A DNA stretch of 43,368 nucleotides from Elusimicrobiota bacterium (lineage in GTDB: Bacteria > Elusimicrobiota > Elusimicrobia > UBA1565 > UBA9628): NCBI GenBank assembly GCA_003151975.1, contig PLZD01000068.1:77286-120653 (forward strand). The letters run 5' to 3'. This document shows positions 1 through 43,368 of this stretch, piece by piece. The position numbers and the translations under genes are program-made. Numbering within the stretch: the first letter of the stretch is position 1; each line of letters begins with the position of its first letter. The notes below the pieces were generated by a model. It saw only the letters and a list, made by a program, of their open reading frames with translations. It was not told the origin of the DNA and made no database searches.

Positions 1-1254
1 CACAAGGGCGAGCACCCGCGCATGGGTGCTGTCGACGTGATCCCGTTCATCCCGGTCGACGGCATCAGTATCCAGGAGTGCGCCAAGCTCGCCGAGAAAT
101 TGGCCGAGCGCATAGGCAAGGAGCTCGAGATTCCCGCGTATCTTTACGATCACGCCGCCAGAATTCCGGAGCGCAAGGACCTCGCCAATGTTCGCAAGGG
201 ACAGTTTGAAGGTCTCAAGGATTTGATCGGCAAGGACCCGTCGCGCACGCCCGAGTTCGGGCCCAATCACATCCATCCGACGGCGGGCGCCGTCGCCGTC
301 GGCGCGCGCCAGCAGATCATCAATTTCAATCTCAACCTCGACACGCACGACATGGCCGCGGGCAAGGACATCGCCAAGCGTCTTCGGGCCTCGGGCGGCG
401 GACTTCCGGCCGTGCGCGGCAAGGAAATCGAATTGGCGTCCAGAAAGCAGGTGCAAATCTCGACGGTGCTGACCGATTATAAAACGACTTCGATGAAAAA
501 AGTCATCACCGAGTGCGCGCGGCTGGCGGCCGAGCACGGCGCCAAGATTAAAACCACCGAGATCGTCGGACTCTTGCCGAAGCAGGCGTTGGTGGATTTC
601 GCGATCGACTCTTTGACCCTCGAGAACTTTAATCCGGAGATTCAAATCCTCGAAAATCGTCTCGCGGCCGTTGGCGCGACGGGCTCGGTGAGCTGGCAGA
701 AGGCCGGCGAGATCGTGGCCGACGCGCTCTCGAACACCGACGCTACGCCTGGGGGGGGATCTGCGGCCGGCATCTCGGGCGAGATGGGCTGCGGCTTGGG
801 GCTCATGGCCATCGGCATTACTTTAAAATCCAAAAAGCTCGACGAGGCCAAGCGCCCCGCGCTCGAAAAGTCCCGCGATGCCTTGAAACTTCTTAAAGCC
901 GATTTCTCGCGCCTGACCAATGATGACGCCGCGGCCTTCGACAAGTTCATGGACGCGATGAATCTCCCGAAGGACGACGCTTCTCGGCCCGCGAAGATGC
1001 AGGCGGCGCTCATCCACGCGGCGGAGGTCCCGCTCCAGACCGCTGCGACGGCCAACGAAGCACACGGCGTCGTCAAGGCCGCGCTGCCGCTATCGGGCGC
1101 CGCGGTCGCCTCCGACATGAATTGCGCGTTGCATCTGCTGAAGGCCGCGGCGCTCTGCGCGGCCGAGAACGTGCGCATCAACTTGGGCGGCATCAAGGAT
1201 CAGAAGAAGAGCGCGGAGCTCGCATCAAAGCTCGAGGCCTGCCTGCCCGCATGA
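1..1254 (+). CDS. ftcD: Bifunctional glutamate formimidoyltransferase / formimidoyltetrahydrofolate cyclodeaminase, 5' end cut off
   Basis: The reading frame is open from base 1 and continues beyond the window edge; the seven residues before the first Met (HKGEHPR) match the family motif, so that Met is internal. The transferase part moves the formimino group from N-formimino-glutamate (histidine breakdown) to tetrahydrofolate. A C-terminal helical cyclodeaminase domain begins near residue 225 of the visible part, with the typical ATPGGGSAA motif, and releases ammonia to give methenyl-THF. Fusion of both activities is the usual FTCD arrangement. The stop overlaps the next start (ATGA), so the downstream transporter is probably translationally coupled. 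Protein is cytosolic. The identification is firm; only the N-terminal part is missing. Confidence 0.93.
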   Translation, partial: HKGEHPRMGAVDVIPFIPVDGISIQECAKLAEKLAERIGKELEIPAYLYDHAARIPERKDLANVRKGQFEGLKDLIGKDPSRTPEFGPNHIHPTAGAVAVGARQQIINFNLNLDTHDMAAGKDIAKRLRASGGGLPAVRGKEIELASRKQVQISTVLTDYKTTSMKKVITECARLAAEHGAKIKTTEIVGLLPKQALVDFAIDSLTLENFNPEIQILENRLAAVGATGSVSWQKAGEIVADALSNTDATPGGGSAAGISGEMGCGLGLMAIGITLKSKKLDEAKRPALEKSRDALKLLKADFSRLTNDDAAAFDKFMDAMNLPKDDASRPAKMQAALIHAAEVPLQTAATANEAHGVVKAALPLSGAAVASDMNCALHLLKAAALCAAENVRINLGGIKDQKKSAELASKLEACLPA

Positions 1255-2186
1255 TCATAGCCGCGTTTTGGCTCGGCCTCGCCGCGGCGCTCTTTCCGCA
1301 GGTCTCGGCCGGCGGCGCGCTGATCCTGGGCATCGCCGTCGCACTCGTCTTCGGCAATCCATATCAGGCGCAGAGCAAGGCGTATTCGGCCAAGCTGCTC
1401 ATGTGGTCGGTCATGTGCCTCGGCGCCGGGATGAATCTGATGTCGATGGCGCGCGTGGGACTTCAGGGCTTCGGCTACACGATCGTGGGCATCAGCGTGA
1501 CTTTGAGCTTGGGCCTGCTCGTCGGTAAAGTCTTGAAAGTCGAGCGGCACATCGGCCTGCTCGTGAGCGTCGGCACCGCGATCTGCGGAGGCTCGGCGAT
1601 CGCGGCCGCGGCCGCGGCCATCCGCGCGAAATCTCACCAGATCTCGGTGGCGCTTGCCACCGTGTTTTGTCTCAACGCCGTGGCGCTGTTGATCTTCCCG
1701 CCCCTCGGTCATCATTTTGGACTTTCTGAGCGCGCCTTCGGCCTTTGGAGCGCCCTTGCCATTCACGACACGTCGTCGGTCGTGGGCTCGGCGATGCAGT
1801 ACGGCCCGACGGCGCTCGAGGTCGCGACCACGGTCAAGCTCGCGCGCGCGCTGTGGATCGTCCCCGTGACTTTCGCGCTGGGCCTGTTTTGGCCGCAAGC
1901 GGATGTTTCCGGCGGCGCCGCCAAAGCCAAGAAGCCCTGGTTCATCCTCGGCTTTCTGCTGGCGGCGGCGATCGTGACTTTCGTGCCGGAGCTCAAGGCC
2001 GCCGGTCACTATGCCGCGCTCGCCGGACAACGGGCGCTCGTCGTCACTTTATTCTTGATCGGCGCAGGGCTCTCTCGCGAGGCCGTCAAGGAAGTCGGCT
2101 GGAGGCCGTTCGCGCAGGGCATCGCGCTTTGGCTCATCGTGGGGACTGGGACGCTCTCGGCGATCATGGCGGGCTGGATTCATTAG
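1251..2186 (+). CDS. YeiH/UPF0324 family putative sulfate exporter, membrane protein
   Basis: A 311-residue hydrophobic protein with about ten membrane segments and no domain outside the membrane. The segment with GTAICGGSAIAA and the later SALAIHDTSSVVGSA segment are hallmarks of the Cons_hypoth698 (YeiH/YadS) family, annotated as putative sulfate exporters; the substrate is poorly established. I chose the ATG at 1251 because it overlaps the ftcD stop as ATGA and the protein then begins directly with the first membrane helix; an upstream in-frame start would lie within ftcD. No separate promoter is visible, so it is likely co-transcribed with ftcD, although a functional link to histidine breakdown is not obvious. 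Confidence 0.85.
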   Translation: MIIAAFWLGLAAALFPQVSAGGALILGIAVALVFGNPYQAQSKAYSAKLLMWSVMCLGAGMNLMSMARVGLQGFGYTIVGISVTLSLGLLVGKVLKVERHIGLLVSVGTAICGGSAIAAAAAAIRAKSHQISVALATVFCLNAVALLIFPPLGHHFGLSERAFGLWSALAIHDTSSVVGSAMQYGPTALEVATTVKLARALWIVPVTFALGLFWPQADVSGGAAKAKKPWFILGFLLAAAIVTFVPELKAAGHYAALAGQRALVVTLFLIGAGLSREAVKEVGWRPFAQGIALWLIVGTGTLSAIMAGWIH

Positions 2187-2195
2187 GAGGCGGAT

Positions 2196-2669
2196 ATGCG
2201 GAAAATGATTTTCGTAGTCGCGGCGGTGATCGGTCTGTCGGCGGTGTCGGCGCAAGCAAAGACGGCAAAGGCGCCAAAGGCAATCCCGGAGCCCGCCACG
2301 GCCGAGCAGATGCAGGAGGCTTTCGCGTCGACCGACACCGTCGTGCTTCACGGCATCGTCTTCGGCGCGGGACGCGCGACGATCACGCCGGCCTCGCGGC
2401 CGATTCTCGACGAGATCAAGAAGTTGATGGATTTGGATCCGGTTCTTAAAATCTCGATCGAAGTCCACACCGACGCGACGGGAAAATCGTCGGCGAACCT
2501 GGAGATCTCCAAGCGCCGGGCGATGGCGCTCAGGGATTCGCTGATCAAGCGGGGCGTCGACGCCAAGAGGCTCACCTGGCAGGGCTATGGGGACGCCAAG
2601 CCCGTTGATACGAACTCCAACGCCAAGGGCCGGGCGAAAAACCGGCGCGTCGAGCTCGTCAAGAAGTGA
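2196..2669 (+). CDS. OmpA-family periplasmic/outer-membrane protein
   Basis: A 157-residue protein with a signal peptide ending at AQA near residue 21, a short Lys/Ala/Pro linker, and an OmpA-like peptidoglycan-binding domain from about residue 50 to the end. The domain shows the NxxLSxxRA-type helix (here EISKRRAMALRDSL) and the final GYGDAKPV...NRRVE block. There is no beta-barrel, so it is a stand-alone OmpA C-terminal domain that would bind the peptide stem of peptidoglycan. A strong AGGAGG at 2185-2190 fixes the ATG. The stop overlaps the GTG of the methyltransferase gene. It belongs to the ftcD-led gene string by spacing (9 nt). Confidence 0.88.
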   Translation: MRKMIFVVAAVIGLSAVSAQAKTAKAPKAIPEPATAEQMQEAFASTDTVVLHGIVFGAGRATITPASRPILDEIKKLMDLDPVLKISIEVHTDATGKSSANLEISKRRAMALRDSLIKRGVDAKRLTWQGYGDAKPVDTNSNAKGRAKNRRVELVKK

Positions 2670-3271
2670 TCCATCGGTTCTACACGCTCTGGTCGCCTGT
2701 CTACGACTGGTGCGCGGGCCCGTTGTTCGTCGAGTTCCGCAAGAAAGCCATCGGCCTGTTGGACCTCAAGGACGGACAGCGTCTGCTGATCCCCGGCGTG
2801 GGCACGGGCCTCGACTTCGAGTACCTGCCGCGGGGCGTCGAAACGGTCGGCAGCGACCTCAACGAGACGATGCTGGGCCGGGCGCGCAAGCGGGCCGAGG
2901 ACCTCGAGTTTTCCGTGAAGCTCGAAACCGCCGATGCGCAGGCCTTGCCGTATCCCGACGCGAGTTTCGATGCCGCCTACTTGCCGTGCATCGTTTGCGT
3001 AGCACCCCGCGGGAACCGAGTCTTGTCCGAAGCCCTCCGCGCGGTCAAACCGGGCGGGCGCGTCGTCGTCGTCGACAAGTTTCTCGGGGAAGGGCAGAAG
3101 TCCGGCCTCGCGCGCGCCGCCGCGGAGCTGATCCTCGGCAAGATCGTCAGCCACGTCAACCGCCGCTGGAGCGAGGTCCGCGAAGGCGTCTCGGGCTTCG
3201 AAGTCCTCGAGGAGGCCGCCGGCCCCCTGGGAGGCTTCTTCCGGCTCTACGCCCTACGCAAGTCGAAGTAG
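2666..3271 (+). CDS. Class I SAM-dependent methyltransferase
   Basis: A 201-residue protein with a Rossmann-type methyltransferase fold. Motif I is IPGVGTGLDFEYLP (residues about 42-55), the acidic loop is VGSDLNETM, and the post-motif LPYPDASFDAAYL region is typical of the UbiE/Methyltransf_11 clan. The methyl acceptor cannot be deduced; small size and the 'FYTLWSPVYDW' N-terminus resemble UbiE-like and phospholipid N-methyltransferase-like proteins. The GTG start at 2666 overlaps the previous stop (GTGA), indicating translational coupling. A palindrome overlapping its stop codon at 3269-3284 may end the operon or be a dispersed repeat. Confidence 0.82.
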   Translation: MIHRFYTLWSPVYDWCAGPLFVEFRKKAIGLLDLKDGQRLLIPGVGTGLDFEYLPRGVETVGSDLNETMLGRARKRAEDLEFSVKLETADAQALPYPDASFDAAYLPCIVCVAPRGNRVLSEALRAVKPGGRVVVVDKFLGEGQKSGLARAAAELILGKIVSHVNRRWSEVREGVSGFEVLEEAAGPLGGFFRLYALRKSK

Positions 3272-3284
3272 GCCTTTAGGCCTA
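3269..3284. repeat. Short palindrome, copy 1 of an intergenic repeat
   Basis: TAGGCC-TTTA-GGCCTA, a 6-bp stem with a 4-nt loop, starts in the stop codon of the methyltransferase. The identical 16-mer occurs at 27750-27765 and a related form at 38221-38235 (opposite strand). No clear T-tract follows, so it is not a standard intrinsic terminator. Confidence 0.6.
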
Positions 3285-3328
3285 CAAGCCTCTAGACCTT
3301 TTGGCCCCACTTTTTCTAAGCTTGGGCC

Positions 3329-3973
3329 ATGCGCATCGGACTTGCGTTGCTTTTCGCCTCGCTTGCTCTGCGGTCGACGGCCCAAGGCGTCGTCGAGCCC
3401 TCCGCCCTCAACGAGCTCAGGGAAATCCAGGGAGGCGCACCTCTGCCGATGCTCCATCCGGTGACCGCGCGGCCCGCCGAGCATCCAAAGCTCAAAACGA
3501 TCGTCATTCCGGATCGGCCGCTGGCCGTCGACACCGACGGCCCCGGACGGTTCCCGCGCGACCGCTGGCATCAAGGCGAGACGGCGCTCGAATACCGCGA
3601 CGGGGCCTCTCTCGACGCGCGCAAGATCCGCTATGTCGTCCTGCCCGTCAAGAAAGGCTGGAAGTATTGGCGCGAGCTGCGTTCGGTCCATCTCGGCGAT
3701 TACGCCTGCGTGATCTACAACGGCAAGAGCGCGCTGGCCGTCGCGGGCGACACCGGTCCCGACGCCGCGGTCAAGCATCAGTTCGGCGAGGGCTCGCTGC
3801 GCCTGGCGCAAGACCTCGACGCTTTGGCCGACGAGGCGAGCGGGATAGATGGCGGGGTGACTTTCGTCTTCTATCCGGGCTCAAATCGCGACGGCGCGCC
3901 TCGCGATGAAGCCGAATTGCTCAAGCGCCTGGCGGATTTTTCGCGCGTCGTCGGCTGCGCAAGCGAGCGCTAG
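3329..3973 (+). CDS. Secreted glycoside hydrolase family 75-like protein (chitosanase fold)
   Basis: A 214-residue protein with a signal peptide (cleavage after STAQG, about residue 19). The region LGDYACVIYNGKSALAVAGD followed by GP and FGEGSLRLAQDL resembles the catalytic core of fungal-type GH75 chitosanases. Asp141 and Glu154 are 13 residues apart, the same spacing as the catalytic pair I recall for the Fusarium enzyme (Asp175/Glu188). Substrate is inferred only: chitosan or another amino-glycan such as deacetylated peptidoglycan. No Shine-Dalgarno sequence precedes the ATG; TAAGCT at 3317-3322 ends 6 nt before it, fitting a leaderless transcript. The gene converges with the SGNH hydrolase gene and overlaps it by 4 nt. 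Confidence 0.6.
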   Translation: MRIGLALLFASLALRSTAQGVVEPSALNELREIQGGAPLPMLHPVTARPAEHPKLKTIVIPDRPLAVDTDGPGRFPRDRWHQGETALEYRDGASLDARKIRYVVLPVKKGWKYWRELRSVHLGDYACVIYNGKSALAVAGDTGPDAAVKHQFGEGSLRLAQDLDALADEASGIDGGVTFVFYPGSNRDGAPRDEAELLKRLADFSRVVGCASER

Positions 3974-4707
3974 CGTAAGCGGCGGGCGAAGTCGGCGGCG
4001 GCGTCCTTGGCCCATTGCTTGGCCAAATCGCGCAGGTCCGGCGTCGCTTCGTAATGCGTCCCGTCGCCGGCGCTCTCGGGATAGCGCAAGTAGGAGTAGC
4101 CGCGGCTGTCGATGAGGGAGCAGCCTGCCTGCTTGGTCTCGTCCATCGTGAGGCCGTGGTCGACCCCGCTCTTGACCAGCGCGTTCTTGTACACGCCGTC
4201 GACGGCGGCCTTCGGCGGACTGCGCATGTAGGGCGGTCCGATCCAGGCGCAGGCGCTGCGGGCATGATGGACGACGGCCAACATATTCGCGACGCCGTCG
4301 GCCGAGGTCGGATTGGAGCCCAAGGCGATCAGCGTGACGTCGGGCTTGTAGTCCTCGAGCAGCTGCGAGAGCAGCGGGGTCTTCACGAAGGTGACCTCGC
4401 GGTCCTCGCCCCTGACTTTGATCGTCGCCTTGCGCGTGCGCAGCCATTTCTCGGGGGCTTTCTTGTCGAGGTCGCGAAACATGAACCCGCAGCCGTGCTC
4501 GGTCTCGTTGAGCCAGGAGTTGGGGCCCGAGGAGCAGACGGCGAAAAAGGCGACGCGCGTGTACGGCAGCGCCCAGAGGGAGTCGTAGAGCTGTCGGCCG
4601 AAGGTACCCGCCGAGTGCGAATCGCCGATGACCAGGATGGTGCGCGTCGCCGGCTGGGCGAAAACGGAAGACGCGGCCAGGAGCAGGAAGAGGGGTAAAG
4701 CCTTCAC
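3970..4707 (-). CDS. Secreted SGNH/GDSL-type hydrolase
   Basis: About 245 residues with a signal peptide (hydrophobic run ending SSVFAQ). All core SGNH blocks are visible: GDSHSAG (catalytic Ser), the oxyanion-hole GSN, and DGTHY carrying the Asp/His of the triad. Such proteins are esterases or O-deacetylases acting on carbohydrates in the periplasm; the exact ester is unknown. I prefer the GTG at 4707 over the TTG at 4713: a TATACT at 4719-4714 with TCGACA 17 nt upstream places transcription start at that GTG, and no ribosome-binding site is present. It lies convergent to the GH75-like gene, which suggests, but does not prove, joint action on a cell-wall or extracellular glycan. Confidence 0.75.
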   Translation of the reverse strand: MKALPLFLLLAASSVFAQPATRTILVIGDSHSAGTFGRQLYDSLWALPYTRVAFFAVCSSGPNSWLNETEHGCGFMFRDLDKKAPEKWLRTRKATIKVRGEDREVTFVKTPLLSQLLEDYKPDVTLIALGSNPTSADGVANMLAVVHHARSACAWIGPPYMRSPPKAAVDGVYKNALVKSGVDHGLTMDETKQAGCSLIDSRGYSYLRYPESAGDGTHYEATPDLRDLAKQWAKDAAADFARRLR

Positions 4708-4713
4708 CCTCAA

Positions 4714-4742
4714 AGTATAAGCTCCCGGCCGCGTCTTGTCGA
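4714..4742 (-). promoter_or_regulatory. Sigma70-type promoter of the SGNH hydrolase gene (leaderless)
   Basis: TCGACA at 4742-4737, 17-nt spacer, TATACT at 4719-4714 on the minus strand. The GTG start codon follows after 6 nt, so the transcript should begin at or next to the start codon. Confidence 0.6.
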
Positions 4743-4747
4743 GGGTT

Positions 4748-4990
4748 TTAGTGCGTGTGAGGCTCTTCTTCTTTGCACGAGCCGCCGCCCATGCAGGCCA
4801 TCTTGCAGCAGTGCATCGAGATCGACAGCAGAAGCATCAGGGCGGCTGCGGCCGCGAAGCTCCACGGGGAATGCCCCATGATCGGGCGGTCCGTCATCCG
4901 GCTGATGGCTCCCAGGAGAATAAGCAGAGCTCCGATTCCCTGTGATCCGCACGCCACCGCGCCCATCACCTTACCGCATTTTCCGCACAT
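4748..4990 (-). CDS. Small cysteine-rich two-helix membrane protein
   Basis: An 80-residue protein with an N-terminal MCGKCGK (CxxC), two hydrophobic helices (about residues 13-30 and 43-58), then a CCKMACMGGGSC cluster and a His-containing tail (EEEPHTH). The six Cys and terminal His residues suggest metal binding or redox activity, but I recognise no family. A GGAG lies 6 nt before the ATG, and the start is only 16 nt after the pckG stop, so it is probably co-transcribed with pckG. It could also be a mis-called small frame, but the good ribosome-binding site and the clean membrane pattern argue that it is real. Confidence 0.6.
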   Translation of the reverse strand: MCGKCGKVMGAVACGSQGIGALLILLGAISRMTDRPIMGHSPWSFAAAAALMLLLSISMHCCKMACMGGGSCKEEEPHTH

Positions 4991-5006
4991 GTTGGCTCCG
5001 TGATTC

Positions 5007-6812
5007 TTAGGCCGCGACCTTGGTCTTCAGCCTTTCCTTTAAAGCTTCGAGCTGCTTTGTGAGTTCCTTCGGCAGATGCGCGCCGAACTGATCGAAGAAA
5101 GTCTTCACGCCGTCGAGCTCGCCGGTCCACTCGTCGGGGCGGACTTCGAGCAGCTTTTCCATGACGCCGGCAGGAAGGTCTAGCCCCGTGAGGTCGATGG
5201 CGTCCTTGGCGGGAACGAAGCCGATGGGCGTCTTCTGCGCCTTGCCCTCGCCGCGGCAGCGCGAGACGATCCACTCGAGCACGCGCAGGTTTTCGCCGTA
5301 GCCGGGCCACAGGAACTTGCCCTTCTCGTCCTTGCGGAACCAGTTGACGTGGAAGATCTTCGGGGGCTTGGCGACGGACGTGCCCATCTCGAGCCAATGC
5401 GCGAAGTAATCGCCCATGTTGTAGCCGCAGAAGGGCAGCATCGCCATCGGGTCGCGGCGGACCGCGCCGACCGAGCCTTCGGCGGCGGCGGTGCGCTCGG
5501 AGGCCACGGTCGCGCCGAGATAGACGCCGTGATTCCAGTCGAGCGACTCGAGGACCAGCGGGGCCAGGCGTTCGCGCCGTCCGCCGAATATGATCGCCGA
5601 GATCGGCACGCCTTTGGGGTCTTCCCAGTTCGGCGCTATCGACGGGCACTGCCCGGCGGGAGCCGTGAAGCGGCTGTTCGGGTGAGCGGCCAGCATGGGT
5701 TTGCCGTCCTTGTCCTTGAACGCGGGATTCCAGGGCTTGCCTTCCCAGTTCGTGCCGGACGCGGGCGACGGGCCCTCGCCGTCTTCCCACCAAACGGTCA
5801 GATCGTCGCCCAGGAGCACGTTGGTGAAGATCGTGTTCTTCTGGATCGTCTTCATCGCATTTGGATTGGACTTGGTGTTCGTTCCCGGCGCGACGCCAAA
5901 AAACCCGGCCTCGGGGTTGCAGGCCCACAGCCTGCCGTCGGGGCCGGTCCGAAGCCAAGCAATGTCATCTCCGACCGTCCAGATCTTGTAGCCCTTGGCC
6001 TTGAGGCCTTCGGGCGGGATGAGCATGGCGAGATTGGTCTTGCCGCAGGCCGACGGGAAGGCCGCGGTGACGTACTCGATCTTGCCCTTGGGGTCCTCGA
6101 TGCCAAGTATTAGCATGTGCTCGGCAAGCCAGCCTTCCTTGCGCGCCTGCCACGAGGCGATGCGCAGGGCGAGGCACTTCTTGCCCAAGAGAGCGTTGCC
6201 GCCGTAGGCCGAGCCCGTCGAGACGATCGAGTTCTCTTCCGGGAAGTGCAGGATCAAGCGGTGCGCGACGTCGAGGTCGGCGCGCGAGTGCAGGCATTTG
6301 GTGAACTCGCCTTCGGCGCCGAGCTGGTCGAGCACCTTCTGGCCCACGCGGGCCATGATCAGCATGTTGAGCACGACGTAAAGCGAGTCGGTGATCTCGA
6401 TGCCGATCTTCGAGAACGGCGAGCCGACCGGGCCCATCGAGAAGGGGATGATGTACATGGTGCGGCCCTTCATGGCGCCCTTGAGGATCTCAGCGGCTTT
6501 CTTGTGGCCCTCGGCGGGCTCCATCCAATTGTTGGTGGGACCGCACTCGTCCTTGGTCTTTGTGCAGATGTAGGTCAGATGCTCGGTGCGGGCGACGTCG
6601 TTGGGGCTCGACCGGCTGTAGTAGCAGCCCGGAAATTTTTCTTGATCTAGGGGAATGAAGAAGCCGCGGGCGACGGCGCGCTTCTCGAGGCGCTTCTTCT
6701 CCGCGGGGCTTCCGTCGACCCAGTAAATCTGGTCCGGCTGGCTGATCTTGGCGGTCTCTTCAACCCAGTCGATGAGCTTTTTGTGCTTGGTAGGGGGGGT
6801 GTTTTGGGCCAT
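5007..6812 (-). CDS. pckG: Phosphoenolpyruvate carboxykinase (GTP)
   Basis: A 601-residue cytosolic enzyme converting oxaloacetate and GTP to PEP and CO2, the entry to gluconeogenesis or an anaplerotic step. The family signature FPSACGKTN (kinase-1a loop, residues 252-260) contains the reactive Cys, followed by VGDDIAWL (kinase 2) and the guanine-binding region. Length fits the GTP-dependent class (about 600), not the ATP class (about 530). The start ATG has no ribosome-binding site, and TACAAT at 6823-6818 lies 5 nt upstream, suggesting a leaderless mRNA. A run of seven G (seven C on the coding strand) lies just after the start within codons for TPPT. A small Cys-rich membrane protein follows in the same direction. 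Confidence 0.96.
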   Translation of the reverse strand: MAQNTPPTKHKKLIDWVEETAKISQPDQIYWVDGSPAEKKRLEKRAVARGFFIPLDQEKFPGCYYSRSSPNDVARTEHLTYICTKTKDECGPTNNWMEPAEGHKKAAEILKGAMKGRTMYIIPFSMGPVGSPFSKIGIEITDSLYVVLNMLIMARVGQKVLDQLGAEGEFTKCLHSRADLDVAHRLILHFPEENSIVSTGSAYGGNALLGKKCLALRIASWQARKEGWLAEHMLILGIEDPKGKIEYVTAAFPSACGKTNLAMLIPPEGLKAKGYKIWTVGDDIAWLRTGPDGRLWACNPEAGFFGVAPGTNTKSNPNAMKTIQKNTIFTNVLLGDDLTVWWEDGEGPSPASGTNWEGKPWNPAFKDKDGKPMLAAHPNSRFTAPAGQCPSIAPNWEDPKGVPISAIIFGGRRERLAPLVLESLDWNHGVYLGATVASERTAAAEGSVGAVRRDPMAMLPFCGYNMGDYFAHWLEMGTSVAKPPKIFHVNWFRKDEKGKFLWPGYGENLRVLEWIVSRCRGEGKAQKTPIGFVPAKDAIDLTGLDLPAGVMEKLLEVRPDEWTGELDGVKTFFDQFGAHLPKELTKQLEALKERLKTKVAA

Positions 6813-6894
6813 ATTTGATTGTACTAAAAAGGGGGAAAATCAACCTTGACGAAGGTCAATTCTGAGCCAAGCTCGAGAATCAGGCAGGATGTCA

Positions 6895-6922
6895 TTGCTT
6901 TCATAATCAATTGTTGTAGAAT
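6895..6922 (+). promoter_or_regulatory. Putative promoter of the yceI-like gene
   Basis: TTGCTT at 6895-6900, 16-nt spacer, TAGAAT at 6917-6922. The AAGGAG ribosome-binding site at 6939-6944 and ATG at 6952 follow at normal distance. Confidence 0.5.
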
Positions 6923-6951
6923 GTGCCGCGAATGAGAAAAGGAGATTTTCC

Positions 6952-7527
6952 ATGCGAATCATGATAGCCGTAAGCGCGCTTTTGATCGCCGTTTCCGCGA
7001 ACGCCGCGACCTACAACATCGATCCCGAGCATTCGTCCGTGATGTTCAAGGTGCGCCATCTCGTCGGCCACGTGACGGGGCAATTCGATAAGTTCGACGG
7101 CGCTTTCGACTACGATCCCAAGAACCCGAAGACCTGGAAGGCGCAGGCGACCATCGACGCCGCGAGCGTCGACACCAAGACCGCCGCGCGCGACAAGCAC
7201 CTGCGCTCGGAGGATTTCTTCGACGTCGAGAAGCATCCCAAGCTGACCTTCGCCTCCACGAAAGTGGGAAATATCAAAGGCAATCACGCGAAGCTTTGGG
7301 GAAATTTGACCATACTCGACACGACCAGGAAGGTCGCGCTCGACCTCGAGATCGGCGGCATCGCCAAGGACTCGGCCGGCCAGGAGCGCGCCGCGTTCAC
7401 CGCGACCGGCCGCATCAACCGCCAGGATTTCGGCCTCAAATGGAACGACACCGTCGAGACGGGCGGCGTGCTCGTCGGCGACGACGTCGACATCACCATC
7501 GAGGTCGAAGGCATTCGTCAGAAATGA
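6952..7527 (+). CDS. YceI family periplasmic protein
   Basis: A 191-residue protein with a signal peptide (cleavage after SANA, residue 18) and a full YceI lipocalin-like beta-barrel domain. Typical features are YNIDPEHSSVMFKVRHLVGHVTG at the start, FFDVEKHPKLTF in the middle and NRQDFGLKW near the end. Members bind isoprenoid lipids such as polyprenyl chains in the periplasm; the ligand here is unknown. AAGGAG at 6939-6944 fixes the start. The gene stands alone with its own promoter and is followed by a 70-bp inverted-repeat element. Family assignment is secure, physiological role is not. Confidence 0.92.
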   Translation: MRIMIAVSALLIAVSANAATYNIDPEHSSVMFKVRHLVGHVTGQFDKFDGAFDYDPKNPKTWKAQATIDAASVDTKTAARDKHLRSEDFFDVEKHPKLTFASTKVGNIKGNHAKLWGNLTILDTTRKVALDLEIGGIAKDSAGQERAAFTATGRINRQDFGLKWNDTVETGGVLVGDDVDITIEVEGIRQK

Positions 7528-7534
7528 ATGTGAA

Positions 7535-7604
7535 TGGTGTCAGACGTTCACTTTTTGCTCCGTGTTCACTGTTTTCAGGCGAAAATAGTGAACGTCTGAC
7601 ACCA
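7535..7604. repeat. REP/RAYT-like palindromic element with 17-bp inverted repeat
   Basis: Left arm TGGTGTCAGACGTTCAC (7535-7551) is perfectly inverted at 7588-7604. A second, competing hairpin is nested: 7564-7576 pairs with 7581-7593 (13 pairs, one G.T). The TGGTGTCAGAC end resembles ends recognised by IS200-like (Y1) REP-associated transposases in other bacteria. Only one copy is seen in this window and no transposase gene is present. Confidence 0.7.
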
Positions 7605-7624
7605 CGTTAAACTAGGGGGAAGAA

Positions 7625-7924
7625 ATGACCAACAACAGCAAGCTGCTCACCGCGGCCGTGGCCGGACTCATGGGCCTCTCGGCTCTGGCCGCCGTGGCCG
7701 AGGATTCCGCGCCGGCCAAGACCAAGACCGCGAAACCCAACAAGGACGCCAACGTTCATTGCTACGGCGTCAACAAGTGCAAGGCGATGGGCAAGTGCGC
7801 CCAGCCGGGGCACGGCTGCGCTGGCGCCAACTCGTGCAAGGGCCAGGGCTGGCTTCCGATGCCCAAGAGCTCGTGCGAGGCCATCGAGGGCGGCACGACG
7901 ACGCCTCCCGCCGAAAAGAAATAA
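7625..7924 (+). CDS. bufA2: BufA2-family bufferin-type metallophore precursor
   Basis: A 99-residue precursor with an N-terminal signal peptide (to about AVAED, residue 25), a Lys/Thr/Pro spacer and a core with six Cys (46, 52, 58, 65, 71, 84): the pattern CYGVNKCK, GHGCAG, CKGQGW and SSCE is that of BufA2 bufferins. In known bufferins an MNIO enzyme converts core Cys residues to 5-thiooxazoles, giving a periplasmic peptide that binds copper or related metals. The next genes encode exactly that enzyme and its partner, 2 nt downstream. Modification is inferred from family knowledge, not visible here. No strong ribosome-binding site beyond AGGGGGAAG just upstream of the ATG. Confidence 0.85.
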   Translation: MTNNSKLLTAAVAGLMGLSALAAVAEDSAPAKTKTAKPNKDANVHCYGVNKCKAMGKCAQPGHGCAGANSCKGQGWLPMPKSSCEAIEGGTTTPPAEKK

Positions 7925-7926
7925 CG

Positions 7927-8772
7927 ATGCAAAAGCGCGCGGTCTCGGGCGTGGGCCTCGGCCTGCGCTCGGTCCACTATGACCACGTGCTTTCCCGCCG
8001 TCCCGCGGTCCCTTGGTTTGAGGTCATCTCCGAGAATTTCATGGGGCCGCGGGGCGGGTCAGGGGGCCGTCCGCTCGAGGTCCTCGCCAAAGTCCGGCGC
8101 GAATATCCGGTCGCGCTCCACGGCGTCTCGCTTTCCATCGGCTCGACGGACCCGCTCGATTTCGACTACCTCAAGAAGCTCGAGTCCCTAGCCTCCGTCA
8201 TCGAGCCGTGGATCGTCACCGACCATCTTTGCTGGACCGGCGCGCACGGAAAAAACCTGCACGACCTGCTGCCGCTGCCGTACACCGAAGAGGCCGCGCG
8301 CCATGTCGCGGGCCGAATCGAAAAAGTTCAGGATGCCATCGGCCGATCCATCGCCATCGAGAACGTCTCGAGCTATCTTTCCTACAAGCACGACGAGATG
8401 GCCGAGTGGGAATTCATCGCGCGCATCGTGAAGACCACGGGCTGCGGCGTCCTGCTCGATGTCAACAACATCCATGTCAGCGCGATCAATCACGGCTTTG
8501 ACGGTGAGGAATATCTCGCGGGCATTCCCGTCGCGGCCGTGCGTCAGATGCACCTCGCCGGCTACTCCGAAGAGAACGGCTTCTTGATCGACACGCACGA
8601 TCATCCGGTCTCGGACCCGGTTTGGAAGCTGTATGCCGCCGCCGTGCGCCGCTTCGGCGCGGTCCCGACCTTGATCGAATGGGACGAGCACATCCCGTCT
8701 TTCGCGCGCCTTCAAAAAGAGGCGGCCAAGGCCAAGGAGGTCCAAGATGGCGTCTGCGCCGCCGCTGTCTGA
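7927..8772 (+). CDS. bufB: BufB/DUF692 multinuclear non-heme iron oxidative enzyme (MNIO)
   Basis: A 281-residue TIM-barrel enzyme of the DUF692/MNIO family. Conserved metal-binding blocks are present: LHGVSLSIGS (His65), VTDHLCW (Asp99/His100), IENVSSYL (Glu145), LLDVNNIHVSA (Asp178/Asn181), MHLAGY (His209), DTHDHPV and IEWDEHIP. These bind two or three irons used for oxidative Cys modification of the bufferin peptide encoded just upstream. The start at 7927, 2 nt after the bufA stop, gives the family N-terminus SGVGLGLRSVHYDHVL. It overlaps bufC by 26 nt, whose ribosome-binding site lies within this gene. Confidence 0.93.
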   Translation: MQKRAVSGVGLGLRSVHYDHVLSRRPAVPWFEVISENFMGPRGGSGGRPLEVLAKVRREYPVALHGVSLSIGSTDPLDFDYLKKLESLASVIEPWIVTDHLCWTGAHGKNLHDLLPLPYTEEAARHVAGRIEKVQDAIGRSIAIENVSSYLSYKHDEMAEWEFIARIVKTTGCGVLLDVNNIHVSAINHGFDGEEYLAGIPVAAVRQMHLAGYSEENGFLIDTHDHPVSDPVWKLYAAAVRRFGAVPTLIEWDEHIPSFARLQKEAAKAKEVQDGVCAAAV

Positions 8773-9550
8773 GCTTCAAGGCTGGCTTGCCGCGGTGTGG
8801 ACCACGCGCGAGGGCGTCGACGCGGCGCTGAAAAGCCCGGCGGGGGAGAAAGCGCGGCGCTGGATTTCGGAACTGCGTCCGCCGTCGGCGCGCGACCGCC
8901 TCGCCGTCTATTCCGACGCTTATTTTTTGCGGCTGCTGGAGTCGCTCGGCTCCGAGTTTCCGGCGGTCAAGCGCGCGCTCGGCGAGGACAATTTCCGCAA
9001 GCTCATCGCGGATTACCTCTCGCGCCATCATTCCGATTCGCCGAACCTCTCGGACCTCGGCTCCAAGCTCGCGGAATTTTCCGCCGCGCATGCGTTGTCG
9101 AAGCGATTCCCGTATCTCGGCGATCTGTGCCGGCTCGAGTGGGAAGTGCTGAGCGCGCTTTACACGGACCGCCTGCCGCCGCTCGATCCGGCTGTTTTTT
9201 CGAGGTTATCGCCGGCCGATTGGGAGAAGGCCGCGCTCGTTTTCGATCCGACGCTGAGCCTGCTCGAAGTTTCCTGGCCCGTCGATCGGCTGTGGGCCCA
9301 GCGTTCCAGCCCGGCCAAGGCCGCGCGCTGCGTGTGGCGCACTCCAAGGCCCGGCAAGCTCGCGGTGTGGCGCGACGACGAGTGGGTGCGCGTCGAGTCC
9401 CTGGAACAAGAGGCCTTTTTGACGCTAGAATCCCTGATGAGGGGCACTTCTTTGCCGGCCGCCTGCGCGGCGTCGGGTGCCGAGGCCGACGAGCTGAAGT
9501 CTTGGTTCGCGGCTTGGGCAAAGGAAGGTCTCATCAAAGGACTGCGTTGA
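8747..9550 (+). CDS. bufC: BufC/DUF2063 (HvfC-like) MNIO partner protein
   Basis: A 267-residue protein with an N-terminal DUF2063 domain (LQGWLAAVW... RLAVYSDAYFLRLLESLGSEFPAVK), in which the Y-x-D-A-Y-F-x-R-L motif is typical. In characterised operons this protein binds the precursor peptide and presents it to the MNIO enzyme. The C-terminal third (residues 150-267) is the variable winged-helix-like part. AAGGAGG at 8734-8740 positions the ATG at 8747 inside the end of bufB. Its stop TGA overlaps a TTG that begins the next membrane protein gene. Confidence 0.9.
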   Translation: MASAPPLSELQGWLAAVWTTREGVDAALKSPAGEKARRWISELRPPSARDRLAVYSDAYFLRLLESLGSEFPAVKRALGEDNFRKLIADYLSRHHSDSPNLSDLGSKLAEFSAAHALSKRFPYLGDLCRLEWEVLSALYTDRLPPLDPAVFSRLSPADWEKAALVFDPTLSLLEVSWPVDRLWAQRSSPAKAARCVWRTPRPGKLAVWRDDEWVRVESLEQEAFLTLESLMRGTSLPAACAASGAEADELKSWFAAWAKEGLIKGLR

Positions 9551-10293
9551 TCATCAACGACCGGACTCTCGCTTGGTTTGGGCTGGGCGGCACGCTTTGC
9601 GACGCCGTCGGCGGCGTCTATTTGACCTTCGATCTCCTGGGCGGCCGGCACGGGCCGCTGGGATTTCTGACGCGGGCGGCCACTTACAGCCTGCTGTTCG
9701 CGCTCGCCTATGGCGCGGTGTTCGGCCCGGCGTTTGGCGCCGTCGCGGGAGTGGGCCTCGGCGGAATCCTCGGCCTCGAATTTTGGAGGGTGGCGCGGCA
9801 CCAAAGGCTTTATGGAAGCTCGCCGCTCTATCACCTCGCTTGGTTTGGCGGCGCGCGCGGCGTGGTCCTGGGCCTTGCGGCCGTGCATCCGTTCGGCTGG
9901 CAATTCGGTCTGGTCTTCGGCCTGCTCAACACGCTCGGCCTCACCGGCCTTTACGCGCTGCGGTTCGCGCCGACCAACGACTACAACCCTCAGGACCGGC
10001 CGCGCTGGGATAAACACTTACTCCAGGCCGCGGTCTTGCGCGGCATCGTCGTCGGCGTTTCGGGCGCCGTGGCGGGCTGGATCGAGGTCGGGCACGAGAT
10101 CACTCCCGCCTTCGGCCTGCTGATCGGCGTGACGGCGTCGGGCATCAGCCTGGTCATGGGCATCTTCGCGCCGATGATCGAGGACCGAATCGAGAAGATG
10201 CCGGACATGAATCTGGCGATTTTCGGCTTCACGCTGATTTTTCTGGGCCTGGTCCTACAGTCGGTGCAGTATGTGGCCGTGCTATTGAAATAG
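9547..10293 (+). CDS. Gly-rich polytopic membrane protein in the bufferin operon
   Basis: A 248-residue protein with about seven hydrophobic segments rich in Gly and Ala, for example YGAVFGPAFGAVAGVGLG (glycine-zipper-like) and GLVFGLLNTLGLTGLYAL. I do not recognise the family; it is not an obvious DoxX (HvfD/BufD) protein, the membrane protein usual in such operons. I take the TTG at 9547, which overlaps the bufC stop as TTGA and gives a short N-terminus before the first helix; no ATG exists nearby. It may help metal or bufferin transport by association only. Spacing of 8 nt to the osmC-like gene suggests one transcript for all five genes. Confidence 0.65.
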   Translation: MIINDRTLAWFGLGGTLCDAVGGVYLTFDLLGGRHGPLGFLTRAATYSLLFALAYGAVFGPAFGAVAGVGLGGILGLEFWRVARHQRLYGSSPLYHLAWFGGARGVVLGLAAVHPFGWQFGLVFGLLNTLGLTGLYALRFAPTNDYNPQDRPRWDKHLLQAAVLRGIVVGVSGAVAGWIEVGHEITPAFGLLIGVTASGISLVMGIFAPMIEDRIEKMPDMNLAIFGFTLIFLGLVLQSVQYVAVLLK

Positions 10294-10301
10294 GAGGCGC
10301 G

Positions 10302-10730
10302 ATGAAAAGAGGAGCCGCCGTCGAGTGGAAGGGAGACTTGAAGACGGGCAAGGGCGCGATCACTTTGGACAGCGGGGCGCTCAAGCAGACGCCCTATTCC
10401 TTTATAACGCGGTTTGAGGAAGGCGTCACCGGCACCAATCCCGAGGAGCTCGTCGCGGGCGCGCACGCCGCGTGCTTCTCGATGGCGCTCTCGGCGCAGC
10501 TGAGCGGCGCGGGCCTCAAGCCCGAGAGCATCAAGACGAAAGCGACGCTGACGATGGAGAAGCTCGAGGCGGGCTGGACCGTGACCGCGATCCATCTCGA
10601 CTGCTCCGCGAAGGTTCCGGGCGCCGCGAGAGCCCAGTTCGACGAGCTCGCCGACAAGGCCAAGGCCGGCTGCCCGATCTCGCGTCTTCTGAAGGCTGAG
10701 ATCACGCTCAGCAAAACCTTGGAGAGCTAG
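10302..10730 (+). CDS. OsmC family peroxiredoxin
   Basis: A 142-residue OsmC-type hydroperoxide reductase that reduces organic peroxides with a Cys pair. Cys58 lies in AHAACFSMAL and Cys124 in KAGCPIS, the same positions as Cys59/Cys125 of E. coli OsmC, and NPEELV supplies the conserved Glu. AGGAGG at 10292-10297 overlaps the stop of the upstream gene and sets the ATG. Location at the end of the bufferin operon fits a joint response to metal-driven oxidative stress (inference). Confidence 0.92.
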   Translation: MKRGAAVEWKGDLKTGKGAITLDSGALKQTPYSFITRFEEGVTGTNPEELVAGAHAACFSMALSAQLSGAGLKPESIKTKATLTMEKLEAGWTVTAIHLDCSAKVPGAARAQFDELADKAKAGCPISRLLKAEITLSKTLES

Positions 10731-10748
10731 GCGCGGGCTTTGTATAAT
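10719..10748 (+). promoter_or_regulatory. Promoter of the helical 117-residue protein gene
   Basis: TTGGAG at 10719-10724, 18-nt spacer, perfect TATAAT at 10743-10748. An AGGAGG ribosome-binding site and the ATG at 10773 follow. Confidence 0.6.
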
Positions 10749-10772
10749 TTTTCGACGCCTTAGGAGGACTCT

Positions 10773-11126
10773 ATGTTCGGCAAGAAAGACGAAAACCTGT
10801 TGGACGAGCTCGCCGCACTCGGCAAGCAGATCCAGAAATCTCTCATGGCCGCGGCCAAATCCGACGAGCTCAAGGAGCTCGGCTCCGAAGTCGCCGCCAG
10901 CCTCAAGCGCGTGGGCGGAAAGACCTCCGAGGCCATCGAGGCCGCCAAGAAGAGCGGCGCGGCCAAGGACCTCGGCAAGCAGTTCAAGAAGGTCACCGAG
11001 GTCTCGACGGAGAAAGGCAAGGAAGCGGGCCACAAGACTTACGAGAACGTCGCCCACGGCCTCAGCGAGCTCGGCACCGAGCTGAGCAAACTCGCCGACG
11101 AGCTCAAGAAGCGCTACAAGAAATAG
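10773..11126 (+). CDS. Small all-helical Lys/Ala/Glu-rich protein
   Basis: A 117-residue soluble protein with no signal peptide or membrane segment. It is nearly all amphipathic helix, with repeating segments such as SDELKELGSEVAASLKRVG, AAKDLGKQFKKVTEV and LSELGTELSKLADELKKRYKK, giving an apolipoprotein-like or coiled-coil look. I recognise no family; phasin-like or stress-related helical proteins look similar. It has its own perfect -10 and a strong AGGAGG, so it is likely well expressed. It converges with the TSUP transporter gene, with a shared hairpin across both stop codons. Confidence 0.7.
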   Translation: MFGKKDENLLDELAALGKQIQKSLMAAAKSDELKELGSEVAASLKRVGGKTSEAIEAAKKSGAAKDLGKQFKKVTEVSTEKGKEAGHKTYENVAHGLSELGTELSKLADELKKRYKK

Positions 11127-11138
11127 CCGTCAGGCTAT
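11123..11138. terminator. Possible bidirectional terminator between convergent genes
   Basis: ATAGCC-GTCA-GGCTAT hairpin (6-bp stem) spanning both stop codons of the convergent genes. It is flanked by A residues on the left and a short T-containing run on the right; the stem is short, so efficiency is uncertain. Confidence 0.35.
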
Positions 11139-11849
11139 CTTGTAGGCCGCGACGAGCAGCACGGCCCCAAGCAGGCGGCGCAGTCCCATCGGCGTGAGCC
11201 GTCGGGCGCCGACATTGGAGCCTATGAGCCCGCCCGCCGCGGCGCACAGCGCCAGCGGCCAGAGCGAGAGCGCCCCGGGCATTCCCTGCCTGAGCTGACC
11301 GAGGAGCCCGGCGGCCGAGTTGACCCAAATGAAGGCCGCGGAAATCCCGGCCGTGGTTTTGGCGTCGGCCCAGCCGCAGAGGATTACGATCGGGCTCAAG
11401 AAAATTCCTCCGCCCACTCCGACCATCCCTGAGAGAAGCCCGGTCCCCGCCCCGACGGCGGCGGAAATGGGAAGATTTGGAGGAGATGGAGTGGACTTCT
11501 TGAAATCCGGAAGGATCAGCCGCAGCGCGGCGGCCACCAGCGCGAAGGCCAGCAGGCCCGCATAGACGCTTGGAGCGATCTTCATGAGCCCGCCTACGAA
11601 GGCGGCCGGAATCGAGGCTACCGCGAAAGGCCAGAATAGCCGCGCGTTGAAGTGACCGGCTCTGCGGTAATTCACGAAGGCGATTCCCGCCACCAATAGG
11701 TTCAATAGGAGCGCGCTCGTCTTCATCTCGGCGGGCGCGTAGCCGCAGAGGGCGAGCGCCGCGAGATACCCGGACGCTCCGCCATGGCCGACGGATGAGT
11801 AGAGCGCAGCCACGAGAAAGACCAGCGCCGGGAGAGCGGCGTGGCTCAT
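11130..11849 (-). CDS. TSUP (TauE/SafE) family membrane transporter
   Basis: A 239-residue protein with about seven to eight membrane helices. It carries the TauE/SafE features: an N-terminal SSVGHGGASGYLA, and the repeated GLLSGMVGVGGGIFLSPIVI half-motif. Family members export sulfite, sulfoacetate or other organosulfur anions, or take up sulfur compounds; the substrate cannot be read from sequence. The ATG overlaps the PiT transporter stop (ATGA), so it is the last gene of the phosphate string pst-phoU-DUF47-pit. A role in anion export or import linked to phosphate status is possible but not shown. Confidence 0.88.
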   Translation of the reverse strand: MSHAALPALVFLVAALYSSVGHGGASGYLAALALCGYAPAEMKTSALLLNLLVAGIAFVNYRRAGHFNARLFWPFAVASIPAAFVGGLMKIAPSVYAGLLAFALVAAALRLILPDFKKSTPSPPNLPISAAVGAGTGLLSGMVGVGGGIFLSPIVILCGWADAKTTAGISAAFIWVNSAAGLLGQLRQGMPGALSLWPLALCAAAGGLIGSNVGARRLTPMGLRRLLGAVLLVAAYKIA

Positions 11850-12847
11850 CCGCGGATTAGTTTGATGAGATAGAATGTCAGCGCCGCGGTGAGGCCGGCG
11901 CATGGGATCGTCAGGACCCACGCCCAGACGATGCGCCCCGCCACGCCCCAGCGAACGGCCGAAAGTCGCTGGGTCGCTCCGACGCCGACGATGGAGCCGG
12001 TCACGACATGCGTCGTCGAGACCGGTATGCCGAAGTGCGAGCAAAGAAGGATGCAGAGTCCGCCGCCGGTCTCGGCGCAGAAACCGCCCTGAGGCTTGAG
12101 CTTGGTGACTTTGTTGCCCATCGTGTGCACGACCTTCCAGCCGCCGGCCAGCGTGCCCAGACCCATGACCGCGTAGCAGCTGATGATCACGATCCACGGC
12201 ACGTGGAAGGTCGCGCCGATGAGGCCGTTGGTGTAAAGCAGCACGGCGATGATGCCCATCGTCTTCTGCGAGTCGTTGCTTCCGTGGGCCAAGCTCAAGA
12301 CCGCCGACGAGCAAAGCTGTCCGATCTTGAAGAAGGCGTTGACGCGGCCCGGCGACTGGCGGCGAAAAATCCACATAACGGCCACCATGGAGCTGAAGGC
12401 GAACAGCATGCCGATCGGAGGGGACAGGATCATGAAGCTGGTCGTCGTGACGAGCGACTTGGCGATCAAGCAGCCCGTGCCGGCCTTCGCGATGCCGGCT
12501 CCGACCATCCCTCCAATGAGAGAGTGCGAAGAGCTCACCGGGATTCCCACGACGATCGTGAGCCAATTCCAGAGGCTCGCGCCGACCAACGCGGAAAAGA
12601 GCAGTTGGTTGTTCATCACGGAGGGGTCGACGAGCCCCTTGCCGACGGTGGTGGCGACGTGCACGCCGAAGAAGAAGGCCGCGATGAAGTTGAAGAAGGC
12701 GGCCCAGGCCACCGCGAATCTCGGCGAGAGCACGCGCGTCGAGACGACTGTCGCGATTGAGTTGGCCGCGTCGTGCATGCCGTTGAGAAAGTCAAAGACC
12801 AGCGCGAGCGCGATGATGACGATGACGCCGAGCGACGGGTGGGGCAT
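11846..12847 (-). CDS. pit: PiT family inorganic phosphate transporter
   Basis: A 333-residue secondary transporter with about ten membrane segments. The two inverted family motifs are visible: DFLNGMHDAANSIATVVSTRVL near the start and LAHGSNDSQKTMGIIAVLLY in the middle, plus the late GIPVSTTHVVTGSIVGVG. It imports low-affinity phosphate (usually as metal-phosphate with protons or Na+). It starts 1 nt after the DUF47 accessory protein gene, a very common pairing. Presence next to the high-affinity Pst system gives both uptake modes in one locus. Confidence 0.94.
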   Translation of the reverse strand: MPHPSLGVIVIIALALVFDFLNGMHDAANSIATVVSTRVLSPRFAVAWAAFFNFIAAFFFGVHVATTVGKGLVDPSVMNNQLLFSALVGASLWNWLTIVVGIPVSSSHSLIGGMVGAGIAKAGTGCLIAKSLVTTTSFMILSPPIGMLFAFSSMVAVMWIFRRQSPGRVNAFFKIGQLCSSAVLSLAHGSNDSQKTMGIIAVLLYTNGLIGATFHVPWIVIISCYAVMGLGTLAGGWKVVHTMGNKVTKLKPQGGFCAETGGGLCILLCSHFGIPVSTTHVVTGSIVGVGATQRLSAVRWGVAGRIVWAWVLTIPCAGLTAALTFYLIKLIRG

Positions 12848-12848
12848 C

Positions 12849-13472
12849 TTAGGCGTTCTTAACCAGGATCGAGTCGATGATGTTGGCCACGTCCTCGCAC
12901 TTGTCGATGGCGTACTCGATGCCCTCGTAGATCTCCTTCCACTTGATGACTTCGAGCGGGTCGGGCTTGCCGTCGAAAAGCTTTGAGAGCGCTTGCTCGA
13001 GCGCCCGGTCTCCCGCGTTCTCCAGGCGGTTGATCTCGATGCAGTAGTCCTGCACGCGGCGGCTCTTCTCGGGGTTTTTCATCTCGGCCACGGCCTTGCG
13101 CACGTTGACCGCGGCGTCGAGGAGTATGCCGGCCATCAGTTTCAGCTGGTCCGTCGTTTTGTCGACGTGATAGAGCTGCATGCGCGTGGCCACGGACTGG
13201 ACGATGTCGACGATGTCGTCGAGCTCGCTGGCGAGCTCATGGATGTCTTCGCGGTCGAAGGGAGTGATGAAGGTGCGGTTGAGCTTGTCGTAGACCTCGT
13301 GAGTCGTGATGTCGGCTTCGTGCTCGATGTCCTGCAGGCGGTGGAAGAGGGGCGATTCCCGGTTCCAATTGGCGATGAGCTCGATGAAGACCTTGACTGC
13401 TTCGACGTTGTGGGCGGCCTGCTGGTCAAACAGCTCGAAAAATTTCTCTTCCCTGGGAATCAGCCTGAACAT
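12849..13472 (-). CDS. DUF47 (PhoU-like) Pit accessory protein
   Basis: A 207-residue all-helical cytosolic protein of the DUF47/TIGR00153 family, related to PhoU. The N-terminus FFELFDQQAAHNVEAVKVF and the metal-binding helix motif DIEHEADITTHEVY are typical. Such proteins sit next to PiT transporters and are thought to control them or metal-phosphate transport. A GGAGGG 5 nt before the ATG sets the start. A 64-nt gap separates it from phoU, long enough for an internal promoter, but I see no convincing one. Confidence 0.92.
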   Translation of the reverse strand: MFRLIPREEKFFELFDQQAAHNVEAVKVFIELIANWNRESPLFHRLQDIEHEADITTHEVYDKLNRTFITPFDREDIHELASELDDIVDIVQSVATRMQLYHVDKTTDQLKLMAGILLDAAVNVRKAVAEMKNPEKSRRVQDYCIEINRLENAGDRALEQALSKLFDGKPDPLEVIKWKEIYEGIEYAIDKCEDVANIIDSILVKNA

Positions 13473-13536
13473 GGGTCCCTCCGCTTAGGCCCTGAGGATA
13501 TCAAAGATGGCCCCGGCTAGGCTACGAAGGGCGGGC

Positions 13537-14220
13537 TTACTGCTGGGCGGCTTCGGGGCTTTCGCGCCTCTCGGCGCCGTGGCGGATGTCCTTGCCCAGC
13601 ACCATGAAGATCACGTCCTCGGCGATGTTGGTCGCGTGGTCGGCGATGCGCTCGAGGTTGCGCGCGATCAGGATGATGTCCATCGCCCTTTGTATGGTGG
13701 AAGCGTCGGATTGCATGAGAGCCAAGAGTTCGTTGAAGGTCTCGCTCTTGAGCTGGTCTTCCTCGTCGTCGCGGCCGATCACCTCGCGGGCCAACTCCAC
13801 ATCGCGTCGCGAGAACGCGTCGAGGCTGTCCTTGGTCATGCCGGCCGCCAGTTCGACCATGCGCGGGATGTCGCCCAACTTGATGCGGGGCAGGTGACAG
13901 AGGTAAGTGGCGGTCTCGGCAATGTTGACCGCCTGGTCGCCGATGCGCTCCAAGTCCGAATTGATCTTGATGGCGGCGGCGATGAGCCGCAGATCTCCGG
14001 CGGCGGGCTGGTGCAGGGCGATAAGCTTGAGGCAGCGGTCGTCGATCTCGATGTGAAGCGCGTTGACGCGCTTTTCCATCTCCTGCACTTGGTCTGCGAA
14101 CGACTCGTCGCGCTCGGTCAGGACTTTGACCGCGTGCCCGATCATGTCCTCGGCGATCCCTCCCATTTCAAGGAGGGTGGAGCGCAGGGCTTCGAGGTCC
14201 ACGTCGAAGTGGCGTTGCAT
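13537..14220 (-). CDS. phoU: Phosphate signalling complex protein PhoU
   Basis: A 227-residue protein made of two three-helix bundles. Metal-binding motifs are visible in both halves: DLERIGDQAVNIAE and NLERIADHATNIAED. PhoU links Pst transporter activity to the PhoR kinase, holding the Pho response off when phosphate is plentiful. It lies 17 nt after pstB, the canonical place. The short C-terminal tail (GAERRESPEAAQQ) is polar and probably disordered. Confidence 0.95.
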   Translation of the reverse strand: MQRHFDVDLEALRSTLLEMGGIAEDMIGHAVKVLTERDESFADQVQEMEKRVNALHIEIDDRCLKLIALHQPAAGDLRLIAAAIKINSDLERIGDQAVNIAETATYLCHLPRIKLGDIPRMVELAAGMTKDSLDAFSRRDVELAREVIGRDDEEDQLKSETFNELLALMQSDASTIQRAMDIILIARNLERIADHATNIAEDVIFMVLGKDIRHGAERRESPEAAQQ

Positions 14221-14237
14221 GATTCTGGGATGTTACC

Positions 14238-15065
14238 TTATCCGAAACGGCCCGTGATATAGTCCTCGGTCCGCTTGTCCGAAGGCTTCGTGAAGATCTG
14301 CTGAGTCTGCGTGAATTCGACGAGTTCGCCGGTCAGCATGAAGGCCGTGTAGTCGGAGACGCGCGCGGCCTGCTGCATGTTGTGGGTGACGATGATGATC
14401 GTCAGATTGTTCTTGAGCCCTAGCATGAGTTCCTCGATGCGCGCGGTGGCGATGGGGTCGAGCGCCGAGCACGGCTCGTCCATCAGCAGCACGCGAGGCT
14501 CGACGGCCAGGGCTCGGGCGATGCAAAGTCTTTGCTGCTGGCCGCCGGAAAGGCTCATCCCGGGCTGACGGAGTTTGTCCTTCACCTCGTCCCACAGCGC
14601 CGCTTTGCGAAGGCTGTCTTCCACTCGCTCCGCTATCAGCGGGCGGTTGCGCGCGCCGTTGAGGACCAATCCGGAAGCCACGTTGTCGAAGATGCTCATC
14701 GAAGGGAAAGGGTTGGGGCGCTGAAAGACCATGCCGACATGCCGGCGCAGCTCGACGGGATCGAGAGCAAGGATGCTCTTTCCTTCGAGCAAGACCTCGC
14801 CTTCGACGCTCGCTCCCGGGGTGATCTCATGCATCCGGTTGAGGCAGCGGATCATCGTGGACTTTCCGCAGCCCGAGGGGCCGATGATGGCCGTGACCTT
14901 GGTGTCGTAGAACTTGATGTTTACGTCGCGCAGCACGGGCGTGGTGCCGTAGCCGGCCTTGAGGTGCCGGACTTCCAGCGTCACGGCCTGGGAGGCGCCG
15001 CCGGGAGATCCCTGCGGTGAGGAATCAGGGATGTATTGCGGGGGCATGGCGAGCGTTTTTACCAT
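14238..15065 (-). CDS. pstB: Phosphate ABC transporter ATP-binding protein PstB
   Basis: A 275-residue ATPase that powers phosphate import through PstCA. Walker [11 protein letters not shown]-loop VFQRPNPFP, signature [15 protein letters not shown], Walker [14 protein letters not shown] and the H-loop THNMQQA are all present. The ATG at 15065 overlaps the pstA stop as TAATG; a roughly 25-residue non-conserved N-terminal stretch precedes the ABC domain. Length is slightly above the usual 250-260. Part of pstSCAB-phoU. Confidence 0.96.
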
Positions 15066-15913
15066 TAATGCGAGACTCCTGTCGACGGCCTTAGCAGAAG
15101 CCGCGTCCCGGCGTTGACGGCGATCACAAACGCTATCAGGATCAGCGCCGCGGCCCAAGCCTGACGGTGCAGTTCCTCATAGGGCGAGATCGCGTAAGTG
15201 AAGATCGTGTGCGGGAGAGCCGCCATGGGATTCATCCAGCCGTTGTCCCAGAAGGGGTTTCCGAAGGACGTGAACAGCAGGGGCGCGGTTTCGCCGGCGA
15301 TGCGGGTCACGGCCAGCAGGGAACCGGTGACGATGCCGCGGGAGGCCGTGGGAATGACGACGCGCATGACGACCTTCCACTGGGGGACGCCCAGCGCCAG
15401 CGCCGCTTCGCGGATCGTGTGCGGCACTAGCTGCACGAACTCCTCCGTGTTCCGAAGCACGACGGGCACCATGATGATGGCCAAGGCCACGGACCCCGAC
15501 AGGGCGCTGAAATGCTTCAGGGGAATGACGACCAGGACGTACGCGAAAAGTCCCATCACGATCGAGGGGATGCCGGTCAACACATCGGCGGCGTAGCGGA
15601 TGCAGAAACCGGTCTTGTTGTGGCCGTACTCCGACAAGTAGACGCCGCCGAGGACCCCGACGGGAACGCCCATGAGGCTCGCCAATCCCACGATCTTCGC
15701 GGAGCCGACGATCGAGTTGGCGATGCCGCCGCCCGTCTCGCCGATTGGCTTGGGAAGTCGCGTCACGAAGGCCCAATTGATGGAGGACAGGCCCCGGTAG
15801 CTGATGTAGCCGAGGACGAAGAACAAGGTCGAGAGCGAGGCTAAGGCGCAAAGCGCCGTGAGCGCGAACATGAGCCGGTTGACGATCTTGCGCCGCATGG
15901 AGTAGCCGCCCAT
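15065..15913 (-). CDS. pstA: Phosphate ABC transporter permease PstA
   Basis: A 282-residue inner-membrane permease with six membrane helices and the BPD_transp_1 fold. The EAA-like loop [29 protein letters not shown] contacts PstB. The ATG at 15913 overlaps the end of pstC by one base; a second Met at residue 6 is an alternative. It forms the heterodimeric channel with PstC. Confidence 0.95.
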
Positions 15914-16893
15914 CAGGCCGCCGCTCCCCGCCGCGTGACGCGGTAGATCATGAGCCGCGCGAGTCCGTTGATGACCACCGTGATGGCGAACAATGTGAGT
16001 CCGATGGCGATCAGGGAACTCAAGTGGAGATCTCCGACCGCCTCGGTCAGCTCGTTGGCGATGACCGCGGCCATGCTGTAAGACGGATCAAGCAGAGACC
16101 ACGAGATCTTGGGTGTGTTTCCGATGACCATCGTGACGGCCATCGTCTCGCCGAGCGCCCGGCCGAGCGACAGGAAAACCGCCCCCGCGATGCCGGAGCG
16201 CGCGTAGGGCAGGCTGACGCCGACGACCGTCTCCCAGTGCGTGGCGCCCAAAGCGAGCATGGCTTCCTTCAAGGAACGCGGCACCGCGAGCAGGACCTCG
16301 CGCGTGATCACGGTGATGAACGGCAGGATCATGATGGACAGGATGAGTCCGGCCGTCAGAAGGCCCACTCCGTAAGGAACGCCCCGAAAGAGCGGCAGGA
16401 ATCCCAGGAATTTAGTCAGCGTGGGCTCGACGGAGCGGACCGCCGGCACGAGCAGGAATATGCCCATGAGGCCGAGGATCACCGACGGCACGGCCGCCAG
16501 GAGTTCGATGAGGAAAGTGCACGCATCGGAAACCCGGCGCGGCGCCAACTCGGCGAGGAAAATGGCCGAGCCGACGCCTAGCGGGATGGCGATGAGAAGC
16601 GCGAGCGCCGATGACACCAGGGTCCCGTAAATGAAAGGAAGGGCTCCGAACTTCTCCGCGACCGGATCCCAATCGCTCTTCCAGAGAAACGGCGCGCCGA
16701 GCTTGGTCCAGGTGAGTTGCGAGCCTACCGCGAGCTGCAAGCCGACCATCACGGCCAGCGCGATGATCATCCAGCCGAAGCCCGCCACGAACCACCGAAA
16801 CGCGCGGTCACCGGCCCGCTCACGAAGGCCGGTGACGCGCTTGCTCCTGGAATCTATCCGCTCTTCAGCGGCCGTTCTTTGAACTGCCGGCAT
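15913..16893 (-). CDS. pstC: Phosphate ABC transporter permease PstC
   Basis: A 326-residue permease with a cytosolic N-terminal stretch of about 30 residues, then six membrane helices. The EAA loop is KEAMLALGATHWETVVGVSLPYARSGIAGA, and the conserved periplasmic FLVPAVRSVEPTLTK region is present. The start at 16893 overlaps the pstS coding end by 29 nt; a later start is possible, since the first 20 residues are not conserved. No separate promoter is needed. Confidence 0.95.
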   Translation of the reverse strand: MPAVQRTAAEERIDSRSKRVTGLRERAGDRAFRWFVAGFGWMIIALAVMVGLQLAVGSQLTWTKLGAPFLWKSDWDPVAEKFGALPFIYGTLVSSALALLIAIPLGVGSAIFLAELAPRRVSDACTFLIELLAAVPSVILGLMGIFLLVPAVRSVEPTLTKFLGFLPLFRGVPYGVGLLTAGLILSIMILPFITVITREVLLAVPRSLKEAMLALGATHWETVVGVSLPYARSGIAGAVFLSLGRALGETMAVTMVIGNTPKISWSLLDPSYSMAAVIANELTEAVGDLHLSSLIAIGLTLFAITVVINGLARLMIYRVTRRGAAA

Positions 16894-17905
16894 TTTCGCC
16901 CGCGCTGATGGTCTTGATGGTCTTCTTGACCATCAACCTCACGTTCTCGGGAAGCGGCGCGTAGCTGAGGTCCTTCGTCATGCCTTGGCCCTTATCGACC
17001 ATCCAGTTTAGGAAGTCCTTGATGATCCGGCCCTTCTCGGCGGTGTTGTTCTCGTACACCAAGAGCCAAGTGAAGCTCGAGATGGGGTAGGCCTTCTCGC
17101 CTGGAGCGTCCGTGATGGACACGCGGTAATCGGCCGGGATCTTCGCCTTGGCGGCCGCAGCACTCACGCCCTCGAGATCCGCCTTAAGGAATTTGCCGGC
17201 CTGGTTTTTGACGGAGCCGTAGTTGATCTGGTTCTGCTTCGCGTAGATCAGCTCGACGTAGCCGATGGAGCCGGGGGACTGCTTGACCAAGCCCGCGACG
17301 CCTTCGTTGCCCTTGCCGCCCAAGCCCACGGGCCAGTTGACCGAGGTGGCCTTGCCGACCTTGGTCTCCCACTCCTTGCTAACCTTGGAGAGGTAGTCAA
17401 CCCAAACGTAGGTCGTTCCCGAGCCGTCGGCGCGGTGAACCACGGTGATGGGCGCGTCGGGGAGCTTGACTCCCTTGTTGACCTTGGCGATCTCGGCGTC
17501 GTTCCACTTAGTGATCTTGCCGAGGAAGATGTCGGCGAGAATCGGGCCGGTGAACTTGAGCTCCGCGACGCCCTCGACATTGAATACCGGGACGTCGGCG
17601 CCCAGCACGGTCGGAATGTGCAGGACCTTGCCCTTGACCTTGGAGAGCTGCTCGTCGTTCATCGGACCGTCGGTGGCGCCGAAATCCACGGTGCCTTCGG
17701 TCACCTGGCGGATGCCGCCGCCCGAGCCGATGCTCTGGTAGTTGAACTGGATCTCGGGGTGGATCTTGTGATACTCGTCGAACCACTTCGAGTACATCGG
17801 GTACGGGAAGGTCGCGCCCGCTCCGTTGATGGTGATCGTCTCGGCGGCCAACGGCCCGGCCATCAGGCAGATCGCGGCGAGAAGGCTGGCAGATTTTCTG
17901 ATCAT
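16865..17905 (-). CDS. pstS: Periplasmic phosphate-binding protein PstS
   Basis: A 346-residue solute-binding protein with a signal peptide cleaved after PLAAE (about residue 21). Phosphate-binding segments are visible: GAGATFPYPMYSKW, SIGSGGGIRQVTEGTVDFGATDGP, and RADGSGTTYVW. It captures phosphate and hands it to PstCAB. Transcription is expected to be induced by PhoB, since a Pho box lies 10 nt upstream of a -10 element (17946-17979). The leader is about 34 nt with a GAGAGGA ribosome-binding site, unlike the leaderless genes around it. Confidence 0.96.
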   Translation of the reverse strand: MIRKSASLLAAICLMAGPLAAETITINGAGATFPYPMYSKWFDEYHKIHPEIQFNYQSIGSGGGIRQVTEGTVDFGATDGPMNDEQLSKVKGKVLHIPTVLGADVPVFNVEGVAELKFTGPILADIFLGKITKWNDAEIAKVNKGVKLPDAPITVVHRADGSGTTYVWVDYLSKVSKEWETKVGKATSVNWPVGLGGKGNEGVAGLVKQSPGSIGYVELIYAKQNQINYGSVKNQAGKFLKADLEGVSAAAAKAKIPADYRVSITDAPGEKAYPISSFTWLLVYENNTAEKGRIIKDFLNWMVDKGQGMTKDLSYAPLPENVRLMVKKTIKTISAGENAGSSKNGR

Positions 17906-17945
17906 GTTTTCTTTGGTCCTCTCTGGGAGTCTGTTGCGTCGCTAC

Positions 17946-17979
17946 AGTCTAACGAGATCGGGTGACAGCGGCGTGACAA
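17946..17979 (-). promoter_or_regulatory. Pho box and -10 element of the pst operon
   Basis: On the minus strand: TTGTCAC-4 nt-CTGTCAC (17979-17962), direct repeats with 11-bp period, matching the PhoB consensus CTGTCAT-N4-CTGTCAT. After 10 nt comes TAGACT (17951-17946). This spacing is the canonical one for PhoB-activated promoters lacking a -35. Confidence 0.85.
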
Positions 17980-17989
17980 CGGGGTCAAT

Positions 17990-18027
17990 TGAAAAAGAAG
18001 CCCCGCGGCCGTTGCCGGCCACGGGGC
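17990..18027 (-). terminator. Strong intrinsic terminator of the porin gene
   Basis: Minus-strand hairpin with a 12-bp stem (18027-18016 pairing with 18011-18000, one G.T pair), a GCAA tetraloop and then CTTCTTTTTC. It lies 17 nt after the porin stop and before the pst promoter, separating the two units. Confidence 0.9.
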
Positions 18028-18043
18028 CATTCGCTGACTTCCT

Positions 18044-19492
18044 TTAGAACAAGAAGAACGACGTCAACTGGACGCGGTTGTTGGTCGCGAACCGGTTGTT
18101 GGGGTCGTTGTAGGTCGAGCGCGTCTGATTACATTCGACGGCGAAGCGCAGCCAGTTCAGCGGATCGTACTGGGCCGAGGCGTAGCCGAACTGGATCTTC
18201 GGCGAGATCGCGGCCCATTGGGCGATGGTATTGCCGTTGGTGCCGATCGTGCCGGGGGCGGCGAAGCGGTCCAAGTTGCGGCCCTCGACCTGCGCGTAGC
18301 CGCTGGAGACGGCGAACTTGCCGCCGGGCAGGGCGTACTGCAAGTTGTAGCGCCAGGAGCGCACGCGCACGAGCTCCGCGCTGCCGGCGAGGTTCAAGCC
18401 CACCATCCCCGAGTCCGGGACCGGGGTGTTGGTGATCGCCGCGTTGGTCTTGGTGGCGATGCTGGGCGCGCCGAGGTTGAGGCCCGCGAGCTCCAGGCCA
18501 CCCACTCCGCTGCCGCTCATGAGCTCGCCGATGGCGATGAGGGTGTTGGAGCGGTCTACCCCATCCTTGGAGGGGATGATCGGCACGGCGATGTCGATCG
18601 CGTACGCTTCGCCGACCGGATTTCCGATGCCGGCGGTCTGAATGGGGATGATCGCGCCGCTCAAACCCACCGAGAGGCCGACCATGGTGGTGCCGGCGCC
18701 GCCGAGCGAGGCCGCCTTGTACTTGGTCGAGGCCAAGCGCACGCCGCCGTGGAACTCGGGCGAGCCGCCGGTCATCTCCGGGGGCCGGGCCGCGTCGGCC
18801 GCGGTTTCCAGCGTCCAATCCTTGCCGAAGGTGTCGGTGCGCGTCACGCGGGCCTGGACGAAGCGCCGGTAAAGCTGGCCGACGGCCGGCATGATGACGT
18901 TTTCGCCGGGGAAGTAGTAGGGCTGCCAGCCGAGGAGCGACCAGTATTGGCCGGTCTTGGCGTTCCACTCGTTGTAGGTCAGGTTGAGGTAGGCATGGCG
19001 CACGCGCACGGCCGGGTTGTTGAAGAAGTCGCGCTCGCTCTGCGCGCCGGGCGTGGTGCCGGGCTGGGTGTTGGGCGCGTTATTGCCCAGGAAGTCGAGC
19101 TCGATGACGCCTTCCGTGGCCAGACCGAAATCGGTCTTGGGCAAAGTCAAGTCGAAGCCGAGCCGGCTGTTGCGGACGCTCATCTGGCTGCGGCCGTGTT
19201 CGCCGGTGTAGTTGTGCACGCCGGTGGGTTGGATCGAAGTCGTGCCGTCCGGGTTGGCGCCGATAGCCTTGCTGGCCGTCTGATGCATCGGAACGTTGAC
19301 GTTGTCCTGCTCTTCGTTGAAGCCGGCGGTCGTGTCGGAGATGAAGTCCGTTTCCACGAATCCGTAAATGCGGAGGTTCAGATCTTTGATCTTGCTGACG
19401 GTCACGTTGACGCCCTCGGCGGCGAAGGTGGATGTCGTCAGTCCGAGAACGGCGATGAGGCTGATGAGAAGTCGGCGGTAGGTGGATTTCAT
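18044..19492 (-). CDS. Outer-membrane beta-barrel porin, Pho-regulated
   Basis: A 482-residue protein with a signal peptide (cleavage after STFAAE, about residue 24) and alternating beta-strand pattern throughout; it ends in SFFLF with a C-terminal Phe, the usual barrel-assembly signal. The opening LNLRIYGFVETDFISDT resembles DcaP-like trimeric porins rather than OprP. A Pho box lies upstream with the same geometry as at the giant fusion gene, and the gene sits between pst and phoR, so a role in outer-membrane uptake of phosphate or organophosphates is likely by inference. No ribosome-binding site is visible; ATAACT ends 7 nt before the ATG. An intrinsic terminator follows. Confidence 0.82.
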   Translation of the reverse strand: MKSTYRRLLISLIAVLGLTTSTFAAEGVNVTVSKIKDLNLRIYGFVETDFISDTTAGFNEEQDNVNVPMHQTASKAIGANPDGTTSIQPTGVHNYTGEHGRSQMSVRNSRLGFDLTLPKTDFGLATEGVIELDFLGNNAPNTQPGTTPGAQSERDFFNNPAVRVRHAYLNLTYNEWNAKTGQYWSLLGWQPYYFPGENVIMPAVGQLYRRFVQARVTRTDTFGKDWTLETAADAARPPEMTGGSPEFHGGVRLASTKYKAASLGGAGTTMVGLSVGLSGAIIPIQTAGIGNPVGEAYAIDIAVPIIPSKDGVDRSNTLIAIGELMSGSGVGGLELAGLNLGAPSIATKTNAAITNTPVPDSGMVGLNLAGSAELVRVRSWRYNLQYALPGGKFAVSSGYAQVEGRNLDRFAAPGTIGTNGNTIAQWAAISPKIQFGYASAQYDPLNWLRFAVECNQTRSTYNDPNNRFATNNRVQLTSFFLF

Positions 19493-19499
19493 GCTGAGA

Positions 19500-19566
19500 A
19501 GTTATGAAATCTACATCATGCCCGCAATGCCATTGGGGCAATCCGTGGATGACACGGCGGTGACAG
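19500..19566 (-). promoter_or_regulatory. Pho box array and -10 of the porin gene
   Basis: Minus strand CTGTCAC-4 nt-GTGTCAT (19566-19549), with a further in-phase degenerate unit ATGGCAT at 19533-19527. ATAACT (19505-19500) begins 61 bp from the first box base, the same distance as at the gene starting at 38089. Confidence 0.7.
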
Positions 19567-19578
19567 GCCGTCGGGGGA

Positions 19579-20835
19579 TCAGAGCGGCAGCTTGAAGCGG
19601 AAGATCGAGCCTTCGCCCAGCCGGCTCTTAACCTCGATGGCGCCGCCGTGGGCTTCCACGATGTGCTTGGCGATCGAAAGCCCGAGGCCCGTGCCGCCCA
19701 GCTCGCGCGCGCGCGCCTTGTCGACGCGGTAGAAGCGCTCGAAGACGCGCGGCAGGTCGGCCTCGGGGATGCCTTGCCCCGTGTCCTCGACGGAGACGAC
19801 CAAATGTCCGCCTTCGACCGTGGCCGACACCGTGACCGAGCCCTCATCCCGATTGAACTTCACGGCGTTGTCCATGAGATTGGCGAGGACCTGCTTGAGC
19901 TGCGGTCGGTCGGCGCGGACCTTGGGTAGGGTGGGGTTTTCCTTTATAATGAGCTTGACGCGATTGCGATCGGCCAAAACCTTGAGGCTCGCCGCCGCCT
20001 CGGAAGCGAGTTCTAGGAGAGAAAGCGCCTCGAGCACCGGCTTGCGGTGGCCCGACTCGATCGCGGAGAGATCGAGCAAATCCTCCACCAAGGCCGAGAG
20101 GCGCTGGGCGTCCTTCTCGATCGTTTCGATGAACTCCATGCGGTTCTCTACGTCGTTGATCGCCCCGTCCCTTAGGGTTTCAGCGAAACCTCGGATGGAC
20201 GCCAACGGGGTGCGCAGCTCGTGCGAGACGTTGGCCACGAACTCGCGCCGCACTTTCTCGAGCGCGCGCATGCGCGTGATGTCGTGCAGGACGAGCAGAG
20301 CGCCGGCGCGCACGCGGTCTTGGATCAGCGGCACGGCGTGCGACTCGAAGACGCGCTCCTCGGGGGTCACCAGCGCCACTTCCTCGACGCGGCTGACGCC
20401 GTCCTTGAGCACGTGGCTCAAGAGCTCGTTGAGCCGCGCGTGTCGCAAGGTCGCCACGAAAGGCCGGTCGAGCGCCTCGCGCGGGTTGATCGAAAACAGC
20501 GCGCAGAGCGCGGGGTTGAGCGCGATGATGCGGCCCTCGCCGTCGACGGCGACGACCGCCTCGACGATGTTGGCCAGGATCGCCGAGAGTTGGGCCTTGT
20601 CGCTGGAGAGCTCGGAGACCGTCGCCTCGATGCGGTCGGCGAGAGCGTTGATCGTCTCGCCGAGCTTGCCGTACTCGTGCTCGGGCAGGTCGCGTACGCG
20701 GGCGCGGTAGTCGCCCTGCGAGAGCCGGCGCGCGACCTCGGTCAACTCGTCGACGCCTTTTGTGAGCAGGCGCCAGACGCTGAGCGTCGCGGCGAGCGCG
20801 ATGAGCAGGACGACGATCGCGATCGCAGGCAGCAC
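19579..20835 (-). CDS. phoR: Phosphate sensor histidine kinase PhoR
   Basis: A 418-residue kinase with one N-terminal membrane helix (residues 3-24), a HAMP-like segment, a PAS domain (about 80-190), the HisKA dimerisation helix with FVANVSHELRTPL (His205) and a HATPase domain with NLMDNAVKFN, EDTGQGIP and GTGLGLSIAK. Lack of a large periplasmic sensor is typical of PhoR, which reads phosphate status through PstB/PhoU. It starts at a GTG 1 nt after the phoB stop. Located in the sixA-phoB-phoR operon next to the porin and pst. Confidence 0.94.
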   Translation of the reverse strand: MLPAIAIVVLLIALAATLSVWRLLTKGVDELTEVARRLSQGDYRARVRDLPEHEYGKLGETINALADRIEATVSELSSDKAQLSAILANIVEAVVAVDGEGRIIALNPALCALFSINPREALDRPFVATLRHARLNELLSHVLKDGVSRVEEVALVTPEERVFESHAVPLIQDRVRAGALLVLHDITRMRALEKVRREFVANVSHELRTPLASIRGFAETLRDGAINDVENRMEFIETIEKDAQRLSALVEDLLDLSAIESGHRKPVLEALSLLELASEAAASLKVLADRNRVKLIIKENPTLPKVRADRPQLKQVLANLMDNAVKFNRDEGSVTVSATVEGGHLVVSVEDTGQGIPEADLPRVFERFYRVDKARARELGGTGLGLSIAKHIVEAHGGAIEVKSRLGEGSIFRFKLPL

Positions 20836-20836
20836 T

Positions 20837-21520
20837 CTAATCCAGCTTGAGCCTGTAGCCGACGTTCTTGACGGTCACGATCCGGCCGGCCTCCGAACCG
20901 AGTTTTTCCCGGAGGCGCGCGATGTGCTGATCGACGGTGCGCGTGTCGATCTCCATCGACTTGTCGTAGCCCCAGACTTTTTCGAGCAGTTCGTCACGGG
21001 TGAGCACCTTGCCGCGCGCCGAGAAAAGGCATTTGAGAAACTCGAACTCCTTGGAGCGCAAAGTGAAGGGCTTGCCGTTGAGGCGCGACTCGTATTTCTC
21101 GAGATCGAGTTCCAGGCCGCCCGCTCGGAGAACGGCATTTGGCGTCTCCGACCCGGAGACGCGCCGCAAGATCGCCTTGATGCGCGCGAGCACCTCTCGC
21201 ACGCTGAAGGGCTTGGTGACGTAGTCGTCGGCCCCCATTTCCAATCCGAGTATCCGGTCCACTTCTTCCTTGCGGGCCGTGAGGATCAGAATGGGGGTCT
21301 TGGAGTCCTGGCGCACGATCTTGCAGAACTCGTAGCCGTCGAGCTTAGGCAGCATCAAGTCAAGAATGACCAAGGAAGGCTTTTCCTTGCGGAATGCGGC
21401 AAGTCCGGCCTCGCCGTCGTTGCAGACGATGGTCCGGTAGCCCTCTTTTTCTAAATTGTATTTAAGGAGCTTCGAAAGGCTTTTCTCGTCTTCGACGACC
21501 AGGATCTTCTCGTTGTTCAT
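20837..21520 (-). CDS. phoB: Phosphate response regulator PhoB
   Basis: A 227-residue OmpR-family regulator. The receiver has VVEDE (acidic pocket), Asp54 in VILDLMLP as the phosphorylation site, and Lys in KPF; the C-terminal winged helix (residues 130-227) includes LTRDELLEKVWGYDKSMEIDTRTVDQHIARLREKLG-type recognition elements. It should bind the Pho boxes seen at 17962, 19549 and 38145. AGGAAAGGA just before the ATG is the ribosome-binding site. Tight linkage with phoR and the phosphate genes makes PhoB the best name. Confidence 0.94.
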   Translation of the reverse strand: MNNEKILVVEDEKSLSKLLKYNLEKEGYRTIVCNDGEAGLAAFRKEKPSLVILDLMLPKLDGYEFCKIVRQDSKTPILILTARKEEVDRILGLEMGADDYVTKPFSVREVLARIKAILRRVSGSETPNAVLRAGGLELDLEKYESRLNGKPFTLRSKEFEFLKCLFSARGKVLTRDELLEKVWGYDKSMEIDTRTVDQHIARLREKLGSEAGRIVTVKNVGYRLKLD

Positions 21521-21530
21521 TCCTTTCCTA

Positions 21531-22034
21531 TTAAGAGAGTTTGCGTAGATGAGCGGGAGCCAAAGACCACAGCAAAGTTCCAGCGCCGGCCTCCGGCGTC
21601 CGATCGAAGCCGACGAGGCAGCACGCGCCTTTCTTGAGCTCCAGGCGCAGTTTGCTTCCGCCGGAGATCATGTGGGCTACGGCGGAACTCAAATGCGGCT
21701 CGTGGCCGACCAGCGCCACGACGCGCGCGCCCTTTAGGCTCCGCAGGCGGGCGGCCAGCTCCTTGGGTTCGCGTGAGGGCGAGAGCTCTTCGAACTCGGC
21801 GATCTTCACGGCTGAAAACGCGTCCGCCACGATGTGCGCCGTCTGGCGCGCGCGCTTGAGCGGGCTCGTCGCTACGAGATCGAGGGTTGACAGGATGCGT
21901 TTGAGGCCGCGCGCCGCCTTCTTCATCTTGCGGATTCCGGCGGGAGTCAGGGGCCGCTCGGCGTCGGGGCGGCCAGTTTTGGCGTACTTCGCGCGGTCTC
22001 CGGCGGGAGCGTGGCGGACGAAGAGCAGCTGCAT
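21531..22034 (-). CDS. sixA: Phosphohistidine phosphatase SixA
   Basis: A 167-residue histidine-phosphatase-superfamily protein with the short SixA form. The catalytic motif is LFVRHAPAG (nucleophile His8), followed by TSPLKRARQTA and the second catalytic His in LVGHEPHLS. In E. coli SixA removes phosphate from His residues of phosphotransfer proteins. Here it is the first gene of an operon with phoB and phoR (10 nt to phoB), so dephosphorylation of PhoR or another phosphohistidine protein is an attractive guess. TAACCT lies 7 nt upstream of the ATG without a ribosome-binding site. It is divergent from ppk. Confidence 0.9.
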   Translation of the reverse strand: MQLLFVRHAPAGDRAKYAKTGRPDAERPLTPAGIRKMKKAARGLKRILSTLDLVATSPLKRARQTAHIVADAFSAVKIAEFEELSPSREPKELAARLRSLKGARVVALVGHEPHLSSAVAHMISGGSKLRLELKKGACCLVGFDRTPEAGAGTLLWSLAPAHLRKLS

Positions 22035-22071
22035 TAGGCCCAGGTTAGCAAATTTGCCCCGGGCGAAATTG

Positions 22072-22139
22072 CTGTCACATGGAAATTACCTGGGTTTCAT
22101 ATGCGGAAGACAGAGCACGCGGCTCGCTTCCTTTATAAT
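22072..22139 (+). promoter_or_regulatory. ppk promoter region with degenerate Pho-box-like units
   Basis: CTGTCAC (22072-22078), AAATTAC (22083-22089) and GTTTCAT (22094-22100) share an 11-bp phase. A perfect TATAAT is at 22134-22139, 62 bp from the first unit (61 bp at two other Pho promoters). Only one unit matches the consensus well. Confidence 0.4.
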
Positions 22140-22153
22140 GTGATCTCGCCAAA

Positions 22154-24313
22154 GTGATAAAATCGCATACGGTGCCGATTCCCCCAGAAAAAGTCAGCAA
22201 GTGGCGTCCTTTCCCGCCGGTCGCCGGCGATGTGGGGCCCGCTCCCGCTGCCTCGACGGCCGCGCCGGCCATCGCCAAGTTCCTCAACCGGGATCTGAGC
22301 TGGCTTAAGTTCAACGACCGCGTGCTGGCCGAGGCCGCAGACCCTCGGGTGCCCGCGCTCGAGCGCCTGCGCTTCTGCACGATCGTCAGCTCGAACCTCG
22401 ACGAGTTCTTCATGGTCCGCGTGGCCGAAATCGCTCGCCTGGCCCGCCGCACGCCGCTGAGAAGATTTCCCGACGGCTTGACCGCGGCCAAGGCCCTGGC
22501 CCAAATCCGGGAGCAGGTCATCGGCCAGAAGGCCAGGCAAGCCACCGTGCTCGACGACATCTTCGCGGCGCTGGAAGGAGAGGGCATCAGGATTCACGCT
22601 GACTTCCATGGCAACGCCCGGCTCGACCGCGAGGTCAAGACGCGCCTGCCGGAGATCAAGTACGTGCTGCGCAAGTCGACCGAGCTGGCTCCCCGCAGCC
22701 TCATGAGCGAGCGCATCCACGTTTTCGTGCGGTTCCCCGGCGAATACGCTATCCTGACGATCCAGGACCGCGAGTCGCGGCTGCTCGAACTGCCGCGCAA
22801 AGGATCGCACCGCCGTTTCGCGCTGATCGAGCGGTGGCTCGCCGAGCGCGCCGAGGTTTTCTTTCCAGATCGGGAGGTCATCGAGGCTTTTCCCTTCAAG
22901 ATCATCCGCGAGGCCGACCTGCGCTACCGGCCCGACGATGAGGAGTCGCTCGAGAACCAGATCGCCGAAGCCGTGCACGGGCGCCTGCGCGCCAAGGTCG
23001 TGCGCCTCGAGGTCGACGCGCCGTCCTATTCCGAGGGAGCGCTTTATCTGGCCGCCTCGCTGGGCCTCGATTCGGCCGGGCTCTACCGCTTCGACCTGCC
23101 GCTCGACCTGCGCACGCTGGCCAACATCTATCACGTGCGCGGCGCCAAGTCCCTGCGCTACGCGCCGGTCGAGCCGCAGGTGCCGCCGCCGCTGGCCGAT
23201 ACGCGCCGCATCTTCGACACGATCCGCGAGCACGACATCCTTTTGCACCATCCCTACGACTCGTTCGATTCCGTCGTCGCGTTCCTCTCCCGCGCCGCGC
23301 GCGATCCCAATGTGACGCGCATCTACCACACGATGTACCGCACGAGCCGACAATCCCCGATCATGGAGGCGCTCAAGGAAGCCGTGCGCCAGGGCAAGAA
23401 GGTTACCGCCTACGTGGAGATCAAGGCGCGCTTCGACGAGCTCAACAACCTGCGCTGGGCCCAGGACCTGCGCCAGGCGGGCGTGCGCGTCGTGCAGCCG
23501 ATGGGCGGCTTCAAGGTGCACAGCAAGGTGACGCAGATTTTCCGCAAAGAGGGGGAAACCGAAGTCTCCTACGTTCACCTCGGCACGGGCAACTACCACC
23601 CGAGCACGGCTTTGCAGTACACGGACCTCGGCCTGCTGACGGCCAACCTCGCGATTTCCGCGGAGGTCTCGGCGTATTTCACCGCCTTGAGACGCCAAGG
23701 CGCGAGCGCCAAATTTCGCGAGCTGCTGGTGGCGCCGCGCAACCTCCACAGCGAGACCCTCCGGCTCGTGAAGGAAGAGACGCGCATACAGAAAGCGGGC
23801 GGGCGCGGCCACATCATCGCGAAGATGAACGCCCTCGTCGACACCGACCTCATCGAGGCGCTCTATGAGGCCTCTCGCGCGGGCGTGAAGGTCGACTTGC
23901 TCGTGCGCGGCATCTGCTGCCTGCGCCCCGGCATCAAGGGCTTGAGCGAGAACATCCGCGTCGTCTCGGTCGTGGATCGGTTTCTGGAACACAGCCGGAT
24001 CTATTATTTCCGCGCCGGCGGCGTCGACAAGGTCTATCTCTCCAGCGCCGACTGGATGCCGCGCAACTTCTACACGCGCTTCGAGATCGCGTTTCCGATT
24101 AAGGATACCGTTCTGCGCCACTTCATCCGCGACGTCATCCTGGAAGGAGGCCTCTCGGACACCGTCAAGGCGTGGAGCCTTAAGCCGGACGGGACCTACG
24201 AGCGCGTCGTTCCCGGGAAATCGGGCCGCGTCGTGCGCTCGCAGGAGATGTTCCAGGCCTTGGCCCTGGACCACTACCGCGGCACGATCCTCGAGTACCG
24301 CATACCGCTCTGA
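22154..24313 (+). CDS. ppk: Polyphosphate kinase 1
   Basis: A 719-residue PPK1 that makes inorganic polyphosphate from ATP. The N-terminal domain begins FLNRDLSWLKFNDRVLAEA; the catalytic phospholipase-D-like domains hold KVHSKVTQIF (His456, the phosphorylated His by position) and YLSSADWMPRNFYTRFE. Length is typical (about 690-720). I use GTG 22154; another GTG at 22172 is possible because the first 40 residues are not conserved and no ribosome-binding site is seen. The next gene overlaps the stop as TGATG. Being divergent from sixA-phoBR, it links storage of phosphate to its sensing. Confidence 0.96.
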   Translation: MIKSHTVPIPPEKVSKWRPFPPVAGDVGPAPAASTAAPAIAKFLNRDLSWLKFNDRVLAEAADPRVPALERLRFCTIVSSNLDEFFMVRVAEIARLARRTPLRRFPDGLTAAKALAQIREQVIGQKARQATVLDDIFAALEGEGIRIHADFHGNARLDREVKTRLPEIKYVLRKSTELAPRSLMSERIHVFVRFPGEYAILTIQDRESRLLELPRKGSHRRFALIERWLAERAEVFFPDREVIEAFPFKIIREADLRYRPDDEESLENQIAEAVHGRLRAKVVRLEVDAPSYSEGALYLAASLGLDSAGLYRFDLPLDLRTLANIYHVRGAKSLRYAPVEPQVPPPLADTRRIFDTIREHDILLHHPYDSFDSVVAFLSRAARDPNVTRIYHTMYRTSRQSPIMEALKEAVRQGKKVTAYVEIKARFDELNNLRWAQDLRQAGVRVVQPMGGFKVHSKVTQIFRKEGETEVSYVHLGTGNYHPSTALQYTDLGLLTANLAISAEVSAYFTALRRQGASAKFRELLVAPRNLHSETLRLVKEETRIQKAGGRGHIIAKMNALVDTDLIEALYEASRAGVKVDLLVRGICCLRPGIKGLSENIRVVSVVDRFLEHSRIYYFRAGGVDKVYLSSADWMPRNFYTRFEIAFPIKDTVLRHFIRDVILEGGLSDTVKAWSLKPDGTYERVVPGKSGRVVRSQEMFQALALDHYRGTILEYRIPL

Positions 24314-24909
24314 TGAAAGACGGCCTCTTTCTTTTCGCCGCCTGCTGGCTGCTGGCCAAGGTCGAGATCCACGTCGAGGGCGACCACGGCTGGGCCGAGC
24401 GCCTGCCGACCTGGCGCTTCGGCCCTTCGTGGTACTTGGCGTTGACCAACGGCAAGCCTTTGACCGGCTATCATCTTTTTCTGACCGGATTTCTCTTCCT
24501 CGTATTTCACATGCCGCTTATTTTTCTGCCGTTCTCTTGGGCCGTGGAAGGCCGCGTCCTATCGTTGTTCTTTATGAACGCGGTCGTCTGGGATTTCCAG
24601 TGGTTCGTCTGGAATCCGGCGTGGGGCGTCAAGCGCTTCGTGACCGAGGGCGCGTGGTGGTTCAAGAAGCGCCTCTTTGGATTTCCGGTCGATTACTACA
24701 CCGGCGTTTTCATTTCCTGGAGCTGCGTGCGGTTGTTTTGCCCCGCGGACCTTCAGCGTTGGACCGCGATGGCCGCGACTTTGGCCGCGATGACGGCGGC
24801 CTCGGTTGCGGCCGCGTCAGTGGTAGGCGGCGCGCGTTTCGAGAAGCGCGTTGATGGCCGCGGCCGGCATGAGCCGGCCTTGCCGCCGATCGAGCGTCTC
24901 CCAAGCTAG
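24313..24909 (+). CDS. Hypothetical membrane protein coupled to ppk
   Basis: A 198-residue protein with about four hydrophobic segments rich in Trp and Phe (for example FLTGFLFLVFHMPLIFLPF and NAVVWDFQWFVWNP). I do not recognise the family. Its ATG overlaps the ppk stop (TGATG), so it is translated with ppk. The last 31 codons overlap the 3' end of the opposite-strand glycosyltransferase gene by 93 nt; that tail is polar and low in complexity, so it may be non-essential. A membrane role linked to polyphosphate is inference from position only. Confidence 0.65.
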   Translation: MKDGLFLFAACWLLAKVEIHVEGDHGWAERLPTWRFGPSWYLALTNGKPLTGYHLFLTGFLFLVFHMPLIFLPFSWAVEGRVLSLFFMNAVVWDFQWFVWNPAWGVKRFVTEGAWWFKKRLFGFPVDYYTGVFISWSCVRLFCPADLQRWTAMAATLAAMTAASVAAASVVGGARFEKRVDGRGRHEPALPPIERLPS

Positions 24910-26022
24910 TTCCGCGGCGTTTCTCGCCACGGTGAAGGCCGCCCAGGGCCGGCCCAGGCGACGCGCGCTGTCGCGCATGGCGGAAAGCCTGGCGGGATCT
25001 CCGAGCAGGCACTCGAGCTTGTCGCACAGGGAAGCCAGCGCGTTGACCTTGATGCCGGCCCCATTCTCGAGCACGAAATCGCCGTTGCGGCTTTCCTGGC
25101 CCGGGATCGGATTGACAACGACCATCGGCACGCCGCAGGCCAGCGCCTCGGAGGTCGTAAGTCCTCCGGGCTTGCTGACGACGAGGTCGGCGCAAGCCAT
25201 GAGCTCGTGCATCATGTCGGTGTAGCCTATAACGTGGACGCGATGGCGCGCGGGCACGATCCTCTGCACGAGCCGCCGCCGGGCCTCTTTATTGCGGCCG
25301 GCCACGACGACGATCTCGAGCGGAGTCTTAACTGCGAGGAGACCTGAGAAAATCTCCTCGATCGGTCCCATGCCGTTGCCTCCGGCAAGCTGCAGGACCA
25401 CGGGCTTGTCGCCGCGCAAGTCCTGGGAACGCAGGCACGATTCGCGCGACGGCAGGCGTGAGAAAACCGGATCGATCGGTATGCCCGAGGCGGTGATATC
25501 TTGGTCGGCGACGCCCCATTGGCGCAAAGAGCCCGCGGTTTGCGCGCTGGCCGTGAAGAAGTGCTCGCAGGGCGTTTGCGCCCAAATGCGGTGCGCCTCG
25601 AAATCCGTCGTGACGACGACTTGCGGCACATCGAGCTCGCCGCGGCGGCGCAGGTTGGCCACGAGCTCCGCCGGCAAGAAGTGCGTGTTGACGATGACGT
25701 CGGGCTTCTCCGCCAGAATCTGCTCGGGAAATGCGCCGAGGCTCCAACGCTGCACCAAGCGCCGCGCGGAATCCGTCAGCGGCAAGAGAGACGGGGGCCG
25801 ATCGAGCGCGTCGTAGAGATAGCCCAGCAAGTGAGGCGCGGTCGCGGCGAGGCCCAAATAGCCGTCGCCGTAGACTTTGCGGAAGGCGGAGTTGGCCAGA
25901 TCGAGTATGTCGATGGTCTTCACGGAAGCTTGCGGGTAAAGTTCTTTCGCGGCGCGCTCGACGGCTTGGGCCGCGCGCGTGTGCCCCGAGCCGACCGAGG
26001 CAGACAGGATCAGCATTCTCAT
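24817..26022 (-). CDS. MGDG synthase-like/UgtP-like glycolipid glycosyltransferase (GT28)
   Basis: A 401-residue protein with the monogalactosyldiacylglycerol synthase layout: N-terminal lipid-acceptor domain starting LILSASVGSGHTRAAQAVE, then a GT-B C-terminal domain with LQLAGGNGMG and the nucleotide-sugar site VSKPGGLTTSEALACGVPMVV. It should add sugar to diacylglycerol. The gene follows a PlcP-type phosphoesterase by 85 nt. In several bacteria that pair breaks down phospholipids and replaces them by glycolipids during phosphate starvation. The location beside ppk and phoBR supports that role. The sugar and linkage are unknown. The 3' end overlaps an opposite gene. Confidence 0.85.
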   Translation of the reverse strand: MRMLILSASVGSGHTRAAQAVERAAKELYPQASVKTIDILDLANSAFRKVYGDGYLGLAATAPHLLGYLYDALDRPPSLLPLTDSARRLVQRWSLGAFPEQILAEKPDVIVNTHFLPAELVANLRRRGELDVPQVVVTTDFEAHRIWAQTPCEHFFTASAQTAGSLRQWGVADQDITASGIPIDPVFSRLPSRESCLRSQDLRGDKPVVLQLAGGNGMGPIEEIFSGLLAVKTPLEIVVVAGRNKEARRRLVQRIVPARHRVHVIGYTDMMHELMACADLVVSKPGGLTTSEALACGVPMVVVNPIPGQESRNGDFVLENGAGIKVNALASLCDKLECLLGDPARLSAMRDSARRLGRPWAAFTVARNAAELAWETLDRRQGRLMPAAAINALLETRAAYH

Positions 26023-26107
26023 GGTCGTCCACCCATATCCTTCGGCGTCGAGTCAGCTTTAGAAATAGTCTCTGGAGACGATTCGTTCGTCCGACCATTC
26101 CCTTCGG

Positions 26108-26884
26108 TCATGCGAGTGCGGCCTCCCGCGCCATGACTTCGACCCAGCGCACCAGCTCCAAGCGCCCATCCATGTGTTCGACGAGCGCCGTGCAGGACTC
26201 GACCCAGTCGCCGTCGTTGATGTAGAGCGTTTCGTTGATCTCGTCGAACTCGGGATTGTGGATGTGGCCGCAGATGACGCCGTCGAGCCCCTTGCGGCGC
26301 GCTTCTTCCGTGAGGATCATCTTGAAGTCGTGGATGAAGCCGCCGGCGCTCTTGACCTTCTTTTTAAGGTAGCCCGACAGCGACCAGTAGTTGTAGCCGA
26401 ACTTGCGGCGGAACAAGTTCAGCCAGTGGTTGAGGATGACGGTCAGGTCGTAGGCCCATGTGCCGAGTTTCGCGAGCCACTTGGCGGAGCGCATCACTTC
26501 GTCGTACTGGTCGCCGTGGGTCACGAGGAACTTGCGGCCGTCGACGGTCTTATGCACGGCCGCGTTGGCCACCGCCACCCCGCCGAAGCGCATGCCGATA
26601 AAGCCGCGCGCGAGCTCGTCGTGGTTGCCCGGAATATAGAGCACCTTGGTGCCCTTGCGCGCCTTGCGCAGAATCTTCTGCACGACATCGTTGTGGCTTT
26701 GCTGCCACTGCTGCCAGCCGCTCTTGAGCGCCCAGCCGTCGATGATGTCGCCGACGAGATAAAGGGTCTCGGACTCGGTGTGCTTGAGGAAGTCGAGGAG
26801 AAAATCGGCCTTGCAGCCTCGGGTTCCAAGGTGGATGTCCGAGATCCAGATCGTGCGGTACTGCGCCGCGGCAGTGTCTTCCAT
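26108..26884 (-). CDS. plcP: PlcP-type metallophosphoesterase (phospholipase C-like, UDP-diacylglucosamine diphosphatase superfamily)
   Basis: About 258 residues with a calcineurin-like core: SDIHLGTRGCKADFLLDFL, VGDIIDGW, IPGNHDE, THGDQYD and CGHIHNPEF supply the metal ligands. This pattern, with GTRGCKA and WVESCTALVEH, is that of Sinorhizobium PlcP, which cleaves phospholipids to diacylglycerol under phosphate starvation, more than that of LpxH. I start at the ATG 26884 rather than an upstream in-frame codon at 26938, because TATACT ends 7 nt before it (leaderless) and conservation begins there. The downstream glycosyltransferase would use the diacylglycerol made. Confidence 0.8.
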   Translation of the reverse strand: MEDTAAAQYRTIWISDIHLGTRGCKADFLLDFLKHTESETLYLVGDIIDGWALKSGWQQWQQSHNDVVQKILRKARKGTKVLYIPGNHDELARGFIGMRFGGVAVANAAVHKTVDGRKFLVTHGDQYDEVMRSAKWLAKLGTWAYDLTVILNHWLNLFRRKFGYNYWSLSGYLKKKVKSAGGFIHDFKMILTEEARRKGLDGVICGHIHNPEFDEINETLYINDGDWVESCTALVEHMDGRLELVRWVEVMAREAALA

Positions 26885-26891
26885 CGCAGAC

Positions 26892-26921
26892 AGTATACGG
26901 GAGGGGCGTGGAAATGACCAA
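26892..26921 (-). promoter_or_regulatory. Promoter of plcP (leaderless)
   Basis: TTGGTC at 26921-26916, 18-nt spacer, TATACT at 26897-26892, minus strand. The ATG follows 7 nt later. A single Pho half-site TTGTCAC lies upstream at 26959-26953, without a clear second unit. Confidence 0.5.
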
Positions 26922-26950
26922 TGAATCCGGGTGATCAACGGTTAAATTTT

Positions 26951-26980
26951 GTGTGACAAGAAAGTCGGCGCGTGTCACAC
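26951..26980. repeat. Inverted repeat in the plcP / PPIase divergent region
   Basis: GTGTGACA (26951-26958) and TGTCACAC (26973-26980) are perfectly inverted with a 14-nt gap. Located between divergent genes, so an operator is possible. Spacing does not fit a CRP/FNR site. Confidence 0.5.
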
Positions 26981-27013
26981 GCCAGCGGCCGCAAAATCTG
27001 TTAAACTCGAACC

Positions 27014-27730
27014 ATGAAAAACAAGATTTCGCTCGGCGTTTGCCTCTCGTTGGTCTCGGCGTTCTGCGGCTGCGGCGGCACCCAGGCCCCGGAGATCAAG
27101 CAGAGCCAACCCTCGGCCGCGGCTCCGGCCGGCGCGCCGCCGTCGGCGCCCGCGACCGGCGCGGTGATGGACCCCTCTTCGGCCAACGCCAAGGCGCCGG
27201 CCGTGTTCAAGGTGCGCTTCGCGACGACGTCGGGCGACTTCGTCGTCGAGGTCCACAGAAATTGGTCCCCGCAAGGCGCCGACCGCTTCTACAACCTCGT
27301 GAAGGTCGGCTTCTATGACGGCGTCGCGTTCTTTCGCGACATCTCGGACTTCATGGTCCAGTTCGGCATCCACGGCGATCCCGCGGTGATGGCCAAGTGG
27401 CGCGAGGCCCACATCCCCGACGATCCCAACTCCGGCCACAGCAACACGAGGGGGGCGATCACCTTCGCCACCGCGGGCCCCGGCACGCGCACGACCCAGG
27501 TCTTCATCAACTTCAACAACAACGCCCAGCTTGACGGGATGGGATTTACGCCGTTCGGGACGGTGGTCGACGGCATGGAGTATGTCCACTCGCTCTACAA
27601 CGGCTACGGCGAGGGCGCGCCGCGCGGCATGGGGCCGGACCAGGGACGCCTCCAGGCCGAGGGCAACGCGTACCTCGTGAAGGAGTTCCCGAAGCTCGAC
27701 TACGTCAAGACCGCGCGACTCGAACCCTAG
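27014..27730 (+). CDS. Cyclophilin-type peptidyl-prolyl isomerase, lipoprotein
   Basis: A 238-residue protein with a lipoprotein-type signal (hydrophobic run then FCGC; Cys20 is the likely lipidated residue), an Ala/Pro linker to residue 63, and a cyclophilin domain. Domain landmarks are FVVEVHRNWSPQGADRFYNLVKVGFYDGVAFFRDISDFMVQFG, TTQVFINFNNN and FTPFGTVVDGMEYVHSLY. It would speed prolyl isomerisation in periplasmic proteins. TAAACT ends 6 nt before the ATG and no ribosome-binding site is seen. The gene stands alone, and a palindromic repeat copy follows. Confidence 0.9.
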   Translation: MKNKISLGVCLSLVSAFCGCGGTQAPEIKQSQPSAAAPAGAPPSAPATGAVMDPSSANAKAPAVFKVRFATTSGDFVVEVHRNWSPQGADRFYNLVKVGFYDGVAFFRDISDFMVQFGIHGDPAVMAKWREAHIPDDPNSGHSNTRGAITFATAGPGTRTTQVFINFNNNAQLDGMGFTPFGTVVDGMEYVHSLYNGYGEGAPRGMGPDQGRLQAEGNAYLVKEFPKLDYVKTARLEP

Positions 27731-27749
27731 TTCGGAGCGGGAGGGGGGA

Positions 27750-27765
27750 TAGGCCTTTAGGCCTA
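27750..27765. repeat. Short palindrome, copy 2 of an intergenic repeat
   Basis: TAGGCC-TTTA-GGCCTA, identical to 3269-3284, here 20 nt after a stop codon and directly followed by the palindrome CAGCGCGCTG (27766-27775). Confidence 0.6.
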
Positions 27766-27789
27766 CAGCGCGCTGGGTCTTTCGCAACC

Positions 27790-27817
27790 TTGACAGCGCA
27801 AGGGGCGGGGCTACACT
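27790..27817 (+). promoter_or_regulatory. Promoter of the papain-like gene
   Basis: Perfect TTGACA (27790-27795), 16-nt spacer, TACACT (27812-27817). AGGAGG at 27844-27849 and ATG 27857 follow. Confidence 0.7.
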
Positions 27818-27856
27818 GGCCAAGAGTCGAAGCGGACGCAGACAGGAGGCCCCTCC

Positions 27857-29017
27857 ATGAAGATCCCGATCCTGACCGTCGCGGCAGCCCTCTCGGTTCT
27901 AATGTTCCCGAGTATCACCACCGCAGAACCAGTGACGCTGGAACAGTACTCGGCCCATGGGGGTCTGCTCAGCTTGGGCATTAATGACGCCAAGGGGCAG
28001 GGCGATATCCCCTCCGTTCAAGGCAAGGCGATCGCAAGCCCGAGCGCCGCACCCGCGCTCGTCGACCTCGGCGGTCTTTTCGCCGGCGATTCGCGCAACC
28101 AAATGAGCATCGGCGATTGCCACGCCTTCGCCACGGTCGGCGTGGTCGAGGCGGCCTATAATCGCCAGTACAAACCGGACGCCATCCGCTTCTCCGAAGC
28201 CGATCTGTTTGTCCGGTTCAAGCGCGGCGACATCCTCATCTATCAAAATGGCGCCCCATCAACCCCCGGCGACTTCGCCACGAAAGAGGGCGCCGGGAAC
28301 GACGAGAGACACCATGAGGCTCAATTCGCCCTGCGGGACGGCGTCGCTTCGACCGTTCCGTACGACCAGTTTGAAAAACGATTCCGCGCCGAGTTCGGGG
28401 AGTTGTCCCGTGCCGCCGACTACCATACCGAAAATGGCTTCGCGAAGGACGTAGCCAGGGAGAATCCGCTGACGCAATTCGTTTTTGGCGTTCTGTATGG
28501 CGGTCCCGCCCAGAAGTGGTCCGACGACAACAAGGAGTGGGAAAAAAAAGAGTTCGCCGCTTTGTCGGCGGCCAGCAATTCCCCGCAAGCCGCGGCCGAA
28601 AGGAAGGTCTCCAAAGACAAGCTGGCGGGCTTCAGCGCGTATTACATGGATTTCCATCAAGGCTGCATCGACGCTCCGGCTCCGGCCGACCTGGCCAAGG
28701 CCATCGCCCCGCAGAGGGAAGTCATCAAGGCGGAATTGCTCGCCAACCGCCCCGTCTATATCTCGGTCGACATAGGAGGTCTCGCCGGTTGGGAATTTGA
28801 GACGGGAAAATGCGCATTTCATGCCACCATTCTGCAGGGCTACACGACCGACAAGGACGGCGGCCTCGTCTTCCATTCCCGGAATTCCTGGGGAAAAGGG
28901 AAGAATCATGACGTGCCTGAGCGGGAGCTCTGGCGCGTCAAAGGAGTCGTGACCGTCTTGACGCCCAAAGAAGCGCCTTCCGCCGGCAAGTGGATCAAGG
29001 AAACGGCCCAAGAATAG
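27857..29017 (+). CDS. Secreted papain-like (C1 family) cysteine peptidase-like protein
   Basis: A 386-residue protein with a signal peptide (cleavage after TTAE, about residue 23). A papain-type triad is visible: NQMSIGDCHAFAT (Cys88; Gln82 would form the oxyanion hole), CAFHATILQGY (His322) and FHSRNSWGKGK (Asn343). The residue after the catalytic Cys is His instead of the usual Trp, and the QGSCGSCW motif is altered, so activity or specificity may differ. There is a long insert between Cys and His. It has its own strong promoter and AGGAGG. Neighbours give no hint of the target. It might be a degradative enzyme or a structural homologue. Confidence 0.75.
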   Translation: MKIPILTVAAALSVLMFPSITTAEPVTLEQYSAHGGLLSLGINDAKGQGDIPSVQGKAIASPSAAPALVDLGGLFAGDSRNQMSIGDCHAFATVGVVEAAYNRQYKPDAIRFSEADLFVRFKRGDILIYQNGAPSTPGDFATKEGAGNDERHHEAQFALRDGVASTVPYDQFEKRFRAEFGELSRAADYHTENGFAKDVARENPLTQFVFGVLYGGPAQKWSDDNKEWEKKEFAALSAASNSPQAAAERKVSKDKLAGFSAYYMDFHQGCIDAPAPADLAKAIAPQREVIKAELLANRPVYISVDIGGLAGWEFETGKCAFHATILQGYTTDKDGGLVFHSRNSWGKGKNHDVPERELWRVKGVVTVLTPKEAPSAGKWIKETAQE

Positions 29018-29073
29018 GGAATGCCGGGCGGCTTGAACCCTAGCTCGCTTTGCGGGTGAGGTCTCCGGCAGGC

Positions 29074-29102
29074 TTGACAGGACCAGAGACCGGAGCTATC
29101 CT
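29074..29102 (+). promoter_or_regulatory. Promoter of the Spy-like gene
   Basis: Perfect TTGACA (29074-29079), 17-nt spacer, TATCCT (29097-29102). AAGGAGG at 29115-29121 precedes the ATG at 29126. Confidence 0.7.
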
Positions 29103-29125
29103 TGCGCGAATATTAAGGAGGGAAC

Positions 29126-29761
29126 ATGGATCGATCCTTTTTCGCTTGGCTTGGCGTCGCGCTTCTTTCCGTCATGCTGACCGTCCCGTCCCTGCGCGCG
29201 CAGGATGACCAAAGCGAGGGCGGAGGAGCGCCGCCGCAGGGAGATAATGGTCCCGACAACGGCGGCGACCAGGGAGCGCCGCCGGACGGCAATCGCAATC
29301 CTGGCGGGGACCAGATGTCGGAAAAAATAAAGGAACGCTTGGGGCTGAGCGACGAGCAGTTCTCCAAGCTCAAGGACGCGCGCAAGGCGCACGAGGACGT
29401 CAACAAGCCGCTGCGCCATAAGGCGATGGAGGAAATGAAGAAGCTCGGCTCGGAGCTCAAGGCCAAGGCGGACGAAAAGGCCGTGCAGGCGACTCTCGAC
29501 GAAATCGAGACGACGCATCAGGCCATTGAAGATGAGAACCGCAAGTTTATGAGCGTGACCAAAACCTTCCTCACGCCGACCCAGCGCGCGAAGCTTATCA
29601 TCGGCGTGATAATGAACCAGCGCCGCGGACGCCCGCAGCGAGGCGGGATGAATGGCCCGCGCCGCGGCGGCGAGGGCGGCGAAGGCGGCGGTCCCGGAGA
29701 CGGAGGGGGCAATGGCGGTGGTCCGGGCGGCGGTGACGGCGGTTCTGGAAATCCGCAGTAG
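29126..29761 (+). CDS. Spy/CpxP-like periplasmic protein with Gly-rich tails
   Basis: A 211-residue protein with a signal peptide (to about SLRAQ, residue 25), a Gly/Pro/Asp-rich linker, and a helical LTxxQ domain (residues about 65-160) with LGLSDEQFSKLKDARKAH and FLTPTQRAKLI, the two motifs of Spy/CpxP-type proteins. The last 40 residues are a Gly/Arg-rich low-complexity tail. Such proteins act as periplasmic chaperones or stress sensors. It has a strong promoter and ribosome-binding site. It ends 6 nt from the convergent EamA gene, with no clear terminator between. Confidence 0.75.
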   Translation: MDRSFFAWLGVALLSVMLTVPSLRAQDDQSEGGGAPPQGDNGPDNGGDQGAPPDGNRNPGGDQMSEKIKERLGLSDEQFSKLKDARKAHEDVNKPLRHKAMEEMKKLGSELKAKADEKAVQATLDEIETTHQAIEDENRKFMSVTKTFLTPTQRAKLIIGVIMNQRRGRPQRGGMNGPRRGGEGGEGGGPGDGGGNGGGPGGGDGGSGNPQ

Positions 29762-29767
29762 GTCCGA

Positions 29768-30646
29768 CTATTCTTCGACTTCGGCCGGCAGCGCTTTCAC
29801 TCCGCGTTTGGGAAGAAGCAGGATCAGCACCGCGGTCGCGACGAGGACGAAGGCGGTGATCGTGCGCGCGGTAAACGGCTCGCCAAAGGCCGCCCAGGCG
29901 CCGACGGCCGCAAGCGGCATCTCGAGGAGCTTGGCGCAGCTCAAGAGATTGACGTCCATGACGGCGAGCAAGTGCGAAAACAAAGCGTGCCCTCCGAGAG
30001 AGGTCATGACCGCGAGGCCGACCACGCAAGCCCAGAACTGCGGGGGATAATCGATGAAGTTTACGCCGCGAGCGCTCCCCGCGAGGAAAAAACCGGCGCA
30101 GACCACGACGCTGACGATCTCGGCGAAGACGAAATTGTCGAGCTTGCGCCGAGCGCCCTTGCCGATGAGCACGTAGCCCGAGAAGCTGATCGCCGCCGCC
30201 AGGCCCGCGGCGTCGCCCCAAACATCGGTCGCGCCCGACGCCGCGCCGGAAAATAAAGCAAAAACTCCGGCTCCCGCGAGCACGTAGGCGATGACCACGC
30301 GCGGCGTCACCCTCTCTCCGAAGAAAAGCCAGGCGCCCGCCCCGGTCCAAACGGGATGCGTGGAGAAGGCGATCATGAGGTCGGCGATGCGCGTATGCTG
30401 GGTCGCGTAGACGAACATCCACAGATGGATGAAGAACAGCATACCGGCCAAGATTACGGACTTGCGGTCTCGAGCGGAGAGATTAAGCCAGCTCGAGCGC
30501 TTTCTCCAGGCAAATGGGCTAAGAAGAACGACCGCCGTCACGAGGCGCCAGAAGCCGATCGCCTCGTTGGGCGCGTGCGCGGCGCGCACGAGCAGGGCCG
30601 GCTGGGACATGCAGAGGACGGCGACCGCCAACAGGGCGAGGTTCAC
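29768..30646 (-). CDS. EamA (DMT superfamily) permease
   Basis: A 292-residue protein with ten membrane helices in two EamA repeats, the second with GHALFSHLLAVMDVNLLSCAKLLEMPLAAVGAWAAFGEPF, a typical EamA end motif (E-P in a half-helix). Members export amino acids or other metabolites, substrate unknown. It starts at a GTG 6 nt after the CYTH gene stop and is the last gene of the six-gene operon headed by the giant fusion gene. Confidence 0.85.
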   Translation of the reverse strand: MNLALLAVAVLCMSQPALLVRAAHAPNEAIGFWRLVTAVVLLSPFAWRKRSSWLNLSARDRKSVILAGMLFFIHLWMFVYATQHTRIADLMIAFSTHPVWTGAGAWLFFGERVTPRVVIAYVLAGAGVFALFSGAASGATDVWGDAAGLAAAISFSGYVLIGKGARRKLDNFVFAEIVSVVVCAGFFLAGSARGVNFIDYPPQFWACVVGLAVMTSLGGHALFSHLLAVMDVNLLSCAKLLEMPLAAVGAWAAFGEPFTARTITAFVLVATAVLILLLPKRGVKALPAEVEE

Positions 30647-30652
30647 GCGCGG

Positions 30653-31462
30653 CTAACGGCGGGACTTCTTGCGGCTTGAGAGCTTCAGGAAACAGCTCGC
30701 GCAGCGGTGGTATTTATCGAGGCGCTCGGGCCGCAGATCGAATTCCTTGGAGAGCGCCTTGTCGAACTTTAGAAGCTCGGGAATGTGCTCGATCTTCGCT
30801 TCGAGCCCCTCGCCCTCGGTCTTGACCTCGTTTTCGTACTCCCAAAACGTCGAGACCGTGTGTATGCCCGACTGGGTCACGTGGAAGGCGAAGATGTGGT
30901 CGAGCGAGGGCTCGAGGAAGGCCGAGCCGAGGTCAACAATGAATTTGTCCTTCTCGTAGGCGCAGAGGATCGGGCCGCGGCTGATGCGCGCGATGACGCC
31001 GATCGTGAGGTGGCGCTGCATGGCGTGGGCCATCTCTGGCGAGACGTGCTCCTCGAGGATCTCGCGCACGGAAGTGTCGGTGAAGTGTACGACGTCGTGG
31101 TGGCTTTCCTCGCGCACGAGATGCGCGAGCTTCTCCGACGAGAATTCCGAGCGATAGAGGAGCCCGTTCTTCAAGAAGCCGGGGCCTTTGTATTGAAGGT
31201 AGACGTTGGAGCCGTCTCCTTTATAGCGCAGGCGCAGGCTCGCGCCGAGCTTGAGCAGGCGCAGGTCGGGCGTGTCGAGGTATTGGTCGTAGAAGGTGAC
31301 GCGCTTGTCGTGCTGGACCTTCTTGAGTTTGAGCAGGTGCTTGCGCAGGTCCTTGGCTTCTTCGGGGACGACCTTGCGCTTGGACTCGATCTCCACGAAC
31401 CGCGGATCGGTGGTCTCGAGCTTGCGGCAAATGGACCAGACCTCGGCGGTTCCCTTGCTCAT
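30653..31462 (-). CDS. CYTH/triphosphate-tunnel-like domain protein
   Basis: A 269-residue soluble protein. The ExExK signature of the CYTH superfamily is seen as EIESK (residues 24-28), followed by VTFYDQYLDTPDLRLLKLGASLRLRYKG, with the YxDT and LRxR elements of the tunnel. Triphosphate-tunnel enzymes hydrolyse inorganic triphosphate or thiamine triphosphate, make polyphosphate (VTC4) or make cAMP. The C-terminus has Cys residues (CASCFLKLSS). In an operon with two phosphoesterases and under a putative Pho box, a role in (poly)phosphate handling is plausible. No membrane segment. Confidence 0.72.
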   Translation of the reverse strand: MSKGTAEVWSICRKLETTDPRFVEIESKRKVVPEEAKDLRKHLLKLKKVQHDKRVTFYDQYLDTPDLRLLKLGASLRLRYKGDGSNVYLQYKGPGFLKNGLLYRSEFSSEKLAHLVREESHHDVVHFTDTSVREILEEHVSPEMAHAMQRHLTIGVIARISRGPILCAYEKDKFIVDLGSAFLEPSLDHIFAFHVTQSGIHTVSTFWEYENEVKTEGEGLEAKIEHIPELLKFDKALSKEFDLRPERLDKYHRCASCFLKLSSRKKSRR

Positions 31463-31483
31463 TTCTCTATGATCGCAAAATCG

Positions 31484-32509
31484 TCACGGCTTGTCGATGC
31501 GGTAGCTGTCGCGCACGACGCCGTTGTCGTCCACAAAATCCAGCGCCATGTTCTTCGACGATAGCTTAACGAGGACCAGACCAAAGCTGATCAACTCTTT
31601 CTCGAGCCACGGATGGTCCTCGGGCCCCGGCATTATGTTGCCGCCGCCCGTGCCGGCCGTGACGTAAAGGACCTTGTTCATGCGCTTGGAGCGCTGATAA
31701 AGATGGTCGTGGCCCGCGAAGACGACGTCGACGTGGTGCTTCTCGAAGAGGCCCTGCAGGGAGGCGCGCAGTCCCGCGTTGTCGCCGTGGTTGAAGTAGG
31801 TCGAGAACAGCGGCACGTGCATATAGACGAATTTCCAGCGCGCCTTGCTGGCGCCAAGGTCCTTGTCGAGCCACGCGCGCTGGGCGCTGTCGAGGCCGAT
31901 GGGCTCGGCGGCGGCGATGGGCACGGCTCCGTTATCGTCGAGAGAGACGAAGTGGGCCGGCCCCGCGTCGAAGGAGTAATACTTCGGGCGCCGGAAGACG
32001 CGGGCGTAGCCGTCTCGGAAACGCTTCTCGCCGATCGCGGCGGAGGTTTTCGCGTTGCCGTAGTCGTGATTGCCGGGAGCCGGGAAGACCGGCACGCGCG
32101 AGAGCGTCTTGCCGTAGATCTTGAAGTACTTGGCGTCGTAGTCCTGGTCGACGCCCGTGGGATAAACCACGTCGCCGACGAACAACACGAGATCGGTCGC
32201 CGCCTTCTCGAGCACCGCTCCGACTTTCTTCTGGGCGAGCGTGCCCATGCCCGAGTCGCCGAAGACCGCGAAGCGCAGCGGCGCTCCCGCCGCTGGAAGC
32301 GCTCGCGCCGCATATTGGCGCGAGGAAACGGAATACTCGAACTCGGCTCCGGGTGAAAGCCCCGCGAGCGGCAGGCAGGCGTCCTTGCGGCGCTCACGCC
32401 AGCAGACCGTCGCCGCGACGGATGAGGCGTCGACGATGTAGGGTTGACGGTCGCGCGCCGCCGCGATGGAAGAGAATCCCAAAAGGAAAAGCAAAGACGC
32501 TAAGTTCAT
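31484..32509 (-). CDS. Secreted purple-acid-phosphatase-like metallophosphoesterase
   Basis: A 341-residue protein with a signal peptide (cleavage near IAAARD, residue 19). A short N-terminal domain (about 20-75) precedes the calcineurin-like domain: FGDSGMG, VGDVVYPTG, APGNHDYG, YMHVPLF and AGHDHLYQRS supply the metal ligands, the order of purple acid phosphatases. It would release phosphate from organic esters outside the cytoplasm. It starts 18 nt after the MFS gene. AATAAT ends 7 nt before the ATG, so it may also have its own leaderless promoter. Substrate is unknown. Confidence 0.85.
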   Translation of the reverse strand: MNLASLLFLLGFSSIAAARDRQPYIVDASSVAATVCWRERRKDACLPLAGLSPGAEFEYSVSSRQYAARALPAAGAPLRFAVFGDSGMGTLAQKKVGAVLEKAATDLVLFVGDVVYPTGVDQDYDAKYFKIYGKTLSRVPVFPAPGNHDYGNAKTSAAIGEKRFRDGYARVFRRPKYYSFDAGPAHFVSLDDNGAVPIAAAEPIGLDSAQRAWLDKDLGASKARWKFVYMHVPLFSTYFNHGDNAGLRASLQGLFEKHHVDVVFAGHDHLYQRSKRMNKVLYVTAGTGGGNIMPGPEDHPWLEKELISFGLVLVKLSSKNMALDFVDDNGVVRDSYRIDKP

Positions 32510-32527
32510 GCGCAGGATTATTCTAGC

Positions 32528-33739
32528 TTAAGGACGAGCCAGCCGAGCGGACAAGCCGAGCTGTCCCAGCGCCGCGAGAGCCAGTCCCACGCCCACGACC
32601 GCGAAGGCCTGTCGGGGCCCCGCGCCGAGCGCGAAGGCGGCGCCGACCGCGGACTTGAGAATGACGGACACGAGGTTCGAGGAGAACCGCGCCACGGCCG
32701 TCACGCCGCCGGCCGCGCCCAAGGGCGTGGCCTCCTGCAGGCGCGTCGTCATCGCCAAACGCGCGCCGACGTTGGCAAACGAGAAGGCAAACGCCGCCGC
32801 GATCATCGGCCACAACGCCGACGGGATCCAGCCGACGGCCAGGATCAAGGTCCCGAGGGCTCCGGCCGAGATCCAGCGGGTTCCGGGCTTGCGCGCGTAA
32901 GCCAGCGCCCCGATCGCTCCGCCGAGGCCGAACGCCGCGCCGATCCAGGCCGAGGCCGGGTTGCTTCCGAGGATGGATTTGGCGAAGAACGCCGACATGA
33001 GCTTGCGCAGGGGATAGAAGTTGAGAAGCGCGAGGCCGCCGCAGGAGAGAAGCAGCCGCGGGTCGCTCCACGCGAGACGAATTCCCTCGAGAGTGCCGCC
33101 GCCGTGCGCGCGCGGCTTTCTCTCCGTCTTGGGCAACGCCGCGAAGATCAAAGCGGAGGCCATGAAGCCGATAGGCACGATGGCGTGCGCGGCCAAGCTC
33201 TTCTTCGAGAGCATCAGCGCGCCCAGAAGCAGGGGACCGGCCACGGCGCCAAGGTCGAAGGCGAACTCGTAGCGCGCGTTGAGCGCGTCGAGCGCCGCGC
33301 GGTCGTGCTCGGCGAGCTCCAACGGCACCGCGTGGGCCGCGGTGTCAACGAACCCGCGCACGAGCGCGTCGAGCGTGTAGGCCGCCATGGCGCTCATCAA
33401 GGTCAGCCGGCCGAGGGTCCAAAGGAGGGGGATTAAAGAGAGCGACACTCCGCGCAGAAAAGTCGAGAGGATCAGCAGGCGCCGAGAGCCGAGACGGTCC
33501 GCCGGCCAGCCGCCGAGGAGCGAGCCCGTCATGTGCACGGCCGTGTCGAAGGCCGAGAAGAACGCCGCCGTGCCCAGCGAATTCGAGAGCTGGGCGATCA
33601 GCAGGGGCTGGATCAGGTGCAGGGCGTTGTTGACGATCTGCGAGGCCAGCACGCCTGCGGCATATGCGCCCGCTCGAGGGGTGGGTCGCTTCGAGAGCGG
33701 GACGCAAAGAGCAGTGGGGGCTTCCAATGTGGAATTCAA
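32528..33739 (-). CDS. MFS transporter, paralogue of the MFS part of the adjacent fusion protein
   Basis: About 403 residues, eleven to twelve membrane helices, MFS fold. It shares extended similarity with residues about 200-590 of the neighbouring fusion: GVLASQIVNNAL matches GVFAAQVANNAL, YTLDALVRGFVDTA matches YALDALARGVADTA, and ALDALNARYEFAFDLG matches ALDALNSKARAAFNLG. So it arose by tandem duplication. I chose the TTG at 33739, overlapping the previous stop as TTGA; a GTG at 33775 would extend it by 12 residues into the upstream gene. Substrate is unknown. Confidence 0.8.
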   Translation of the reverse strand: MNSTLEAPTALCVPLSKRPTPRAGAYAAGVLASQIVNNALHLIQPLLIAQLSNSLGTAAFFSAFDTAVHMTGSLLGGWPADRLGSRRLLILSTFLRGVSLSLIPLLWTLGRLTLMSAMAAYTLDALVRGFVDTAAHAVPLELAEHDRAALDALNARYEFAFDLGAVAGPLLLGALMLSKKSLAAHAIVPIGFMASALIFAALPKTERKPRAHGGGTLEGIRLAWSDPRLLLSCGGLALLNFYPLRKLMSAFFAKSILGSNPASAWIGAAFGLGGAIGALAYARKPGTRWISAGALGTLILAVGWIPSALWPMIAAAFAFSFANVGARLAMTTRLQEATPLGAAGGVTAVARFSSNLVSVILKSAVGAAFALGAGPRQAFAVVGVGLALAALGQLGLSARLARP

Positions 33740-34410
33740 CTGACGGCTCCAGCGAGATGCATGGGCACGGGCCACTTGTCCTTGCGGCGATAGGCGCGGC
33801 GCGCCTGGACGCTGACGATGCGCCGCTCGGGCAGGATGAGCGCAGAGAGCAGGCCGCCGTAGACGCAGCCGGTGTCGAGGCCGATCGCGTTGTCCTTGAT
33901 GATCGGTTCCGGCTTGGCCCAGTGGCCGAACACCGCCAGCCGCTTCTCCGTGTAGAGCTCGTACCAGGGAGTCTCCAAATCGTCGAGGCGCCGAAGGTTC
34001 GTGAGCCGGCGCGGGCTCTGGTCTTTGATCGGCAGCCTTGGATCGAAACCGGCGTGCACGACGAGCAGGTCCTTGCTCTCGATCGTCAGCGGCCAGGACT
34101 CGATGAAGCGCATGCAGTCCTCGAACCCATCCTCGAGCTGGCGATAAGTTTCCCAGTCGTAGGGCTTCTCATCGGGAAGCAGGCCGAGCCTCCAATGCTC
34201 GAGAAAGCGCAGCTCGTGATTTCCCAGCACGATCTGGAGATTTGTAGTCTCCATCGCCCAATCGAGCACGCCGCGGCTGTCGGGGCCTTTGCAGATCAAG
34301 TCGCCGACGCTGATCAGGCGGTCGTCGGTGTCGGCGCCGACTTCGTCCAGCAAATCCTTGAGCTCGTCCAGGCAGCCGTGCACGTCGCCGATCACGATCG
34401 TTCTATTCAT
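33736..34410 (-). CDS. PPP-family metallophosphatase (ApaH/PrpE-like)
   Basis: A 224-residue protein with IGDVHGCLDEL, VGDLICKGPDS, LGNHELRFLEHW, VVHAGFDP and FGHWA, the full metal-ligand set of the PPP family. Members act as diadenosine tetraphosphate hydrolases or Ser/Thr protein phosphatases; the length and CxxGPDS form fit ApaH/PrpE-like enzymes. The start overlaps the end of the fusion gene by 8 nt, so translation is coupled with it. A link to nucleotide or phosphoprotein turnover in the same pathway is inferred. Confidence 0.85.
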   Translation of the reverse strand: MNRTIVIGDVHGCLDELKDLLDEVGADTDDRLISVGDLICKGPDSRGVLDWAMETTNLQIVLGNHELRFLEHWRLGLLPDEKPYDWETYRQLEDGFEDCMRFIESWPLTIESKDLLVVHAGFDPRLPIKDQSPRRLTNLRRLDDLETPWYELYTEKRLAVFGHWAKPEPIIKDNAIGLDTGCVYGGLLSALILPERRIVSVQARRAYRRKDKWPVPMHLAGAVS

Positions 34411-37400
34411 CGGAGCTCTCGCCTCCCTTGGGTTCGAGCCCGCGCTTGTGCATGTTCTTTATATAGCGGGCGTGCGCCTCCACGATTTCCTCGCGGATGG
34501 TCTCGCCGGCTTTCAAGATGTCCTGGTATTGCTTCTCGAGGGCGGCTTCCAGATTCTCGCGCGTCGCGCCGTCCTTGAGCGAAAGGGCGTGCGCACGGCC
34601 AAGCTGGGTGCCGACCGCGTAAGCGAGATCGCGCTGGTCTTCTTGATCGAGCATCTTCTTGAGCTTCGCGTTCATCGGCGGCAGGGCGCGGATGTAGTAT
34701 TCCTTGCCGTCGAGCGTCGCGAAGCCCGGACGCAGTTCCCAGCCGGGGGCGTAGAGTTCCGCAGCCTCGCGCATGCGCTCGCCGTTGGTCGGGTAAGGGT
34801 TTTTGTACCAGGTCGTGTCGGGGTCGTCGCGGACCTGCTTCATGTTGAGCAAGAGGCGGTCCTTGCCGGACTTCGGGTCGCGCGGGGCGAGCACGACCAG
34901 GATGATGTCGCGGAATCCCATTGAGCCTGCGCCGCGCCCGGCCTCCTCGACGAAATACTCCTTGAGCAGTTCGGGCTCGTTGCGGTTCTGCATGTACCCG
35001 GAAAGCAAGGTCATGATCGCGGGATCGTCGTGGGGCAGCGGATTTTGGCGCATCTCGTGGGCCCACTTCTTGTCGGCCGCAAGATAAGCGTTGGTACTCG
35101 TCTCCTCATTGGAGGGCTCGGCGTCCTTGAGCTTGCGCATTTCCGAGAAAGGTTTCTCCGGGTGGCGCAAGCCGCGCAGGTAGCCCTTCTTGAGCTGGCG
35201 CGAAACCTCGGGGTCGAGGAAGCCGTGCTCTTTCTTCTGGCGCAGGCTCAGCGAGACCATCAGCCGCACGAGGTCCCAGGCGTAGGGCCCAACGCGCGAG
35301 CGGTCGAAGTCGACCATGGCCGCGCCCTCGGCGGTCTTGGCGTAGTTGTCGACATGCGGAGAGCCGTGGAGAAAGACATGGGGCATCGAAGCCATGTCCA
35401 TGAGCTGCGCGAAGCGGTCCTGCATGGCAAGGAGCATGTTGCGGAAGTAGAAGTGCGCGCCCTTCTTCTCGTGCAGGTAGTTCATGCGGATGTTATCCGC
35501 GTCGCCGGCGGGGTCCTTGTCGAAGATGTTCGACGCGGCCTTCTTGCCGTCGTGCTTGGCGTAGGCCGACAGCGGGCCCAGCGCGCGCTGGATCTGCGCG
35601 AAGACGGCGTCGTGCTGAATCTCGCGCGGCTTGGTCGCGTCCATCGCGCGGAAGCCGAACTCGCGCATCTGCGCGTCGTAGGAAGCGACGACCTTGCTCT
35701 GGAAGAGCCGGAAGTTCTCGCGGTCGTCGGTCGAGAAATTCATATCGCGGCCGACGGCGTAGGCGTTTTGGCCGAGCACGCGGTTCTTGGGAGTCTCGTC
35801 GAAGTCCTCGGAGAGGCCCAAGCGCCCCTCGGCGCGGGCCAGCACGCGGCCGATGGCGGTCTCGACAGGCAGCTTAAAGTAGAGCGTGAGATCGGGCTTG
35901 AGCGCGCTGCCGTAGAGCCCGCGCAGCCACTTGGGATCGTTGCCGCGCACGCTGTCGCGGGCGAGCGCCGTGTAGAACCAGCGGTCGGCCAGCACGACGG
36001 CGCCTTCCTCGAGCGCGGGCTTGATGATCTTGTCGACGCGGTCGGCGAAATCGGCGGCGTTGAGCAAGGCGAAGGTGCGCGGAGTCAGGGCTTGGCTTTG
36101 CTTGGCCTTCTTGACCGTCTCGGAGAGCAGCTCGGAGGAGTTCCAGCTCGTCACGACGACCTTGACGCCCTGCGCCTCGAGCTTTTCCTTCAGTAACTCC
36201 ATTTGGGTCGACTTGCCCGAGCCGTCCAATCCCTCGACGACGATCAAGCGTCCCGGCATGCCGTGAACGGCCGACGGTTTGGGAGCGGCCAGCGGCGCCG
36301 TCGCGAGCGCGCCCGCCGCGGCCACGGCCTTCAGACGCGAGGAGGTGAGGAGTTGGGCGACCGCCACGATTCCGACGCCGGCCGCGAGCAAGGCGAACGC
36401 GGCGGCCGGCGAGGCGACCGCCGTGAAGGCCAGGCCCATCGCGAAGCGCGCGAGCATTGAGGTGCCATTCGCCGTGAATCGCAGCACGCTCATGACGCCG
36501 CCCTCGGAGCCGTTCGGTATGCGCTCCTGTATGCTCGAGGTGAGAGCCAAGTTGGCAGTTTCATTTAATGCGGCGAAGGCGAAGATCGCGGCGGCCAGCG
36601 GCCAGAATCCGCCGCTAAAGAGCCCCGCGCCGATAGCCACCGCGCCGACGGCGCCGAGTTTAAGCCAGGTCTGAGTCTTTAAGCGCTCGTGCAGGCGGTT
36701 GTAGGCGACCGAGCCCACCGTGCCGCCGAGGCCGAAGGCTAGCACGAGCCACGCCGAGAGCGCGGTGTTGTGCAGGATCTGGTCGGAGAACGCGGGGGGC
36801 AGCAGCGCGCGCAGGGCCGGCGCGAGCGCGAGGAACACGCTGGTCAGCAACGCCGTGCGCAGCCATTTGTCGGAGACGATTTTCTTGATCGCAGCACCCT
36901 TGTCGGGCGTCGCGGTTTTCTCGGGCGAGGTGAGGGCGATGGGCTTGGGGATGAAATGATAGACGGCCGCGGCCGCGGCAAAGACGCCCGCGACGAGCCA
37001 ATTGCCCGTGTTCGAGAAGGTCTTGAGCGCGAGCAGTCCGACGAGCGCCGGACCGACGATGCCGCCGAGGTTGAAAGCGGCGCGGGCCTTGGAGTTGAGC
37101 GCGTCTAGCGCGGGCTTTTCCTTGCCGACCAAAGCCATCGGCATCGTGTTGCGCGCGGTGTCGGCCACGCCGCGCGCCAGAGCGTCGAGGGCGTAGAGCG
37201 CGATCGCCCAGGGCGCGGTGAGCGCTCCCGCCGCGAGCATGGCGGGGATCGCGATCAAGGCGGCCGCGCGCGCCCAAGTCGAGGCCTTGAGCACGGTCTC
37301 GGGCGAGAAGCGCTGCGTCAGCCAGCCGCTGACCAAGGTCCCGCTCATGTCGAGCGCGGTCGTCAGCGTCGTCGCGAAGCCGATCGTGCCGATGTGCTGG

Positions 37401-38089
37401 CCGAGATGCATGAGGACCAGCGGCAAGGAGACGACGAGAGCGTTGTTGGCGACTTGCGCGGCGAAAACGCCGGTGAGATAAGCCCAGATGCCGCGTTTTG
37501 CGCCGCCGGCTTGCGTCTGCGAGGGCGGGACCGCAGGCTGAGTATTTCCGGTCTCAGGGCGGGAGGGTGAAAGAGACTGCGGGGACTTGTCTCTTGATCC
37601 CGTTTCAACGGGAACCTCCGCGTCATGGGGTGCCGAATCCTTAAGCGTGAAATCGTCGCGGCGGCTGTCGCTTTCGTTTGATCCGGGGTGGTTCGTAATT
37701 TCCCCGGCCAGATCGGCCGTCGCGTGCAGGCGTCCCGCCGCGGTCTCGGGCGCGATGGGCTGCGTCGGAGTTTGAGGCTGGGTTTCCGCTTGGGGGGCGC
37801 CTATATTAAGGAGGCCGATGCGTCCGGCGGCGGCTTCCTGGGAAAGATTGACCGCGGGCGTTCCGGGCAGGACGGGCAAGCCAGTCTCGACGCTTGGTAA
37901 AGTCACGCCGGTTTGAATCTTAAGCGCGGCGTCGGGCAAAGTGTTGAGCCCGAGCCCGGGCTGGGAAAGCTGGACGGGGAGAACGATCTGGCGGATCGGG
38001 CCCTCGGAGATGATGCGGCCCGAGGCTGCCCAGGCGTCTTGCGGAATCACGCTCAGCGTGTAGGCCAGGACCAGGATCAAACGTCGCAT
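34403..38089 (-). CDS. MFS transporter / thymidylate-kinase-like / DUF2252-like triple fusion
   Basis: About 1,228 residues. Parts in order: a signal-like helix (RRLILVLAYTLSVIPQDAWA); a Pro/Gln/Ala-rich linker to about residue 195; an MFS domain (about 198-590); a thymidylate-kinase-like domain (about 615-845) with P-loop EGLDGSGKST and ADRWFYT (DRW for the usual DRY/DRF); and a C-terminal domain (about 870-1220) with FLHGSPHVDNY, MVDFDRS and WDLVRLMVSL, resembling DUF2252, an aminoglycoside-kinase-like fold. The start is the second of two near ATGs, since TACAAT lies 6 nt before it. A Pho-box array lies upstream. Five genes follow with overlaps or gaps up to 21 nt. A cleaved signal peptide before an MFS domain is odd. 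The substrate is unknown; transport coupled to phosphorylation is one idea. Confidence 0.8.
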   Translation of the reverse strand: MRRLILVLAYTLSVIPQDAWAASGRIISEGPIRQIVLPVQLSQPGLGLNTLPDAALKIQTGVTLPSVETGLPVLPGTPAVNLSQEAAAGRIGLLNIGAPQAETQPQTPTQPIAPETAAGRLHATADLAGEITNHPGSNESDSRRDDFTLKDSAPHDAEVPVETGSRDKSPQSLSPSRPETGNTQPAVPPSQTQAGGAKRGIWAYLTGVFAAQVANNALVVSLPLVLMHLGQHIGTIGFATTLTTALDMSGTLVSGWLTQRFSPETVLKASTWARAAALIAIPAMLAAGALTAPWAIALYALDALARGVADTARNTMPMALVGKEKPALDALNSKARAAFNLGGIVGPALVGLLALKTFSNTGNWLVAGVFAAAAAVYHFIPKPIALTSPEKTATPDKGAAIKKIVSDKWLRTALLTSVFLALAPALRALLPPAFSDQILHNTALSAWLVLAFGLGGTVGSVAYNRLHERLKTQTWLKLGAVGAVAIGAGLFSGGFWPLAAAIFAFAALNETANLALTSSIQERIPNGSEGGVMSVLRFTANGTSMLARFAMGLAFTAVASPAAAFALLAAGVGIVAVAQLLTSSRLKAVAAAGALATAPLAAPKPSAVHGMPGRLIVVEGLDGSGKSTQMELLKEKLEAQGVKVVVTSWNSSELLSETVKKAKQSQALTPRTFALLNAADFADRVDKIIKPALEEGAVVLADRWFYTALARDSVRGNDPKWLRGLYGSALKPDLTLYFKLPVETAIGRVLARAEGRLGLSEDFDETPKNRVLGQNAYAVGRDMNFSTDDRENFRLFQSKVVASYDAQMREFGFRAMDATKPREIQHDAVFAQIQRALGPLSAYAKHDGKKAASNIFDKDPAGDADNIRMNYLHEKKGAHFYFRNMLLAMQDRFAQLMDMASMPHVFLHGSPHVDNYAKTAEGAAMVDFDRSRVGPYAWDLVRLMVSLSLRQKKEHGFLDPEVSRQLKKGYLRGLRHPEKPFSEMRKLKDAEPSNEETSTNAYLAADKKWAHEMRQNPLPHDDPAIMTLLSGYMQNRNEPELLKEYFVEEAGRGAGSMGFRDIILVVLAPRDPKSGKDRLLLNMKQVRDDPDTTWYKNPYPTNGERMREAAELYAPGWELRPGFATLDGKEYYIRALPPMNAKLKKMLDQEDQRDLAYAVGTQLGRAHALSLKDGATRENLEAALEKQYQDILKAGETIREEIVEAHARYIKNMHKRGLEPKGGESSDE

Positions 38090-38095
38090 GGCCAT

Positions 38096-38162
38096 ATTGT
38101 AGGGTCCGGGCCTGACAGGGGGATGGGTGGGGCGTCAACGGTGTATGACAGCGGCGTGACAA
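38096..38162 (-). promoter_or_regulatory. Phased Pho-box array and -10 of the fusion-gene operon
   Basis: Minus strand TTGTCAC-4 nt-CTGTCAT (38162-38145). In the same 11-bp phase follow CACCCAT (38129-38123) and CTGTCAG (38118-38112). After exactly 10 nt comes TACAAT (38101-38096), then 6 nt and the ATG. The spacer between the two main units (GCCG) equals that at pstS. Confidence 0.8.
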
Positions 38163-38220
38163 CCTGTCACGAGGGCATTTCCTCGACGAGAAATGGGACT
38201 TTTGGACTAGGCGGCGGTGG

Positions 38221-38235
38221 GCCTAAAGACTAGGC
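38221..38235. repeat. Short palindrome, diverged copy 3 of an intergenic repeat
   Basis: GCCTA-AAGAC-TAGGC overlapping the stop of the HAD phosphatase gene. On the minus strand it reads TAG-TCTTTAGGCCCAC, aligning with the CTTTAGGCCTAC core of copies at 3269 and 27750, and is likewise followed by a CCTAG-type segment. Confidence 0.4.
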
Positions 38236-38868
38236 AAAAAACGCGTCGTTCAATAGATCCGGAAAGGCCCGCAGCATCTGTTCCTCGCCCACTTCGACTC
38301 CACCGAAGCCGTAGCCGGCGCCGAGGAAGCGCACGCCCGCCGCTTCGGCGCACTGGGCATCGACCGGGTCGTCGCCGAGGTACAAGGCGTCGGCGGGCCG
38401 CGTCTCGATCCTCACGAGCGCGTCGAGCAAGTGGCGGGGATCGGGCTTGCGGTGCGAGACTCGCTCGGGCCCCGCGACGATGTCGAAATGAAGCCCCGGA
38501 AGGTAGTGCGCCAAGGTCTTGTCCGCGACGAGACTAGGCTTGTTCGTGACGACGCCCAACTTGAGGCCGGGTCTCTGACGAAGGACGTAGAGCGTTTCGC
38601 GCACTCCGGGGTACAAGGCTCCGGTGGAGTACGGATGTTCAAGATAGTAACGATGGTAATCCGCCCCGAGCTCCCGAAGTTTTTCCGGCTCGATTTCGGG
38701 AAAGGTTCCCGCGATGAGATGCTCCAGCCCCCGGCCGATGAAGCCGCGGATCGTGTCGATGGGGATCGGGGAAAGACCATGCGCGCCGCGCGTGTGGTTG
38801 ACGATTCCCGCGATGTCGGAAAGGCTGTCCACCAGCGTGCCGTCGAGATCGAAAAGTATGGCCGGCAT
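38230..38868 (-). CDS. HAD-family phosphatase (phosphoglycolate phosphatase-like)
   Basis: A 212-residue HAD hydrolase with a helical cap. Motif I is LFDLDGTLVDS (nucleophile Asp7, acid Asp9), motif II GVVTNKPS, and motif III/IV KPDPRHLL and YLGDDPVDAQCA. This is the Gph/PpaX pattern: phosphoglycolate or pyrophosphate-type small substrates. It follows the dUTPase gene by 24 nt and may be co-transcribed. Its 3' end faces the promoter region of the giant fusion operon, which runs in the same direction. Confidence 0.9.
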   Translation of the reverse strand: MPAILFDLDGTLVDSLSDIAGIVNHTRGAHGLSPIPIDTIRGFIGRGLEHLIAGTFPEIEPEKLRELGADYHRYYLEHPYSTGALYPGVRETLYVLRQRPGLKLGVVTNKPSLVADKTLAHYLPGLHFDIVAGPERVSHRKPDPRHLLDALVRIETRPADALYLGDDPVDAQCAEAAGVRFLGAGYGFGGVEVGEEQMLRAFPDLLNDAFFA

Positions 38869-38892
38869 GGGCAGGCAATCGCCGCCGGGCTT

Positions 38893-39324
38893 CTACCGTC
38901 CCGTGGAGCCGAAGCCTTTGGCGCCGCGGGCCGTCTCGTCGAGTGAAGAGACCTCGCGCACGGCCGGGGTGGCGGCAGGCACGATCAAAAGCTGGGCCAC
39001 GCGCTCGCCGCGCTTGAGGAGCTCCTTGCGGCCCGAGATGTTCCACAGCACCACGCCGAGCTCCCCGCGGTAGCCCGCGTCGATGACGCCGCCCGCGGTC
39101 TTGAGGCCGCGGCGCGCCAAGGACGATCGGTCGCAGATTAGGCCCGCGTGCCCCTGCGGGATCGCGACGGCGACACCGGTGCGCACGACCTTGCCCTCGC
39201 CGGGCGCGAGCTCGGCGTCCTCGAGCGCGTAGAGGTCGAGCCCCGCGTCGTCGGGATGGGCGCGCGTGGGCAGCACTGCGCCGGGATCGAGCTTGGTCGC
39301 GGGGATGTCTTTCGGGGACTGCAT
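38893..39324 (-). CDS. dut: dUTP diphosphatase
   Basis: A 143-residue trimeric dUTPase, converting dUTP to dUMP and pyrophosphate. All five motifs are present: DDAGLDLYA, RSSLARRG, VIDAGYRGE, GERVAQL and RGAKGFGSTG (the closing C-terminal arm). Start at the ATG 39324 gives the normal length; upstream residues in frame do not match the family. No ribosome-binding site is visible; TAAAAT lies 8 nt upstream. Preceded on the same strand by the PIG-V-like gene. Confidence 0.95.
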   Translation of the reverse strand: MQSPKDIPATKLDPGAVLPTRAHPDDAGLDLYALEDAELAPGEGKVVRTGVAVAIPQGHAGLICDRSSLARRGLKTAGGVIDAGYRGELGVVLWNISGRKELLKRGERVAQLLIVPAATPAVREVSSLDETARGAKGFGSTGR

Positions 39325-39343
39325 GGGAACCGATTTTATCAAA

Positions 39344-40450
39344 TCAGGCGACCCAAAAGTTATTGGCGTGCCGCGCCAGCAGGTAGAGCTGGAAGGCCGC
39401 GAGAGCCGACAGCACGGCCCAGCGCAGGGCCGGAGGTTTTTGCTCGAAGAATTCCGCGAGCACGATAAAAACCGGAAAGACGAGAAGCAAGTGGCGCGTA
39501 TAGGAAACGAAGCCGAGCGAGGCCGCCGGCACCAAACCCATCGGCAGCGCGTAAAAAAAGAGCAGGCGGTCGCGCTTCCAGAGCGGCGGCAGGCAGCAGG
39601 CGAAGAGAACGAACCACAGGCGGTCGAGCAAGGAGCCCCTGACATCGTGCCAGGCCGTGACTTCGAACAGAGTCTTCGCGAAACCGACCGGATCGAGCAT
39701 CTTCATGAGAGAGGGGTTCTGCGGAAAGATGTCGCGGTAGGTCTTGAGCCCGTCGAACGCGTCGCCCGTCGCGTGGAGCATGAAGAATAAGTACGCGGCG
39801 CCGCCCGCCAGCGGCAGAAGCCAGAGCGGAATATGCTCGAAGCGTTTCTTGTCCTGCCGCCACAGCCCGTACCAGTACGGCACGGCGACGAGTATGCCTT
39901 GCGGCCGGCAAAGCGGAAGAAGAAAAGCCGCGGGCGCATACAGCGATATTTTGTTCTTCGCGAGTCCGACAAACAACAGCATGACCAGCAGGAGAAACAG
40001 CGACTCCGAGAACGGCAGGCAGAGAAAGAACGCGCCGGGATAAGCGAGCAGAAGCAGAAGAGAATGACGGGCAAGTAGCTCGTTCTTCGTTTCTCGCGTA
40101 TGAGCATAGAAGAGCAGCAGCGCGATGAGGGAAAGAAAATTAGAGAGCAGAAGGCTGGCGGCAAGGCCGCCGCCAGCCGCTTGGATGAGCCACGGCCAGA
40201 GCGGGAAGAAATTATTCGACAGCGCGCCGGGCTGGTAGCCCTCGCGGCTTAGATAGAGAAAGTGCTGGGCGTCCCAGGTCGCGAAGAGACTCTTAAAGGA
40301 AGGCGCGGCGTCCGGCGGCCAGTGGAAGTTCGCGGCGTAGTTGCCGAGATTAAACGACGGCCAGAGCCGCGACAATGAGGCGACGAACGCGAGACAGACG
40401 ATCTTCCACGCAGCGATGCCCAACGCCGCCCGTCTCAAGCTCCGGTCCAT
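39344..40450 (-). CDS. PIG-V-like membrane mannosyltransferase (GT-C)
   Basis: About 368 residues with nine or more hydrophobic helices. The luminal/periplasmic loop with WDAQHFLYLSREGYQ and NNFFPLWPWL is the catalytic-region pattern of PIG-V/GPI18-like GT-C mannosyltransferases, which use polyprenyl-phosphate mannose. Acceptor unknown in bacteria. I place the start at ATG 40450, where conservation and the first helix begin; upstream in-frame sequence looks non-coding. TAAGGTGG before it could be a ribosome-binding site or a -10. Confidence 0.78.
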   Translation of the reverse strand: MDRSLRRAALGIAAWKIVCLAFVASLSRLWPSFNLGNYAANFHWPPDAAPSFKSLFATWDAQHFLYLSREGYQPGALSNNFFPLWPWLIQAAGGGLAASLLLSNFLSLIALLLFYAHTRETKNELLARHSLLLLLAYPGAFFLCLPFSESLFLLLVMLLFVGLAKNKISLYAPAAFLLPLCRPQGILVAVPYWYGLWRQDKKRFEHIPLWLLPLAGGAAYLFFMLHATGDAFDGLKTYRDIFPQNPSLMKMLDPVGFAKTLFEVTAWHDVRGSLLDRLWFVLFACCLPPLWKRDRLLFFYALPMGLVPAASLGFVSYTRHLLLVFPVFIVLAEFFEQKPPALRWAVLSALAAFQLYLLARHANNFWVA

Positions 40451-40483
40451 GCAGTCCACCTTACCAAATTGGCCGGCGGGGGC

Positions 40484-40512
40484 TTGACGAGAAACGCGCG
40501 CGGGAGTATTAT
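40484..40512 (+). promoter_or_regulatory. Promoter of the 148-residue protein gene (leaderless)
   Basis: TTGACG (40484-40489), 17-nt spacer, TATTAT (40507-40512), then 6 nt to the ATG at 40519. No ribosome-binding site. This is the clearest case of a full promoter abutting a start codon in the window. Confidence 0.75.
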
Positions 40513-40518
40513 TCCGAT

Positions 40519-40965
40519 ATGGCCAACGAGAAAGAGGCGGCATTCGAGAAGTCGGCTAGGGATTTCGTCAACGCCGCTTTAGGGGGCGCCGAGCCCAGTC
40601 CCAAGAAGGCCGCCGCCGCGATCGCTCAGCAGATCGCGCACGCCGCGCGCGCCTCGAAGGACACCCGCGAGGCCGTGGTCGCCGCCGTGCGCGGCGGCAT
40701 CGGAGCGTCGTTTGTCGCCGGCGTCGATCTGCCCGAGACCTCGGTGCTCACGCTGGAATCGCTTTCCAACATGAGCCTCATGATGCGCGTGAGCCCCGAG
40801 GACCTCATGAGCTGGGTCATGGAAGGCATCGCCAGCATCGCCCCGTCGGCCAGCCCGACGGTGCGCGACGCGATTCAGAACAAGATCGACGAGAAGTACA
40901 TGGGCGCCGGCGAAGTCTTCTACAAGTTCTTCGAGGCCGCCCTCAAGCAGGGCCGGGCTTCTTAG
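40519..40965 (+). CDS. Hypothetical helical protein
   Basis: A 148-residue soluble protein, Ala-rich and mostly helical, with a run of hydrophobic residues in LTLESLSNMSLMMRVSPEDLMSWVMEGIASI that is too broken for a clear membrane helix. No recognised family. The ATG is fixed by the promoter 6 nt upstream (leaderless). It converges on and overlaps by 23 nt the lipoprotein gene on the other strand. The function is unknown. Confidence 0.65.
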   Translation: MANEKEAAFEKSARDFVNAALGGAEPSPKKAAAAIAQQIAHAARASKDTREAVVAAVRGGIGASFVAGVDLPETSVLTLESLSNMSLMMRVSPEDLMSWVMEGIASIAPSASPTVRDAIQNKIDEKYMGAGEVFYKFFEAALKQGRAS

Positions 40966-41713
40966 ACTTCAGCTTTTTGAGCTGCGACTTCAGGTTGTAG
41001 CGCGCATCCTTCACGAGTTCCGCGACGAGCTTCGCTGCCGCCTTTTCCGCGGTCAAGCTGAGCCGCGCCTCGCGGTCCTTGCGCTTCTTCTCCGGCAGCT
41101 GGTCTAGCGCCTCGCGGTTGATGACCGCCATCTCGGAGCCGTGCCAGATCATCTCGCCATCGACCGCGCTGTACATGCGCGCGTCTAGGATGACGGGCGA
41201 GTAGATGTGGTTGAAGACGAAAGTCCCGGACAGCCAGATGGCCGTGCCCTCGAGAATGGAATAGGCCAGGACGACGGCGCCGGCCAGCGGTCCCGCGGGG
41301 CCCGCGACGATGGCGCCCTCCACGGTGCCGCGCACGGCCGAAAATCCAATGTGCTTGATGACCGTCGTGGCCTTGAGCTTGCCGTAGCCGCCGACTTCGA
41401 CCTGGAGCAGGACTTGCGCGTCGAACTGGCGGCCCATCGCCTTGAGCTGGGAGCTCGTGTACGGGACCGTCGAGACGCCAAGCACCGTCGAGACGAGGTC
41501 GAAGTCCTCGCTCTCGCGCAGGCCGTCGGAAATATCCACGGCAAGCTCGCCGCTGACGCGGTTGGGATCCTTGACCTTGACCTTCACGCTGAGAGGAAGA
41601 AGCGCCACGCGCAGCGGCGGATGCGAGGTCAGATCGACGCCGTGCTTTTGCCACGCGGCGCACGCCGAGAGAGCCGCGACGAGCAGCAGCGGCAGGAGGG
41701 CAAACGGCCTCAA
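40943..41713 (-). CDS. Putative lipoprotein
   Basis: A 256-residue protein with a lipoprotein signal: hydrophobic run LLPLLLVAA then LSAC (lipidated Cys18). The body begins PLRVALLPLSVKV and continues with a GNA1162/CsgG-like flavour (DISDGLRESEDFDLVST...), and contains two hydrophobic Gly/Ala stretches (about residues 135-165). It may be related to periplasmic lipoproteins of the TolB-N/CsgG type, but I am not certain. The TTG at 41713 overlaps the exonuclease stop as TTGA, so the two are translationally coupled. The 3' end overlaps the opposite gene. Confidence 0.7.
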   Translation of the reverse strand: MRPFALLPLLLVAALSACAAWQKHGVDLTSHPPLRVALLPLSVKVKVKDPNRVSGELAVDISDGLRESEDFDLVSTVLGVSTVPYTSSQLKAMGRQFDAQVLLQVEVGGYGKLKATTVIKHIGFSAVRGTVEGAIVAGPAGPLAGAVVLAYSILEGTAIWLSGTFVFNHIYSPVILDARMYSAVDGEMIWHGSEMAVINREALDQLPEKKRKDREARLSLTAEKAAAKLVAELVKDARYNLKSQLKKLKSKKPGPA

Positions 41714-42486
41714 GCCAGTTCGATTCCGACCGGGCAGTGGTCCGAGCCCATGACCTCGGGAAGGATAAAGGCGTTCTTGAGGCAGGGGCGAAGATTTTCC
41801 GAGATGTAGAAATAGTCGATGCGCCAGCCGACATTGCGCTCGCGCGCGAAGGACTGCATGTCCCACCACGAATAATGGTTCGGGCCCTTTTCGAACTCCC
41901 GGAAAGTGTCGATGAAGCCGTGCTCGAGGAAGCGGTCCATCCAGTCGCACTCCTTGGGCAAAAAGCCCGAGATCTTGCGGTTCTCTTTGGGACGCGCGAG
42001 GTCGATTTCCTTATGCGCGGTGTTGACGTCGCCGCAGATGACGATCTTGTCGTCGCCGCGCTTGCGGTATTTCTCGAGAACCTTCAGGAAGGCCTCGTAG
42101 AAGTCCATTTTGAATTTGAGGCGGACATCGTCGCGCTTGCCGTTGGGGAAATAGATGTTGAAGAGCGTGAGGTCGTCGTGCTTGGTGATCAGCACGCGGC
42201 CCTCGTTGTCGAACTTGGCCATGGAGAAGCCGCGCTCGACCTTGACGGGCGGGACCTTCGAGAAAGTCGCCACGCCGGAGTAGCCCTTCTTCTCGCCCCA
42301 GTGCCACTCGCCGGTGTAGCCGGGCGGATTTAGAATGTCCGGCGTGAGTTGATCGGGCTGGGCTTTGGTCTCCTGAAGGCAGAGCACGTCGGGGGACTCT
42401 TTCTTGAGCCAATCGGCGAAGCCCTTCTTGTGAACAGCGCGGACGCCGTTGACATTCCAGGAAAGGAATCGAAGCGGCTTCTTCAC
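41710..42486 (-). CDS. xth: Exodeoxyribonuclease III
   Basis: About 258 residues, AP endonuclease/ExoIII family of base-excision repair. Motifs: LRFLSWNVNGVRA (metal Asn), CLQETKA (catalytic Glu), IVICGDVNTAH (Asp and Asn), GWRIDYFYIS and GSDHCPV (catalytic Asp-His). I choose GTG 42486, because TATTAT (42498-42493) ends 6 nt before it and no ribosome-binding site exists; a TTG at 42501 is the other choice. Cytosolic. Followed by a coupled lipoprotein gene, without an obvious functional link. Confidence 0.94.
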   Translation of the reverse strand: MKKPLRFLSWNVNGVRAVHKKGFADWLKKESPDVLCLQETKAQPDQLTPDILNPPGYTGEWHWGEKKGYSGVATFSKVPPVKVERGFSMAKFDNEGRVLITKHDDLTLFNIYFPNGKRDDVRLKFKMDFYEAFLKVLEKYRKRGDDKIVICGDVNTAHKEIDLARPKENRKISGFLPKECDWMDRFLEHGFIDTFREFEKGPNHYSWWDMQSFARERNVGWRIDYFYISENLRPCLKNAFILPEVMGSDHCPVGIELA

Positions 42487-42535
42487 GGCTTCATAATACA
42501 AAATCCCGCGCTTTATCCGCCGCGCGGCAGATAGG

Positions 42536-42781
42536 TTATTTCTTAGCCTTGTCCATGAAGCGAGCAGCGTACTTGCTCACGACGGTTCGGATCATCTGCT
42601 GATATTTTACGCCGTGCTCGCGCGCCTCGCGCTTGAAGAAATCGACGCTGTCCTTGCTCAGCGAGATGGTTATCTTAACGCTTTTCTTCGGGAAGACCAA
42701 CTCGTCGGGAGGGGGCAGGAAATCCGGAACCTCAACCCATCGACCTTTCGGTTCGTCCAAATCAGGATCTCTTTTCTTCAT
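42536..42781 (-). CDS. brnA: BrnA-like antitoxin
   Basis: An 81-residue protein with a ribbon-helix-helix-like C-terminal half: KKSVKITISLSKDSVDFFKREAREHGVKYQQMIRTVVSKYA, the BrnA/CopG antitoxin pattern. It would neutralise BrnT and repress the promoter. Its start lies 20 nt inside the end of the toxin gene, the usual toxin-first order of brnTA. The neighbouring inverted repeat at 43068-43101 is a good operator candidate. Confidence 0.85.
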   Translation of the reverse strand: MKKRDPDLDEPKGRWVEVPDFLPPPDELVFPKKSVKITISLSKDSVDFFKREAREHGVKYQQMIRTVVSKYAARFMDKAKK

Positions 42782-43052
42782 AATATCGCCTCTCTCCCTT
42801 TCTCCAATAGCCGGCTCCGAAGATTCGGACGCGCCCGGCGCGATAAGTAAAGCGCACCGTCAGTATCCCACCTTCAACTTTTCCAACGCACATGAAGCGC
42901 TCTTCCATCTTGCTATGCGCGGGATCTCTGTAATAGCGCCGCTTCTGGTCCTTGAAGACCTCCGTTGCCGTCACGAAATCCACCCCGTGCTTCTGCGCGT
43001 TAAGAAAATCCTTGAAAGCATCCCAGATGAAATCGCCGAAGATGATGTCCAT
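42762..43052 (-). CDS. brnT: BrnT-like ribonuclease toxin
   Basis: A 96-residue protein of the BrnT family, a RelE-fold ribonuclease toxin. Typical pieces are DAFKDFLNAQKHGVDFVTATEVFKD, EERFMCVGKVEGGILTVRFTYRAGRVRIFGAGYWRKGERRYYEE. I start at ATG 43052, where the family's N-terminal F-x-W-D block (FIWDAF) follows; an ATG-like frame extension to 43085 adds 11 unlikely residues and runs into the operator. TAAACT lies 4 nt upstream of the ATG. Confidence 0.85.
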   Translation of the reverse strand: MDIIFGDFIWDAFKDFLNAQKHGVDFVTATEVFKDQKRRYYRDPAHSKMEERFMCVGKVEGGILTVRFTYRAGRVRIFGAGYWRKGERRYYEEKRS

Positions 43053-43067
43053 GAATAGTTTAACATA

Positions 43068-43101
43068 AGTATGTATAATTAGCAATACTTATATACATAC
43101 T
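43068..43101. promoter_or_regulatory. Inverted repeat, candidate brnTA operator
   Basis: AGTATGTATA (43068-43077) is perfectly inverted as TATACATACT (43092-43101), with 14 nt between; a smaller AAGTAT/ATACTT pair is nested. It is AT-rich and lies directly upstream of brnT, where an autorepressing antitoxin would bind. Confidence 0.55.
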
Positions 43102-43201
43102 AATGCCCTCCCTGATGATCTCGGGGCATAAAGGGCCCTAAGAGAATACGATTGAGGGGGTGAAAAAGTTCCACTTCCGGGCTAGGTTTGGGGCGACTGA
43201 T

Positions 43202-43239
43202 ATTTGGATAGGCTGACCGGGATTGTCAGTCTATCCAAA
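43202..43239. repeat. Hairpin formed by inverted repeat arms
   Basis: TTTGGATAGGCTGAC (43203-43217), 7-nt loop, and GTCAGTCTATCCAAA (43225-43239): 14 of 15 pairs, the exception being G.T. The left arm recurs as a direct repeat at 43307-43322. Confidence 0.75.
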
Positions 43240-43259
43240 ATGGTCCCAAAATATTCGGG

Positions 43260-43288
43260 TTGATAAATTATCTTTACGGGGCTACACT
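43260..43288 (+). promoter_or_regulatory. Promoter-like sequence reading out of the window
   Basis: TTGATA (43260-43265), 17-nt spacer, TACACT (43283-43288). Any transcript would begin near 43295 and leave the window. Confidence 0.45.
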
Positions 43289-43306
43289 TTTTAAAGAATT
43301 TCAGGA

Positions 43307-43322
43307 ATTTGGATAGGCTGAC
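43307..43322. repeat. Direct-repeat copy of the 43202 arm
   Basis: ATTTGGATAGGCTGAC, identical to 43202-43217, 105 bp downstream and just after the promoter-like sequence. Confidence 0.75.
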
Positions 43323-43368
43323 AATGCTTAGATATGCAGACCTGCATACTGATATGAACGAGCCAGTC

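Follow-up and report, generated by a model that had tools for sequence, protein, structure and literature searches.

The window, a stretch of 43,368 nucleotides from a contig of an Elusimicrobiota bacterium, contains a complete set of Pho genes on its minus strand, encoding PhoU, a Pst transporter, PstS, a porin-like protein, a sensor kinase and a PhoB-type response regulator, and, at some distance, a gene for a multidomain fusion protein (Table 1). The porin-like protein itself has no Pfam match; a homologue was found in 14 of the 57 genomes searched (its own included), often adjoining pstS. The regulator has the recognition helix RTVDxHIxRLR, as in E. coli PhoB, and a transactivation loop that is two residues longer. 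As its score of 215.9 falls below the NCBIfam PhoB equivalog cut-off of 296.2, the name PhoB rests on gene context and on the helix. The home genome, from which the window is taken, contains a PhoB/PhoR pair with a matching DNA-recognition helix. No Rfam matches were found in the window. A polyphosphate kinase is located at 22154-24313.

The fusion protein is a single chain of 1230 residues, and homologues with ~51-55% identity are found in seven relatives. In three of the genomes searched (G007, G023 and G033), and in a shorter form in a fourth (G034), the fusion gene shares a contig with pstS at a distance of about 9-19 kb. This shared location supports the assignment of the fusion gene, which has no known phosphate role of its own, to a putative Pho regulon. 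The thymidylate-kinase-like part and the region that follows it have homologues in Verrucomicrobiota, Thermoplasmata and others. Genes on the same strand downstream of the fusion gene (30653-33775) encode a metallophosphatase, a CYTH-domain protein and a further MFS protein, and the cluster as a whole may have a role connected with phosphate or polyphosphate.

Table 1. Genes, PhoB-type units and predicted -10 hexamers in the window (offsets in bp from the first T of the first TGTCAY).
Feature	Coordinates	Strand	Basis or remark
PhoU	13537-14220	-	
Pst transporter genes	14238-16893	-	
PstS	16865-17905	-	
pstS -10, TAGACT, offset 27	17946..17951	-	good match; offset common to pstS orthologues of the family
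pstS promoter PhoB unit 2, TGTCAC	17962..17967	-	pattern match
pstS promoter PhoB unit 1, TGTCAC	17973..17978	-	exact match
pstS promoter weak upstream unit, ATTGAC	17984..17989	-	in phase; pstS orthologues of the family often have units at -22 and -11
Outer-membrane porin-like protein, directly upstream of pstS	18044..19492	-	ORF
Porin predicted -10, TAACTT (61) or ATAACT (60)	19499..19505	-	hexamers of orthologues at 60 or 61
Porin promoter unit 4, TGGCAT	19527..19532	-	array match
Porin promoter unit 3, GATTGC	19538..19543	-	weak; array match with 2 mismatches
Porin promoter PhoB unit 2, TGTCAT	19549..19554	-	pattern match
Porin promoter PhoB unit 1, TGTCAC	19560..19565	-	pattern match
PhoR/PnpS-type sensor kinase	19579..20835	-	NCBIfam PnpS, above cut-off
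PhoB-type response regulator	20837..21520	-	domain scan, recognition helix
Fusion gene	34403..38095	-	secretion-signal-like N-terminus; MFS, thymidylate-kinase-like and APH/DUF2252-like domains
Fusion-gene predicted -10, TACAAT, offset 60	38096..38101	-	good match; spacing class of the order
Fusion promoter unit 5, TGTCAG	38112..38117	-	in phase; other arrays lack conservation here
Fusion promoter unit 4, ACCCAT	38123..38128	-	array match
Fusion promoter unit 3, GTTGAC	38134..38139	-	exact array match, the only one in the home genome
Fusion promoter PhoB unit 2, TGTCAT	38145..38150	-	pattern match
Fusion promoter PhoB unit 1, TGTCAC	38156..38161	-	pattern match

PhoB-type boxes and their distance to the -10

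Upstream of pstS, the porin gene and the fusion gene, the minus strand carries exact TGTCAY-N5-TGTCAY pairs, the tandem 11-bp repeats of TGTCAY type that characterize a Pho regulon promoter. The exact pair occurs six times in the 4.64 Mb home genome and never in the reversed control, and half of these occurrences are the three promoters named. With one mismatch allowed, the genome yields 16 pairs as compared to two for the reversed pattern. The other three exact pairs (L004, L005 and L006) were excluded as Pho promoters after inspection: L004 is without a clear gene, and L005 seems to fall in the terminal part of a convergent gene. L006 (1501-1517) is a TGTCAC-N5-TGTCAT pair located downstream of a likely promoter and ahead of the start codon of a gene for a secreted protein; if genuine, it would be well placed for repression. 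The home genome also has a second pstS copy (L089; G000:C44:13597-14595), which is 66% identical; no PhoB pair with up to two mismatches lies ahead of it.

The two types of spacing are distinct. At pstS, the offset from box to -10 is 27 bp, as in E. coli phoA-type promoters, in which the pair lies over the -35 region; at the fusion promoter it is instead 60, and at the porin promoter 60 or 61. An initial sequence-only reading gave these distances as 28, 61 and 61 because it counted from one base before TGTCAY, and its boxes and arithmetic are otherwise correct. Its statement that the last two spacings are exactly identical is uncertain by 1 bp, because the porin -10 is ambiguous. As a hexamer, ATAACT at 19505 is poor; the -10s of relatives point to TAACTT at 19504, with an offset of 61, as the probable element. 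This 1-bp uncertainty is immaterial, as the spread within the class covers 60-63. The in-phase units that the same reading placed between box and -10 (CACCCAT and CTGTCAG at the fusion promoter, ATGGCAT at the porin promoter) are all present, and a better conserved third unit at the fusion promoter, GTTGAC (38139-38134), had been overlooked.

The predicted transcription starts of the fusion and porin genes (38089-38101 and 19492-19505) coincide with the start codon or lie only a few bases from it, as in leaderless mRNAs. Because the first ATG of the fusion gene (38095) abuts the -10, translation probably begins at the second ATG (38089). Across the order, ATG or GTG follows the -10 by 5-8 nt in 13 of 33 promoters of the longer spacing.

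Spacing and array conservation across the class

In 56 genomes of the order, YGTCAY-N5-YGTCAY followed by an obligatory TANNAT was sought at offsets from 18 to 79. The distribution is bimodal, with 14 sites at 27 (the near type), 33 sites at 60-63 (the far type; 5, 12, 11 and 5) and 0-2 at most other offsets; as the taxa are related, these sites are not fully independent, and part of those listed reflect chance or precede genes without a known phosphate role. The reversed-pattern controls gave 3 and 0 matches in total. Tabulated across order and class, the distance from box to -10 thus shows a strong preference, the lack of which would have counted against the sequence-only reading. Sites at 27 are mostly those of pstS; sites at 60-63 stand ahead of many different genes. 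When 295 genomes of the phylum were scanned, further families of this class also showed the far type, and no convincing example was found outside the class.

A minor peak of seven sites (L260-L266) at 38-39, corresponding to 27 plus one turn, includes the phoB promoter of G043 and several genes without an obvious phosphate role. The offset of 38 at this phoB, taken with an offset of 49 at the fusion gene of G033, suggests whole-turn steps, although the cases are few.

Alignment of 30 non-redundant far sites reveals conservation outside the search pattern, as NTTKAC at offsets 22-27 and NNNYATGG at offsets 33-40. The far array is thus laid out as YGTCAY, YGTCAY, NTTKAC and NNNYATGG at offsets 0, 11, 22 and 33; no conservation was detected in these sites at units 5 and 6 or in the place of a -35 hexamer. 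Positions A37 and T38 contain 0.78 and 0.98 bits when sites are aligned on the box, as compared to 0.41 and 0.57 bits when they are aligned on the -10. The sharper signal in box register indicates that units 3 and 4 belong to the array. The upstream anchor with weaker units toward the -10, as envisaged in the sequence-only reading, agrees with a strong pair followed by two conserved in-register units; its continuation further downstream does not, as the array ends at unit 4.

When the array was sought without the -10 as a criterion, the 235 genomes of the class yielded 25 sites, and reversed-pattern controls yielded none. TA...T is found at 60-63 downstream of 23 of these. After removal of redundancy, 19 of 22 arrays retain it, as compared to a mean of 1.15 and a maximum of 6 over 5000 shuffles. 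In the home family, a scan allowing one mismatch gave 47 arrays among the matches listed and no control matches. In the home genome, with up to two mismatches (and one control match), the fusion and porin promoters are the only array matches, which makes them its members of the far class.

The genes behind far arrays or far-spaced pairs are Pho regulon content. One representative per family was domain-scanned and the rest were assigned by evident similarity. These genes encode PhoB (G034, G035, G038 and G042), DUF47/PhoU_div proteins (G004, G012, G035 and G037), a PHO4 (PiT) phosphate transporter (G053), porins of the Porin_O_P (OprO/P-type) and Porin_5 families, and PstS in other families (G218 and G035), as well as the home genome's fusion protein and, in G001, its N-terminal relative.

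These data also qualify the proposal that the far promoters are displaced by 33 bp, or three repeats. This is correct for the strongest pair, which is the element closest to the -10 in pstS arrays and the most distant in far arrays. Home-family pstS arrays, however, often contain extra units at -22 and -11 from the strong pair, and so also comprise about four units. If the last unit is taken as the reference, the -10 follows at 16 bp in near arrays and at 27-30 bp in far ones, so that the two types differ by about one turn with 0-3 bp added. The array edge is displaced by one turn rather than three, since many pstS arrays continue upstream of the strong pair. Offset 27 is found mainly at pstS of the home family, whereas pstS of other families uses the far layout; the far layout therefore looks like the general form in the class and 27 like a local one, as judged from these comparisons.

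A proposed four-protomer array upstream of the -35 region

Taken together, these observations suggest that the class shares a far type of Pho promoter, with the porin and fusion promoters as members, and that in this type an array of four PhoB protomers would lie upstream of the -35 region; we assign this reading a probability of roughly 0.6. The protomers would bind head to tail on the 11-bp units at offsets 0, 11, 22 and 33. The strong upstream units 1 and 2 may nucleate binding, and the weaker NTTKAC and NNNYATGG units would then extend the array to the upstream edge of the -35 region. With the -10 T set at -12, the array would span about -73 to -35. As far promoters have no -35 hexamer, the fourth protomer most likely recruits RNA polymerase from just upstream, via sigma region 4 and/or the alpha C-terminal domain. 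In the near type at pstS, the strong pair itself would overlap the -35 region. Counting against this reading, the spread of far spacing over 60-63 requires a polymerase contact less rigid than that at 27. It is about an even call whether such an array, ending short of the -35, is the standard Pho promoter of the class and represents a second conserved mode of activation, with looser spacing at 60-63 and helical-turn steps at 27, 38, occasionally 49, and 60.

An unlikely alternative is a class I-like arrangement, in which only the strong pair is bound and touches the alpha C-terminal domain, with units 3 and 4 being remnants or bent DNA. Class I CRP sites lie near -62 (-61.5), and class I promoters normally keep a -35 hexamer. 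With the -10 T at -12 and an offset of 60-61, the strong pair is likewise centred near -62, and the lack of conservation at unit 5 and at the -35 hexamer would fit an activator bound only upstream. The missing hexamer is nevertheless the element that such a promoter should have, and conservation of units 3 and 4 in box register extends across families. A distinctly improbable possibility is that a second factor, or an alternative sigma factor, recognizes TTKAC/YATGG and works with PhoB at the pair: YATGG diverges from YGTCAY, and its trailing GG is foreign to the PhoB box. Against this, the units hold an exact 11-bp phase with the boxes whatever the distance to the -10, the final AT of TGTCAT persists in unit 4, and unit 3 is similar to the Streptomyces unit GTTCACC (PMC4415409). 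That two promoters share 60-61 by accident, with noise between box and -10, is scarcely credible. Two promoters alone, one with a poorly defined -10, would be weak evidence, but the class-wide spacing peak with near-zero controls refutes chance.

The four-protomer reading is also compatible with the graded response raised in the sequence-only reading, a tentative and rather doubtful addition in which pstS and the far promoters would fill at different levels of phosphorylated PhoB. The strong units of the far class are those most distant from the -10, and ArcA repeats are filled in a concentration-dependent order (PMC3798270). However, phoB, PiT and even pstS of other families use the far layout, and the layout is thus not a simple divide between early and late genes.

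Comparison with known Pho promoters and repeat arrays

Among activators that substitute for the -35 contact, PhoB serves as the model. For comparison, the phoA, pstS, phoB and phn regions of E. coli were read. E. coli phoA has 11-bp TGTCAY repeats, no -35 hexamer and a -10 at 27, and the pstS promoter of the window matches this arrangement; in the porin and fusion promoters, the pair is instead 33 bp further upstream, with two weaker units between. The closest precedent is E. coli pstS, where a pair at 0/11, a degenerate TTACAT at 22 and units at 33/44 form a similar ladder and the upstream pair stands 33 bp above the canonical pair. Its downstream pair (TGTCAC, TGTCCT) is strong, whereas no second strong pair occupies the canonical position in far arrays: unit 4 is degenerate and retains only YAT, unit 5 is lost as a conserved element, and TGTCAG occurs at that position in the fusion promoter only.

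Extended arrays are known from related regulators. Streptomyces PhoP binds 11-nt direct repeat units of differing quality in simple and complex operators, with a GTTCACC unit like far-array unit 3; the text describes no fixed 60-63 distance to the -10 (PMC4415409). E. coli ArcA, of the OmpR/PhoB family, binds a core pair accompanied by 1-3 additional repeats spaced at 11 or 22 bp, and part of these are occupied only as its concentration rises (PMC3798270). The position of ArcA sites relative to the start is variable, whereas that of far arrays is nearly fixed. Together, the PhoP and ArcA cases mark extended repeat arrays as a habit of this family.

No Pho promoter spacing classes of this kind were found in the open-access literature; an earlier description elsewhere is possible. 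The class-conserved far layout, without a strong pair over the -35 region, appears to be new. Its motif can be used to predict the phosphate regulon in this class, and the arrays offer many natural promoters in which to study the access of the last protomer to polymerase. A strict distance from pho box to core promoter has been taken as a requirement of structural models (PMC10294691); the conserved far layout, displaced upstream by 33 bp, suggests that this rule admits at least one other solution.
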